Below are positions 1 through 48,997 of a DNA stretch of 48,997 nucleotides, piece after piece. The stretch is from Anaerolineae bacterium (lineage in GTDB: Bacteria > Chloroflexota > Anaerolineae > Aggregatilineales > UBA3940). Where the stretch lies: NCBI GenBank assembly GCA_016926255.1, contig JAFGOY010000007.1, positions 1 to 48,997 of the forward strand, written 5' to 3'. The notes below the pieces were generated by a model, which saw only the letters and a program-made list of their open reading frames with translations, was not told the origin of the DNA and did not search any database. Positions within the stretch are counted from its first letter, which is position 1, and every line of letters starts with the position of its first letter. A program made the position numbers and the translations under genes.

Positions 1-357
1 ATTGAACAATTGCAGCGAGAGGCAGTCGTCTATTTCGACGATCTGGAGGCAGCCATCGCTTTGTTATCCAGTGCACCGATCCTGTTTACCCGGCTCACGA
101 GGAGAAAACAGGCTCAGCTACTTAAGATGATTATTGCGAAGGTGGTTGTCGATGCTGAGGGAGCTGTTCAAGGCGTTCAATTGAATGCACCCTTTGCCTA
201 TCTTAGTGGATTGAAGGCTCAGGCGAATAGGGACGAAAATGCAGGTATATCCCAGGATACGTTCGACGAACTTGTCAGTTCTCCTGGTAAACTTAGTTTC
301 CCTAATCGCGACTATGCGGCTGAGTTTCAGATGCTTTCGCAAGATACAGGATGGTGA
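1..357 (+). pseudogene. Serine recombinase-like C-terminal fragment (5' end outside window)
   Basis: The frame is open from base 1 (I-E-Q-L-Q-R-E-A...) to a stop at 355-357, so the gene began upstream of the window. About 67 residues are nearly identical to the fragment at 34862-35386, including the stretch around LTRRKQAQLLKMI. This resembles the region after the zinc ribbon and coiled coil at the end of large serine recombinases. No catalytic domain is visible, so it may be the tail of an intact upstream gene or a remnant. The last 45 or so residues diverge from the second copy. A terminator-bearing repeat follows within about 100 bases. The family call rests on general resemblance and is moderate. 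Confidence 0.5.
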
Positions 358-396
358 TGTTACTTGCTAAAGGGAGGAGCTATATTTAGTCGCCTT

Positions 397-494
397 TAAT
401 ATTTATAGAGCGATTCGACATGGTTTCCTTCTATCTTTTCGAATAAAAGGACCCCCGCCAGAATCACATCTGGCGGAGTTTTTTCTGTGTAAAC
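397..494 (+). repeat. Terminator-bearing intergenic repeat, copy 1
   Basis: A TAGAGCGATTCGACATGG block (406-423) is followed by a pyrimidine-rich spacer and a GC-rich hairpin with a T-run (451-484). The same order of blocks recurs near 10090, 21710 and 34680. This is the most diverged of the copies and lies directly downstream of the recombinase fragment. Confidence 0.6.
451..484 (+). terminator. Intrinsic terminator within repeat copy 1
   Basis: An 8-bp stem CCGCCAGA/TCTGGCGG (455-462 with 469-476) has a six-base loop and is followed by six T (479-484). It would stop plus-strand transcription from the recombinase fragment before it enters the convergent alpha-galactosidase gene. Confidence 0.75.
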
Positions 495-534
495 GCATAT
501 GGTTGGGGTTTCGTCACAGCAAATAAACGTCAAC

Positions 535-2532
535 CTATTTCCGAAAGGGTTTCTCGGAGAGTAGTAAAAGGACGCCGTCATGAGGTTTCAGAGTCAGCGA
601 GACGTGATCGCATGCTTCTGGCAGGGCTTGATTCTCGATCCAGTCAAAGACATGAAGCGGGCTGTTCAATCCCAGCGCCTCAAACTGAAACGACCGCTGC
701 ACCGGGTGGGTACCGGTATTGATGATGAAGACGGCGTCAACTCCGGGGTCCGATCCGACTTCCCGCCGAAGCTGAACGATAACCGGGTCGACCAGCCGGG
801 CTTCATGTGTGATTTGATGGGAAGGATAATCGCCAGGCACCCGATCATATATCAGGGAGGAGGTTCCAAGATAAGGGAAAAGGCAGGCATTCGGTCCCAT
901 TTCCAGGATGAACTTCCACAGGCGCAGCCGGTTGGCTGACAATTCCTGCAAGTCATCACTGGTCATCATCACCCCGCCGCTCATTCCGGCATAGAGGGCC
1001 AGGGAGCGAACTTCGCTGTTGCTCAGGTTGTGATGTTCATTGCGCAGCAAAATACAATCCGGGTCTGCCTGCCACAGGATATGGTTGGCATAGTTCCGCG
1101 TGGCAAGATCGTTGAGAAGCGATTGGGCAGATAGCCGCCCCCGCCAATCGACGCCGACATCGTGGGCAATCCGGTTCGCGTCCACCAGCCCGATGGAGGC
1201 CCACAGCGGACAGCCGCTGCCCAACCAGAGCGCGTCTCCGATCTCTTCTCTGATCATCTCGCCAACTTTCCGCCAGACCTCGATCCGGGTAAAGCCTGGG
1301 GTATGCCAGATCGCCCGATCCGGCCCATGATCGCTGGCAAAGTGCATAAAATCCGTCTTGAAGTATTCACAGCCCCATTCATGACGCCAGGTATGAAATA
1401 CCTCCCGCAGATAATCCAGCGCATCCGGGTGAGTGGCGTCGAGGATATAGTATTCCTCGCTGAGCTTATGCCAGCGCTCCTCACCCACATGTCGCCACTG
1501 AACGAGAGGCCCGCCGGTCGTCCGATCCCGGGCAACCCAGTCCGGGTGATCCCGGTACAGGTGGCTGCGATTGCCGACCATGAAAGGCCCAATCCACAGG
1601 CCGGGGATGAATCCCGCCCGGCGGATGTCGTCGAGGATCGGTTTTATCCCCCTGGGGAACTGCGGCTTGACTTCCAGCCAGTCGCCCATCTCCGGCGTAA
1701 AACCATCGTCGACTTGAAAGATTCGCATGGGGAGCTGCTCGCGGTCGACGACCGTCTTCACACGCTCCAGGTACCTCAAGATGATCTCTTCCGAGATATA
1801 GGCATACAGGTTGTACCACGAACTCCAACCGGTTATCTGCCTGCCGTCGTTGCGGGGAGGGATCGGGGATGCCTGAGCGACGATCTCAACCCACTTCTTC
1901 AGCCCTTTCTCGACCTGATCCGATTCGAAGATGATCAGGTTTTCCGACTCACAGCGTGACAGGCCGCGCCGATCCTTTTCGTCCCACAGAGTCAACACAG
2001 TCAGGGCCGGTGGGCAGCGAAGCGTATCAAACGTAAACACATTCTGGAACCGGTCATGCCGGTCGAAGCCCAGCAGCAGGGATTTTTCACCATGATGGGG
2101 CAGCAGTTGAGTCATGGCGTATCCCGTATCGGGGCGGATTTCATGCGGGCCAAAATCCGCCAGCGCCTCGACATCGACATAAGCGCTCCCATCCCAACTG
2201 GTGTACCCGTTTCGCAGATAGGCACGCAGGTTTTCGATCTCCTGGAACTGCAAGCCAAACGAAGTGAGTACCAGGGAGGGATCAAGCCCCTCCAGCCAAT
2301 AGCGCAGCACGACTTGATCCAAAAGGCGGTCGCGGCGAATCTCCAGGCCGAAAACACCGTCCCCCAACACAGGGGATTGATACCGGAGCAGTTTGTGTTC
2401 CGGTTCGTCCTGAACGATCTCCACCTGGAAATCCTTCAAAACAATCGAGTTCACCACCGGATAACCATCACGTAAAACGATGCTGTCGGCTTCGATATCC
2501 AGGGATCCAGAAAAGGTAACAGCCAGTCTCAT
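535..2532 (-). CDS. Alpha-galactosidase, GH36 family
   Basis: This 665-residue protein hydrolyses terminal alpha-galactosides (inferred for the family: raffinose or melibiose type substrates). An N-terminal beta-sandwich (about 1-230) precedes a TIM barrel starting at GWSSWYN (about 235). Visible motifs are QVDDGF (273-278), the nucleophile motif KTDFM with D394, and VDANRIAHD (450-458), whose D451 or D458 would supply the acid/base. There is no signal peptide, so it should act in the cytoplasm on imported sugar. It is the last gene of the minus-strand operon, 90 bases behind the binding-protein gene, with a 13-bp hairpin between them. Length fits the family. Exact substrate cannot be read from the sequence. 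Confidence 0.88.
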   Translation of the reverse strand: MRLAVTFSGSLDIEADSIVLRDGYPVVNSIVLKDFQVEIVQDEPEHKLLRYQSPVLGDGVFGLEIRRDRLLDQVVLRYWLEGLDPSLVLTSFGLQFQEIENLRAYLRNGYTSWDGSAYVDVEALADFGPHEIRPDTGYAMTQLLPHHGEKSLLLGFDRHDRFQNVFTFDTLRCPPALTVLTLWDEKDRRGLSRCESENLIIFESDQVEKGLKKWVEIVAQASPIPPRNDGRQITGWSSWYNLYAYISEEIILRYLERVKTVVDREQLPMRIFQVDDGFTPEMGDWLEVKPQFPRGIKPILDDIRRAGFIPGLWIGPFMVGNRSHLYRDHPDWVARDRTTGGPLVQWRHVGEERWHKLSEEYYILDATHPDALDYLREVFHTWRHEWGCEYFKTDFMHFASDHGPDRAIWHTPGFTRIEVWRKVGEMIREEIGDALWLGSGCPLWASIGLVDANRIAHDVGVDWRGRLSAQSLLNDLATRNYANHILWQADPDCILLRNEHHNLSNSEVRSLALYAGMSGGVMMTSDDLQELSANRLRLWKFILEMGPNACLFPYLGTSSLIYDRVPGDYPSHQITHEARLVDPVIVQLRREVGSDPGVDAVFIINTGTHPVQRSFQFEALGLNSPLHVFDWIENQALPEACDHVSLTLKPHDGVLLLLSEKPFRK

Positions 2533-2569
2533 GGATTATTCCTTCGATACGTGTACAACTTGCTGTTCG

Positions 2570-2601
2570 TACTGAGCGCCGCGTAAAGGCGGCGCTCAGT
2601 A
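2570..2601 (-). promoter_or_regulatory. 13-bp perfect hairpin between binding-protein gene and alpha-galactosidase gene
   Basis: Arms TACTGAGCGCCGC (2570-2582) and GCGGCGCTCAGTA (2589-2601) pair perfectly around a 6-base loop. No T-run follows. Sitting just after the binding-protein stop, it probably acts as an mRNA 3' stabiliser or partial terminator that keeps binding-protein transcript above downstream genes. The other ABC operon has an equivalent hairpin at 41508-41541. Confidence 0.75.
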
Positions 2602-2622
2602 TCGAATGGAGAAAAACGATGG

Positions 2623-4119
2623 CTATTCAAAAAGCGCGTTGATCTGCTCATTGAGGTCAGGCAAAACATCCGCTGCCTGAACCTTTCCATCATAGATGTC
2701 TTGCAGCACCGGCTGTACCAGTGCGGCAATATCCGAACCATGTTCGGTCATCGGCAAGAGGTAAGTGCCACCTGCGGCGGCAGCTTCGATGGTGAAGGCG
2801 CTGATGTCTCTGCCAGCCGCCTGATGTGCGGCGAGGGCTTTGTCAACCGCCGGCTGCTGCGCGGGGAAGACCACGCCAAATTCTCCAACGGTGTTGGCGC
2901 ATTCGGGGGAGGCCAGGTATTTCACCCACTCCCAGGCTTCGTCGGGGTGCTCGGTGCCAACCCAGATGCCGTCAGACAGGCCGTTGATCGACGACTTCCG
3001 ACCTTCGGGACCGGTGGGAAGGAGCGCCACACCGACCGGGAAGGTCGAGTTGCCCATCAGGTTGGTAATCTGCCAGGAGCCTTCGGTCGTCATGGCGGCT
3101 GCTCCGGCCTGGAAGATGCCTACGTTGTCGGTTCCGGCCAGCGTATCGGAGCCGGGAGCGAAGTTGTATACATTGTGCAGATCGGCCCACCATTGCAGCG
3201 TTTCGGCAATGCGTGGATCATCATAGTGATACTGGGTGCTCCAGGGGCCATCGGTCAGCGTGAAGCCGGTGCTGGCAGCGAAGGATGACCACTGTTGCTG
3301 TCCACCCGAACCCGCATCACCGGGGCCGGAAACAAAGCCCCACTGCACGACGTTGTTTTTGTCGAAGTCCGGGCTGAGGCCGTTGTTGCCGTTCGCATCC
3401 AGCGTCAACCGGGCGACCATCTCCTGGAAAGTCCCGCCGTCCTGCGGATTCCAGGTCAGGTCATTGAGTTCAGCCGGGTCGACCCCAGCGGCTTCCAGCA
3501 TATCCATGTTGTAGAAGATGGCGATGGTGTCCCAGTCCTTGGGAAGACCATAGCGACTGCCATCCTTTACCCACAGTTCTGGATCGACCAGGTAGATGCT
3601 GGTATCCACACTGTCAGCGACGACGTATGGTTCGATGTCCAACAGCAAGCCTTTATCCAGAAACTCCGGATACTTGGCGAGATGGTCGGTGAACACGTCC
3701 GGGGCAGTGCCGGCGACGAAACCGGTGGTGAGTGCATCCCAGTAAGCGCTCCAGCCCTGCTGGGTGATCGTGATCGTGATGTTGGGATTCTGTTCGGTGA
3801 ATGCATCGGCGCAGGCCTGGTATGCAGGCACCTGGAGATTGTCCCACAGCCAGTATTGCAGTTCGACCTGTCCTTCAGCAGCCGGTTCTTCTTCTGCTGC
3901 TTCTTCTCCTGCGGCATCCAATTGTGCCTGAAGATCAGCAATCTGCGCTTCCAGTTCGGCCATTGCTTCGTTATCTGATGCGGCTTCCAGCTGTGACTGG
4001 AGTTCGGCTACCTGTGCCTCAATCTCAGATGTGTCAACGGCAGCCGGAGCCGCACACGCAGCCAATACAAGACTGGCGACGACCAGAACGGTGAGAAAAC
4101 GGAATATCTGGTGCTTCAT
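2623..4119 (-). CDS. ABC sugar-binding lipoprotein with coiled-coil linker
   Basis: This 498-residue solute-binding protein (family 1, MalE/UgpB-like) delivers an oligosaccharide to the two permeases encoded just upstream. A hydrophobic signal ends in lipobox LAAC with lipidated Cys22. Residues about 30-75 are regular heptads (EIEAQVAELQSQLEA and AELEAQIADLQAQLDA), then an acidic Glu/Ala stretch, then the periplasmic-binding fold (from about QYWLWDN). The coiled coil is nearly identical to that of the binding protein at 40026, although the binding domains differ. Linkage to alpha-galactosidase suggests an alpha-galactoside ligand (inference). Confidence 0.9.
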   Translation of the reverse strand: MKHQIFRFLTVLVVASLVLAACAAPAAVDTSEIEAQVAELQSQLEAASDNEAMAELEAQIADLQAQLDAAGEEAAEEEPAAEGQVELQYWLWDNLQVPAYQACADAFTEQNPNITITITQQGWSAYWDALTTGFVAGTAPDVFTDHLAKYPEFLDKGLLLDIEPYVVADSVDTSIYLVDPELWVKDGSRYGLPKDWDTIAIFYNMDMLEAAGVDPAELNDLTWNPQDGGTFQEMVARLTLDANGNNGLSPDFDKNNVVQWGFVSGPGDAGSGGQQQWSSFAASTGFTLTDGPWSTQYHYDDPRIAETLQWWADLHNVYNFAPGSDTLAGTDNVGIFQAGAAAMTTEGSWQITNLMGNSTFPVGVALLPTGPEGRKSSINGLSDGIWVGTEHPDEAWEWVKYLASPECANTVGEFGVVFPAQQPAVDKALAAHQAAGRDISAFTIEAAAAGGTYLLPMTEHGSDIAALVQPVLQDIYDGKVQAADVLPDLNEQINALFE

Positions 4120-4239
4120 TTTCTACTCCTTTAACTATGATTAAGGAACGATCTCTCGAGTGATATCTTGTGTTATTTTTGTTAGCTGGGCCGGCCAACT
4201 AGCGAAGTGTGTCGTAGCACCCTCCTTTACTAAGGTGGT

Positions 4240-5169
4240 TTACTTGATTCCAGAAAATTGGATCGAGTCGACTGCATTGCGGCCAACAAACAGGAATATC
4301 AAAATAGTCGGTATGAGACTGATCAATGTCCCCGCCATCATCCCGGTATAGTCCGGTAAGCCTGTCTGCTGCTGGGCACGAAAGACGGCCAGGGCGACGG
4401 TCAGCACGGTGGCATTTTCCTGGGTCCCCATTCCCCCGGCGAAGTACGGCCACTGGAAGTTGTTCCAGGTATCGATAAAGGTGAGTATGGAAATCGTCAG
4501 CAGCGGAGGAAGACTGATCGGAAGGGCAACATGCCAGAACACGCCAATGATCCCCGCGCCGTCGATCCGGGCAGCGTCTTCCAGGTCCCGGTTCAATCCT
4601 AAAAAGAACTGGCGAAGGAAGAAGACCCCGAAGGCGCTGCCCAGGAAAGTCGGGGCGATGATCCCCTGCAAGGTACCCACCCACCCCAGTTGGTGGATCA
4701 GGATGAAGTTCGGGATCAGGTTGAGCACGGTCGGCATGATCAGCGCGAGAATGTAAATGTTGAATATTTTGTCGCGGCCTGGGAATTTCAGCCGGGCAAA
4801 GGCATAGGCAGCCATCGCGTTGAAGACGATCCCCCCCAGCACGGTCGCAGCGGTGACGATGAACGTGTTCCGCAGGTAAAGCCAGAAATGCAGCGTGCGG
4901 GAATACCCGCCCTGGGCAATGGCTTCGCTGACCGGGATCGTGCCCAGCACACGCTTGAAGGCATCCCAGGTGAAATTCACCGGGAGGAAGCTGGACGGAT
5001 TCGCCAGGAGTTCACGCTGGGTGGAAAAAGCCATACGGACGATCCACCACAGGGGCAGAAGGGTGATCAGGAGCCACGCGCTCAGGAATACCCAGGCCAC
5101 TATCCGACCCGCCAGTTTTCTCCTTTTTGTCCTGCTCAATTTGAGATCGTGAGATAATTGTTCGCTCAT
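4240..5169 (-). CDS. ABC sugar permease, MalG/UgpE type
   Basis: A 309-residue inner-membrane subunit of a carbohydrate importer. The N-terminus is basic (SRTKRRKLAGR), followed by about six hydrophobic segments and the EAA loop EDAARIDGAGIIGVFWHVALP (about 205-225), which contacts the ATPase. It lies 19 bases behind the first permease and 120 bases ahead of the binding protein in transcription order. No ABC ATPase is encoded in this cluster, so a shared MsiK-like ATPase elsewhere is likely. Confidence 0.9.
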   Translation of the reverse strand: MSEQLSHDLKLSRTKRRKLAGRIVAWVFLSAWLLITLLPLWWIVRMAFSTQRELLANPSSFLPVNFTWDAFKRVLGTIPVSEAIAQGGYSRTLHFWLYLRNTFIVTAATVLGGIVFNAMAAYAFARLKFPGRDKIFNIYILALIMPTVLNLIPNFILIHQLGWVGTLQGIIAPTFLGSAFGVFFLRQFFLGLNRDLEDAARIDGAGIIGVFWHVALPISLPPLLTISILTFIDTWNNFQWPYFAGGMGTQENATVLTVALAVFRAQQQTGLPDYTGMMAGTLISLIPTILIFLFVGRNAVDSIQFSGIK

Positions 5170-5188
5170 GGTGACGATTCCTTTCCGA

Positions 5189-6106
5189 TCAGCCCAGGTC
5201 CGAGCTGCCTGCCCGGAAGTAGCTCATATTGATCCAGGCAATCGCCATCGAGATGATGAACAGCGCCACAGCCAGCGCAGCTGCATAGCCCATGTTGAAG
5301 CGAACGAAAGCCTGGTTGACGATGTACCAGAAGATGACGCGGGTAGCATCGCCCGGCCCACCCGACGGGACGGTGGCGACGGCAACGCTGTCGTAGACCT
5401 GGAACGACCCAACCAGCGAGGTGATCAGGACGAAAACCGTCACCGGGCGCAGCAGCGGCAGGGTGATGGTTCGAAAGATGCGCCACTCGCTGGCCCCGTC
5501 GATCTCCGCCGCTTCATATAGTTCCAGCGGGATGGTCTGCAGGCCGGCAAAGAACAGCAGCGCAGTGTAGCCGACATACCGCCAGGTATTGATCATCGCA
5601 ATCGTGGGGATGATCAGCTCCTGGCCCATGAAGCTGATCCGGGCATTCGGCCCGCCGATCAGCTTCAAAAGGCCGTTGACCGGCCCAAAGTCATAGTGCA
5701 GGATGGTCATCCAGATCAGCATCACCATCAGCATGGGAATGAGATAAGGCATGAAGATGATCGCCCTGACGACGATTGAGCGCGTCAGACGCCACATCGC
5801 CATTGCCAGCGTCAGGGCAAGAACCGTCTGGAAAGGAATGTTGACCAGCACATAGGTGCTGGTGATCGCCAGAGATTTCCAGAACTGAGGGTCATCGATC
5901 AGTCTTTGATAGTTCGCCAGGCCGATGAAACTGGCCTGGTTGATTAAATCCGAGTCGGTAAAACTCAGGTAAAAGCCTCGCAGGGTCGGAACCAGGACGA
6001 AGACCGTCACACCGAGCAGGCTGGGGATGATGAACAACCAGGCGACCAGGGTTTCCTGGGTCAGCCAGCGCGTGCGATTGGGGGCAGGTTGAGATATGTT
6101 TTGCAT
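5189..6106 (-). CDS. ABC sugar permease, MalF/UgpA type
   Basis: A 305-residue membrane permease. I take the ATG at 6106 (MQNISQPAPNRTRW), 11 bases after the receiver gene ends. The open frame extends further upstream, but only as a shadow of the receiver gene. The protein has six predicted transmembrane segments (WLFIIPSLLGVTVFVLVP is the first) and the EAA motif YEAAEIDGASEWRIFRTITLP in the C-terminal half. It forms the heterodimeric channel with the product of 4240-5169. The short gap to the upstream receiver gene indicates one transcript. Confidence 0.9.
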   Translation of the reverse strand: MQNISQPAPNRTRWLTQETLVAWLFIIPSLLGVTVFVLVPTLRGFYLSFTDSDLINQASFIGLANYQRLIDDPQFWKSLAITSTYVLVNIPFQTVLALTLAMAMWRLTRSIVVRAIIFMPYLIPMLMVMLIWMTILHYDFGPVNGLLKLIGGPNARISFMGQELIIPTIAMINTWRYVGYTALLFFAGLQTIPLELYEAAEIDGASEWRIFRTITLPLLRPVTVFVLITSLVGSFQVYDSVAVATVPSGGPGDATRVIFWYIVNQAFVRFNMGYAAALAVALFIISMAIAWINMSYFRAGSSDLG

Positions 6107-6117
6107 GGTAGGTAGCC

Positions 6118-6564
6118 TTACCTCGAATTCGAGTATTGAACCTGACGCAGCGTTTCGATCAGCCGGTTGGGGGAGACGGGCTTCATCAGAACAGCGGCGG
6201 CTCCCATTTCCATCCCGCGCTTGCGTGCATCCAACATGGTACAGACAATCACCGGGACAGGATGCTCGCGGACGGCTTTCTGAATGGCCGTGAAGAGTGT
6301 CCAACCCCTTCCATTATCCAGTGCCGGTTCCAGGATGATTGCGTGCAGGCCGCCATTCGAAATGATGTCCAGCACGCTCGATTTATCACTGAGAACGATC
6401 ACCTTGTAGTCCCGCTCCAAAACCCGACGGTAAAGCTTTACGGTAAGAAGATCATTCTCGATGACCAGGATGCTCGTTCTTTGGTCGGCCAACGCCTCCC
6501 CCTGGTTCGAGCGATCTTTTCGGCGGTGAGTGGTACCTGGTTGTGTTGGTTTGATAGATGACAT
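6118..6564 (-). CDS. Stand-alone receiver-domain protein with Glu in place of the phospho-acceptor Asp
   Basis: A 148-residue CheY-like protein. The start at 6564 has a good Shine-Dalgarno sequence (GAAAGGAG), and the longer upstream frame overlaps the sensor gene and is not needed. A basic, disordered N-terminus (1-28) precedes the receiver fold. The acidic pocket is E36/D38, the switch residue is T109 and the conserved lysine is K128 (MKP). The usual phospho-acceptor Asp is Glu79 in AIILEP, so it may be a constitutively active-like or phosphorylation-independent receiver. There is no output domain. It lies between the hybrid sensor and the transporter genes and probably modulates that sensor (inference). 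Confidence 0.75.
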   Translation of the reverse strand: MSSIKPTQPGTTHRRKDRSNQGEALADQRTSILVIENDLLTVKLYRRVLERDYKVIVLSDKSSVLDIISNGGLHAIILEPALDNGRGWTLFTAIQKAVREHPVPVIVCTMLDARKRGMEMGAAAVLMKPVSPNRLIETLRQVQYSNSR

Positions 6565-6594
6565 TGGCTCAACTCCTTTCAAAGCATATAATGG

Positions 6595-6627
6595 AAAACC
6601 CCTGCCTGTCTTGGACAAAAGCAGGGG
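6595..6627 (-). terminator. Possible terminator after the hybrid sensor gene
   Basis: CCCCTGC (6599-6605) pairs with GCAGGGG (6621-6627). On the minus strand the hairpin is followed by TTTT (6595-6598). It lies between the sensor gene stop (6665) and the receiver gene start (6564), so it may partly uncouple regulator and transporter expression. The 15-base loop makes it weak. Confidence 0.45.
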
Positions 6628-6664
6628 CTGCTTGGACAAAAATATACTGTTTACTCCCTGCGCA

Positions 6665-9600
6665 CTATTTTCCCACAGCCCGATATTCCTGGGGGGACTT
6701 CCCGGTGTATTTGCGAAAAACCCGGCTGAAGTAGGCCGGATCGTTGAATCCGACCTGGAACGCGATCTCGGTAACTGCCTCGGAGGAAGCATCGAGTAGT
6801 TCCCTGGCCTTCAAGATGCGAAGACGGTTCAGGAAATCCCAGGGAGACAACCCCACTTCCTGACGGAATATCTTGCTCAGGTAGTTGGCGCTGACGCCTA
6901 CGGCTTCGGCAACTTCCTGGCGGCTCACCGGCAGCGAATAGTTTTGCTGGAAATACCCGATGACCGCCTTGACCAGGATGCTCGTAGCCGGGGGAAGCGC
7001 TTCTTCAGGTTCAAGGACTTTTCGCAGGGCGACAATCACCTCGTCGTCTGAAAGCACCTCTTTTTTCTGGAAGGTCACGCGGGAATAATCCAGCCGTTTG
7101 ATGTCATCGCTTGAGAGCAGTTTCCCGCTCATGACCAGCACCGGTACCCCGCGAGTTGCCGGTTTGGAACGCATCTCTTCGAGCACCGTGAAGCCGTCGA
7201 CTTCCGGCATCATCAAGTCCAGGATGACCAGGCTGGGCGTCACTTCCCGGATCGACTCCAGGGCCAGCGCACCATCTTCAGCACAAAGCACCGGGTATCC
7301 AGGCAGTGCCTCGTTCACCAATCGCTGGTAGAGACTGTGTGCTTCCGCGTCGTCGTCGACGATCAATATCGGCCCCGCGCCCCGGTCAGGGCGAAGGGCA
7401 GCAATCGCCTCGACCAGCGTGTTGCCCGCCACCGGCTTCATGATCACGTCGGTGACCTCGACTTCGCCGCCCGATTCTTCCCGATAGACGATGAACGGCA
7501 ACTGCCCGAACTGCGGGTAGCTGCGTATGTGCTCGACGAGGTCCCAGTCACCCTGATGCGCATTTTGCATATCCCAGGCCAGGACGCTGGGGGTGTTTTC
7601 TTTCAAGAGCGCGTTTAGCTGTTCGGGGGCGCTGATCCTCCGCAGGGGCAGCCTCATCTGCGCCGCCATTTTCAGGATCGTCGACGATGGTTCCTCCCCG
7701 GTCGATAGATGCAGCAGCACGGGTTTCCAGACTTCCCTGTTGGGCGCAATGAACTTTCCTGAAAGGCTGGGAAGCGGCAGGTAAACATGAAATGTACTTC
7801 CCTCTCCGGTCTGGCTTTCCAGGCTCATGATGCCACCGTGCAATGCCACCAACCGGCGGGTGATGCTCAACCCCAGGCCAAGACTATCATTCCGGTGCCC
7901 CGACCGTTCGACGATGACAAACGGCTCGAAGATGCGTTCTTGCAGCTCGATGGGAATGCCCAGACCGGTGTCCTCGACCCACAGGTGCAGGTGCGGCGGC
8001 TCGACCGCCGCCCCCAGCACGATCCGCCCGCCGGTGGTGAACTTGTTGGCGTTGCTAAGCAGGTTGAGCAGGATTTGCCGGAGCCGGACCGGGTCGGCCT
8101 GGATGATCGGCAACCGGTCGGGCAGCCAAAGCTGCCAGTCGACTTCACCGGCGGAAGTATCAGCCATGTTGTAGAAAACATCCTCCAGAAACGCCCGCGT
8201 CGGGATCGTCTCCGGGAACAGGTCGAGCTGGTCGATCTCGGCCCGCGAAAGGTCGAGCAGGTCGTTGATCAGCCGGGTGAGGTGTGTGCAGCTCTGGAGG
8301 ATATAACCGATGTCCTGGCGCAGCCCTCCGGGAAGCTCGATCTGATATGGATTGGGTTCCGAAAGGGCGGCCTGGCTGTACCCCTGGATGACGTTGAGTG
8401 GAGCGCGCAGTTCGTGGCTGACATTTGCCAGAAGCCGCGTTTTCAATCGATCGGCTTTCTCGGCCACCGTTCTAGCCTGCACAGCTTCCGCGTACAACTC
8501 GGCGTTCCTGATAGCGATGCCGAGCTGATCGGCGAGCGATTGCAGGCCGATAAGCTCCTGCCGCAGGTGCAGTGTCGACCGCTGGCTGTGGAGATCGAGC
8601 AGGCCGATAACCGCATCGCCAAAGCGGATCGGAATGACGGCCCGCGAGAGTGTATCGGGCCAGTTCAGATCGGGTGGAAAGCGGTAGCTGTAGCGTGTAT
8701 CCGGGATCAGTATGGGCGCATTCCGGTGCAGGGCTTCGGCCAGTATCCCTGATTTTTCCAGCGGAATGGCGATCCCCTCGACCCGGCTTTGATTCCACGT
8801 ACCGCGCTCCAGGATAAACGCGTCATCCTCCTGCGACCACAGATAAAGCTGAACATGGCCGTAGCCAAAATTGTCCCGGATCAGGTCTGCGATCTCACGG
8901 GAAAGCTGGTGCCTATCGAGCAGCGCACCAACCCGCCGATTAATCGCCGCACCGATCTCAAGCTGGGTGAGCCGATTTTGTTCCAACTGGCGGTTGACCC
9001 CGACCAGTCGGGAGGGAAGATCGGCAATCGACAGCAGTTTCTGGAGGGCAACTTCAGTCAGGTTTTCGGTCGTCACCAGGCGTGGGCGGTAGCCGAAATG
9101 ATCGGGCAGAGGCTCTCTGCGGGTAGCCTGGTAAGCCAGCTCCACCGCCTGGCGGCCAAGCTCCAGGGTCGATGTTTCGACGGTAGCGCTCAGGCTGCCA
9201 TCGGCCAGGGCTGCCAGCGCCAGGGGGTCTCCGTTTACTCCTGCAATCAGGATGGAGTCTTCTGCCCGGCCCAGTGACCGGAGGACATCCCGCGCCGCCA
9301 GCGCAATCGGATCGGACAAACCGAAAATGGCATCAATAGGGATTCTTATTTGTTGCAACGCCGCCTCAATCGATGAATAAGCCTGCTCGTAGCCCCAATG
9401 GCTGGGGATGTGCCTGATCGAGATGCCTGTAAAAGAATCCAGCGCATCACAGAAGCCTTTGATACGGGTTCTGCCATCCTCCCCCCCAATCTCCGACAGT
9501 CCCCCGATGCACAGCACCTGCCCCTGCCCATCGAGACGTTCGGCGAAAAAGGCGCCGATCATCCGCCCGGCCTCGTACAACCCGTACGGTGACACGAACA

Positions 9601-9898
9601 GTGGATGCCGGATTTTCGATTCGGACAGGAAGATGACCGGAAGCTCCCTTTCAAGAATCTGATGGAGCATCCTTTCCGTCAGGTTCCAACAGATCAGGGC
9701 ATCCAGTTCCTGGGCGAGCAGTTCCTCGATCATGTCGATCTGGTCTTCGACCGGCAGCGTATCCGGGCGTTCGGCAATCTCAATTGGGATCAGCTTAAGC
9801 CCCATCTCCTGGGCTTTCTGATCGACTGCTTCTCGAATTTGCACCCAGAATGGATCGTATGACCCGATTTGTGAACCGATACGGCAGGTTTGTTTCAT
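6665..9898 (-). CDS. Hybrid sugar sensor: periplasmic-binding-like domain, GAF, histidine kinase, two receivers and AraC DNA-binding domain
   Basis: A 1077-residue one-protein signalling chain. Residues 1-285 are a LacI/periplasmic-binding-type ligand domain. About 300-470 is a GAF-like domain. The kinase has H495 in SHELRAP, an N-box near LLSNANKF (about 613-620) and G-boxes DTGLGIP and LGLGLS. About 720-838 is a degenerate receiver. A true receiver (844-955) has D894 in VILDLMMP. An AraC-type double helix-turn-helix (about 965-1075) ends in the family signature AFQVGFNDPAYFSRVFRKYTG. No signal peptide or membrane segment is visible, so it should sense a cytoplasmic sugar and directly activate the adjacent galactoside genes (inference). 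Confidence 0.88.
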   Translation of the reverse strand: MKQTCRIGSQIGSYDPFWVQIREAVDQKAQEMGLKLIPIEIAERPDTLPVEDQIDMIEELLAQELDALICWNLTERMLHQILERELPVIFLSESKIRHPLFVSPYGLYEAGRMIGAFFAERLDGQGQVLCIGGLSEIGGEDGRTRIKGFCDALDSFTGISIRHIPSHWGYEQAYSSIEAALQQIRIPIDAIFGLSDPIALAARDVLRSLGRAEDSILIAGVNGDPLALAALADGSLSATVETSTLELGRQAVELAYQATRREPLPDHFGYRPRLVTTENLTEVALQKLLSIADLPSRLVGVNRQLEQNRLTQLEIGAAINRRVGALLDRHQLSREIADLIRDNFGYGHVQLYLWSQEDDAFILERGTWNQSRVEGIAIPLEKSGILAEALHRNAPILIPDTRYSYRFPPDLNWPDTLSRAVIPIRFGDAVIGLLDLHSQRSTLHLRQELIGLQSLADQLGIAIRNAELYAEAVQARTVAEKADRLKTRLLANVSHELRAPLNVIQGYSQAALSEPNPYQIELPGGLRQDIGYILQSCTHLTRLINDLLDLSRAEIDQLDLFPETIPTRAFLEDVFYNMADTSAGEVDWQLWLPDRLPIIQADPVRLRQILLNLLSNANKFTTGGRIVLGAAVEPPHLHLWVEDTGLGIPIELQERIFEPFVIVERSGHRNDSLGLGLSITRRLVALHGGIMSLESQTGEGSTFHVYLPLPSLSGKFIAPNREVWKPVLLHLSTGEEPSSTILKMAAQMRLPLRRISAPEQLNALLKENTPSVLAWDMQNAHQGDWDLVEHIRSYPQFGQLPFIVYREESGGEVEVTDVIMKPVAGNTLVEAIAALRPDRGAGPILIVDDDAEAHSLYQRLVNEALPGYPVLCAEDGALALESIREVTPSLVILDLMMPEVDGFTVLEEMRSKPATRGVPVLVMSGKLLSSDDIKRLDYSRVTFQKKEVLSDDEVIVALRKVLEPEEALPPATSILVKAVIGYFQQNYSLPVSRQEVAEAVGVSANYLSKIFRQEVGLSPWDFLNRLRILKARELLDASSEAVTEIAFQVGFNDPAYFSRVFRKYTGKSPQEYRAVGK

Positions 9899-10072
9899 GG
9901 CTTATTCCAAATGATCCTGTATGACTGAAGTTGACAGAATAACCGATCGTTCGACATCCTGAATTCTAACATCAATTTGCATGTCTAATACCATCGGCTG
10001 GCGAGAGGATGTCATTGAGATGCAGCTAAATACATATGGGGATCAGGCAACTTGCTACACTTGATGAGTTTC

Positions 10073-10190
10073 TGTATACTGTCAGCAGTACCTCGAATAA
10101 CGTAGAGCGGTTCGACATGGCTCCCCTCTACCCTACAGATTCAATATGACCCCAGTAGATCATGATCTGCTGGGGTTTCGTGTGTATTTG
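10073..10190 (+). repeat. Terminator-bearing intergenic repeat, copy 2
   Basis: A 37-base block (10090-10126) beginning ACCTCGAATAACG is identical to 34677-34713 in copy 4, and about 17 bases before it are also similar. It is followed by a palindromic hairpin and T-run. It separates the galactoside block from the ion-transport block. Confidence 0.8.
10149..10178 (+). terminator. Palindromic terminator-like hairpin in repeat copy 2
   Basis: ACCCCAG (10149-10155) pairs with CTGGGGT (10170-10176). The interior AGATCATGATCT is itself palindromic, giving a nearly perfect 28-base hairpin followed by TTT. The stem sequence differs from the other copies but the structure is kept, suggesting selection on structure. 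Confidence 0.65.
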
Positions 10191-10201
10191 GAATTGGAGT
10201 C

Positions 10202-10231
10202 ATTTGCTCTCATCAGGTTATGAGAGCAAAT
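10202..10231. repeat. 12-bp perfect inverted repeat
   Basis: ATTTGCTCTCAT (10202-10213) and ATGAGAGCAAAT (10220-10231) flank a six-base loop. No T-run follows on either side. It lies downstream of the ATPase gene and could be an mRNA-end hairpin. Confidence 0.6.
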
Positions 10232-10487
10232 CAAGTTTCCACCGTATTTGCTCGTTGGGCTGCAGGTCTTGCAGGTTTCCAGTCAGCAGGAACATAGAGA
10301 CCCTTGTCGATGTATTAACCGGCTGATGATTCGCTGCATCACCTTCGAACCCGTACCAAATCTCTGTATGTACGTCTTCAAAGCTTTTGGACAGAATCGA
10401 AGCGAAAGTAATGGAGAGATTCGCCACCAGTCTACACAACAGCAGTTTGCTGCTCATCAGTTCTTCGCCATTTGGAGTTCTCTGGAA

Positions 10488-13268
10488 CTATCCAAAGTTT
10501 CCTGCGAGCACTACCCTCTTGTGACGTCTACGGCGTAACCACTTTTCGATTTCGATAGCGAAGAAAGCCACACTGCCCAACCCGATACTGATCAGCAACT
10601 CCGCCCCAGACAACGGTACTATCTCGAAGAATTCATCGAGGAAGGGCATATAGATGGCGGCCAACTGCAATCCAAACGTCAGCAGCACCATAGCGAACAG
10701 AGTCGGGTTGGTGCGCAGCCCCAGCGTGAAAGCCGATTCCTCATCCGAGCGAGAAGACAGCGCCTGCCCGATCTGGAGGAAGGCCAGTGTTGTGAAGATC
10801 ATCGTTTGCCACTTAATATCATCCAGCCGGAAGTACCCATAGCCAACCCCCAAAGCTACCAGGCCGATCAACATACCTACCCACACGATCTGTCGCCTGA
10901 GGGCCGGGCTTAGAAACACTTCGCTCTTGCCACGGGGTGGACGCTGCATCGTGTGCCTGTCGGCAGGCTCCATACCAAGCCCCAAACCAAGCAAACCGTC
11001 AGTGAGCAGGTTCAGCCACAATAACTGGAGTGGGAGCAAGGCGACCGGTATGCCAATAAATGGAGCAATCAGCATTACAAGTACCTTGCCCAGATTGCCC
11101 GCAATCGAGAATTTCACAAAACGCCGAATGTTCTCGTATATGGCTCGCCCCTCCTCAACAGCAGCCACAATGGTCGAGAAGTTGTCATCGAGAAGAACCA
11201 TCTGGGCCGCTTCTTTTGAGACATCTGTCCCGGTGATGCCCATCGCTACACCAATATCCGCTTTCTTCAGGGCCGGCGAGTCGTTTACGCCGTCCCCGGT
11301 CATGGCAACTACCTGATTCCGTGCCTGGAGGGTTTCAACAATGCGCAGCTTGTGCTCAGGCGTTACCCGGGCATACACGGAGACCTCGTCTATCATTTCA
11401 CCCAGTTCCGCCTGTGATATACGATCCAGGTCCTGACCGGTCTTCACCCGGTTGTTTTCCGATATTCCCAGATCGTGAGCGATGAAGCGTGCCGTCAGCG
11501 GATGATCGCCGGTAATCATGATTGGACGAATACCAGCGGCCTTACAGGTTTGGATAGCGGCTTTTACTTCTGACCGGGGCGGATCGATCATGCCCACCAG
11601 CCCGACGAATACGAGACGCTCTTCCAGAGCCTGCTCCAGACCGTGTGGGATATCGTCCAGCAGCCTGAACGCAATGCCCAGCACACGCATCCCGTTGAGC
11701 GCCATCTCATCATTTGCCACGAGAATGCGCTCTTTCCAGGAGGCATCAAGTTCAACTGCGTGATCATCCACCCAGACTTTATCGGATACCTCAAGCAATC
11801 CGTCCACAGATCCCTTGGTAAAGGCTACATACCCTGCCATACCTTTCTCGAAAGTACCCAGTGCACGCGGCAAACTCACCCACTCTTCGGACAAGCGGTG
11901 AACGGTTGTCATCCGCTTGCGTTCCGAGTCAAAGGGCAGCTCGGCGACACGCGGCAGGTTGTTTTCTAATGTTTCTCGTTTCAACCCGGTCTGTTGGGCC
12001 GCCACAAGCAGCGCTCCTTCCGTTGGATCGCCGATGGGCAGGAAGCGCCCGGTTTCCGGATCGGGTTTGAGCGACGCATCGTTGCACAGCGCACCACCCA
12101 CCAGCGCAAGTTCGACGGAGGGCGGCTGGGCGGCAAGCCTTTCCAGCGGTTCGGTTTGCCGGGTAAGTGTTGGCGCGGGAAGCTTTGACGTTCCAACCAG
12201 TTCCAGATAGTGTCCGGCGACGTCGATGATGGTAACCGTCATGCGGTTTTCAGTCAGCGTGCCGGTCTTGTCGGAACAGATGACCGACACCGCACCAAGC
12301 GTCTCAACGGCGGGCAGCTTGCGAATGAGCGTACGCCGCCGCAGCATGCGCTGGGCTCCAAGGGCGAGTGTCACGGTGACGACCGCCGGTAGTCCCTCCG
12401 GCACCACTGCGACGGCCACGCTTATTGCGGTCAAGAACATCTCGCTGACCGTTTCACCGAGCAACACGCCTATACCTAGAATCAGCAGGGCGACCACTAC
12501 ACCGACAGCTGCCAGCACTTGCCCCACACGGTTCAGTTGGTGCTGTAACGGCGTTTTCTGCTCCTCGACATCCTGGATCAACTCCGCGATGCGACCCAAC
12601 TCTGTGTTCATGCCAGTTTCTACCACGACACCTATGCCCCGACCATAGGATACTGAGGTACCTGTAAAAGCCATATTGCGGCGGTCAGCCAGCGGTAGGG
12701 CTGGGTCTGGCAGGTATGCAGTCTGCTTCTCGACCGGTTCCGATTCGCCTGTCAGAGCTGCTTCCTGAATGCGGAGGTTTGCACTTTCGATCAAACGCAG
12801 GTCCGCAGGAACGCTGCTTCCTGCTTCCAGTAAGACGATGTCGCCTGGTACCAATTCCCGCGCAGATATTTCAACGACTTTTCCGTCCCGGCGGACACGA
12901 ACTATGGGCACAGTCAGCTGCTTGAGGGCAGCCATCGCCTGCTCAGCCCGGTACTCCTGAATAAATCCCAGAAAACCGAACAACACGACGATCGCCGATA
13001 TGGCGACGGTTTCCAGTGTTTTGCCCAGAAACCCGGAGAGAACCGCAGCGGCGATCAGAATGAGCACCATCGTACTGGTGAACTGCTCCCAGAGGATCGA
13101 GAACGGAGATTTTCCACCCCGCTCTTCCAGCTCATTTAAGCCATACTGAGTAAGACGGTCAGCCGCCTGCTGAGTACTCAGTCCCTGCTCCCGATCGGTC
13201 GATAGTGTGTTCAGGACGTCAGATACTTCGTGCGTCCATACTTGATCCAGCTGAGATGTTGTGGACAT
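10488..13268 (-). CDS. P-type cation-transporting ATPase (P2A, Ca2+-ATPase-like)
   Basis: A 926-residue membrane pump. It has an N-terminal cation ATPase domain, actuator TGES (173-176), M4 motif PEGLPA (290-295), phosphorylation site DKTGTLT with D333, hinge [16 protein letters not shown] and about ten membrane segments. PEGLP in M4 and the overall length match SERCA/PMR1-like bacterial calcium pumps. Ion identity is inferred. It is last in a minus-strand group with an AI-2E family protein, NhaA and another antiporter-like protein, with 30 bases to the upstream gene. Confidence 0.9.
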
Positions 13269-13298
13269 CTGGTATCCTTGCCTCCCGTATTTCGAGGA

Positions 13299-14507
13299 CT
13301 ACAGACCCGGCGCTGCCGGTTCGTTCGGAAGTGGTTGGCTATCCTGCATCTCAGCCGCTTCTTTATGCTCTGCTTCACCATGGCTTTCTTGTTCCGGCGG
13401 GAAGGGGTTCAGGTTAAAGACACGAGCATAGAAGTAGCTCCCTATCACGCGCAGCGACGCTATTGTTGGAGCAGCCAGTGCCACCCCTAACACACCTGCT
13501 ACATTCAACCCGATGATGACGCCGATCAAGACAACAACCGGATGCAATTTGACCTGCCCGCCAATGATATTTGGGATTAGAACGTTGGTATCGAGCTGGG
13601 AGAAAGCAACAGTTGTCAGTGCCACAACGATCACAAAGACGGTCGGCGGCAGCAGCAGATAGCTTGATCCCGCGACAACCGCCACAACGATCGCGGTCAA
13701 CCCCCAGATCATGTTACCAATGCTGGGAAGGAACTCCAGCAGTCCCCCCAGAACACCCAGGAGCAGCGGCTGAGGAAGTCCTAACACCAAACTTACAATA
13801 GTGAGGATCACCATAACCGTCAGGGAAAGAATTACTTGCCCGCGCAGGAAGGAGGTCCATACATGGTCAATCTCAGACACCAGCCGTTCGGCATCCTGAC
13901 GATAGTCAGGCGGAGCTAACTGCTTCAAGGCTGCGATAAGTTTGTCGCCGTCGCGCGTCAGGTAGAACCCGATAAAGAGCGTAAAGACAACCAGCACGGC
14001 TGTCCGTGCCGCATCAAACACAAATCCTACAGTGTTTGGAGCCGCCGACCGAACCAGCTGCATTAGCGATGAGGTTACCTCATCCACCAGATCGCCAACC
14101 GCGAAAGTGAAACCAAGCATAGTGACCGTGTCGGTGCTTCTGGTTTGCAGCTCTTCAATATAAACAATCACATCATCGTAAAAAAGCGAAACCTCGGCCG
14201 ACAGCTCGGGAACCACCAGAGCGCCAACCGGGATCAAAAGCGCCAGCAGCGCCAAAAACACGACAAGGGTAGCCAGCCCTTTTGGCAGCCGGGTGACCTT
14301 ATTAATCCACTTCACGACCGGAGTCAGTATATATGCTATCAGGCCGCCGATGATCAATGGGGCTAAGGCAATCCGAAATGCATAGGCCGCAATCAAAATC
14401 AGGACTAAGGCGATCACGGCAGCGGTAATCCTGATGGTCAGATTCCACCGTGGACCGGCTTGATTATCTGTGTGGTTTACGTCAGATTGCATGTGTAAAT
14501 ACTCCAT
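13299..14507 (-). CDS. AI-2E family transporter (PerM/TqsA-like)
   Basis: A 402-residue membrane protein with paired N-terminal helices, a soluble middle region (about 115-215) and a cluster of C-terminal helices. The family signature region GLLEFLPSIGNMIWG and the GVIIGLNVAGVLGVALAAP stretch are clear. Family members export autoinducer-2 or act as Na+(Li+)/H+ antiporters. Its place between NhaA and a cation ATPase favours the antiporter-type role here (inference). The C-terminal tail is hydrophilic. Confidence 0.85.
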   Translation of the reverse strand: MEYLHMQSDVNHTDNQAGPRWNLTIRITAAVIALVLILIAAYAFRIALAPLIIGGLIAYILTPVVKWINKVTRLPKGLATLVVFLALLALLIPVGALVVPELSAEVSLFYDDVIVYIEELQTRSTDTVTMLGFTFAVGDLVDEVTSSLMQLVRSAAPNTVGFVFDAARTAVLVVFTLFIGFYLTRDGDKLIAALKQLAPPDYRQDAERLVSEIDHVWTSFLRGQVILSLTVMVILTIVSLVLGLPQPLLLGVLGGLLEFLPSIGNMIWGLTAIVVAVVAGSSYLLLPPTVFVIVVALTTVAFSQLDTNVLIPNIIGGQVKLHPVVVLIGVIIGLNVAGVLGVALAAPTIASLRVIGSYFYARVFNLNPFPPEQESHGEAEHKEAAEMQDSQPLPNEPAAPGL

Positions 14508-14575
14508 GTATGGTCTTTCTTAGCCCCTTCCAGCCTCGTAGTCAGCCTACATTCTGTCATTCACCAGTGCACCCT

Positions 14576-15925
14576 TCATGAGGTGGCAGGGTTGGGTAGG
14601 CTGCGGATTATCCCCCAGCCAGTGACACCTGCGATCAGCGATGCACTCAGGATGCCAACCTTGGCAACAGTGAGCAGTTCACCAGACGGGAAAGCCAGGT
14701 TAGCAATGAACAGCGACATCGTGAAGCCAATACCCGCCAGAAAACCGGCCCCGATAATATGGCGGATGGTGACTCCCTGAGGAAGCTCGGCCAGTCCAAT
14801 GCGGACCGCCAACCACGACAGCAAGCTGATCCCTACCGACTTCCCCACTACCAACCCTACCACAACCCCCAGACTGAGCGGATGGCTAAATGCCGCCAGG
14901 AAATCCTCTCCAACCAGCACTACCCCGGCGTTCGCCAGCGCGAAGATGGGCATGATGACATAGACTACCCAGGGGTGCAGTCGGTGCTCCAACCGTTGGA
15001 GCGGCGACTCAACGCTCTCACTTGCCAGTTCCAGGATACGTGCGGCAGCCTGCTTTCCTCGTTCGGAGATCGCTCCCTCGTCACAGCAGGCATTTTCGTA
15101 ATCCTGGATAGCCGCCCGACTCTGCGCGAGGAAAGTCTCGGTATTGACCTTAACGCGGGCGGGGATGGTCATTGCCAGCAGCACCCCGGCGACGGTCGCA
15201 TGCACCCCGGAGTACAGAAAGGCGATCCATAACCCTACTCCAAGAGCAGCATAGGGCAGCGGTTTGATGACCTTCGCTCGATTCAGGGCAATCAGCAGCA
15301 GCAGGATGCCTCCGCCCACAGCCAGGCTCGTCCAGGCGATCTCGGCGGTGTAAAACAGGGCAATCACCATCACAGCGCCGATGTCGTCGACTATCGCCAG
15401 TGCCGTCACAAATATCTTGAGTGCCAGCGGGGCACGTGTCCCCAGCAGTGCCAGCACACCCAGGGTGAAAGCAATGTCGGTTGCCATCGGGATTCCCCAC
15501 CCAGCGGCAGCAGGCGTCCCAGTATTGAACAGGTAATATAGCAAGGCGGGTACTGCCATACCGCCTATGGCAGCCGCCAGAGGGAGGGCCGCCTTGCGGG
15601 GTGAGGCCAGCTCTCCGGCGAGCACCTCCCGCTTGATCTCTAATCCAACAACGAAGAAGAAAACTGCCATCAGGCCGTCATTAATCCACAATATCAGGCT
15701 TTTTGACAGAGCCCAATCCCCAAAGCCGACGGTCATCTTAGTCTGCCAGATATTAAGGTACGACTCAGACCAGGGCGAGTTAGCCCAGACCAGCGCAATG
15801 ACAGTCATCAATATCAGCAGAATCCCGCCAGTTGCCTCCAGGTTAATAAACTCCCGGAAAATGGTCTTGATCCCGTTAGTTGGTGATTTCACTAATTCTT
15901 GTTTCAGTTCATCAACGTTTACCAT
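14576..15925 (-). CDS. nhaA: Na+/H+ antiporter NhaA
   Basis: A 449-residue inner-membrane antiporter that exchanges sodium for protons under alkaline or saline stress. Diagnostic features are FFFVVGLEIKREVLAGEL, GWGIPMATDIAF and the ion-binding double Asp in ALAIVDDIGA, plus the later HPWVVYVIMPIFALANAGV. There are about twelve hydrophobic segments. It is slightly longer than the E. coli protein because of a hydrophilic stretch around 275-315. It is 68 bases upstream of the AI-2E gene on the same strand. Confidence 0.93.
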   Translation of the reverse strand: MVNVDELKQELVKSPTNGIKTIFREFINLEATGGILLILMTVIALVWANSPWSESYLNIWQTKMTVGFGDWALSKSLILWINDGLMAVFFFVVGLEIKREVLAGELASPRKAALPLAAAIGGMAVPALLYYLFNTGTPAAAGWGIPMATDIAFTLGVLALLGTRAPLALKIFVTALAIVDDIGAVMVIALFYTAEIAWTSLAVGGGILLLLIALNRAKVIKPLPYAALGVGLWIAFLYSGVHATVAGVLLAMTIPARVKVNTETFLAQSRAAIQDYENACCDEGAISERGKQAAARILELASESVESPLQRLEHRLHPWVVYVIMPIFALANAGVVLVGEDFLAAFSHPLSLGVVVGLVVGKSVGISLLSWLAVRIGLAELPQGVTIRHIIGAGFLAGIGFTMSLFIANLAFPSGELLTVAKVGILSASLIAGVTGWGIIRSLPNPATS

Positions 15926-16053
15926 ATTTACAGTACCTCTTGTCTTCTGTTAGTTTCACTTATGTAAAGAAGCAACCGATAGTTCTTCAGTTCGAGGATT
16001 TAGGATGTCAGGTTCTCTATACTGACGGATAAAATCTAGCCTCTATAGCTGAC

Positions 16054-17214
16054 CTACCCGCTTGTCTCGGAATCTGACAACGTTCCAACTTCTTCATTCA
16101 ATTCGACTCCAATCATCCGGAAGAATGGATATAAGATATAACGCAGAAGACCGAAGACAATTATGCTGCCAACCAGGGCAACGGCTACGATCAGAGGTTC
16201 GAGCGTGATGTCGGGTGACCACAACAGCAGCTTTCCACCCACAAGCAGAAACACCTTTCGTTCTTTCAACCACAGCCGCTTCCAGGGTGAGTGTGTCTCG
16301 TCCTGATGAGGTGGGGCCAGCCACCGTGCCGCCAACACGCCGATCCCAACTGCGACCAGGCTGAACCCAATACCAGCGACTCGTGTTGTCGATAATGGAA
16401 CGTGTGCCTGCCATCCCAGCAACACCCACGCCCCGGCCAGCATCCAGAATGCCCCTACACGGTTGAGCGGTGAGGGCAGGGAATCTTCACCAGGCCACAT
16501 CCCAGTGTGCAGTCCGTAGACAGCGACTACCAGTCCGGTCATCAGGGTCAACGCGATGCCTGAGATACCAAACACGATACCGACGAGATATGCAACATAA
16601 GCCACAATCAGGAAGAACATGTTACGTGTTTCAAGTGGAATAAAACGTTTCGCAACAATGACGGCAACCACACCGAGCGCCAACCCAAAGCCTACACCCG
16701 AAAACAGCGTACCCAACCACGTGCCGATAGAGTGCAAAGTCAGGTCAACTTCCGCGAGGAGAAGCGCCACTGTCAGTAACCCGAACGCGCTGAGGTAAAT
16801 CCCGTCGGAGGGCTGCTCTCGTACCTGAAGAACAAGGCTGGCCGCTACCACACTGAGCAGAATCGTGCTGCCGATGTCCTGGCTACCACTTGCATACAAG
16901 GCGGCTCCAAGCAACGTCGCAATTATCAGCCAGCTAAGCCCCTGCTTCCATGACCACATTGAGCGGGCTGTTGCTATTCGGAGAGCAACCTGCCACATCA
17001 GTATCGGGACCAGAATTGCGGTCAGTACAGGCCAGGCTGGTTCAATCGTATGAATAGGTGTCACCAGGGCGATGACAATGCCCGCCAGGATGACCCACGG
17101 GACGAACCGTCGCTGCCGACCCTCGATACTCAGCAACCCAACAAGCAGAAGCAATAACGTAAGCGCGTGCTCAACATCCAACAAGCTGCCAGTTATCAAT
17201 GCTGAGATATCCAT
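16054..17214 (-). CDS. Cation:proton antiporter-like membrane protein
   Basis: A 386-residue protein with about 10-11 hydrophobic segments and short loops. The arrangement resembles CPA-type exchangers, but I do not see the usual paired acidic residues of the transport core. It may be a degenerate antiporter homologue or a sensor-like paralogue. It lies 128 bases upstream of nhaA on the same strand, which supports a link with pH or salt homeostasis. The functional call is by context and topology only. Confidence 0.55.
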   Translation of the reverse strand: MDISALITGSLLDVEHALTLLLLLVGLLSIEGRQRRFVPWVILAGIVIALVTPIHTIEPAWPVLTAILVPILMWQVALRIATARSMWSWKQGLSWLIIATLLGAALYASGSQDIGSTILLSVVAASLVLQVREQPSDGIYLSAFGLLTVALLLAEVDLTLHSIGTWLGTLFSGVGFGLALGVVAVIVAKRFIPLETRNMFFLIVAYVAYLVGIVFGISGIALTLMTGLVVAVYGLHTGMWPGEDSLPSPLNRVGAFWMLAGAWVLLGWQAHVPLSTTRVAGIGFSLVAVGIGVLAARWLAPPHQDETHSPWKRLWLKERKVFLLVGGKLLLWSPDITLEPLIVAVALVGSIIVFGLLRYILYPFFRMIGVELNEEVGTLSDSETSG

Positions 17215-18054
17215 AGGATTTCCTCCTCATCTCGCCTCAAATACAAAAGCCGACATGTCCAATAACCTTAGAATAAGCGCAGGTTTAGTGCCTATCCGTA
17301 AATTCGCTCCGCTCATTGGTGGATAGGCCTTGGCAGTAGCTATCCATACTGATTTATGGACAGATACTTAATTTGCAACCAGTCTGATTCCTGCTTGAAA
17401 AGGTACTCTTTGCCTGATCCGCCGCAGGCACTACGACGCAGATTGTACAGTCTTTGTATATAGTTTATCTAGCTGTTAGTCGGTGGGCAAGTCCCTCGTT
17501 GTTTTTCTAACAAAGTTCTCATACGTATTTGACTTCAACACCCAGGACTTGTCTGGAAAGAGGGAATAGAGGGGTTGTGAGGAATGTTTTTCTTCAAGCT
17601 GACAGAGTAGACTGAATACGGCTGCCCACGTTTGACCTCTCATAGTGTATTGGACAAATCCCTTCTCCACAATTTCAGGGAAAGTCCACACCTGGAGTGT
17701 GTACTTATCTGGAGTCAAGCTGTGTTGGACAGAGCGATACTCACACACCTTTCTTCCGGCAAAGATGATGACCAGATTTGCAGGTTGGTCAGGGGATGGC
17801 GGCCACCACCGGATCAGGGTGACCGGTAGTCGTATCGCTGTGGTATCTGGTTGAAGGTCAGAACCTCTGCTGCGCCACCCGCCGATCAGCGAAAATCGTC
17901 TCTCACCTGCATAACGACCCATGCTGCGCGTTCGAAGTCGCCGCCGATATGCCGCCCTACTGCGGCGTGCGCGGACAGGGGAGCGCATCGATTGACCGGG
18001 AACGCGGGCAGCACGATTGAATTCGCGCCGCCGCCAGCCGGATCGACGGGATAA
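17215..18054. other. Gap with one weak open frame
   Basis: This 840-base stretch lies between the antiporter-like gene and the DUF4914 gene. Its only notable content is the 170-codon frame at 17476-17988. I see no repeat copy, clear terminator or RNA gene here. Confidence 0.4.
17476..17988 (-). CDS. Hypothetical protein, doubtful
   Basis: A 170-codon frame with no family I recognise. The first 40 or so residues are Arg-rich, as in out-of-frame translation of GC-rich DNA. From about residue 55 (TLIRWWPPSPDQPANLVI) the composition looks more protein-like, with alternating hydrophobic residues and YTLQVWTFPEIVEKG. It could be a short gene starting internally, or a remnant. It is isolated from operons on both sides. 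Confidence 0.25.
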   Translation of the reverse strand: MRSPVRARRSRAAYRRRLRTRSMGRYAGERRFSLIGGWRSRGSDLQPDTTAIRLPVTLIRWWPPSPDQPANLVIIFAGRKVCEYRSVQHSLTPDKYTLQVWTFPEIVEKGFVQYTMRGQTWAAVFSLLCQLEEKHSSQPLYSLFPDKSWVLKSNTYENFVRKTTRDLPTD

Positions 18055-19953
18055 TCAGCCGAAGTATTCGACGGGGATCATCGCCTCGTAGTCGACCAGC
18101 GAACCACCATCGAGGCAGCACTCGATGATCTGCCGCCCCAGCGGGTCGAGGTCCGGGTCGAGGAAATCGGGAAGACAGCGGCGGAAGAACTCATACAGAA
18201 TATCGGCTCCTGCGTCGTAGCCATCTTCGCCAACTTCGGGCTGGGTATCGACCTGAAGGAACCAGCGCGCCACCGAGCGGCCTTCCACGTGAAGCTGGTG
18301 GGCGGTGTAACCGAGCAGCGGGCAGCGGGCGGGCCGAAGTTGATCGGGCTTGAACTTCGCCACGCCGCGCCGCGACAGGTATTCACGGGCGATCCACTGG
18401 GCCATGAAGCCCACCCGCCACGCACCGATGTGCTGGTTAGGGCACAGGATGTGGCGGGTATCCTTGTAAGTGACGAACTGTTTCAGCAGCAGGTTGGCCT
18501 GCGGAACGCGCCGCCCGACGGCAAAGGGCCAGTAAGAGCCGACGCCCTCGCTTTTCATCATCCCGCCGGAGTCGACGATGCTGGGGCTGTTGTGGCCGCG
18601 CGGCGATACCAGCCGCCACAGCCAGGCCAGCGCGGGCGGCAGCAGGTGGAACATGCCGACGATTCCATAGCTCGGCTGCTCGCGGGTGCAGGGCGGCATC
18701 CGCAGGCCGAAGCTCCGAATATCGATGCTCACCGCCCCATCGACCACATTCGGTATCGTGCTGCGGGGGATTATGACACGGGGGTTGGGGCAGGGCTTGC
18801 CGGGGGCATCCTCGGTATGCTCCCAGATCAGCGCCCGGCTGCCCGGCTCTGCGTCGATGTTCAGAAAGAGCAGGGGAGTATTAGGCTGCGCGGTTAGGCG
18901 TTCGAGGTACATATCCGCCCCGTAGTAGTTGATGTGATTAACCCGCACGAACCACGCGTCCTCGGCGTCGGTGATCCTCGGCCTGCCGTTGCCGTTCTGG
19001 ATAGCGGGATGGAACAGCGCCATGTCGTCGATGGCCGGGTGAAGCTCGCAGCTTCGGGGGATTTCGAGGTGGCGCCTTTCGCCGGTAACGAGGTTCTCTC
19101 CCAGCAGCAGTCGGCCATCCGGTTCGCGGTGGGCCTGTTCGAGCATTTCGCTCTTACCGCCGCCGCTGGCCCCTTCATGCATGAAGGTGATCAGATTGTC
19201 ATAAGGCGTGACGACCTGAACCGCCGAGCAGTGAGTGGTGACCCACTCTTCGCGTTCGCCCAGATCGATCAGCATGCCATAGACGCCCTTCTTGGCGCTT
19301 GGCCCCGGATAGAGATTGAAGGCGAACATTTCGTAAAGATCGGGCTTGCGATTGTGGACGACGATTTGCTTCCCGTCGAAATGAGTATGGCGGAAGGGCG
19401 GTACGGCGTAGATCACCGCTTTGGGATCGAAACCTTCTTCTATCTGCTCGTAGGAGAGGATGCCCTGAAGCATCGCCAGCCCGAAGGCGAAGAAACCCGC
19501 GTTGGCAGGCACAACCGCCAGCACGTCGATCCCCATACCGGGCTGCCCGGCGATGAAGCCGAAAATCGCCAGTTCCTGCGTTTTCAGCCAGTCGATGGCC
19601 TTCTGCCGCACCGAATCGAAGGGCTGTCCGAAGCGCTCCTGATAGGTGGGCTTATTGGTGGGAAGATCGTCCCCGACGAGGAGGCAGTCCGGATCGCGCC
19701 GGCGCATGTAGGGTTCCGGGTAGTTGACCGACATCCCGTTACGCACCCGCACGACCGTCGCTTCGACAACAGGTTCGCGGTCGGGCAGATCGTAGACAAC
19801 CTTGAAACGGTTATATTTGGCGTCCCGGAACGTCAGGTCGAATAGATCGCCGGTCGATCCGGCGGTGACCACGTTCGGGCAGGCGGACAGGATATCGAAT
19901 GTCTCGGACGGCGAGTTGTATGATTTCCAGTTCAAAGCAGAATTTCCCCTCAT
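18055..19953 (-). CDS. DUF4914 family protein, PEP carboxykinase-like fold
   Basis: A 632-residue cytoplasmic protein. I take the ATG at 19953 (MRGNSALNWKSYNSP); the longer frame adds 41 residues of hydrophobic and Cys-rich, unlikely sequence. A P-loop-like motif GASGGGKSEM lies near residue 265, and FMHEGASGGGKS resembles the kinase-1a loop of PEP carboxykinases. Downstream come conserved-looking blocks PRVIIPRSTIPNVVDGA and GHNSPSIVDSGGM. The family's reaction is not established, as far as I know. It stands alone, with no tight operon partner. Confidence 0.7.
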   Translation of the reverse strand: MRGNSALNWKSYNSPSETFDILSACPNVVTAGSTGDLFDLTFRDAKYNRFKVVYDLPDREPVVEATVVRVRNGMSVNYPEPYMRRRDPDCLLVGDDLPTNKPTYQERFGQPFDSVRQKAIDWLKTQELAIFGFIAGQPGMGIDVLAVVPANAGFFAFGLAMLQGILSYEQIEEGFDPKAVIYAVPPFRHTHFDGKQIVVHNRKPDLYEMFAFNLYPGPSAKKGVYGMLIDLGEREEWVTTHCSAVQVVTPYDNLITFMHEGASGGGKSEMLEQAHREPDGRLLLGENLVTGERRHLEIPRSCELHPAIDDMALFHPAIQNGNGRPRITDAEDAWFVRVNHINYYGADMYLERLTAQPNTPLLFLNIDAEPGSRALIWEHTEDAPGKPCPNPRVIIPRSTIPNVVDGAVSIDIRSFGLRMPPCTREQPSYGIVGMFHLLPPALAWLWRLVSPRGHNSPSIVDSGGMMKSEGVGSYWPFAVGRRVPQANLLLKQFVTYKDTRHILCPNQHIGAWRVGFMAQWIAREYLSRRGVAKFKPDQLRPARCPLLGYTAHQLHVEGRSVARWFLQVDTQPEVGEDGYDAGADILYEFFRRCLPDFLDPDLDPLGRQIIECCLDGGSLVDYEAMIPVEYFG

Positions 19954-20141
19954 TACAAAAATTCCAGGGCAAAAGCACCCTGGCGAATGAAACCTGAATA
20001 TGTCGGCAGACACAACCGCTGCAAACAGCAGTCCGCCGGATATTACCGATGAGTATATCGCGCAATCAGGCCGCAATCGAAAAAAACATACGTAGAGCTT
20101 GTAAAATCGTCAATGCCCGCAACTGCCCGGCGAAGGGGGTG

Positions 20142-21614
20142 CTACAGAATGCCGGATTCCCGTGCGATTTCCACCGCCTCACCCCGATTTTTCGCCCCCA
20201 GCTTCGAATATATCTGGCTGGCGTACCATCTGATCGTATTGACCGAGAGGTACATCTCGTCGCCGATCTCCCGGCTCGACCGCCCCGCCGACATCAGCCG
20301 CAAAACCGCCACTTCACGGTCGTTCAGCGGCTCATCCAGCGTTTCCCCGCCCGACCCATCCGTCGACGCCTCCTTCGCGCCGAACGCTTCCAGCAGCCCG
20401 ACGGCCAGCCCTTCGCCTGATGGTAAACGTCGAGTGCGTCATACAAGGCGGTCTTCATCCCGCAGGGCTTCACCCAGACCGGTGTAGCTGATCAATGCCA
20501 GTGACAGGCTGCCGGTCTTCTTCGCGATCTTGATCGTCTCATGCAGACATGCTTTTGCTTCTTCGATCTGCCCCTTGATGCTCTCCGGCAGCCGCTCGAT
20601 CCACCGGATCACCAGTTCGTGGTTTTCATTCGTCAGGATGTCCGGGGCCAATCCTTCGATCAGATCAGCTGCCCGCGTGTAGTCTTCCGCTATCAATGTT
20701 ATAGTGCAAGGTGTCGCGCGGCGAGCCTTCCCGCTCAAACCAGTCCGCCGCCCGCCGGTAAAGTTCCGGAATGATATCCGGTTCCTTTTCATAAAGTTGA
20801 AGATTGAGGAATTTGGAAAACAGGTGGTGATAGCGAAACCATCGCTGATCGTTGTCCAGCGGCACCAGGAACAGGTTCGACCGATCGAGCTGCCGCAGGA
20901 TGTCTCGACTGTCCACATCCTCGACCAGTTCATCGCACAGCCCGGCACAGGATCGCTCCAGCAGCGATGTCCGCCGCAGGAATTTCTGCACCTCTGGCGT
21001 CTGCCGTGACAGCACTTCATCGACCAGGTAATCGGTCAGGAAGCGGTGACTGCCCGCAAACGCCTGTACGAACTCGGATTTATCGGCGGCGTTTTTCAGT
21101 GAGATCGCCGCCAGATGCATATTAGCAGGCAGGTTCTCGATCAGAAATTCTAACCCCTCATGAATGTCTGCGATGTTGACTTCGTGATAATCGTCCAGGC
21201 ACAGGATCAGGGGATCGCCCATTGCTGCGATTTCGTTGATCAGGTTAGTCAGAACCGCCCTGACCGGCGGCACAGCCGAACTTTGAAGCGCGGTCTGCGA
21301 CACTTTGCCAAGCGAAGCATCGACTGTTTGCAGGGCCGCAATCATATAGTTCCAGAATTGAACCGCCGAATTATCCCCGCTGTCGAGCGAGAGCCACCCG
21401 ATCCGCTCCCTGTAGCCATCGGGCAGTCCATTCGACAGCCACTCCGTCACCAGGGTCGTTTTGCCAAACCCCGCCGGGGCGGTGACCAGTGTCAACTTCC
21501 CCGTCAGGCTGTTATTCATGTGGTCCATCAGGCCGGTCGAGCAACCAGATTGAAACTGGCTCGCGGGATATGCAGTTTGGTGACAAGTACTGGTAGTGCA
21601 GTCTTTTGAATCAT
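20142..21614 (-). pseudogene. Broken MalT/LuxR-type ATP-dependent transcription activator
   Basis: Three frames rebuild one regulator. It starts at 21614 as MIQKTALPVLVTKLHIPR, then shifts frame near 21535 into LTLVTAPAGFGKTTLVTEWL (Walker A). The STAND ATPase core follows (LILCLDDYHEV is Walker B) to about 20700, where a second frameshift leads into IAEDYTRAADLIEGL. The helical repeats are then sharply shortened (ERLPESI joins KGQIEEAKACLHETI, an apparent internal deletion). A third frame contains the LuxR helix-turn-helix LNDREVAVLRLMSAGRSSREI to the stop at 20142. Intact relatives are about 850-900 residues; this locus encodes about 490. It is therefore non-functional unless the frameshifts are sequencing errors. 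Confidence 0.85.
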
Positions 21615-21664
21615 CTACAAACTTTCCGGCTATTGAGCAACCCGAATAATACATTCAGCCTCAA

Positions 21665-21815
21665 TACCCGACAAGCGTGCGATAAAATGCCCGGATAGCA
21701 TGCTCAGAATAGACGACGCTCCCCGCTAAAAAAGACCCCGACAGAGATGATCCTGGCGGGGTTTTGTGTATAAAGCCAGCCGTCGCTGGTCGGGTTCACC
21801 GTTCGACTTCCATTT
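21665..21815 (+). repeat. Terminator-bearing intergenic repeat, copy 3
   Basis: The GACGCTCCCCGCTA block, hairpin and trailing TAAAGCCAGCCGTCGCTGG and GTTCGACTTCCA blocks match copy 4 (34677-34830) in the same order. It lies 200 bases upstream of the ubiquitin-like operon and forms the left bracket of that island. Confidence 0.75.
21735..21765 (+). terminator. Intrinsic terminator in repeat copy 3
   Basis: ACCCCGACAG (21735-21744) pairs with CTGGCGGGGT (21753-21762) with one mismatch, followed by TTTT. It would insulate the downstream operon from upstream plus-strand readthrough. Confidence 0.7.
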
Positions 21816-22010
21816 TTCTTCAGTCAATCGGCTAAAGCCTCATTTCAGCGGATCGACAATATATCCAGTGTACCTCAATTTCTCCGGGTGGTATCGGTGC
21901 AAAGCACAAGCCTACTCCGAGTGATTTCCGCCCTGCCGGGAAAGAAATTCCCAATAATAGTAGATGTACAGTGAAAAGACACAGCGTAAGCGCAGCAGCA
22001 AAGGTGACAC
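21816..22010 (+). promoter_or_regulatory. Leader/promoter region of the ubiquitin-like operon
   Basis: This is the only space available for the operon promoter after the repeat. It contains a short inverted repeat GGGAA-N5-TTCCC (21938-21952) immediately before an AT-rich CAATAATAG, a possible -10 area, and a ribosome site AAAGGTG eight bases or so before the ATG at 22011. No convincing -35 box is seen. Confidence 0.35.
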
Positions 22011-22553
22011 ATGGCCTACGTAATGCAGGTACGTGACAAAGCGACTTTAAAGCGCATCGATATACCCCCTCGCGGGATCAGTATCAGCGGATCAGGTGAG
22101 GTCCGGCCTGCAAGGAGAAACACTGCCGGGCGCAGACCCGTCATTCTGCCCTACCGTGACGTCAACGGGAGCCTTCATTATGCGCTGGTACATTCTCCCC
22201 GAACACCCTGCTATGTCAACGGGGACGACGTGTTGACCCTGCATTGTTTGAGTCACCGCGATTTCATTGTATGTGGTGAAACCGCGCTGTTCTTTGACTC
22301 GACCATCATTCCCCAGCCGGAGAGCCTGCCGGACGCCCACGAGGTTCCATGCGCCTACTGCCGTGGCTCAATACAACCGGGGAGCGGGGTGGTGTGCTGC
22401 CCGAACTGCGGCCTGGTCTATCACCATGACCACGATAACAGCTGCTGGTTAGCAAACAATCGCTGTGCATGTGGTCAAATAACAGACCTGGATCAGCGGC
22501 CCGATTGGATTCCATCAGGTTTTACACTGGAGGCTGCCGATGATGACGCATGA
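22011..22553 (+). CDS. FHA-like plus RING-type zinc finger protein, candidate E3-like factor
   Basis: A 180-residue protein opening the ubiquitin-like operon. Residues about 10-100 look like a small beta-sandwich ending in PCYVNGDDVLTLHCLSHRDF, reminiscent of the last strands of FHA domains. Residues 114-154 carry C114-x2-C117, C130-x2-C133, H138/H139, C145-W, C152 and C154. This fits a binuclear treble-clef RING of the prokaryotic type (CxxC...CPxCG...H...CW...C.C). Its stop overlaps the E1-like start by 14 bases. RING proteins beside E2 genes suggest substrate or E2 recruitment, an E3-like role (inference). It could instead be only a scaffold. Confidence 0.72.
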   Translation: MAYVMQVRDKATLKRIDIPPRGISISGSGEVRPARRNTAGRRPVILPYRDVNGSLHYALVHSPRTPCYVNGDDVLTLHCLSHRDFIVCGETALFFDSTIIPQPESLPDAHEVPCAYCRGSIQPGSGVVCCPNCGLVYHHDHDNSCWLANNRCACGQITDLDQRPDWIPSGFTLEAADDDA

Positions 22554-23685
22554 CTCGGCTGTCGCCGGGAGGCAGCGGCTCGTCCTGGTCGGTGTTGGCA
22601 CCCTGGGAAGCGCTGTACTGGAGATTCTCTGTCGAACGTTACTTGAACGACCGTTGCCTCCCGGAACGTTATTCACCATTACACTGGTGGATGATGATGT
22701 TCTGGAACCGCATAACATCGCCAAATCTGCGATCTATCTTCCATCGGATGTCGGCTGCAAAAAAGTCCACGCGGCCCTTTACTGGACGCGGCGACTGGGA
22801 ATTGACATCGATGTCGAGCCGATTGGCTGCCCCATTCAGGAAACTGGTGCGGGATTGTTCCTCGACGCGGCTGCTGTAATCTGTGCCGTCGACAACTATG
22901 CGGCGCGGATGTCCGTCAACCGTTCGGCGTGGCGCGCCGGGGTGCCGTATCTTTTCGTCGGCGGGCTGCAAGGCGGCGAATCCCGGTCGGGGCGGTATCA
23001 ACTGTTTATGCCGGGCGAGGATCAGCCCTGCGTGGAATGCGGATGGGGAACCGAGGAGTATGCCCTGCTGGAGCAGTCATTCAGCTGTACGCGCCGCCAC
23101 CAGCGCGGCCCGCGCACCGGACTGGCAGCGGCGATCCGGATCGCATCATTGATTGTCGACGAAGCGCTGGGAGCATTAACCGGGGCCTCCGAACTTGAGC
23201 CGGGAGAAGTCCGCTTTGACCCGTCGACAGGGTGCCGCCGCCTGTCCCTGCCACATAATCCAGACTGCAACTTCGATCACGCCCGGTGGGAAAACATCGT
23301 GTGGATGGAAGACCCCGGTCAGGCCTGCTCACTGGCCGATACCCTGGCACTGGCAGAGAGTCATCTGAACGGTCCGGTGGGAACCCTTTATCTGAACCGG
23401 CCTGTATCGACAGGCTTTACCTGCTCTCAAGGACACAACTGGCCAGAAATTGCGCGTGTCGGCCCTGACCTGCCCCCCACGCTCTGTCCGGTCTGCGGTA
23501 TGGACGGTTTCGCAACCGAGGTGGGCTGGCGGCTGCCGCGCCAGGTGGTGCTGTCCACTCCTGTACCGCTTCAAAAGATCGTTCCTGACTCTGGCGTTGT
23601 GGCCTGCGAAGCAGCCGATGCTGCTCAAACGATTCACATTGCATGCCGTTATTCGAAGGAGGGGATCAATGAGAATTCCCGTTGA
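22540..23685 (+). CDS. E1-like (ThiF/MoeB/UBA family) Ubl-activating enzyme
   Basis: A 381-residue adenylating enzyme. The Rossmann motif VLVGVGTLGSAV (15-26) is followed by the adenylation segment DDDVLEPHNIAKSAIY (51-66) and the AVDNYAAR helix start (about 116-123). Zinc-type cysteines are C164-x2-C167 with C232 and C243. C183 (FSCTRR) is a candidate catalytic thiol. The C-terminal 100 or so residues add C295-x3-H299 and C316-x2-C319, an extra zinc-ribbon-like unit not usual for ThiF. It presumably adenylates the C-terminus of a Ubl encoded in the same operon and passes it to the E2 gene product, whose start it overlaps by 17 bases. Confidence 0.85.
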   Translation: MMTHDSAVAGRQRLVLVGVGTLGSAVLEILCRTLLERPLPPGTLFTITLVDDDVLEPHNIAKSAIYLPSDVGCKKVHAALYWTRRLGIDIDVEPIGCPIQETGAGLFLDAAAVICAVDNYAARMSVNRSAWRAGVPYLFVGGLQGGESRSGRYQLFMPGEDQPCVECGWGTEEYALLEQSFSCTRRHQRGPRTGLAAAIRIASLIVDEALGALTGASELEPGEVRFDPSTGCRRLSLPHNPDCNFDHARWENIVWMEDPGQACSLADTLALAESHLNGPVGTLYLNRPVSTGFTCSQGHNWPEIARVGPDLPPTLCPVCGMDGFATEVGWRLPRQVVLSTPVPLQKIVPDSGVVACEAADAAQTIHIACRYSKEGINENSR

Positions 23686-24208
23686 TCGACTTCAGATTGA
23701 CATTGACGAGCTGGTTTCATTTGCCAGCCGGACGTCGGGCCGTCTGCAGATACTCCAGACGAACCGCAATCATGTTGTGTTGAGGCTGGCCTGCCGATCA
23801 GCGGTCAAGTCGCCGGAGGCTGCTGAGCCAACTATCGATGAGTATCAGCATGAACTGATGTTGGTAATCCCACCCGAATATCCCTCCGAACCGGTCCTGG
23901 TGCGACATATGAAACCCGTCGATATTTTTCATCCAAACATCGCTGGCGGAGCCGGTCTGGATAACCCGCTGATGCGAATACTGATAATGGGGCAGGTCTG
24001 TTACAGCGGCAGGCATACGCCGCAGAACACGCTGGTCAGCGTCGTCCTGCAGCTCTATGACATGCTGGGATACCGCTCTGGTCGCTTTTCTCGCTCATTG
24101 TCAGATTGTTTTTGCCCCGAAGCGGTGAAGTGGGCAAACCAATCACCGGAGCTTTTCCCCCTTGAACGCCGACCGCTCACAAGCGATAGGAAAAAGGGAT
24201 CATGTTGA
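23669..24208 (+). CDS. E2-like ubiquitin-conjugating enzyme (UBC fold)
   Basis: A 179-residue protein starting at 23669 behind a strong AAGGAGG site. It carries the UBC landmarks IPPEYPSEPVLV (67-78), IFHPNI (86-91) and GQVC with catalytic Cys111, then the helix TLVSVVLQLYDML. Between HPN and the Cys is an insertion (GGAGLDNPLMRILIM) longer than in eukaryotic E2s. The C-terminus is extended (DCFCPEAVKWANQSPELFP). It should receive Ubl from the E1 as a thioester and transfer it to a target, possibly with the RING protein. Overlap with both neighbours implies coupled translation. Confidence 0.88.
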   Translation: MRIPVDRLQIDIDELVSFASRTSGRLQILQTNRNHVVLRLACRSAVKSPEAAEPTIDEYQHELMLVIPPEYPSEPVLVRHMKPVDIFHPNIAGGAGLDNPLMRILIMGQVCYSGRHTPQNTLVSVVLQLYDMLGYRSGRFSRSLSDCFCPEAVKWANQSPELFPLERRPLTSDRKKGSC

Positions 24209-25050
24209 TTACCACGCAGCGCACTACCTGGACTGTATTCAGTGAAGCGGCGGCTGTGGCTGGCTTCAAGCTCGCACCCGCTCAGCAGGACCACATTCGC
24301 TGGCTGCAGGTGGGTGACATGGCCTTCCAGGTCAGCATGTCCCCCGATCTGACGCGGTATCGCCTGTCGTGTACGCTTGCCACGCAGCCGACTTTATCCC
24401 AGGTTCTGCGACAGGCGGGGCGCCAGTACCGGATCGTCCGGCCAGCCCTCCAGGAAGGATGCCTTTGCATACTGGTCGACCTTCCAGCATCCTCAGTCGA
24501 GGCAACCGCCACCGGACTGATTCAATTAGCAGAAGATCTGGCAGGGGGCCGGGCTGCCAGATCAGCCTCCCTTCCCGAACATGCGCGACATGCCGCCGCG
24601 ATCTTCCTTCAATCTCTCGCCTCAGCCTGGATCGTCCGCGACCCGGCTGGCACTTCTGTTCAATTCAGCCGACGGCCCGACGCCTCTCCGCTGCTGCCAG
24701 CGGCCTGCCAGCTGGAGATGGACGAACGCCTGATGGTGCTGCGCACCACGATTCGCCCGGCAAACCAGGATGTCGCCGTGCAGGTGAACCGCGCGCGGGC
24801 CTTACTGGTACTTCAGCTAAACGAGCTTCCGTATGTGCAGTCACACCTGACAAAGCAGGGCGAAGTTGGGATAGCCGCCGCCCTGCCCTCCGGCAGCGGT
24901 GATCACCTGCCGGTTATTTTTGATGACCTGCTCTTTGCTTACCGGCTGGGCAAGCAGGAGCTGTCAATAGCAGTTCAGGATACAGAACTGTCACGTTTAG
25001 TCGTACATATTTACGAGGAGGTTTTTAAGCATGGCAACACAAATGGTTGA
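24202..25050 (+). CDS. Unknown protein of the ubiquitin-like operon
   Basis: A 282-residue soluble protein with no family I can name. It seems to have two alpha/beta halves (about 5-115 and 125-275), each with a hydrophobic strand pattern (DMAFQVSMSP; CLCILVDLPA; ARALLVLQLNELPYVQ). The halves loosely recall YbjN or type III secretion chaperone-like folds. There are no metal or nucleotide motifs. It overlaps the E2 gene by 7 bases and the Ubl gene by 20, so it is a fixed part of the pathway. It may be a carrier or adaptor for Ubl or E2 (inference from position only). Confidence 0.7.
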   Translation: MLITTQRTTWTVFSEAAAVAGFKLAPAQQDHIRWLQVGDMAFQVSMSPDLTRYRLSCTLATQPTLSQVLRQAGRQYRIVRPALQEGCLCILVDLPASSVEATATGLIQLAEDLAGGRAARSASLPEHARHAAAIFLQSLASAWIVRDPAGTSVQFSRRPDASPLLPAACQLEMDERLMVLRTTIRPANQDVAVQVNRARALLVLQLNELPYVQSHLTKQGEVGIAAALPSGSGDHLPVIFDDLLFAYRLGKQELSIAVQDTELSRLVVHIYEEVFKHGNTNG

Positions 25051-25336
25051 ACTCAAGGTTCGTGCGGAGAACGGGCAGCGGGAAACCAGCCTGACCATCC
25101 CGGACACAACACTCTGGGCAGAAGTGGTATCGCTGGGTGTCGATGCACTGGGGTTGCCCACTGTCGATAAAACCAGCGGCGAACAGCAGATATACCACGT
25201 GTGGACACACCCTGAGGGAGAAGGCCTGCTCCAGGACGCTCCGGTCAGGGAGAAGGTCGTCAAGGATGAGGAACTCATGGTCGAGATTTTGCCCGAAATG
25301 AATCCTGCGAGAAACCCTGATGACCTGCATAAGTGA
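25031..25336 (+). CDS. YukD-like ubiquitin-like protein (beta-grasp)
   Basis: A 101-residue protein with beta-grasp order: strand (MVELKVRAENG), strand (RETSLTIPDTT), helix (WAEVVSLGVDALGL), strand (IYHVWTHPEG), then the typical late segment KVVKDEELMVEILPEM. The C-terminal tail (NPARNPDDLHK) has no Gly-Gly, so either it is trimmed, conjugated differently, or binds non-covalently. The preferred start at 25031 has GAGGAGG just upstream. It overlaps the JAMM peptidase gene by 17 bases. Confidence 0.72.
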   Translation: MATQMVELKVRAENGQRETSLTIPDTTLWAEVVSLGVDALGLPTVDKTSGEQQIYHVWTHPEGEGLLQDAPVREKVVKDEELMVEILPEMNPARNPDDLHK

Positions 25337-26324
25337 CGTCTCGTATGGGCTCATCCTGGCATTTTTCGATGAGCAGAACCAGTTGATCTACCGGACGGCA
25401 CTGGATCAGCATACTCTGCGCCGGTTCTGCCGATCCGCGCAGTTTGCTGGTTATCACACTACCGGACGGGATGGGTCGGATTGTTCGGTCACGGTATGCC
25501 CCGCTGCTTTCTGGCGGGGCAAACTTCCCAGCGTGTGCCTGGGTCTGGACGTGATCGTGCGCCAGAATGGTCACTGCTACAGCCGCGAACTACCAGTCGA
25601 ACGGCTGACAGTATGGGCAGAGGAAGTCCGCAGCCTGCTGATATCAGGCGGTGCGCTGGCGGCGAATCAGCGCTGTACCTGGTACCTGTTCGCCGTCAAA
25701 GCTGATCAGGTTGCCCAGGACTGTATCTTACAGCCGCCCATCCAGCTCCCAGGGCTGAAAGTCGTCCATGCGGAGCATCGCCCGGAAGGCCAACTACTGC
25801 ACCCGGAGCTGGAAGGGTTTACGACCACACCCTGCTATATCGCTTCCACTGCAATGAACGAAGCACTGGAATACTGCCGGGCCGATCCGGCCGTGGAACG
25901 CGGGGGCGTGTTCTATGGAGACTTATGCGCAGATGAGCAGGGACTGTTTGTGCGTGCCGAGGCTTTTATTGCGGCACAGGGTGCCCCTGCACATGTGAGC
26001 CAGATGCAGTTTGATCGAGCCGCGTGGGGCCATATCCTTGAACAACGCGCACAACGGGGGTTGAGCCACCTGGATACAGTCGCCTGGCTGCACAGCCATC
26101 CACGAGGTACAGCTGGGAGCGAAGACAAGCCAGAGTCACTGAAAACCGTCTCGACACAGGATACGATGATTCATTCAGACCATTTCCCCGATCCTCACCT
26201 CACGGCGCTGATCGTCGATCCTGAAGAGGAAGATCAGGCGCAGGCGGTGACCATCTGGGGCTGGGATCGATATGGGATCACGCTGCAGCAGCAGACGATT
26301 TATGTTACCGGAGAAAAGGTATGA
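25320..26324 (+). CDS. JAMM (JAB/MPN+) metallopeptidase with N-terminal extension, candidate deconjugase
   Basis: A 334-residue protein. The C-terminal half (about 165-325) is a JAB domain with the complete zinc site: E193 (VERGGVFYG), H258-x-H260 (WLHSHP), S278 and D281 (STQD). These residues cleave isopeptide or peptide bonds after Ubl modifiers in the family. The first 165 residues form an unassigned domain that might bind Ubl or E2. It starts inside the Ubl gene and ends in an ATGA overlap with the AAA+ gene, so production is probably stoichiometric. Confidence 0.85.
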   Translation: MTCISDVSYGLILAFFDEQNQLIYRTALDQHTLRRFCRSAQFAGYHTTGRDGSDCSVTVCPAAFWRGKLPSVCLGLDVIVRQNGHCYSRELPVERLTVWAEEVRSLLISGGALAANQRCTWYLFAVKADQVAQDCILQPPIQLPGLKVVHAEHRPEGQLLHPELEGFTTTPCYIASTAMNEALEYCRADPAVERGGVFYGDLCADEQGLFVRAEAFIAAQGAPAHVSQMQFDRAAWGHILEQRAQRGLSHLDTVAWLHSHPRGTAGSEDKPESLKTVSTQDTMIHSDHFPDPHLTALIVDPEEEDQAQAVTIWGWDRYGITLQQQTIYVTGEKV

Positions 26325-27901
26325 TGGAACGGCGCTCTAATTCTCGAACCGGAAGTGACGTACTGGAACGGCGCCCGCGCATTCCGCCCGCTTCGCCTGA
26401 TACCCCCGATGTGCTGGTAAGGCATCTCCATGATCTGGAGCAGGAAAACCATACCCTGCGCCAGGAAAACGAGATGCTCAAAATGCCTCCCCTCAACATC
26501 GCTGTGATCTGCGATCCGGCTTACGGAGGCAACGGAAATGGGCATACCACCGTGATGGTCAAGACACTGGACGGGAAGGCCTTTGTCTGCGGGATGCCGT
26601 TCTTTGGCGTCGATAACCTGGAGGTGGGCCGGACGGTATCACTCAGCCAGGCAGGTGCTATAGTCAGCCTGGGCGGACGGCTGCGCGGCTATGAGATCGG
26701 CAAGATCACCCAGATTCAACCGGAAACACACGAGGTGATGCTCGCCAGCCGAGAGGGAACCGGGGATCGGGAAACGATCCTGCTGCTCGCCGAATGGCTG
26801 CGGGGTACCCCGGATGTCAAGGTCGGCGCGCGGGTCGTCTACGATCCCAGCGTCCGCCTCGCCTGTATGGTTCTGCAAGATACGGACTCCCGGTCACAAT
26901 CCATCCTTGATGAAATCCCCCTTGACCTGACCTGGGACCACCTGATCCTCAACCCGAAAACGAAAGCTGATTTGCTCGACCTGTGGGATGACATCCTGCA
27001 CGCCAGCGAAACCGGCACCAACCTGCGCTTCATGGCAACAATTACCGGACCGCCCGGTACGGGCAAGACATACTGTGCCCGGGTGCTGGCCGCAGAACTC
27101 AGCCGCGAATACGGGCCGGACAAGATCGCCTGGAAGTTCATACAGGCCGCGGAGGTTGTCAGTTCCTTGCTGGGAAGCTCTGAAGCCGCCATCCGGGCGA
27201 TCTGGGCGGAAGTGCGCGCCAACAGTCAGAAAGGACTGCTGACCGTCGTGGTCTGGGACGAGATCGAATCCTGTTTCCCCCGCCGCGGCCAGCACGACAA
27301 CCTGTGGCCCAGCAGCCTGGTGAACACCATGCTAAGCGAAATGAGCGGCATCCAGCAGGTAGGAAATGTGTGTTTCCTGGCCTGCACCAACCGCGCCGAT
27401 CTCCTTGATGATGCTTTGATGCGCCCCGGACGGCTGGGCGCTCACGTGCTGCATTTTGGCCGCCCGGATTGGTCTGCCACCCAGGCGCTGTTCGATCTCT
27501 ATCTCCGGCAGGCCGAAGTAGACCTATCGGAATCACCAGAGCAGTTGTCGGAGCGTGCCGCGGCCTATATCTGGGCACCCAGGAACGAGGCGGAACGCCC
27601 GATAGCAACGGTCAAATTCCGCGATGGTTCCAGCGAGGTCGTGCCGCGATCAGCGCTGGTCAGTGGAGACCTGGTACGCGCGGCAGTGATGGACATCGCA
27701 GGGCGGGCGGTCCGGCGGCGAACACGGCACGGGGGCGACCCTGTGCTCCACTACGAAGACCTGTGCCAGGGTATCGATCAGATATATGAGGGCACGCAGT
27801 TGACCCGTCACAACATCGGCAGCTACCTGAGCGACTGGTCGCTCGAAAAGTGCAGCAATGTTGTCGATGTGGTAACAGGCGCAGCGCGCGGAAAGAGTTA
27901 G
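26321..27901 (+). CDS. ARC/Mpa-like AAA+ ATPase (proteasome-type unfoldase)
   Basis: A 526-residue ATPase. A short coiled coil (about 30-54, LVRHLHDLEQENHTLRQENE) and one or two OB-like beta domains (about 57-195) precede the AAA+ core. The core shows Walker A GPPGTGKT (243-250), Walker B VVVWDEIES (309-317), sensor-1 asparagine in CTNRAD (357) and the arginine segment MRPGRLGAH. This layout is that of bacterial ARC/Mpa and archaeal PAN. The C-terminus (ARGKS) lacks the HbYX tail that docks on 20S proteasomes, and no proteasome subunit is nearby. It likely unfolds or remodels Ubl-tagged proteins (inference). Confidence 0.82.
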   Translation: MMERRSNSRTGSDVLERRPRIPPASPDTPDVLVRHLHDLEQENHTLRQENEMLKMPPLNIAVICDPAYGGNGNGHTTVMVKTLDGKAFVCGMPFFGVDNLEVGRTVSLSQAGAIVSLGGRLRGYEIGKITQIQPETHEVMLASREGTGDRETILLLAEWLRGTPDVKVGARVVYDPSVRLACMVLQDTDSRSQSILDEIPLDLTWDHLILNPKTKADLLDLWDDILHASETGTNLRFMATITGPPGTGKTYCARVLAAELSREYGPDKIAWKFIQAAEVVSSLLGSSEAAIRAIWAEVRANSQKGLLTVVVWDEIESCFPRRGQHDNLWPSSLVNTMLSEMSGIQQVGNVCFLACTNRADLLDDALMRPGRLGAHVLHFGRPDWSATQALFDLYLRQAEVDLSESPEQLSERAAAYIWAPRNEAERPIATVKFRDGSSEVVPRSALVSGDLVRAAVMDIAGRAVRRRTRHGGDPVLHYEDLCQGIDQIYEGTQLTRHNIGSYLSDWSLEKCSNVVDVVTGAARGKS

Positions 27902-27906
27902 TTCTC

Positions 27907-28989
27907 ATGAGCGCACAGGATCAGGCAGCACGCTGGGCCGATCTCCGTTCACAGCAATCCCGGGTAAGTCGTAACTACCTGGAGAACAGGCGCAGCCGAC
28001 TGCTAATCAATCTTGAACGATTCTCCGTTCATATTGAGAAAATACTGCTGGAGGGATTCGGCGAAAAGACAGCGCCCGGCCAGACTATCAAACCGCGAAC
28101 CGAACTGGAAAAGCAGGTGTTTGCCTCCCCCTTCGTGAAATCCGTCAGCAAAAACAGGGGCGGCAGCTTATGGGTCAAAAGCCGAGCGATTGGCAAGGAT
28201 CGAGAGACCGCCACAACCTTCAGGTTGCTCCTGAAGCCAAATGAATCAGGATGCCAGATTGTCGATATTCGACGTCAAACGGGCAATAAGCCAATGTCAG
28301 AAGACTCTATGGATGGTTCATTGAAGCAAGCACAGATGATGCTGGAAGCCTCAGGGAATTTCCGGACCGTCATCGCATACGTGATTGCTGAAGGATTGGC
28401 CCACGACGACCCTACTTTACCCGGCGCTCCGCACCCCGATCGATCTGTCATACGCAGATTGTCACTCCTTGCCGCATCCTCGAATCCGGTATGGTCGATA
28501 GAGCTGGTCGAAACGTTTATGCATGGATCAATGTTTTGCCGCGATCTGGCACGGATTGATGAACTGCTGCAGAAACTCGCGGCAGTTCCTGAAAAGTCGC
28601 CAGAGGAATACAGGGCAGAGTATGAAAGGCTCTGCCAGCTTCCTCGAATCGAGTCTCTCACGGTCGAGGAACAGGAGATCAGGGCTCAGACCCGCTGCGT
28701 CTATCTATATGACAAAGAAGGCGTCCGAAGACAGATAGGCCGGTTCTGTATCACCATCGATACCGAGCAAGCCTGTGTTCGAATACACAACCTTGACCAC
28801 AAAATGGACCGCCACGATCACCCGCATGTCGTCGAAGGAAATCCCTGCTGGGGCAATATGAATCTTTTTCTGGCAAACAAAACACTGGAAGGTGCCTGGC
28901 CGGATGTTCTGATCCAGGCAGTCGAATTCGTGTTCTCTGTAAATCATGGGGATTGTTACTGCCCTGTGAGCAAGTTTCCGGCAGCTTAG
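27907..28989 (+). CDS. Protein with divergent E2-like C-terminal domain
   Basis: A 360-residue protein starting at 27907, five bases after the AAA+ gene. The N-terminal 260 residues are unassigned and partly helical. The C-terminal 100 residues follow UBC order: strands (CVYLYDKEG, FCITIDTE), then H305-P306-H307-x6-C314 (HDHPHVVEGNPCWGN), then GAWPDVLIQAVEFVFSVN, matching the HPN-x7-C and following helix of E2 enzymes. It ends with C350 and C352. This suggests a second, highly diverged E2 or an E2-like thiol transferase. The assignment is by motif and needs structural support. Confidence 0.55.
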   Translation: MSAQDQAARWADLRSQQSRVSRNYLENRRSRLLINLERFSVHIEKILLEGFGEKTAPGQTIKPRTELEKQVFASPFVKSVSKNRGGSLWVKSRAIGKDRETATTFRLLLKPNESGCQIVDIRRQTGNKPMSEDSMDGSLKQAQMMLEASGNFRTVIAYVIAEGLAHDDPTLPGAPHPDRSVIRRLSLLAASSNPVWSIELVETFMHGSMFCRDLARIDELLQKLAAVPEKSPEEYRAEYERLCQLPRIESLTVEEQEIRAQTRCVYLYDKEGVRRQIGRFCITIDTEQACVRIHNLDHKMDRHDHPHVVEGNPCWGNMNLFLANKTLEGAWPDVLIQAVEFVFSVNHGDCYCPVSKFPAA

Positions 28990-29014
28990 CCTGTTGAATA
29001 GTGGAGGTGAATCA

Positions 29015-29674
29015 GTGGCACATATCACAGACGATGATCAGGACAATACCTTTTCAACAGAACACCCGGCAGATCTTTCCCAGGAAAGCTGGAGAATACA
29101 TAAACCAGCGCTCAGTATTCCACCGTATCTCCTGGCCAGAATATTCGCCTATGCGGACACCTGCCTCGGCTTTGAAGTCAGCGGTTTTGGGCTGGTTGAT
29201 GTTTCAGATAATCGACGGCGAATTGTTGTCGAGGATGTATTTCTGCTCAAACAGCGGGTAACGACCAGCAGCGTCCATATTGAACCCGCCGATATGGCCG
29301 ATTTCCTGTCCCAGATGGTGACCCAGGGATACGACGTCGGTCGGCTGCGGTTCTGGTTTCACAGCCATGGCACCATGCCCGCATTTCATTCCGCGACGGA
29401 TATGGAGACGCTTCACCAAGCCCTGGGTAACGCACCCTGGTTTGTGTCGCTGGTCGTCAATAACAGCGGGCAGATGGATGCCAGACTGGTTGTCAACCAG
29501 CCGATAAAGCTCACTCTTAGAGACCTGCCCGTCATACTGCATATCGACAGCCAACAGCGGGCCGCAGCAGCCAGGGATGTGCTGAACCTGGTGACGTTTC
29601 GACGGTATGAGGTGGTAGATATCAATTCGCCGCAGTATGACCTTTCAGACAACGGCCACGGCTCAGGAGGTTAA
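29015..29674 (+). CDS. Second JAMM (JAB/MPN+) metallopeptidase
   Basis: A 219-residue protein. The GTG at 29015 is favoured by GGAGGTGA just upstream; a TTG eight codons earlier is possible. The catalytic set is E54 (FEVSGFGLV), H116 and H118 (WFHSHGTM), S126 and D129 (SATD), all present. It is shorter than the first JAMM and lacks its long N-terminal domain. The protein ends in GHGSGG, but those codons also serve as the ribosome site of the next gene, one base downstream. It probably processes or removes the ThiS-like Ubl made two genes later. Confidence 0.83.
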   Translation: MAHITDDDQDNTFSTEHPADLSQESWRIHKPALSIPPYLLARIFAYADTCLGFEVSGFGLVDVSDNRRRIVVEDVFLLKQRVTTSSVHIEPADMADFLSQMVTQGYDVGRLRFWFHSHGTMPAFHSATDMETLHQALGNAPWFVSLVVNNSGQMDARLVVNQPIKLTLRDLPVILHIDSQQRAAAARDVLNLVTFRRYEVVDINSPQYDLSDNGHGSGG

Positions 29675-29675
29675 T

Positions 29676-30353
29676 ATGCTGGACGCAACACGCCAGTTGG
29701 ATATCCTGCCCCCGGAGAAGCTGGGCAGCCGTCACGTTGATGTGATCGGGGTCGGGAGTATTGGTTCGTGGTTTTCGATGATCCTGGGAAAAACAGTCGG
29801 CGGGCAGCCTGATTTCACGGTCCGGCTGTGGGATGGCGACCGGCTGGAACCGATCAATCTCTGCTCGCAGCTCTACGAAGTTTCACAGCAGGGAGAGCTG
29901 AAAGTCGAGGCCATGCAGCATCTCCTGGCCAGCTTTGCAGGCGTGAAATCGGAGGTAAAGCCTGTCTACCTGGACGGCAGTCCGTCTCGCATGCTGAAAG
30001 ATATCGTCGTGGTAGCGACGGACTCCATCACATCGCGGCAGATGATATGGGAAAACCATATCGCTGATAACCCCGATATCACCTGGTTGGCAGATGCCCG
30101 GATGGGCGCGGAAAAAGGGACGATCCTGTTCATCCAGCCGCAGAACCTGGCTCACCGGGATTTTTATGAGCTGGGGTTGTTCCCGGAAGAACAGGCGTCC
30201 CCTGCCCCGTGCACGGCACGTGCGGTTTCCTACAACTGCAGCTTCGTCGCCTCGCTGGTGATGAGGAATATCGCCTGCCTGCTGCGAGATCAACCCGTCT
30301 TCCGCCGTATTGATTACGATCTGGAAGACTTCACGTTTATGGTAATCGATTAG
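29676..30353 (+). CDS. Second ThiF/E1-like adenylating enzyme
   Basis: A 225-residue minimal ThiF-fold protein. The start at 29676 has a CAGGAGG site. The Rossmann motif VDVIGVGSIGSWF (21-33) is followed by LWDGDRLEPINL (51-62), VVVATDSITSR (111-121) and LADARMGAE (138-146). C179 in PAPCTARAVSYN is a candidate thiol. There are no CxxC zinc pairs. Together with the ThiS-like protein 11 bases downstream and the JAMM upstream it forms a compact second activation cassette. Confidence 0.82.
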   Translation: MLDATRQLDILPPEKLGSRHVDVIGVGSIGSWFSMILGKTVGGQPDFTVRLWDGDRLEPINLCSQLYEVSQQGELKVEAMQHLLASFAGVKSEVKPVYLDGSPSRMLKDIVVVATDSITSRQMIWENHIADNPDITWLADARMGAEKGTILFIQPQNLAHRDFYELGLFPEEQASPAPCTARAVSYNCSFVASLVMRNIACLLRDQPVFRRIDYDLEDFTFMVID

Positions 30354-30364
30354 GGAGGAAAACA

Positions 30365-30643
30365 ATGGAGTCAAAGGGACGGACTATTCGCCTGTCACAA
30401 TCCGATCATTCTGCCGACGATCATCAGGTGGGTCAGATCGGCCATGCGACGATCATCATGCCCGGACGCACCGAAAGTGTCGAAGGGGGACGCACCCTGC
30501 GTGAAACGTTTGACACTCTGGGTATTGATATCAGACATGACTGGCTGGTCAGGGTAGGGGAAGAGGAAGTGAGCGATCTGTCACAGCGCGTTCTTCGAGC
30601 TGGCGAAGTGGTGACCGTGGTGGCCCGTGTCGTAGCGGGCTGA
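30365..30643 (+). CDS. ThiS/MoaD-like ubiquitin-like protein
   Basis: A 92-residue beta-grasp protein. After a polar 27-residue N-terminus come strands ATIIMPGRTE and SVEGGRTLRETFDTLGI (strand plus helix), then DWLVRVGEEEV and the typical ThiS/MoaD finish VLRAGEVVTVVARVVAG. The C-terminus is -VVAG rather than -GG. A strong GGGAGGAAAAC ribosome site precedes it. It is the last gene of the operon and presumably the substrate of the second ThiF. Confidence 0.75.
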   Translation: MESKGRTIRLSQSDHSADDHQVGQIGHATIIMPGRTESVEGGRTLRETFDTLGIDIRHDWLVRVGEEEVSDLSQRVLRAGEVVTVVARVVAG

Positions 30644-30669
30644 AGGTAATACACGTTCATCAATTCATA

Positions 30670-30703
30670 AAAAGTACGGGGCCGCGTTGCCCCGTACTTT
30701 ATT
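30670..30703. terminator. Bidirectional intrinsic terminator
   Basis: AAAGTACGGGG (30671-30681) pairs perfectly with CCCCGTACTTT (30690-30700), with A-rich and T-rich flanks on the two sides. It serves both the ubiquitin-like operon and the convergent NTPase gene. Confidence 0.92.
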
Positions 30704-30770
30704 TTTTATGTCTATCACTCGCTGGCTTCCAACGTTTTGCGCCAGCCTCAGAAGCGTTGAGCCAGATCGA

Positions 30771-33700
30771 TCAGGCAGCCAGGCGAAGAATGCGAAGCGG
30801 CTGCTCGATCAGTTCCGGATTCAACGGCTCCAGCAGCTCCAGCAATTGAAGCGGCTCATCGGTGCTGACCTCGCTGTACTGCCGTGCCTGATTATAAGCC
30901 GCAACAGCCAGGTCAATGTACGTGGTATCGCTGCCCATGTCACACAGCGCCCGGCCACAGTGAGCCAGACCCAGGGTAAACCCGGCATCCGGGAACCGCC
31001 CATCGTTGACAGCCAGCATTTGTTCGGCAAAACTGCAGGCCTCATCAAACGCCTGCTGCGCACGATCACCATCGCCAAGCCGGAGCTGTATCACACCCTC
31101 AATCGCGGCTGCCTGATGACGGTAAGGAACGACAGTATGCTCCCGCACCTTCCTGATGATATCGAGCGCGTTGGCCCACTCTTCCCGGTTCATGTACAGA
31201 CGTGCCAGGATCGTGCCCTGACGTTGATATTGACCCGGCACCGGCATCTCATAGTCTGGAAAGTCATGGGTATAGGGCAGTTTCAAGAACAGCTCCGGGA
31301 AGTCTTCACCGGGCACCTGCTCCTGCAGCTGGGCAGTCTCCTGAATGGCCTCCCGCATGGCATCCCAGGCCGCGGCATCGTCACCTTTCAACAGGTTTGT
31401 ATAAGCTCGTTCAGTATGCCGGACAACTTCCGACCATCCCTGGCTGGCATTGAGCTCCGTTTTGTGCAGTCTGAGAGCCTTATCGTAAGCCCCTTTAACG
31501 GTATAAGCCGCCGCCAGACAGTTTGTAAACCAGCTTACTTCCTGGTGTAAACGCAACTGCTTCGCGATATCCAGCGCACTGATATACTGCTCGATGGCCT
31601 CGCTAATCTCGCCCAGTGCCAGATACTGATTGCCCATATAAACCTGCTGAACGGCAACATTGCGAGTCGGAGGGCCAGAATACAGAAGAAACGAACTTCT
31701 GTGTTGTTCCAGGGCACGGATAAACTCGCCCTTATACCGGAATAAATGCCCCTGGCGGCTGTTCACCTCAGCGTGAACACTCTCAGTATTCGTTTCACCG
31801 GCAAGCTTCCGGATTTGCTCGTCGACTTCATCTGCCTCCTCGAAGTCTCCGTTCAACCTGTAAATGACCCCAACCTTGGCCAGACTGTGAAACTTAAGGC
31901 GAGCGCTTTTATCGATGTGTCCGGCGGCTTCCAGCGCGCGGTGGGCGGACTCGAGCGCGTCATCAATACGCATCTGCTGGTGGTATATCCGAGCCAGTCC
32001 AAGGAATATCTTATATTCCAGCACCCTCCGCTCATAGCCCTCGTTCAAATGCTCGGTCAGCATTGCAGCATCATGGAAGTATTCACATGCCCGGCTCAGG
32101 TTACTCTCGCGAGAATTACTGCCGTTAGTTTCAGGATGAGCGGCGGTTAAGTAAGCCAGTTTCATGAAGGCAAAAGCCTGGGTTTTTATATCGCGCTCCT
32201 GCTGCGCCTCCACGATAACCTTTTCAAATTCGTCGATTGCCTCTCTGTACTTACCCTGCATGGACAGCAGGTGAGCGTGCCGGCTCATCAGGCTGGCACC
32301 CCGCCCGGGCCCCAGCGCTTCATCGGAGAGCTTGAGAATCATGTCATACAGGTTTGAAAAGGTCTCAATAAACCCCCACTTTATCAGCGGGCTGTACGTC
32401 AGATCGAGATACAACTGAACCGCCTGATCATACTGCTCGGCCTGAAGGTGAAGATAGAAGGCTCGTACCTGAGGTATGGCATCCGCTGCTGACCGCCACT
32501 GCTGAACGTTTATCTGCCGTTCCTCGTAGTAAGCAGCCGCACGGCTTGAAATATCAGCGAAAACCGAGGGCCGTTCCTCCAGGAACTTTTTGCGGATGCG
32601 TTCTTTAAAGAGTGGAATGAGCTCAAACTCTTTGCCAAACGGCGAATCAGATTCCGAGACAGTCACCAATCTGTAGTCTACCAACTCCGAAAGAGCCAGG
32701 CTGACCTCTGCCTCTCGATAGTAGGAGGGCCGCAGATGGACAATAAGGCCTTCCGGTGCGGCCACATCTAGAACCGCCAGACTATCGATCACGCACTTGC
32801 GCGGACCGGGAAGATAGCTGTAGTGCCGGTCAACAAGCTCATCCTCCTTCTGCTCCCTGACATACGCCATTATCTCCTGAATGGTCGCGCCCTGGCCTGA
32901 CTGACGACATTGCTTCCACTGATCGACAAAGTGCATAAGCAAGAAAGGTTTTCGGATAGCCTGCCTTACGAGGTCGCGCAGCACCTCTTCGTCTTCATCC
33001 TTCAGCCCGTACGTACCGTCTGGATCAAAGAAACGGAGAAGTTCAACGCCTTCCTCTTCGGATAATTCCTCCAGTTTTACTTCCTTCACCGAGTTGACCG
33101 TCTCGCAGCCCATCGTCAGGCGACGGGTGGAAGTCATCAGAAACCTGGGAGATATTTCCTCAGAGCGCAAGCAGCTAAACAGGAACTCGGCAAATAGACT
33201 GAAGGCATCTTTGAACTTGCCTTCTTCGGTCAGCAATTCATCGACATGGGTAACAATGATGAGATAGTTATCCCGTTCCAGAGCTTTGCGTAACGCATGT
33301 ATCTTCTCCTCTGGATCCTTCTGATAATCAAAAAGCAGTTCGCGCAGCCCGGGAGGGTCTCCCCTGCTGTGCAGACAGGCCCTGTATAACCTGTTCATCA
33401 GGCTTTCGCTGGTCTCGTCGCCCGGCCTTACATTCTTCAACTCATCCTTCAGAACTTCACCTGACACGGTAATTTGCCCTGCATCCAGTGACATATCCTC
33501 TGGATATTCATCGACCTCGGCGTCTTGCCATCGATCAGGCGGTTTTTTTTTAGGTTCTTTGCCGGACTCGTCGCGATGCTTAATTTCTATCGAGATGATC
33601 CCGCTCAGGTCGTTGCGTTCCCCATCAGTTGTCCAGTAACCATTCAACAGGTCCTTAGCCAGTTTGCCAACAGCGGTACTCTTCCCGATCAACGGCTCGC

Positions 33701-34289
33701 CGACAACGACGACAATCGTAACGCCATTTCTAAGGAGCTGCTCCATTTCCTTTCGTTTGTCCTCGCGCCCGATTTCGTGATCGGTAAGGGGAAGTTGATC
33801 GCCGTAAATCCGGGGTTTCTCAAAAAACAGGTCGTGTAGTATCCGGTCGACGTCCTCTTCGGAACACGAGGCTGCACGCAGGTGATCGGCGACCCATTCC
33901 TGGTCCATTCCCTTAATGGAAAACCAGCGAGACATGGCCTCAATCTCACCAAGTATTGAGACAATGGGCGCGTCCTCTCTCCTCCAATACTCGATCGTCG
34001 ATCCCGGATCCTCTATTTTTTTCTTCTCATTCTCAGTTGGGGGTCTGATACTTTCGCCCAGATCCTTTTGAAGAACAGCTATTTTTTTATTTGTTTCTCG
34101 CTTAATCCGCCAGAGTGCGGTATCAAGCATGGCTTTCCAGAGCCTTTTCCTGTAAAATGTGGTAATATATCGACTGTGCAGGTATGCTTTCCGGAAGCCT
34201 GCGTCATCGACGCGCTTCTTTAATTCATTGTACGGCAAAGAGAGTATATTATCCGCATCGTCATTATTAGACCCGTTATCCTCACCCAT
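30771..34289 (-). CDS. STAND-type NTPase with TPR repeats
   Basis: A 1172-residue soluble protein. About 1-165 is a charged helical region of unknown fold. The NTPase has Walker A GEPLIGKST (197-205) and Walker B YLIIVTHVDE (342-351), a highly charged insertion (about 240-300) and a following helical/winged-helix region (about 400-560). The C-terminal half (about 590-1130) is TPR-like helices (FAFMKLAYLTAAHP, EYKIFLGLARIYHQQMRIDDALESAHRALEA in part). STAND proteins are switches that assemble on sensing a ligand, and many serve in bacterial immunity. It converges on the ubiquitin-like operon, shares its terminator and lies inside the same repeat-bounded island. A linked role is inferred, not shown. 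Confidence 0.78.
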   Translation of the reverse strand: MGEDNGSNNDDADNILSLPYNELKKRVDDAGFRKAYLHSRYITTFYRKRLWKAMLDTALWRIKRETNKKIAVLQKDLGESIRPPTENEKKKIEDPGSTIEYWRREDAPIVSILGEIEAMSRWFSIKGMDQEWVADHLRAASCSEEDVDRILHDLFFEKPRIYGDQLPLTDHEIGREDKRKEMEQLLRNGVTIVVVVGEPLIGKSTAVGKLAKDLLNGYWTTDGERNDLSGIISIEIKHRDESGKEPKKKPPDRWQDAEVDEYPEDMSLDAGQITVSGEVLKDELKNVRPGDETSESLMNRLYRACLHSRGDPPGLRELLFDYQKDPEEKIHALRKALERDNYLIIVTHVDELLTEEGKFKDAFSLFAEFLFSCLRSEEISPRFLMTSTRRLTMGCETVNSVKEVKLEELSEEEGVELLRFFDPDGTYGLKDEDEEVLRDLVRQAIRKPFLLMHFVDQWKQCRQSGQGATIQEIMAYVREQKEDELVDRHYSYLPGPRKCVIDSLAVLDVAAPEGLIVHLRPSYYREAEVSLALSELVDYRLVTVSESDSPFGKEFELIPLFKERIRKKFLEERPSVFADISSRAAAYYEERQINVQQWRSAADAIPQVRAFYLHLQAEQYDQAVQLYLDLTYSPLIKWGFIETFSNLYDMILKLSDEALGPGRGASLMSRHAHLLSMQGKYREAIDEFEKVIVEAQQERDIKTQAFAFMKLAYLTAAHPETNGSNSRESNLSRACEYFHDAAMLTEHLNEGYERRVLEYKIFLGLARIYHQQMRIDDALESAHRALEAAGHIDKSARLKFHSLAKVGVIYRLNGDFEEADEVDEQIRKLAGETNTESVHAEVNSRQGHLFRYKGEFIRALEQHRSSFLLYSGPPTRNVAVQQVYMGNQYLALGEISEAIEQYISALDIAKQLRLHQEVSWFTNCLAAAYTVKGAYDKALRLHKTELNASQGWSEVVRHTERAYTNLLKGDDAAAWDAMREAIQETAQLQEQVPGEDFPELFLKLPYTHDFPDYEMPVPGQYQRQGTILARLYMNREEWANALDIIRKVREHTVVPYRHQAAAIEGVIQLRLGDGDRAQQAFDEACSFAEQMLAVNDGRFPDAGFTLGLAHCGRALCDMGSDTTYIDLAVAAYNQARQYSEVSTDEPLQLLELLEPLNPELIEQPLRILRLAA

Positions 34290-34405
34290 TGTTCCTCATC
34301 CTTAACCAATCTGGCCATCGTACACGCTGCCGTTCCCGTAATTCGTATATCCCAGAATAATGGTTTAAATTAATCGAGTCAACAGAGTTAGAGAGTATTC
34401 GGAGT

Positions 34406-34453
34406 CGGAATACGAACAACTGCTGTAAAAAATCCGAGTTTCTACGTATTCCG
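34406..34453. promoter_or_regulatory. Inverted repeat upstream of the NTPase gene
   Basis: CGGAATACG (34406-34414) and CGTATTCCG (34445-34453) are exact reverse complements 30 bases apart. An ATCCGAGT motif occurs twice close by (near 34432 and 34464). It lies 117-164 bases ahead of the minus-strand start and may be an operator or an untranslated-leader stem. Confidence 0.4.
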
Positions 34454-34654
34454 GCTGCAATAAATCCGAGTGCGCGCTGCCAGCACGGAGTTGGGCGGCT
34501 GTTTATCGGATTGTATCCACAGCATGATCGATAATCTGAGTTCACAGGCGATTCTCAGGGCATGGGAGGCCGACTCGGATATCATGCATAAGCCGTCATT
34601 CGAATCTGGTGCGGGGCGTCTATATTGTTAGTCCCAGTTGCAGACCACTTCAAG

Positions 34655-34835
34655 GGTGTGTATGCTGACGGCAGTAACCTCGAATAACGTAGAGCGGTTC
34701 GACATGGCTCCCCGCGGCCCTACTCGAAAAAATGACCCCGCCAGAGATGATCCTGGCGAGGTTTTTGTGTTTAAAGCCAGTCTTCGTGGGCCGTATTGCG
34801 GTTCGACTCCCACTTCTGTTTTCAACGCGTTTAGT
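34655..34835 (+). repeat. Terminator-bearing intergenic repeat, copy 4 (longest)
   Basis: It contains the 37-base block shared exactly with copy 2 (34677-34713), the hairpin shared with copy 3 and the trailing TTAAAGCCAGTCTTCG and GTTCGACTCCCAC blocks shared with copy 3. It is the most complete version and ends 27 bases before the recombinase fragment. Confidence 0.8.
34736..34766 (+). terminator. Intrinsic terminator in repeat copy 4
   Basis: CCCCGCCAG (34736-34744) pairs with CTGGCGAGG (34753-34761) with one mismatch, and TTTTT follows. Confidence 0.7.
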
Positions 34836-34861
34836 CACATTACTCCGGAGAATAGGATCAG

Positions 34862-35386
34862 GTGTCAGTGGCAGAGGAGGCTGACCTGGTTCGGTTGTTC
34901 CTTCAGAAGCAGCTCAGTCAAGAAGCCTATGATGAACTGCGGCGGGAGTGGCAGTCGAAGCTGAAGCACAAACACAAAGCGATTGAACAACTACAGCGAG
35001 AGGCAGTCGTCTACATCGATGATCTGGAGGCAGCCATCGCTTTGTTATCCAGTGCACCGATCCTGTTTACCCGGCTCACGAGGAGAAAACAAGCTCAGCT
35101 ACTTAAGATGATTTTTGCGAAGGTCGTTGTCGATGCCGAGGGAGATATTCAAGACGTTCAGTTGAACGCCCCCTTTGCCTACCTTGCTAGCTTGAAAGAT
35201 CTGACCAGCAGCGAAGTTGCTTCAGGTCAGAATCAAGATTCCTCGAGTGAATACTTGTGTACTCCCAGTGAGATGAGCTTTTCCGATCGCGGTTCTGCAA
35301 CCGAATGTCAACAGAACCTAGTGAAGCCATGGTTTATGTCGCCAGCATCCGCCGCATGCTCAAAATGGCTTCCCCTTGATTTATGA
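34862..35386 (+). pseudogene. Serine recombinase-like C-terminal fragment, second copy
   Basis: A 174-codon frame beginning VAEEADLVRLFLQKQLSQEA. It has a charged helical stretch typical of the region following the zinc ribbon of large serine recombinases, then about 67 residues almost identical to those at 1-205. A stop codon closes the frame at 34853-34855, and no catalytic Ser domain precedes it, so it is a 5'-truncated remnant. It marks the right edge of the repeat-bracketed island. The tail after residue 105 differs from the first copy. Confidence 0.55.
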
Positions 35387-35429
35387 AACACTCTCTTAGT
35401 TATATATTGCCTGTGAACTTGATGGCTGG

Positions 35430-36464
35430 CTACAGACTGGCTACAGACTGGCGTTCGATCAGGCGGCAGGCGAGGGAAACCCGGATGGGCGTCATGTTTG
35501 GCGCAGCCGCCCGGTCGATCAGGCGGCGCAGGGCCAGTGCGCCCAGTTCCCCGGATTCGATCCGTATGGTGGTCAGAGGAGGGGATAAAAACGCTGCTGC
35601 TGCGATGTCGTCGAATCCGATCACCGAAACATCCTGGGGAATGCGCAGCCCGATTTCCTGCGCGGCGCGCAGGAATCCCATCGCGGAAAGGTCGTTGGCG
35701 CAAAAGACCGCCGTGAAGTCGAGTTCGTCCTGTGCCAGCCGCTGAGTCATCACCTTGTAGGTTTCCTCGGCGTTGATCTCCGTCTCGACCACCAGTCGAG
35801 GATCGTAAGGGATACCCGCTTTTTCCAGGGCGACGTGATAGACTTCTGTGCGGCGTCGAAGCGTGCTCCGTGCTGGCCAGGTGATATGCATGATCCGCCG
35901 GTGCCCACAGTCGATCAGATAGTGCATGGCGAGCAGCGCCCCCTGGTAATTATCGGGGAGGAAGGTGTCTTCGGGCACCTCGCGGTTGTCGATGTTGATC
36001 ATGACCATCGGCAGGTTCAGGGCGCGGATTTTCTCAATGAGCGCCTGATCGTCGAGTGACAGCAGCAGCAGGCCATCGACCGGATTCTGGCGGAGCCGGT
36101 GGAGCACCATGTCGGCATTGGATGAGCCGTTGTTGAAGGTCGCATAGCTCAGGTGGACGCCTTCCTCGCTGCATGCCACCTCGACCCCGTTCAGCACGTC
36201 GGCGTGAAACGGATCGAGCGAGGGGGTCAGATGCAGACTGGTCAGCAGGCTGACGTTCTGAAGAACGTTTGTCCGTTTTGCATCGCTGCTCTCGTAGCCA
36301 AGTTCGGCGGCGGCGGCAAGGACTCGCCGCTGCACACTCTCGCTGATACCTCCCACATTGCTCAGGACACGGGAAACCGTGCTGATCGAGACGCCGGCCC
36401 GTTCGGCTATGTCGCGCTGATAGATGCGGTTGGTAGTCTGAGGTTTAGAGTCGTAGGCTGTCAA
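35430..36464 (-). CDS. LacI family transcriptional regulator
   Basis: A 344-residue repressor. The helix-turn-helix is YQRDIAERAGVSISTVSRVLSN (15-36), followed by the hinge helix (VQRRVLAAAAELGYES) and a periplasmic-binding-like sensor domain (about 65-335) containing GFDDIAAAAFLSPPLTTIR. It is divergent from the uronate operon, and TGCAA-type palindromes lie between them, so it probably represses that operon until a uronate intermediate such as KDG binds (inference for the ligand). Confidence 0.88.
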   Translation of the reverse strand: MTAYDSKPQTTNRIYQRDIAERAGVSISTVSRVLSNVGGISESVQRRVLAAAAELGYESSDAKRTNVLQNVSLLTSLHLTPSLDPFHADVLNGVEVACSEEGVHLSYATFNNGSSNADMVLHRLRQNPVDGLLLLSLDDQALIEKIRALNLPMVMINIDNREVPEDTFLPDNYQGALLAMHYLIDCGHRRIMHITWPARSTLRRRTEVYHVALEKAGIPYDPRLVVETEINAEETYKVMTQRLAQDELDFTAVFCANDLSAMGFLRAAQEIGLRIPQDVSVIGFDDIAAAAFLSPPLTTIRIESGELGALALRRLIDRAAAPNMTPIRVSLACRLIERQSVASL

Positions 36465-36584
36465 AGCTGATCCCTGCTACAAAGTTAAAGGCCCTTTCTT
36501 CGATCCCGTAACACGAGCCTTGCTTTTCCGGGCCTGTGTTTTGCAAGAGTATATTTGATAATCTCCGAACAGGCAAGGGGGTTT

Positions 36585-36597
36585 TGCAAAATTTGCA
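36585..36597. promoter_or_regulatory. Candidate LacI-family operator
   Basis: TGCAAA-A-TTTGCA is a perfect 13-base palindrome, placed 120 bases from the regulator's start and therefore possibly autoregulatory. Confidence 0.5.
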
Positions 36598-36785
36598 GTA
36601 ACTCAATGCAAATATTTTCGAGGTTTGCAAGAAGGTTTTTCCGCCCTATGGTTCCCTTTGCTTTCGTTTGCAACCCGGCTGAGTGATCGCTTTTACGCCT
36701 AAAAAGAGCGCTGTCGCTCAGTTTTTCCCCCTTATGGGCGGTTCGTTTTACCGCAATCTCCGAAAGCTTCCACCTGGATTCCATC

Positions 36786-36814
36786 TTGACTCGCGGGGCA
36801 TACTGTGCTACGAT
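36786..36814 (+). promoter_or_regulatory. Sigma70-type promoter of the uronate operon
   Basis: TTGACT (36786-36791), a 17-base spacer and TACGAT (36809-36814) match -35/-10 consensus well. Transcription would start near 36821 and run into the GH88 gene. Confidence 0.65.
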
Positions 36815-36828
36815 GCTGCAAACGGTGT

Positions 36829-36839
36829 TGCAAATTGCA
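36829..36839. promoter_or_regulatory. Candidate LacI-family operator just after the promoter
   Basis: TGCAA-A-TTGCA is a perfect 11-base palindrome eight or so bases after the predicted transcription start, an ideal repressor position. It resembles the palindrome at 36585-36597. Confidence 0.55.
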
Positions 36840-36985
36840 GAGTTATTTGCACTATATTTGCGAATGGGGCCGCAATCTGACTTTTACCATCCAAATCGAC
36901 CTGCCGAGTCGGCTGCATCTGTCACCGGATCAATATGCTGCACCAGACCTCGACTCAACCGTCACCGTTATTTGAAAGGGACTGG

Positions 36986-38149
36986 ATGATTACGAAAGCC
37001 CTCGATGCAAAGCAAGCCGTCCAGCGGGCGCTGCAAACCATCGACGCGAACATGATCACCTTTGGAGATCGTTTCCCGGACGATACTACCATTGGAAACG
37101 TCTACACCCTACGCCGCGCACGGAATGGATTCGATGAAGGCGGCAACTTCGGCTGGACGACCAGCTTCTGGCCGGGGATGCTCTGGCTGGCGTACGACCT
37201 GACCGGCAGCGACGTGTATCGTCGGGGAGCGGAGCGGTACATCCAGAGCTTTGTCGAACGGCTCAAAAACAAAATCGACCTGGATACCCACGACGTGGGA
37301 TTTCTCTACACACTGGCCTGTGTCGCTCCCTGGCGGCTGACCGGCAATACGCATGCAAAACAGACGGCGCTGAAGGCCGCCGACCACCTCATGGCCCGCT
37401 ATCTCGAAAAGGTGGGGATCATCCAGGCCTGGGGAAACCTCGATCACCCGGAACAGCGCGGCAGCACGATCATCGACAGCCTGATGAACATGCCCCTACT
37501 CTACTGGGCCAGCGCCGAAACCGGCGAGCCGCGTTTCGGCAGCGCCGCCCACCGCCACGCCGCCCAACTGCGCGATCACGTCGTGCGGCCCGACAGTACC
37601 ACCTATCACATCTTCTACTGGGACGTCGAAACCGGCGAGCCGCTGCGGGGCAGCACCGTACAGGGATACGCCGATTCCTCCTGCTGGGCACGCGGGCAGG
37701 CGTGGGCGATCTACGGCTTTAGCCTGAGCTACCGGCATACCGGCGACGAGAAATTCCTGCGCACGGCAGAGCGCTGCGCCGATTATTTCCTGGATCACCT
37801 ACCGGCGGACAACGTCGCGTACTGGGACCTGGTGTTCGACGATGGCAGCGAAGAAGAACGCGACAGCTCGGCAGCGGCCATCGCCGTGTGCGGTTTGCAG
37901 GAACTATCGAAGCGGCTGCCCGATGGCGAGCGGAAGCGGCGCTACCAATCGGCGGCGGAGACCATTCTGGCCTCGCTGGTCCGATATTACACTCCCGGCG
38001 ACGGGATCGAATCCAATGCCCTTCTGCTGCATGGGGTTTACGACAAGCCGAAGGCGGTGGGGGTCGACGAAGGCAATCTCTGGGGCGATTATTTTTACCT
38101 GGAGGCGCTGGCCCGCACCCTCAACCCGAACCGGGAACTGTACTGGTGA
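36986..38149 (+). CDS. Unsaturated glucuronyl hydrolase, GH88
   Basis: A 387-residue cytoplasmic enzyme that hydrates and releases the 4,5-unsaturated uronic acid made by polysaccharide lyases. I take the ATG at 36986 (GAAAGGG ribosome site); an ATG 17 codons earlier is open. An (alpha/alpha)6 barrel is suggested by repeated helices. The two catalytic-type Asp sites are D103 in THDVGFLY and D164 in IIDSLMNMPLL. GQAWAIYGF and GNLWGDYFYLEAL are also typical. First gene of the operon, under the 36786 promoter. Confidence 0.9.
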   Translation: MITKALDAKQAVQRALQTIDANMITFGDRFPDDTTIGNVYTLRRARNGFDEGGNFGWTTSFWPGMLWLAYDLTGSDVYRRGAERYIQSFVERLKNKIDLDTHDVGFLYTLACVAPWRLTGNTHAKQTALKAADHLMARYLEKVGIIQAWGNLDHPEQRGSTIIDSLMNMPLLYWASAETGEPRFGSAAHRHAAQLRDHVVRPDSTTYHIFYWDVETGEPLRGSTVQGYADSSCWARGQAWAIYGFSLSYRHTGDEKFLRTAERCADYFLDHLPADNVAYWDLVFDDGSEEERDSSAAAIAVCGLQELSKRLPDGERKRRYQSAAETILASLVRYYTPGDGIESNALLLHGVYDKPKAVGVDEGNLWGDYFYLEALARTLNPNRELYW

Positions 38150-38226
38150 CCGGCCAGGGAATTCAAGAAACATATGATTAGAGCGATTGGCGAACATCAG
38201 ACAAATAGGGCGCAAGGAGTAAAGAT

Positions 38227-39045
38227 ATGAAATACCATGCTTATCTATCAGCCGATGCAGGCTTGAACGATCTACCGCACAACCCCTGTACGCTGCTCGA
38301 CTTTGGGTATCTTCGCCTTGCGGCGGGAGAAAGCTATCAGGCGGAGGCCGGAGACCGCGAAATCCTGGCGGTGCTGCTGGGCGGGAAGGCGACCTTCGAG
38401 ATTGACGGGACGCGCTTCGAGAGCGTCGGCGGACGCCCGAATGTATTTGCAGGCAAACCGCATTCGGTCTACATCCCGGCTGGCGCATCATTCAGCATCG
38501 AGGCCGAGGGAGCAGTGGAAATTGCGCTGCCCAGCGCACCGAGCGATCTCGAAACCGCGCCCTACGTGATCGGCCCGGAACAGGTTGCAACCGGTACCTG
38601 GGGCGCGGCCAACTTCTCGCGGGACTACCATCAAATCCTCACGCTGGCCTCCCAACCCGATCTACCGGCGCGGCGGCTGATCGTCGGCGAGACGTTCACC
38701 CCGTCGGGCAACTGGAGCACCTACCCCCCGCACAAGCATCAGGTCGACAATCTGCCGAAGGAAGCCTACCACGAAGAGATGTACTACTTCAGGGTCAACC
38801 CCAACGACGGCTTTGGCCTGTGCTGCTACTACAACGAGCAGGACGAAAGCGAGAACTTCACCATCCGCAACAACAGCATCCACATGATGCCTAACGGCTA
38901 CCACACGGTGGTCAGCGCACCGGGCTACACCACCTACTATCTGTGGTTCCTGGCGGGCAACCAGCGTGTCCAGGCGACGGTCAATGATCCGATCCTTGGG
39001 TGGGTCAGCGAGACGGTGCCTGTGCTGCGCAAACTGGGCCTCTAA
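38227..39045 (+). CDS. KduI/IolB-family isomerase (5-deoxy-glucuronate isomerase-like)
   Basis: A 272-residue bicupin. The metal site is H169-x-H171 (PHKH), E183/E184 (YHEEMYYF) and H226 (NGYHTVV), as in IolB. The best resemblance is to IolB of inositol catabolism rather than to classical KduI. However, no other inositol genes are present, and it sits between GH88 and KduD. It is therefore likely to perform the KduI step, isomerising 5-keto-4-deoxyuronate to 2,5-diketo-3-deoxygluconate (inference from context). Confidence 0.8.
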   Translation: MKYHAYLSADAGLNDLPHNPCTLLDFGYLRLAAGESYQAEAGDREILAVLLGGKATFEIDGTRFESVGGRPNVFAGKPHSVYIPAGASFSIEAEGAVEIALPSAPSDLETAPYVIGPEQVATGTWGAANFSRDYHQILTLASQPDLPARRLIVGETFTPSGNWSTYPPHKHQVDNLPKEAYHEEMYYFRVNPNDGFGLCCYYNEQDESENFTIRNNSIHMMPNGYHTVVSAPGYTTYYLWFLAGNQRVQATVNDPILGWVSETVPVLRKLGL

Positions 39046-39056
39046 AAGGATCGACG

Positions 39057-39821
39057 ATGATACTGGACTTGTTCAAGCTGGATGGAAAAGTCGCCCTGGT
39101 GACCGGGGCGGCGCGTGGATTGGGTCAGGGATGCGCGATGGGGCTGGCCGAAGCCGGTGCCGACATCGTCGCGCTGGACTACCTGGAAGTCAAGGAAACC
39201 GGGGCGATGATCACCGCGCTGGGGCGGCGTTTCAGCGGGGTGCAGTGCGATCTGCGCACGGCCACGCCGGGCGACTTCGAAAAGCTGGTGGCGCAGATCG
39301 AATCAGAGATGGGGCGGCTCGACATCCTCGTCAACAATGCGGGGATCATCCGCCGGGCAGCGCTGCTTGAGTTCGGCGAAGGCGATTGGGACGACGTGCT
39401 GCAGATCAATCTCAAAGCGCTCTTTTTCCTCTCTCAGGCCGCTGCGAAGGTAATGGTCCCGCGAGGCGAAGGCAAGATTATCAACATCGCGTCGATGCTG
39501 TCTTTTCAGGGCGGCATTCGCGTGCCGTCTTATACGGCGGCCAAAAGCGGCGTCGCCGGGCTGACCCGCGCAATGGCGAACGAGTTGGCCGCGATGGGGA
39601 TCAACGTCAACGCGATTGCGCCGGGCTATATGGCAACCGACAATACTGCACCGTTGCGAGCTGACGAGGAACGCAGCCAGTCGATACTCGAACGCATCCC
39701 AGCCGGTCGATGGGGAACACCGGACGACCTCAAGGGGGCTGTCGTCTTTCTGGCATCGGAAGCAGCCAGCTATTTGCATGGCGCAATCGTGCCGGTCGAC
39801 GGGGGCTGGTTGACCCGATAG
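39057..39821 (+). CDS. kduD: KduD-like short-chain dehydrogenase (2-keto-3-deoxygluconate dehydrogenase)
   Basis: A 254-residue classical SDR starting at 39057 behind AAAAGGAT. NAD-binding TGAARGLGQG (16-25), NNAG (93-96), S146, Y159 and K163 (YTAAK) are all present. The C-terminus VPVDGGWLTR matches the KduD group. It would reduce 2,5-diketo-3-deoxygluconate to KDG, feeding the kinase and aldolase at the end of the window. It lies 11 bases after the isomerase gene. Confidence 0.87.
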   Translation: MILDLFKLDGKVALVTGAARGLGQGCAMGLAEAGADIVALDYLEVKETGAMITALGRRFSGVQCDLRTATPGDFEKLVAQIESEMGRLDILVNNAGIIRRAALLEFGEGDWDDVLQINLKALFFLSQAAAKVMVPRGEGKIINIASMLSFQGGIRVPSYTAAKSGVAGLTRAMANELAAMGINVNAIAPGYMATDNTAPLRADEERSQSILERIPAGRWGTPDDLKGAVVFLASEAASYLHGAIVPVDGGWLTR

Positions 39822-40025
39822 CGCCGGACAGATTACTCGACTGATCGATCACTTCATGAGGAGAAGAGAGAAAGGAGCACAGTTATAGATTGAAGGCTCA
39901 TGCGAGTAAAGTATCATCACATGTTCACATCTATGCAATGGAAGAAGAGCCGCGAATCAGCATACCTTCCGCATAGCAGCACCTTCATAACTTTGCAGCA
40001 ATGACAAAAAGAAGGAGATTAGATA

Positions 40026-41468
40026 ATGAAACGCAATTTAAGACTGTTCACCCTGATAGTTGTTCTTGTAATACTGGCCACCGGCTGCACGGCCCCACCC
40101 GCTGCTCCCGACACCTCCGAACTTGAGGCACAGGTAGCCGACCTCCAGGCACAGCTGGAAGCTGCTTCAGACGACGAAGCGATGGCCGAACTGGAAGCGC
40201 AGATTGCCGATCTTCAGACACAATTGGATGCAGCAGAAGAAGCTGCTGCTGCTGCCGCAGAGGCAGCCGCCGCAGAAGAGGCCGCCCCTGAGCCGGTCAC
40301 CCTGACGATGGCGATCTGGGACCAGGAAACGACCCCCTACTGGCAGGTTCTGGCCGATGCCTACCAGGCGCAAAATCCAAACGTGACCATCGAGCTGCTC
40401 GACACTGCGTCGGCTGAATATATCGACAAAGTCAACGTCATGCTTTCCGGTGGCGACGAGACAGACATCATCACCATCAAGGACATCCCCCAGTACTCAG
40501 GACTGCTGGAACGCGGCCAGATCGTTCCGCTGACCAGCCTGATCGCCGATGCCGGGATCGACACCAGCGTCTACAGCGGTGCAGTTGAAGAACTGACCTA
40601 CGAAGGTGAAGTCTACGCGCTGCCGTTCCGCAGTGACATCTGGATTCTCTACTACAACAAAGACGTCTTCGACGCCGCTGGCCTTGACTACCCGGCCAAC
40701 GACATCACCTGGGACGAGTTCGACCAACTGGCCCGCGAAGTCACAAGCGGCAGTGGTGCCGACAAGATCTATGGTGCGCACTTCCACACCTGGCGCTCAT
40801 GCGTCCAGCTTGGCACGGTGCAGGATGGCCTGAACACCGTCATTTCCGATGACTACAGCTTCATGAAGCCGATGTACGACATGGTAATCGGGATGCAGCA
40901 GGACGGCATCATCATGGACTACGGCGAACTCAGAGCCGGAAGCATCCACTACCGCGGCGTCTTCGAGAACGGGCAGATTGCCATGCTCCCGATGGGTTCC
41001 TGGCTCATCGGCACGCTGATCGATGCCAAGGCCACGGGTGAGATGGACTTCGAGTGGGGCATCGGCCAGTACCCGCACCCCGATGGCGTCGAAGCCGGAA
41101 CGACCGCCGGTACGCTGACCTCGCTGGCGATCAACTCGAACTCGAAGAACAAGGAAGCCGCCTGGGACTTCATCCAGTTCTACACCGGCATCGAGGGCGC
41201 GAAGGTGCTGGCTGGAACCGGCAACCTCCCGGCGATCCGCACGCCAGAAGTACTTGACGTCTTCGCCAGCGTCGAGGGTATGCCCGAAGGCACCAAAGAA
41301 GCCCTTCAGACGACCACCGTTCGCCTCGAGCTGCCCATGGACCCGAACGTCAGCGTGGTCGAGCAAATCCTGAACGAAGAACACGAACTGATCATGACCG
41401 GTTCGGTTTCAGTCGACCAGGGAATCGAGGAAATGACAACCCGCATCAATGAAGCGCTGAGTGAGTAG
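40026..41468 (+). CDS. ABC sugar-binding lipoprotein with coiled-coil linker
   Basis: A 480-residue solute-binding protein, probably for oligouronides. Lipobox LATGC gives lipidated Cys21. A coiled coil (about 32-75) shares AMAELEAQIADLQ and flanking heptads with the protein at 2623-4119. It is followed by a poly-Ala/Glu linker (AAAAAAEAAAAEEAAPEP) and the binding fold from VTLTMAIWDQE. The linker would hold the binding domain away from the membrane. A strong AGAAGGAG site precedes the ATG, and a 13-bp hairpin follows the gene. Confidence 0.9.
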   Translation: MKRNLRLFTLIVVLVILATGCTAPPAAPDTSELEAQVADLQAQLEAASDDEAMAELEAQIADLQTQLDAAEEAAAAAAEAAAAEEAAPEPVTLTMAIWDQETTPYWQVLADAYQAQNPNVTIELLDTASAEYIDKVNVMLSGGDETDIITIKDIPQYSGLLERGQIVPLTSLIADAGIDTSVYSGAVEELTYEGEVYALPFRSDIWILYYNKDVFDAAGLDYPANDITWDEFDQLAREVTSGSGADKIYGAHFHTWRSCVQLGTVQDGLNTVISDDYSFMKPMYDMVIGMQQDGIIMDYGELRAGSIHYRGVFENGQIAMLPMGSWLIGTLIDAKATGEMDFEWGIGQYPHPDGVEAGTTAGTLTSLAINSNSKNKEAAWDFIQFYTGIEGAKVLAGTGNLPAIRTPEVLDVFASVEGMPEGTKEALQTTTVRLELPMDPNVSVVEQILNEEHELIMTGSVSVDQGIEEMTTRINEALSE

Positions 41469-41507
41469 TTCACACCAGGACTATTGATGTTGATTGTATA
41501 ATAGTAT

Positions 41508-41541
41508 CGGGGAAGTCCCGGTTTTCATCGGGACTTCCCCG
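41508..41541 (+). promoter_or_regulatory. 13-bp perfect hairpin after the binding-protein gene
   Basis: CGGGGAAGTCCCG (41508-41520) pairs perfectly with CGGGACTTCCCCG (41529-41541), loop of eight bases, no T-run. It probably stabilises the binding-protein mRNA or partly terminates before the permease genes. Confidence 0.78.
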
Positions 41542-41617
41542 CCCGTACTCGCCACAGGCGAGCAAAGGTATTCTACCTGAAGACCGGCAGCGGCTCAATC
41601 AGTAGGGCAGGAAAGCT

Positions 41618-42541
41618 ATGGAAACCGCAGAACTCACGAACAACACCTCTTCTATCAGCGCACAGCAGAGGAAACGCAAGCACAATCTGACCTGTTATTC
41701 CTTTATCCTTCCCAATTTTCTTGGCTTTGCGATCTTTACGCTGATTCCAATGGTTTTCTCCCTGGTGCTGGCCTTCCTGCACTGGGATGGAGCGAACAAG
41801 ATCAGTTTTGCCGGGCTGGATAACTTCAAGCAGCTGCTCGAAGATGATACTTTCCGCATTGCCCTGCTCAACACGTTCTATTACGTCATCGGGACGGTGC
41901 CGCTGACGATGCTCGTATCGCTTGGGCTGGCCCTGCTGCTCAACCAGCCCCTGGTGGGACGAAATTTCTTCCGCACGGCGTACTTCTTCCCGTATGTGGC
42001 CTCGCTGGTCGCCGTCGCCGTTGTCTGGAACATGCTGTTCTATCCGGCAGCAGGGCCGGTCAACGAGTTTTTGAGGATGCTGGGCGTGACGGAACCTCCC
42101 CGCTGGTCGGCCTCGGTAGATTGGGCCATGCCAACCGTTATCATGGCCTCCGTCTGGCGGTACATGGGGTACTACATGGTGATCTATCTGGCAGCCCTCC
42201 AGGGAATCCCTTCCCAGTTGTACGAGGCAGCGGCCCTGGACGGCGCGAACGGCTGGCAGCGTTTTCGTTATATCACGCTGCCCATGCTCGCCCCGGCAAC
42301 TTTCTTCATCAGTATCATGCTGACCATCACCTCTTTCAAGGTCTTCGACCTGATCATGGTGATGACCAACGGCGGCCCCGGTCGGGCGACCAATGTACTG
42401 GTCCTCCATACTTACAACATCGCATTCCGGCAGTTCAGGTTCGGTTACTCCAGCGCCATTGCGATGGTGCTGTTCCTGATCGTCCTGATCATCACCATCG
42501 TCCAGTTCCGTATGGAAGACCGCTGGGTCGACTATCAGTGA
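41618..42541 (+). CDS. ABC sugar permease, UgpA/MalF type
   Basis: A 307-residue membrane protein. The basic N-terminus (QQRKRKHN) precedes six hydrophobic segments (first at FILPNFLGFAIFTLIPMVF). The EAA loop is YEAAALDGANGWQRFRYITLP. GGPGRATNVLVLHTYNIAF is the usual region before the last helix. It works with the 42642 permease and the 40026 binding protein. No ATPase gene is in the cluster. Confidence 0.92.
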   Translation: METAELTNNTSSISAQQRKRKHNLTCYSFILPNFLGFAIFTLIPMVFSLVLAFLHWDGANKISFAGLDNFKQLLEDDTFRIALLNTFYYVIGTVPLTMLVSLGLALLLNQPLVGRNFFRTAYFFPYVASLVAVAVVWNMLFYPAAGPVNEFLRMLGVTEPPRWSASVDWAMPTVIMASVWRYMGYYMVIYLAALQGIPSQLYEAAALDGANGWQRFRYITLPMLAPATFFISIMLTITSFKVFDLIMVMTNGGPGRATNVLVLHTYNIAFRQFRFGYSSAIAMVLFLIVLIITIVQFRMEDRWVDYQ

Positions 42542-42641
42542 GAACCTACCACAAATCGTCTGAACAGTTCGTTTGTGTACCTATCCGAAATGAACGAAGG
42601 GAATTTGCGGATAAGTTTCAAGCGAAGAGGGAAACGCGAAG

Positions 42642-43520
42642 ATGCAAAACCTATCGGTACAAAACGACACGAAGAACAGAGAAGACTCCTCCTATCGCTT
42701 AAAGCTCTGGATTGGCAGAATCCTCTCCTATATTTTCCTGATTGCGCTGGCGGCGATCATGCTGCTGCCCTTCTTCTGGATGCTTTCCTCATCGCTCAAG
42801 CTGGAAAAGGATGTCTTTCGTTTCCCGATTGAATGGATTCCGGCAAATCCGCTGTGGAGCAACTACGCGACGATCTGGACGCGCATCCCCTTTCTGACTT
42901 TCTTTGCCAACTCAACCAAGCTGACGGTGATCATCACCTTCCTCCAGCTTGCGACGAGCAGCTTCGCTGCCTACGCCTTTGCCAAGCTCGATTTCAAGGG
43001 CCGGGACACGCTCTTCCTTGCCTATGTCGCCAGCATTGCAATCCCCTGGCAGGCATACATGGTGCCGCAGTTCATCATGATGCGGAAGATGGGCCTGGTC
43101 GATACGCACCTTTCGTTGATCTTGCTGCAAGCCTTCACCGCGTTCGGAGTCTTCCTGATGCGCCAGTTCTTCATCAGCATTCCCAACGAACTGCTCGACG
43201 CGGCGCGGATCGACGGGTTGAGCGAATACGGGATTTACTTCAAAATCATGCTGCCGCTCTCGAAGCCCGCGCTGGCGACACTGACCCTCTTTTCCGCCGT
43301 CTTCGTCTGGAATGACTTCATGGGGCCGCTGATCTACCTGAACTCCCAATCCCTCAAGACGATTCAACTGGGGCTGCGTATGTTCATCCAGCAGTATGCT
43401 GCCGATTACAACCTGATTATGGCCGCGTCACTCGTATCGCTGATACCGGTGATTGTTCTGTTCCTCGCCTTCCAGCGCTTCTTCATCGAGGGGATTGCCT
43501 CGACGGGGATTCATGGGTAG
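42642..43520 (+). CDS. ABC sugar permease, UgpE/MalG type
   Basis: A 292-residue membrane permease with six hydrophobic segments, early FWMLSSSLK motif and EAA loop LDAARIDGLSEYGIYFKIMLP. The end AFQRFFIEGIASTGIHG is typical. It starts 100 bases after the first permease and is preceded by GAAGATGC. Second channel half of the presumed oligouronide importer. Confidence 0.92.
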   Translation: MQNLSVQNDTKNREDSSYRLKLWIGRILSYIFLIALAAIMLLPFFWMLSSSLKLEKDVFRFPIEWIPANPLWSNYATIWTRIPFLTFFANSTKLTVIITFLQLATSSFAAYAFAKLDFKGRDTLFLAYVASIAIPWQAYMVPQFIMMRKMGLVDTHLSLILLQAFTAFGVFLMRQFFISIPNELLDAARIDGLSEYGIYFKIMLPLSKPALATLTLFSAVFVWNDFMGPLIYLNSQSLKTIQLGLRMFIQQYAADYNLIMAASLVSLIPVIVLFLAFQRFFIEGIASTGIHG

Positions 43521-43575
43521 GCGGCAGGCAGCATCGAGTCTGTAACTGCCTGCTTATATGAACGTCGGATAGCAC

Positions 43576-45402
43576 ATGTTCAACCCACTTGGTGACAACA
43601 ATTTGCGAACCCGCATCGATCTCCAGCAGGCGGCGGTCAATCTGTTCCTGCCATTGAAGCCCTATTTCAGTCCGGGCGGGGCGCGTGTCCGGCTCGGCTA
43701 TACCGGGGCAATCTTCGACGACCATGCCGCCGAACTGGAAGGCTTTGCCCGCCCCCTGTGGGGGCTGGTGCCGCTGGCTGCCGGGGGCGGCGATTTCGCC
43801 GATTGGGGCCTGTACCGGCGTGGACTATCCAACGGGAGCGACCCCGATCACCCGGAATACTGGGGCACCCCCGGCGACATCGATCAGCGCCTGGTCGAGA
43901 TGGCCGCCATCGGGCTGGCCCTCGCGCTGGTGCCCGAACAGGTCTGGGAGCCGCTGGATTCGCGGGCAAAAGACAACCTCGCTCACTGGCTGGGAACGAT
44001 CAACCGGGAGGGGATCGTCGATAGCAACTGGTTGTTCTTCCGGGTGCTGGTCAACCTGGGGCTGGCGACTGTCGGCGCGGAATGGGATCGAGAAGCGATG
44101 CAGGCCGCGCTCGAACGGATCGAAGCGTTCTATCTGGCCGATGGCTGGTACGCGGACGGCGACACCGCGCAGCGCGATTACTATATTCCCTTTGCGATGC
44201 ACTACTACGGCCTGATCTACGCGCAGCTTGCCGGATCGGACGATCCCGACCGGGCGCAGCGGTTCCGGGATCGAGCGGGCGAGTTCGCCCAGGATTTCAT
44301 CCACTGGTTTGCCGCCGACGGATCAGCGCTGCCCTTCGGGCGCAGCCTGATCTATCGATTCGCGCAGGGAGCCTTCTGGGGATCACTGGCCTTTGCCGGT
44401 GTCGAGGCACTACCCTGGGGGGTGATCAAGGGGCTGGCGCTGCGTCACCTGCGCTGGTGGTGCCGCCAGCCGATCTTTTCCGCCGACGGCACATTAACTA
44501 TCGGCTACGCCTACCCGAATCTGAACATGGCCGAGCAGTACAATTCGCCGGGATCGCCGTACTGGGCGATGAAGTTTTTTCTGCCACTGGCACTGCCCGA
44601 TTCACACCCCTTCTGGCAGGCGGAGGAGATGCCCCTGCCTGAACTGTCTCGCATACACCATCAGCCGCACGCTTATATGATCGTCTGCCGGGACCGCAAG
44701 AGCCGCCACGTCAGCGCGTTGACGGGCGGCCAGTCCGAACCCTGGATTCGGCACGCAGGCGAGAAGTATGCCAAGTTCTCCTACTCGACCGCGTTTGGCT
44801 TCAGCGTGCCGGGAGGCCGTCGCGGGCTGACTCAGGCAGCGGCAGACAGTATGCTGGCCGTGAGCGACGACGGCGAAACCTACCGCGTGCGCGAGCGAAC
44901 GGTCGAGGCGGGGTACGATGATCGGGGGGCGCTGACGTCACTGTGGCGGCCCATGCCCGGCGTGGAAATCGAGACGTGGCTGATCCCCGCCTTACCCTGG
45001 CACATCCGCGTCCACCATCTGCGCACCGACCGCCCCCTGTGGACAGCCGAAGGGGGCTTCGCGCTGGATCGCACAGGCGACAATCCCATCGACCGGGCAG
45101 GGATCGACGAGACGGGCGCGGGGATGGCCTTCGCCCGCTTCCCGGCGGGAGGCAGCGGCCTGCGCGATCTGCTGGACCGGCGCGAGGGGCAGGTGCTGCG
45201 GGTCGATCCGAATACCAACCTGCTGTTCCCCCGGACGGTGCTGCCCTCGCTGCTTTCCCGGCACGAACCCGGAGCGTACTGGCTGGCCTGCGCGGTGCTG
45301 GCCGATCCCGATATCGATGTCTGGGATGAACACTGGGATCAGCCGCCTGATCTGCCGGAGTGGTTGAGACTGTTGATCGACGATCCGAGCACGATTGAGT
45401 GA
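43576..45402 (+). CDS. DUF2264 family protein, putative glycoside hydrolase
   Basis: A 608-residue protein without a signal peptide. The N-terminal two thirds (about 1-370) look like an alpha/alpha barrel, with conserved-looking RPLWGLVPLAAGG, DSNWLFFRVLVNL and DGTAQRDYY-like (DGDTAQRDYYIPFAMHYYG) segments. The remainder is beta-rich. The DUF2264 assignment is by recognition of these motifs. Some relatives are reported as glucuronidase-type hydrolases, which would suit the operon, but activity here is inferred. It overlaps the next reading frame if that begins at GTG 45399. Confidence 0.75.
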   Translation: MFNPLGDNNLRTRIDLQQAAVNLFLPLKPYFSPGGARVRLGYTGAIFDDHAAELEGFARPLWGLVPLAAGGGDFADWGLYRRGLSNGSDPDHPEYWGTPGDIDQRLVEMAAIGLALALVPEQVWEPLDSRAKDNLAHWLGTINREGIVDSNWLFFRVLVNLGLATVGAEWDREAMQAALERIEAFYLADGWYADGDTAQRDYYIPFAMHYYGLIYAQLAGSDDPDRAQRFRDRAGEFAQDFIHWFAADGSALPFGRSLIYRFAQGAFWGSLAFAGVEALPWGVIKGLALRHLRWWCRQPIFSADGTLTIGYAYPNLNMAEQYNSPGSPYWAMKFFLPLALPDSHPFWQAEEMPLPELSRIHHQPHAYMIVCRDRKSRHVSALTGGQSEPWIRHAGEKYAKFSYSTAFGFSVPGGRRGLTQAAADSMLAVSDDGETYRVRERTVEAGYDDRGALTSLWRPMPGVEIETWLIPALPWHIRVHHLRTDRPLWTAEGGFALDRTGDNPIDRAGIDETGAGMAFARFPAGGSGLRDLLDRREGQVLRVDPNTNLLFPRTVLPSLLSRHEPGAYWLACAVLADPDIDVWDEHWDQPPDLPEWLRLLIDDPSTIE

Positions 45403-45410
45403 GTTCGATT

Positions 45411-47276
45411 ATGCCCCTATCAAACGATTACCGCCTGCCGAGCTTCCGCACGATCCGCGAGGCGATTCTGGCCGCGCCGCCGCCCCCGCCGGGGTTCCCG
45501 CTTGAGGCGCTGCGCGATCCGGTCGAGATCGAATCGCTGCGTAAAGCCGCGCACCTCCGGCAGTTTCTGGTCGACATGCGGGCTGACGCCGACCGGGCCA
45601 GATCGACGCCGGTGCCGCCGCTGCCCTTCGGTCTTTTTCACCTGTTCGAAACAACCGGCGACCGGGCCGCCTACGAAGCGCCGTATTTCGACCGCCGCCG
45701 CAGGCTGGCCGGGCTGACCCTCGCCGCCGTGATCGACGGAGCAGGAGAGAATCTCCCCACGCTGACCGACCTGATCTGGGACGTCTGCAACGAATACACC
45801 TGGTCGCTGCCTGCCCATCTGCCACTGGGGGTGGACGCGGTGAATGCTCACCGCGTGCCGCCTGAGCAGGTAGTCGACCTGTTCGCGGCGCATACTGCCC
45901 ACGCCCTCGCCGAAGTGCTTGCCCTGCTTGGCGAACGGCTCGATCCCTGGCTGGCGTATCGCATTCGGGGCGAAGTAGAACGGCGGATATTCGAGCCGTT
46001 GTTCAACGATCCGCGCCACTTCGAATGGGAATCGCTGCCCATGAACTGGTCTGCCGTTTGCGGCGGCTGCGCCGGGATGTCGGCGCTGATCCTCGTCGAC
46101 GACCGCGAGCGGCTGGCGGGGATGATCGACCGGGTGATCCGTTCACTCGACTGCTTCCTCGAAGGCTTCGGCAACGACGGCGGCTGCCCGGAAGGAATCG
46201 ATTACTGGGTATACGGGTTCGGGTTCTACACCTATTTCGCCGAGATGCTGAGATCATTCACGGCAGGCAGGATCGATCTGCTGCGGGGCGAGCGCATCGA
46301 GCGGATTGCCACCTTTCCGCAGGTGGTCAGTCTGGGGGATGGGGCCTATGTCAACTACTCGGATGCGGCGGAACACACCACGATCCACCCAGGGATCGGA
46401 TCGCGGCTTGCCGCCCGCTTCGATCAGCCCATACCGGGCCTGAGACCGCCCGATTTCCACGGCGATCCGATCTACCGCTGGGGAAACGTGACCCGCGATC
46501 TGCTGTGGACGGACGCCGCCTCGCTCGATGCGCCGGTGGGCGATGGATCGTTCACCCTCGCCGATCTTGCCTGGGTCGTCGAGCGGCGTGTCATGGACGG
46601 GGTGACGGTGGCGTTCTCGGCCAAAGGCGGGCACAACGACGAGCCGCATAATCATAATGACCTGGGGCATTTCATCCTGCATCTTGGCGGCGAGAGTTTG
46701 CTGGCCGACCTGGGAGCGGGTGTCTATACCCGCCAATACTTTGGCCCGGAGCGTTACGAGTCGCTGCATACGGGATCACAGGGGCACTCGGTGCCGCTGA
46801 TCAACGGGCAGGGGCAGCAGGCCGGGCCGGATCGTGCCGCCGACGTGCTGAATTATAATCAACGACCTGATGGAGTCGAATTCAGCCTGGATTTGACCCG
46901 CGCCTATGGCGATGTGGGTCTGGAGTCATTTACCCGTTCGTTCGATTGGTCGGTCGATGCCGCCGCGCCGTCTGCCGTACTGCGGCTCAGCGATTCATTT
47001 CGGTTCAGCGCATTACCGGCGGCGGTCGAGGAATGCTTCATCAGTCTGCGCCCGCCGCTGATCGGGGAAGGCGTGGTAAGCTGGGCGGGCGGGCGCGGCT
47101 CGATTACAATGCGCTTCGATGCGGAACAGTTCGAGGCCAGTGTCGAACCCATCGAGACGGAAGCGCATCATACCGGGACGGTGACGGTGTACCGGCTCCG
47201 GCTCCGCGCCCTGAAAGAGACAATAACCCGGAACGCCGACTTTATATTTACCTGCCTTCCAGGAGACGACATATGA
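45411..47276 (+). CDS. Heparinase II/III family protein, putative oligouronide lyase
   Basis: A 621-residue protein from ATG 45411; a GTG at 45399 overlapping the previous stop is an alternative. An alpha-helical N-terminal half contains the catalytic-type NWSAVCGG and YWVYGFGFYTYF segments. A beta-sheet C-terminal half contains the family signature HNDEPHNHNDLGHFILHLGGE. There is no signal peptide, so it should act inside the cell on imported oligosaccharides, generating the unsaturated uronides used by GH88. It could be an alginate, heparin or other uronan oligomer lyase. It ends in an ATGA overlap with the aldolase gene. Confidence 0.85.
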   Translation: MPLSNDYRLPSFRTIREAILAAPPPPPGFPLEALRDPVEIESLRKAAHLRQFLVDMRADADRARSTPVPPLPFGLFHLFETTGDRAAYEAPYFDRRRRLAGLTLAAVIDGAGENLPTLTDLIWDVCNEYTWSLPAHLPLGVDAVNAHRVPPEQVVDLFAAHTAHALAEVLALLGERLDPWLAYRIRGEVERRIFEPLFNDPRHFEWESLPMNWSAVCGGCAGMSALILVDDRERLAGMIDRVIRSLDCFLEGFGNDGGCPEGIDYWVYGFGFYTYFAEMLRSFTAGRIDLLRGERIERIATFPQVVSLGDGAYVNYSDAAEHTTIHPGIGSRLAARFDQPIPGLRPPDFHGDPIYRWGNVTRDLLWTDAASLDAPVGDGSFTLADLAWVVERRVMDGVTVAFSAKGGHNDEPHNHNDLGHFILHLGGESLLADLGAGVYTRQYFGPERYESLHTGSQGHSVPLINGQGQQAGPDRAADVLNYNQRPDGVEFSLDLTRAYGDVGLESFTRSFDWSVDAAAPSAVLRLSDSFRFSALPAAVEECFISLRPPLIGEGVVSWAGGRGSITMRFDAEQFEASVEPIETEAHHTGTVTVYRLRLRALKETITRNADFIFTCLPGDDI

Positions 47277-47911
47277 ATGATGTACTCAATCAAATCGAAC
47301 AATTCGGCGTGGTGCCGGTAGTGGCAATCGAGAATGCCGACCACGCCCCCGGCTTAGGCCGGGCGCTGATCGATGGCGGGCTGCCCTGCGCAGAGATCAC
47401 CTTCCGCACGGCTGCCGCCGCCGATGCGATCCAGCGTATCGCTTCCGCCTACCCTGAGATGCTGGTCGGGGCCGGAACCGTGCTGACCGTCGAGCAGGCG
47501 CAGAAAGCCGCCGACGCGGGTGCGCGGTTCATCGTCACCCCCGGATTCGATGCCGCTGTCGTCGATTGGTGTATCGGGCATAACATGCCCGTCACCCCCG
47601 GCGTGATGACCCCCACCGAGATCAACATGGCGCTGAACAAGGGCCTGAACGTGCTGAAGTTCTTCCCGGCGGAAGCGGCGGGCGGGATAAAGACGCTCAA
47701 AGCCATCGGCGGGCCATACGGCGGAGTCCGCTTCATCCCCACCGGGGGGATCAGCCCGGCCAACCTCGCCGATTACTTGGCACTGCCGATGGTCGTTGCC
47801 TGCGGCGGGAGCTGGCTGGTCAAGAAGCAGATGATCGCCGCCGGTGAGTTCGGGAAGATCGCCGAGCTGACCGCTGAGGCGGTCGAGATTGTCAAAGCGG
47901 CGAGGGTGTAG
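47273..47911 (+). CDS. eda: KDPG aldolase (2-keto-3-deoxy-6-phosphogluconate aldolase)
   Basis: A 212-residue class I aldolase that splits KDPG into pyruvate and glyceraldehyde-3-phosphate. Active-site residues E41 and R45 (EITFRT) and the Schiff-base lysine K129 (VLKFFPAE) are present, with the phosphate-binding PTGGI near 156. The ATG at 47273 overlaps the preceding stop (ATGA) behind AGGAGACG. The larger upstream open frame is a shadow of the lyase gene. Confidence 0.93.
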   Translation: MNDVLNQIEQFGVVPVVAIENADHAPGLGRALIDGGLPCAEITFRTAAAADAIQRIASAYPEMLVGAGTVLTVEQAQKAADAGARFIVTPGFDAAVVDWCIGHNMPVTPGVMTPTEINMALNKGLNVLKFFPAEAAGGIKTLKAIGGPYGGVRFIPTGGISPANLADYLALPMVVACGGSWLVKKQMIAAGEFGKIAELTAEAVEIVKAARV

Positions 47912-47950
47912 GTGCCATCAAACATGACCTGGTTTGTAAACAAATCTCAA

Positions 47951-47991
47951 CCCCCTCTGGGCCTACGGCCCATCTCCCCCAGGATTGGGGG
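47951..47991. repeat. REP-like pair of hairpins
   Basis: TGGGCC-TAC-GGCCCA (47958-47972) is followed immediately by CCCCC-AGGATT-GGGGG (47976-47991). Such pairs of short palindromes between genes resemble dispersed REP-type elements. No T-run follows. It lies between the aldolase and kinase genes. Confidence 0.5.
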
Positions 47992-48083
47992 CGATCAGGG
48001 TCGGCTTTGTTTGATGTGGACTGTTTGCCAAATCGGTGCAAGCGTCAGGTTTAGCGCTTAACTTTATATGAGGAGTTCCACCT

Positions 48084-48997
48084 ATGACCAACAAACGTGT
48101 CGTCACGATGGGCGAGATCATGCTCCGGCTGAAATCGCCCGGCTTTGAGCGCTTCTTCCAGTCGCCGTCCCTCGAAGCGACCTTCGGCGGCGGCGAGGGC
48201 AACGTCGCGCTGTCGCTGGCGAATTTCGGCCTCGACGTCGCCTTCGTCACCGCCCTGCCAACAACCCCCATCGCCGATGCCTGCATCCGGTTTTTGCGCG
48301 GCTACGGCATTGATACATCGCTGATCCAGCGACAGGGTGAGCGGATGGGAATCTACTTCCTCGAAACGGGCGCGAATCAGCGTCCGTCGAATGTCGTCTA
48401 CGACCGTGCCCATTCGTCCATTTCGGAAGCGGTCCCTGCTGATTTCGACTGGGACCGGATTTTCGATGGCGTGGGCTGGTTCCACATCACCGGGATCACC
48501 CCGGCGTTGAGCCAGCCCGCTGCCGATCTCTCGCTGCATGCCGTGAAAGTGGCGAAGGAGAAGGGTCTTACCGTCTCCTGCGACTACAACTACCGCAAGA
48601 AGCTCTGGAAGTACGGCAAATCGGCCCCCGAAGTGATGGGCGAACTGGTCAAATTCGTCGACGTGGGGATCGCCAACGAGGAAGACTGCCAGCGGTCGCT
48701 GGGCGTTTCTCTTGCCGAAAGCGATTGGCAATCCAACGTTGGGCGCGGGGAACTGGACACGCAGCGCTACCGGGCGCTGGCCGAGAAGATGTTCAAGACC
48801 TTCCCGAACCTGCGCTACCAGGCGATCACGCTGCGCGAGAGCTTCAGCGCCAGCCACAACGGGTGGTCGGCCTGCCTGTACAACGGCACCGATTTCCACG
48901 TCAGCCGCCGCTACGAGATCACCGACATCGTCGACCGGGTAGGGGGCGGCGACTCGTTTGCCGCCGGGTTGATCTACGGACTGCACAGCGGCATGGC
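48084..48997 (+). CDS. kdgK: 2-keto-3-deoxygluconate kinase, PfkB family (3' end outside window)
   Basis: The frame starts at ATG 48084 ([16 protein letters not shown]) behind AGGAG and is open to the last base, about 304 codons seen. It phosphorylates KDG to KDPG for the aldolase just upstream. PfkB features are [16 protein letters not shown] near 36-51 and the catalytic-base motif GGGDSFAAG close to the window end, with preceding IVDRV. Only the last 30 or so residues are missing. It has its own leader of 172 bases after eda. Confidence 0.9.

Follow-up and report, generated by a model that had tools for sequence, protein, structure and literature searches.

An Anaerolineae operon in which a bacterial RING-type set, an ARC-like ATPase and a virus-type ubiquitin-like cascade appear to be combined

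The locus at 22011-30643 of an Anaerolineae contig (JAFGOY010000007.1; "the window" denotes the whole analysed stretch of 48,997 nucleotides) raises the question of whether its genes form a single ubiquitin-type pathway or a composite of several systems. A sequence-only reading had described an eleven-gene plus-strand operon in which most junctions overlap, and this description proved correct. Eleven collinear ORFs, all of them open, are located on the plus strand; neighbouring genes overlap by 4-20 nt at six of the ten junctions and are separated by gaps of 1, 5, 11 and 25 nt at the other four, and a Shine-Dalgarno-like stretch precedes most of the starts. From g7 to g11 the genes are separated by short gaps with no overlaps (5 nt between g7 and g8), in contrast to the overlapping junctions upstream, and a single strong intrinsic terminator, comprising a 12-bp stem followed by a T tract, lies after g11 at 30671-30700 (+). 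An Rfam search of the operon gave no match, and neither a tRNA gene nor a GC island was found at the locus. A STAND/TPR protein adjoins the operon convergently (30771-34289).

All classes of ubiquitin machinery had been claimed for the operon, and this was borne out by Pfam and NCBIfam matches, by the profiles of relatives and by catalytic motifs. The count of two ubiquitin-like proteins (Ubl), two E1, one E2, one E2-like protein, one RING protein, two JAMM peptidases and one ATPase was exact and leaves a single gene, g4. Since several Pfam matches fell below the curated cut-offs and the evidence for each single protein is therefore modest, relatives were needed for the assignments, which are firm through the family profiles of these relatives and a structure comparison for g8. 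In a motif check, the catalytic motifs were found to be kept in E1a, E1b, E2, g8, JAMM1, JAMM2 and the ATPase, and eight of eight RING ligands were present. Judged by their relatives, however, the genes form not the single pathway that had been proposed but two cascades of different origin, g1-g6 being a bacterial RING-type set and g8-g11 a virus-type set.

The RING-type half starts with g1 (22011..22553, +; 180 aa; Prok-RING_1, 1.5e-5 in Pfam), whose C-terminal RING comprises all eight ligands in the arrangement C114-x2-C...C-x2-C-x4-H...C-x6-C-x-C and whose N-terminal region is probably FHA-like. E1a (g2; 22540..23685, +; 381 aa; ThiF, 2.5e-23 in Pfam) shows GxGxxG at 18, a catalytic Cys183 that is invariant across 10 aligned relatives, and a zinc-ribbon-like CxxxH..CxxC at the C-terminus; a conserved Arg (9 of 10 aligned E1a sequences) is replaced by Lys in the window. 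The E1a family profile matches UBA7 and UBA1 (UBA7 at 3e-41) as well as Citrobacter BubCD (3.5e-11). The protein itself is highly divergent, with a tree branch of 10 changes per column, and groups weakly with a pupylation-linked clade (79/97); since this branch is so long, the grouping can be taken as a hint only. The E2 (g3; 23669..24208, +; 179 aa; UQ_con, 7.7e-4 in Pfam) carries HPNI at 88 and a catalytic Cys111, both invariant in 10 relatives, and its family profile matches UBE2K at 1.4e-13. For g4 (24202..25050, +; 282 aa) no family was assigned, as Pfam gave no match. It may be a tandem protein of the YbjN/CesT type, comparable to the syntenic gene of pupylation-linked operons, which in L013 matches YbjN at 1.2e-6. 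Homology between the two was rejected as a finding, the profile comparison being not significant. The structure prediction called for by the sequence-only reading was of use for g8, as described below, and failed for g4, whose low-confidence model (pLDDT 42.7) was unusable for a fold search.

Ubl1 (g5; 25031..25336, +; 101 aa) is YukD-like, as based on its similarity to the Ubl1 of L011 (E 0.002 in a small set) and on the relative in L013, which matches YukD at 7.7e-12. In 64 of 65 Ubl1 relatives the pattern P-x-[VIMT]-[VT]-A-G is present near the C-terminus, the single exception stopping at a contig edge. The window protein ends in PEMNPARNPDDLHK, without the conserved (V/T)AG tail and with zero glycine among its last 20 residues. 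The conjugation tail has been lost in the window. In some Ubls, additional residues past the glycine are cut off by JAMM enzymes; the tail of the window Ubl1 offers no glycine for such trimming. The following JAMM1 peptidase (g6; 25320..26324, +; 334 aa) was assigned by similarity to the JAMM protein of L011 (E 1e-7), Prok-JAB giving only 0.07, and its motif is present as HSH at 258 ... SxxD.

Relatives of g1-g6 occur as RING/E1/E2/Ubl/JAMM operons in Chloroflexota, Planctomycetota, Bacteroidota and others. RING-containing Ubl operons in bacteria are already known (Burroughs et al. 2011, as cited in PMC7159879), so that of the combination of RING, two Ubl cassettes and ARC-like ATPase formerly noted as unusual, the combination stands and the RING as a novelty does not. 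Like the window, these operons unite a Prok-RING_1 family RING, E1, E2, JAMM and a YukD-like Ubl with conserved catalytic residues. The window differs in a Ubl1 without the C-terminal AG, in the very divergent E1a, and in the additional ARC-like ATPase and second cascade.

In three related lineages, namely OHK40 and two that belong to the same order as the window, g1-g6-type genes are combined in a single operon with PafA/Dop, a Pup candidate and an ATPase of the ARC type. The Chloroflexota operons that join pupylation and RING/Ubl genes are L011-L014, L017 and L132; a g1 homologue lies at the equivalent place in L011-L014 and L017. As in the window, ARC-type ATPase, RING, E1, E2, YukD-like Ubl and JAMM are found together. 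In addition, these operons contain Dop, PafA and a Pup candidate, all missing from the window's genome; their ATPase shows a YVG pore loop, and no g8-g11 cassette is present. Pfam, NCBIfam and a genome search with PF05639 did not recognise the Pup candidates, which are proposed from their position and from ends such as RQETGQ/E (RQIGGE in OHK40). No match to the 20S proteasome was obtained in six tested genomes bearing such operons. The literature searched, with Burroughs et al. 2011 outside that search, contained no report of operons uniting pupylation and RING-type Ubl genes. Such operons raise the question of whether a single ATPase serves two unrelated ways of tagging proteins.

The ARC/Mpa-like AAA ATPase of the window (g7; 26321..27901, +; 526 aa; AAA, 6.9e-24 in Pfam; pup_AAA, 3.4e-39 in NCBIfam) has a conserved context in these related operons, where an ATPase of the ARC type accompanies the RING/E1/E2/Ubl genes. 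Across residues 31-488, pup_AAA was the best model, its 134.9 bits being far under the cut-off of 504.75. Walker A, Walker B and RPGR (Arg finger) are intact in the alignment. Pore loop 1 reads LLG compared to YVG/FVG, the aromatic residue that is present in 9 of 9 reference ATPases being Leu in g7. The C-terminus is GAARGKS, with no tail of the GQYL type, which docks Mpa on the proteasome. The 20S proteasome (PF00227) gave no match in the window's own genome (96% complete) or in seven relatives, and proteasomal degradation was therefore rejected. Pupylation in this genome was rejected as well, since no match to a PafA/Dop-type Pup ligase (PF03136) was found; Pup (PF05639) reached only 0.07 there, under the cut-off.

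The second half consists of four genes with virus-type relatives. The E2-like protein g8 (27907..28989, +; 360 aa) has a homologue in L167 (1.5e-8) and comprises a C-terminal UBC-like domain (about 230-360) with HPHV...C314WG. The model of this domain (pLDDT about 90 or more) had E2 enzymes as all of its 50 best structural neighbours, the Z of these matches being only 5.8-6.5; Foldseek with the g8 model gave nothing below 1e-3. JAMM2 (g9; 29015..29674, +; 219 aa; Prok-JAB, 2.4e-5; L167 homologue, 1.9e-14) carries HSH at 116 ... SxxD, and a GTG at 29015 is its probable start because of a ribosome-binding site. E1b (g10; 29676..30353, +; 225 aa; ThiF, 1.3e-10 in Pfam; L167 homologue, 7.9e-32) shows GxGxxG at 25 and a CTAR Cys179 that is invariant in 4 aligned relatives. 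Ubl2 (g11; 30365..30643, +; 92 aa) is by family a ThiS/SAMP-like beta-grasp protein. As a single sequence it gave no significant family match (top PDB match 0.031), and the assignment comes from its relatives, whose profile matches SAMP2/ThiS/MoaD-type structures (best 2.6e-11; SAMP2 1.2e-10). It ends in VVAG, its L167 homologue in KGG, and Ubl2 is probably the active tag.

The four families lie adjacent, the E1 Cys, the HPHV..C of the E2-like protein and the JAMM HxH..SxxD are all present, and the Ubl has Gly as its last residue. Ubl2 falls in the Ubl family of a four-partner cassette that was found complete on 17 viral contigs and in genome G219. E1b alone as query gave no match to viral contigs; its alignment including three relatives gave 63 loci. 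The viral cassette (Ubl - E2-like - JAMM - E1; IMG/VR contigs, crAss-like phages) comprises the same families as g8-g11, with the HPHV...CWG motif and a ThiS-like Ubl with a glycine end in both. Compared to it, Ubl2 comes last in the window, and the cassette is placed behind a RING-type operon. An operon type 6d, reportedly from Iyer et al. 2006, may serve for comparison with the viral four-gene cassette. A plasmid origin was rejected, g8 having no plasmid match and E1b weak ones only, covering at most half its length. Among the 154 genomes of the order searched, g8 was found in no other. Relatives elsewhere were found for each half; two cascades and a proteasome-type ATPase in one operon were not found in the other genomes searched. 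The parts of the operon are known, and what is unusual is their combination, together with its kinship to operons that unite pupylation and ubiquitin-like genes.

Altogether, we assume with a probability of roughly 55% that the operon is a composite for the reversible tagging of proteins, in which two ubiquitin-like cascades are joined by an ARC-like ATPase with a remodelling role. Conjugation, the pairing of enzymes with tags and the role of the ATPase are what we infer from the sequences. E1b would adenylate the free C-terminal glycine of Ubl2, which would pass via E1b Cys179 and g8 Cys314 to the target and be taken off again by JAMM2. The RING-type set (g1-g3, g6) would derive from an operon of its own, in which it formerly used Ubl1. 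With the Ubl1 tail gone, it may either handle Ubl2 as well, whose VVAG end is similar to the (V/T)AG ends of RING-type Ubls, or use another modifier. The RING protein would recruit targets via its N-terminal region, and tagged proteins would be remodelled or extracted by the ATPase, with no delivery to a proteasome. A more specific history can be suggested tentatively: an ancestral operon with pupylation and RING-type tagging around an ARC-type ATPase may have lost Pup and the ligases, Ubl1 may have been disarmed, and a virus-derived Ubl2 cascade wired in. If true, two E1s and two E2s of one bacterial tagging system would converge on a captured viral tag.

We regard it as rather unlikely that the operon holds two functionally unlinked neighbours on a shared transcript, with g1-g7 as a RING-type operon in decay and g8-g11 as a virus-type cassette acquired by capture. 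The different relatives of the halves, the losses of the Ubl1 tail and the pore-loop aromatic, the very long E1a branch, the non-overlapping gaps of g7-g11 and the lack of g8 matches in the rest of the 154 genomes of the order fit such a separation. Decay, however, would not predict open frames throughout or the kept catalytic residues of E1a, E2, RING and JAMM1, and the 5 nt between g7 and g8 as well as the single strong terminator after g11 speak against it too.

A defence against phages or mobile elements, in which the operon would tag viral proteins as Bil does with a cassette taken from the invader and turned against it, seems quite improbable. Although Bil- and CBASS-type Ubl conjugation operons are immune systems (PMC13373217, PMC11354881), the g8-g11 cassette occurs commonly among viruses and the STAND/TPR protein lies beside the operon, PADLOC gave generic E1 and AAA matches with no fitting model, the locus lacks a detected tRNA gene or GC island, and the Bub operons, which count among the nearest relatives in biochemical terms, are not known to protect against phage (PMC13373217). 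The complete tag, untag and unfold pathway of the sequence-only reading, in which Ubl-tagged proteins would be unfolded by the ATPase and then degraded, goes too far and is very improbable, since in spite of intact Walker and Arg-finger motifs the Ubl1 tail, the pore-loop aromatic and a GQYL-type end are missing and neither 20S nor Pup ligase was matched.

The composite tagging operon can be seen as a natural experiment in the assembly and rewiring of ubiquitin-like systems: E1, E2, Ubl and JAMM are each present twice, one modifier is without its tail, and a proteasome-type ATPase is without an aromatic pore residue or a detected proteasome. Among characterized systems, the biochemically demonstrated E1/E2/RING/Rpn11 operon of Ca. 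Caldiarchaeum subterraneum likewise holds a full E1-E2-RING-JAMM set at one locus, but it is archaeal, with one cascade and a Ubl maturing to a Gly-Gly end (PMC5654768). The Bub and Bil pathways share Ubl, E1, E2 and JAB enzymes with the window. BubCD is, as we take it from the name and length of its PDB entry and from general knowledge, one E1-JAB chain, whereas E1 and JAMM are on separate ORFs in the window; the Bub Ubl linkage is noncanonical (non-lysine). Bil lacks both a RING and an ATPase, and its BilA comprises two Ubl domains (PMC11354881), compared to the short single chains of Ubl1 and Ubl2 in the window, where a BilA-like two-Ubl chain is not present. The PADLOC model BilD matched E1a only at 2.8e-8.

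Between positions 22011 and 30643, eleven collinear open reading frames are located on the plus strand, with overlaps at six of the ten gene junctions, gaps of 1-25 nt at the remaining four and a terminator with a 12-bp stem 3' of the last gene (g11). This confirms the eleven-gene plus-strand operon with mostly overlapping junctions described in the sequence-only reading. Family models matched a RING protein (g1), two ThiF/E1 proteins (g2, E1a; g10, E1b), an E2 (g3), two JAMM peptidases (g6, JAMM1; g9, JAMM2) and an AAA ATPase (g7), so that these parts, already named in that reading, are now assigned by family searches. The single-protein family searches gave no match for the ubiquitin-like proteins Ubl1 (g5) and Ubl2 (g11), g4 and g8. 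Since several single-protein scores were weak (7.7e-4 for the E2, 0.07 for JAMM1), relatives were collected. The parts are known; their combination was not seen in any genome searched, the named loci being the best 80 of 449.

The first six genes are a divergent operon of the bacterial RING type. The alignment search with E1a yielded 449 loci in named genomes, and relatives were also present in the window's own order. The best 80 of these 449 loci were inspected; they belong to Planctomycetota, Chloroflexota, Bacteroidota, Nitrospira, KSB1 and others, and most of them comprise adjacent genes for Ubl, E2, E1 and JAMM, many also a RING gene. The family profiles of E1a and E2 matched eukaryotic UBA7 (an E1, 3e-41) and UBE2K (1.4e-13), respectively, the catalytic residues Cys183 of E1a and Cys111 of the E2 were invariant in 10 aligned sequences each, and the RING and JAMM motifs are complete in the window. 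RING-type Ubl systems in bacteria are already known, according to the account of Burroughs et al. 2011 given in PMC7159879. Within the window's phylum, 51 of 400 sampled genomes showed a Prok-RING_1 match, 27 of them above the curated cut-off. In three Bacteroidota loci (L125, L144 and L157), a related E1 occurs with a distant E2 amid a different set of neighbours, one of which is about 800 aa long and weakly matches a RING family.

The window operon departs from the RING-type Ubl family in one defining feature, the Ubl tail. In 64 of 65 Ubl1 relatives the protein ends, or nearly ends, in a P-x-[VIMT]-[VT]-A-G tail, the exception being truncated by a contig end, whereas the window Ubl1 ends in PEMNPARNPDDLHK and contains no glycine in its last 20 residues. 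Judged by this C-terminus, conjugation of Ubl1 by the usual route is unlikely.

The last four genes, g8-g11, are a second cascade of virus type, in which every tested feature of the viral cassettes was found. An alignment search gave E1b-type matches on 63 viral contigs, and 17 of those examined, two of which look identical, carry all four families (Ubl, E2-like, JAMM and E1), with the E2-like motif HPHV...CWG and Ubls that mostly end, or nearly end, with a pair of glycines. This cassette is common in viral contigs (IMG/VR, L170-L234), one of which, L234, carries a two-repeat Ubl and two E2-like genes. Relatives of E1b are also encoded by crAss-like phages, in which a JAB gene adjoins the ThiF gene. 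In a genome from another family of the phylum (G219), an E1b homolog (1.9e-29) adjoins homologs of g8 (1.5e-8) and JAMM2 (1.9e-14), and the cassette Ubl of 69 aa ends in KGG. The Ubl2 family profile matched the SAMP2/ThiS/MoaD group (PF1061 2.6e-11, SAMP2 1.2e-10). An E2-like identity of g8 is supported by its predicted model, which is confident for residues 230-360 and whose 50 listed structural neighbours are all E2 enzymes (Z 5.8-6.5). A search of 154 genomes from the order recovered g8 in no other member, which makes acquisition of the cassette probable.

Judging from its C-terminus (VVAG), Ubl2 alone among the operon's modifiers has a usable end. In the simplest scheme, E1b would pass Ubl2 via g8 to the target, and JAMM2 would reverse this tagging. 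E1a, E2 and RING could share Ubl2, for which the resemblance of the tails is suggestive, although ThiS/MoaD proteins frequently have similar C-termini. The g7 ATPase may remodel the tagged proteins.

The best family model for g7 was the proteasome ATPase ARC/Mpa. In the alignment g7 has complete Walker A, Walker B and Arg-finger motifs, while its pore loop 1 reads LLG compared to YVG or FVG in all nine compared ATPases. Relatives linked to pupylation were found in two families of the window's order (L011-L014 in f87, L017 in f83). The 5' part of their operons encodes an ARC-type ATPase, whose complete copies measure about 830 aa, then a Dop/PafA homolog, a small protein resembling Pup and another PafA homolog. 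RING and E1 genes come next in the same operon and are succeeded in most of these relatives, within contig reach, by genes for E2, a g4-like protein, Ubl and JAMM. At L013, the Pfam Pup_ligase matches reached 3e-140 and 1e-103, and the ATPase matched pup_AAA with 1.6e-146. L011 lies on RFIM01000270.1 (isolate J076; also collected as L149) and L012 on CALKXH010000066.1 (Anaerolineae bacterium; also L145). Chloroflexi bacterium OHK40 (L132) showed the same pupylation and RING-type combination, with a Pup candidate ending in RQIGGE. This locus also comprises one Ubl apparently fused to a domain that looks CHAT/caspase-like by eye (12689-14404) and another apparently fused to a JAMM peptidase (14385-15239); in both, an AG motif marks the junction. 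In the E1a tree, the window groups weakly (79/97) with the pupylation-linked clade, on an extreme branch. Of 400 genomes sampled from the phylum, 39 had a Pup ligase; these belong to five families of the sample. The joined operon is not a general rule, since for example one genome (G229) has its Pup ligase and RING matches on separate contigs.

A pupylation system as the identity of the window operon was rejected, because no Pup ligase was found in the window's genome, which retains the ARC-like ATPase within the operon despite this absence; no convincing Pup was found there either. No 20S proteasome subunit was detected in this genome or seven relatives, the control search being positive in 10 of 14 genomes; the six pupylation-linked relatives from the order that were tested likewise gave no match. 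Proteasomal degradation can be excluded within the limits of the assembly, which is 96% complete. The Bil and Bub operons were both rejected on architecture.

The operon is flanked by genes on the minus strand. Just 5' of it lies a MalT-like AAA_16 regulator, apparently frame-shifted into two overlapping ORFs (20439-21654), and convergent with it a STAND/NACHT-like ATPase of 1172 aa with TPR repeats (30771-34289). A DUF4914 protein (18055-20076, E 6.8e-301) is faintly PEPCK-like.
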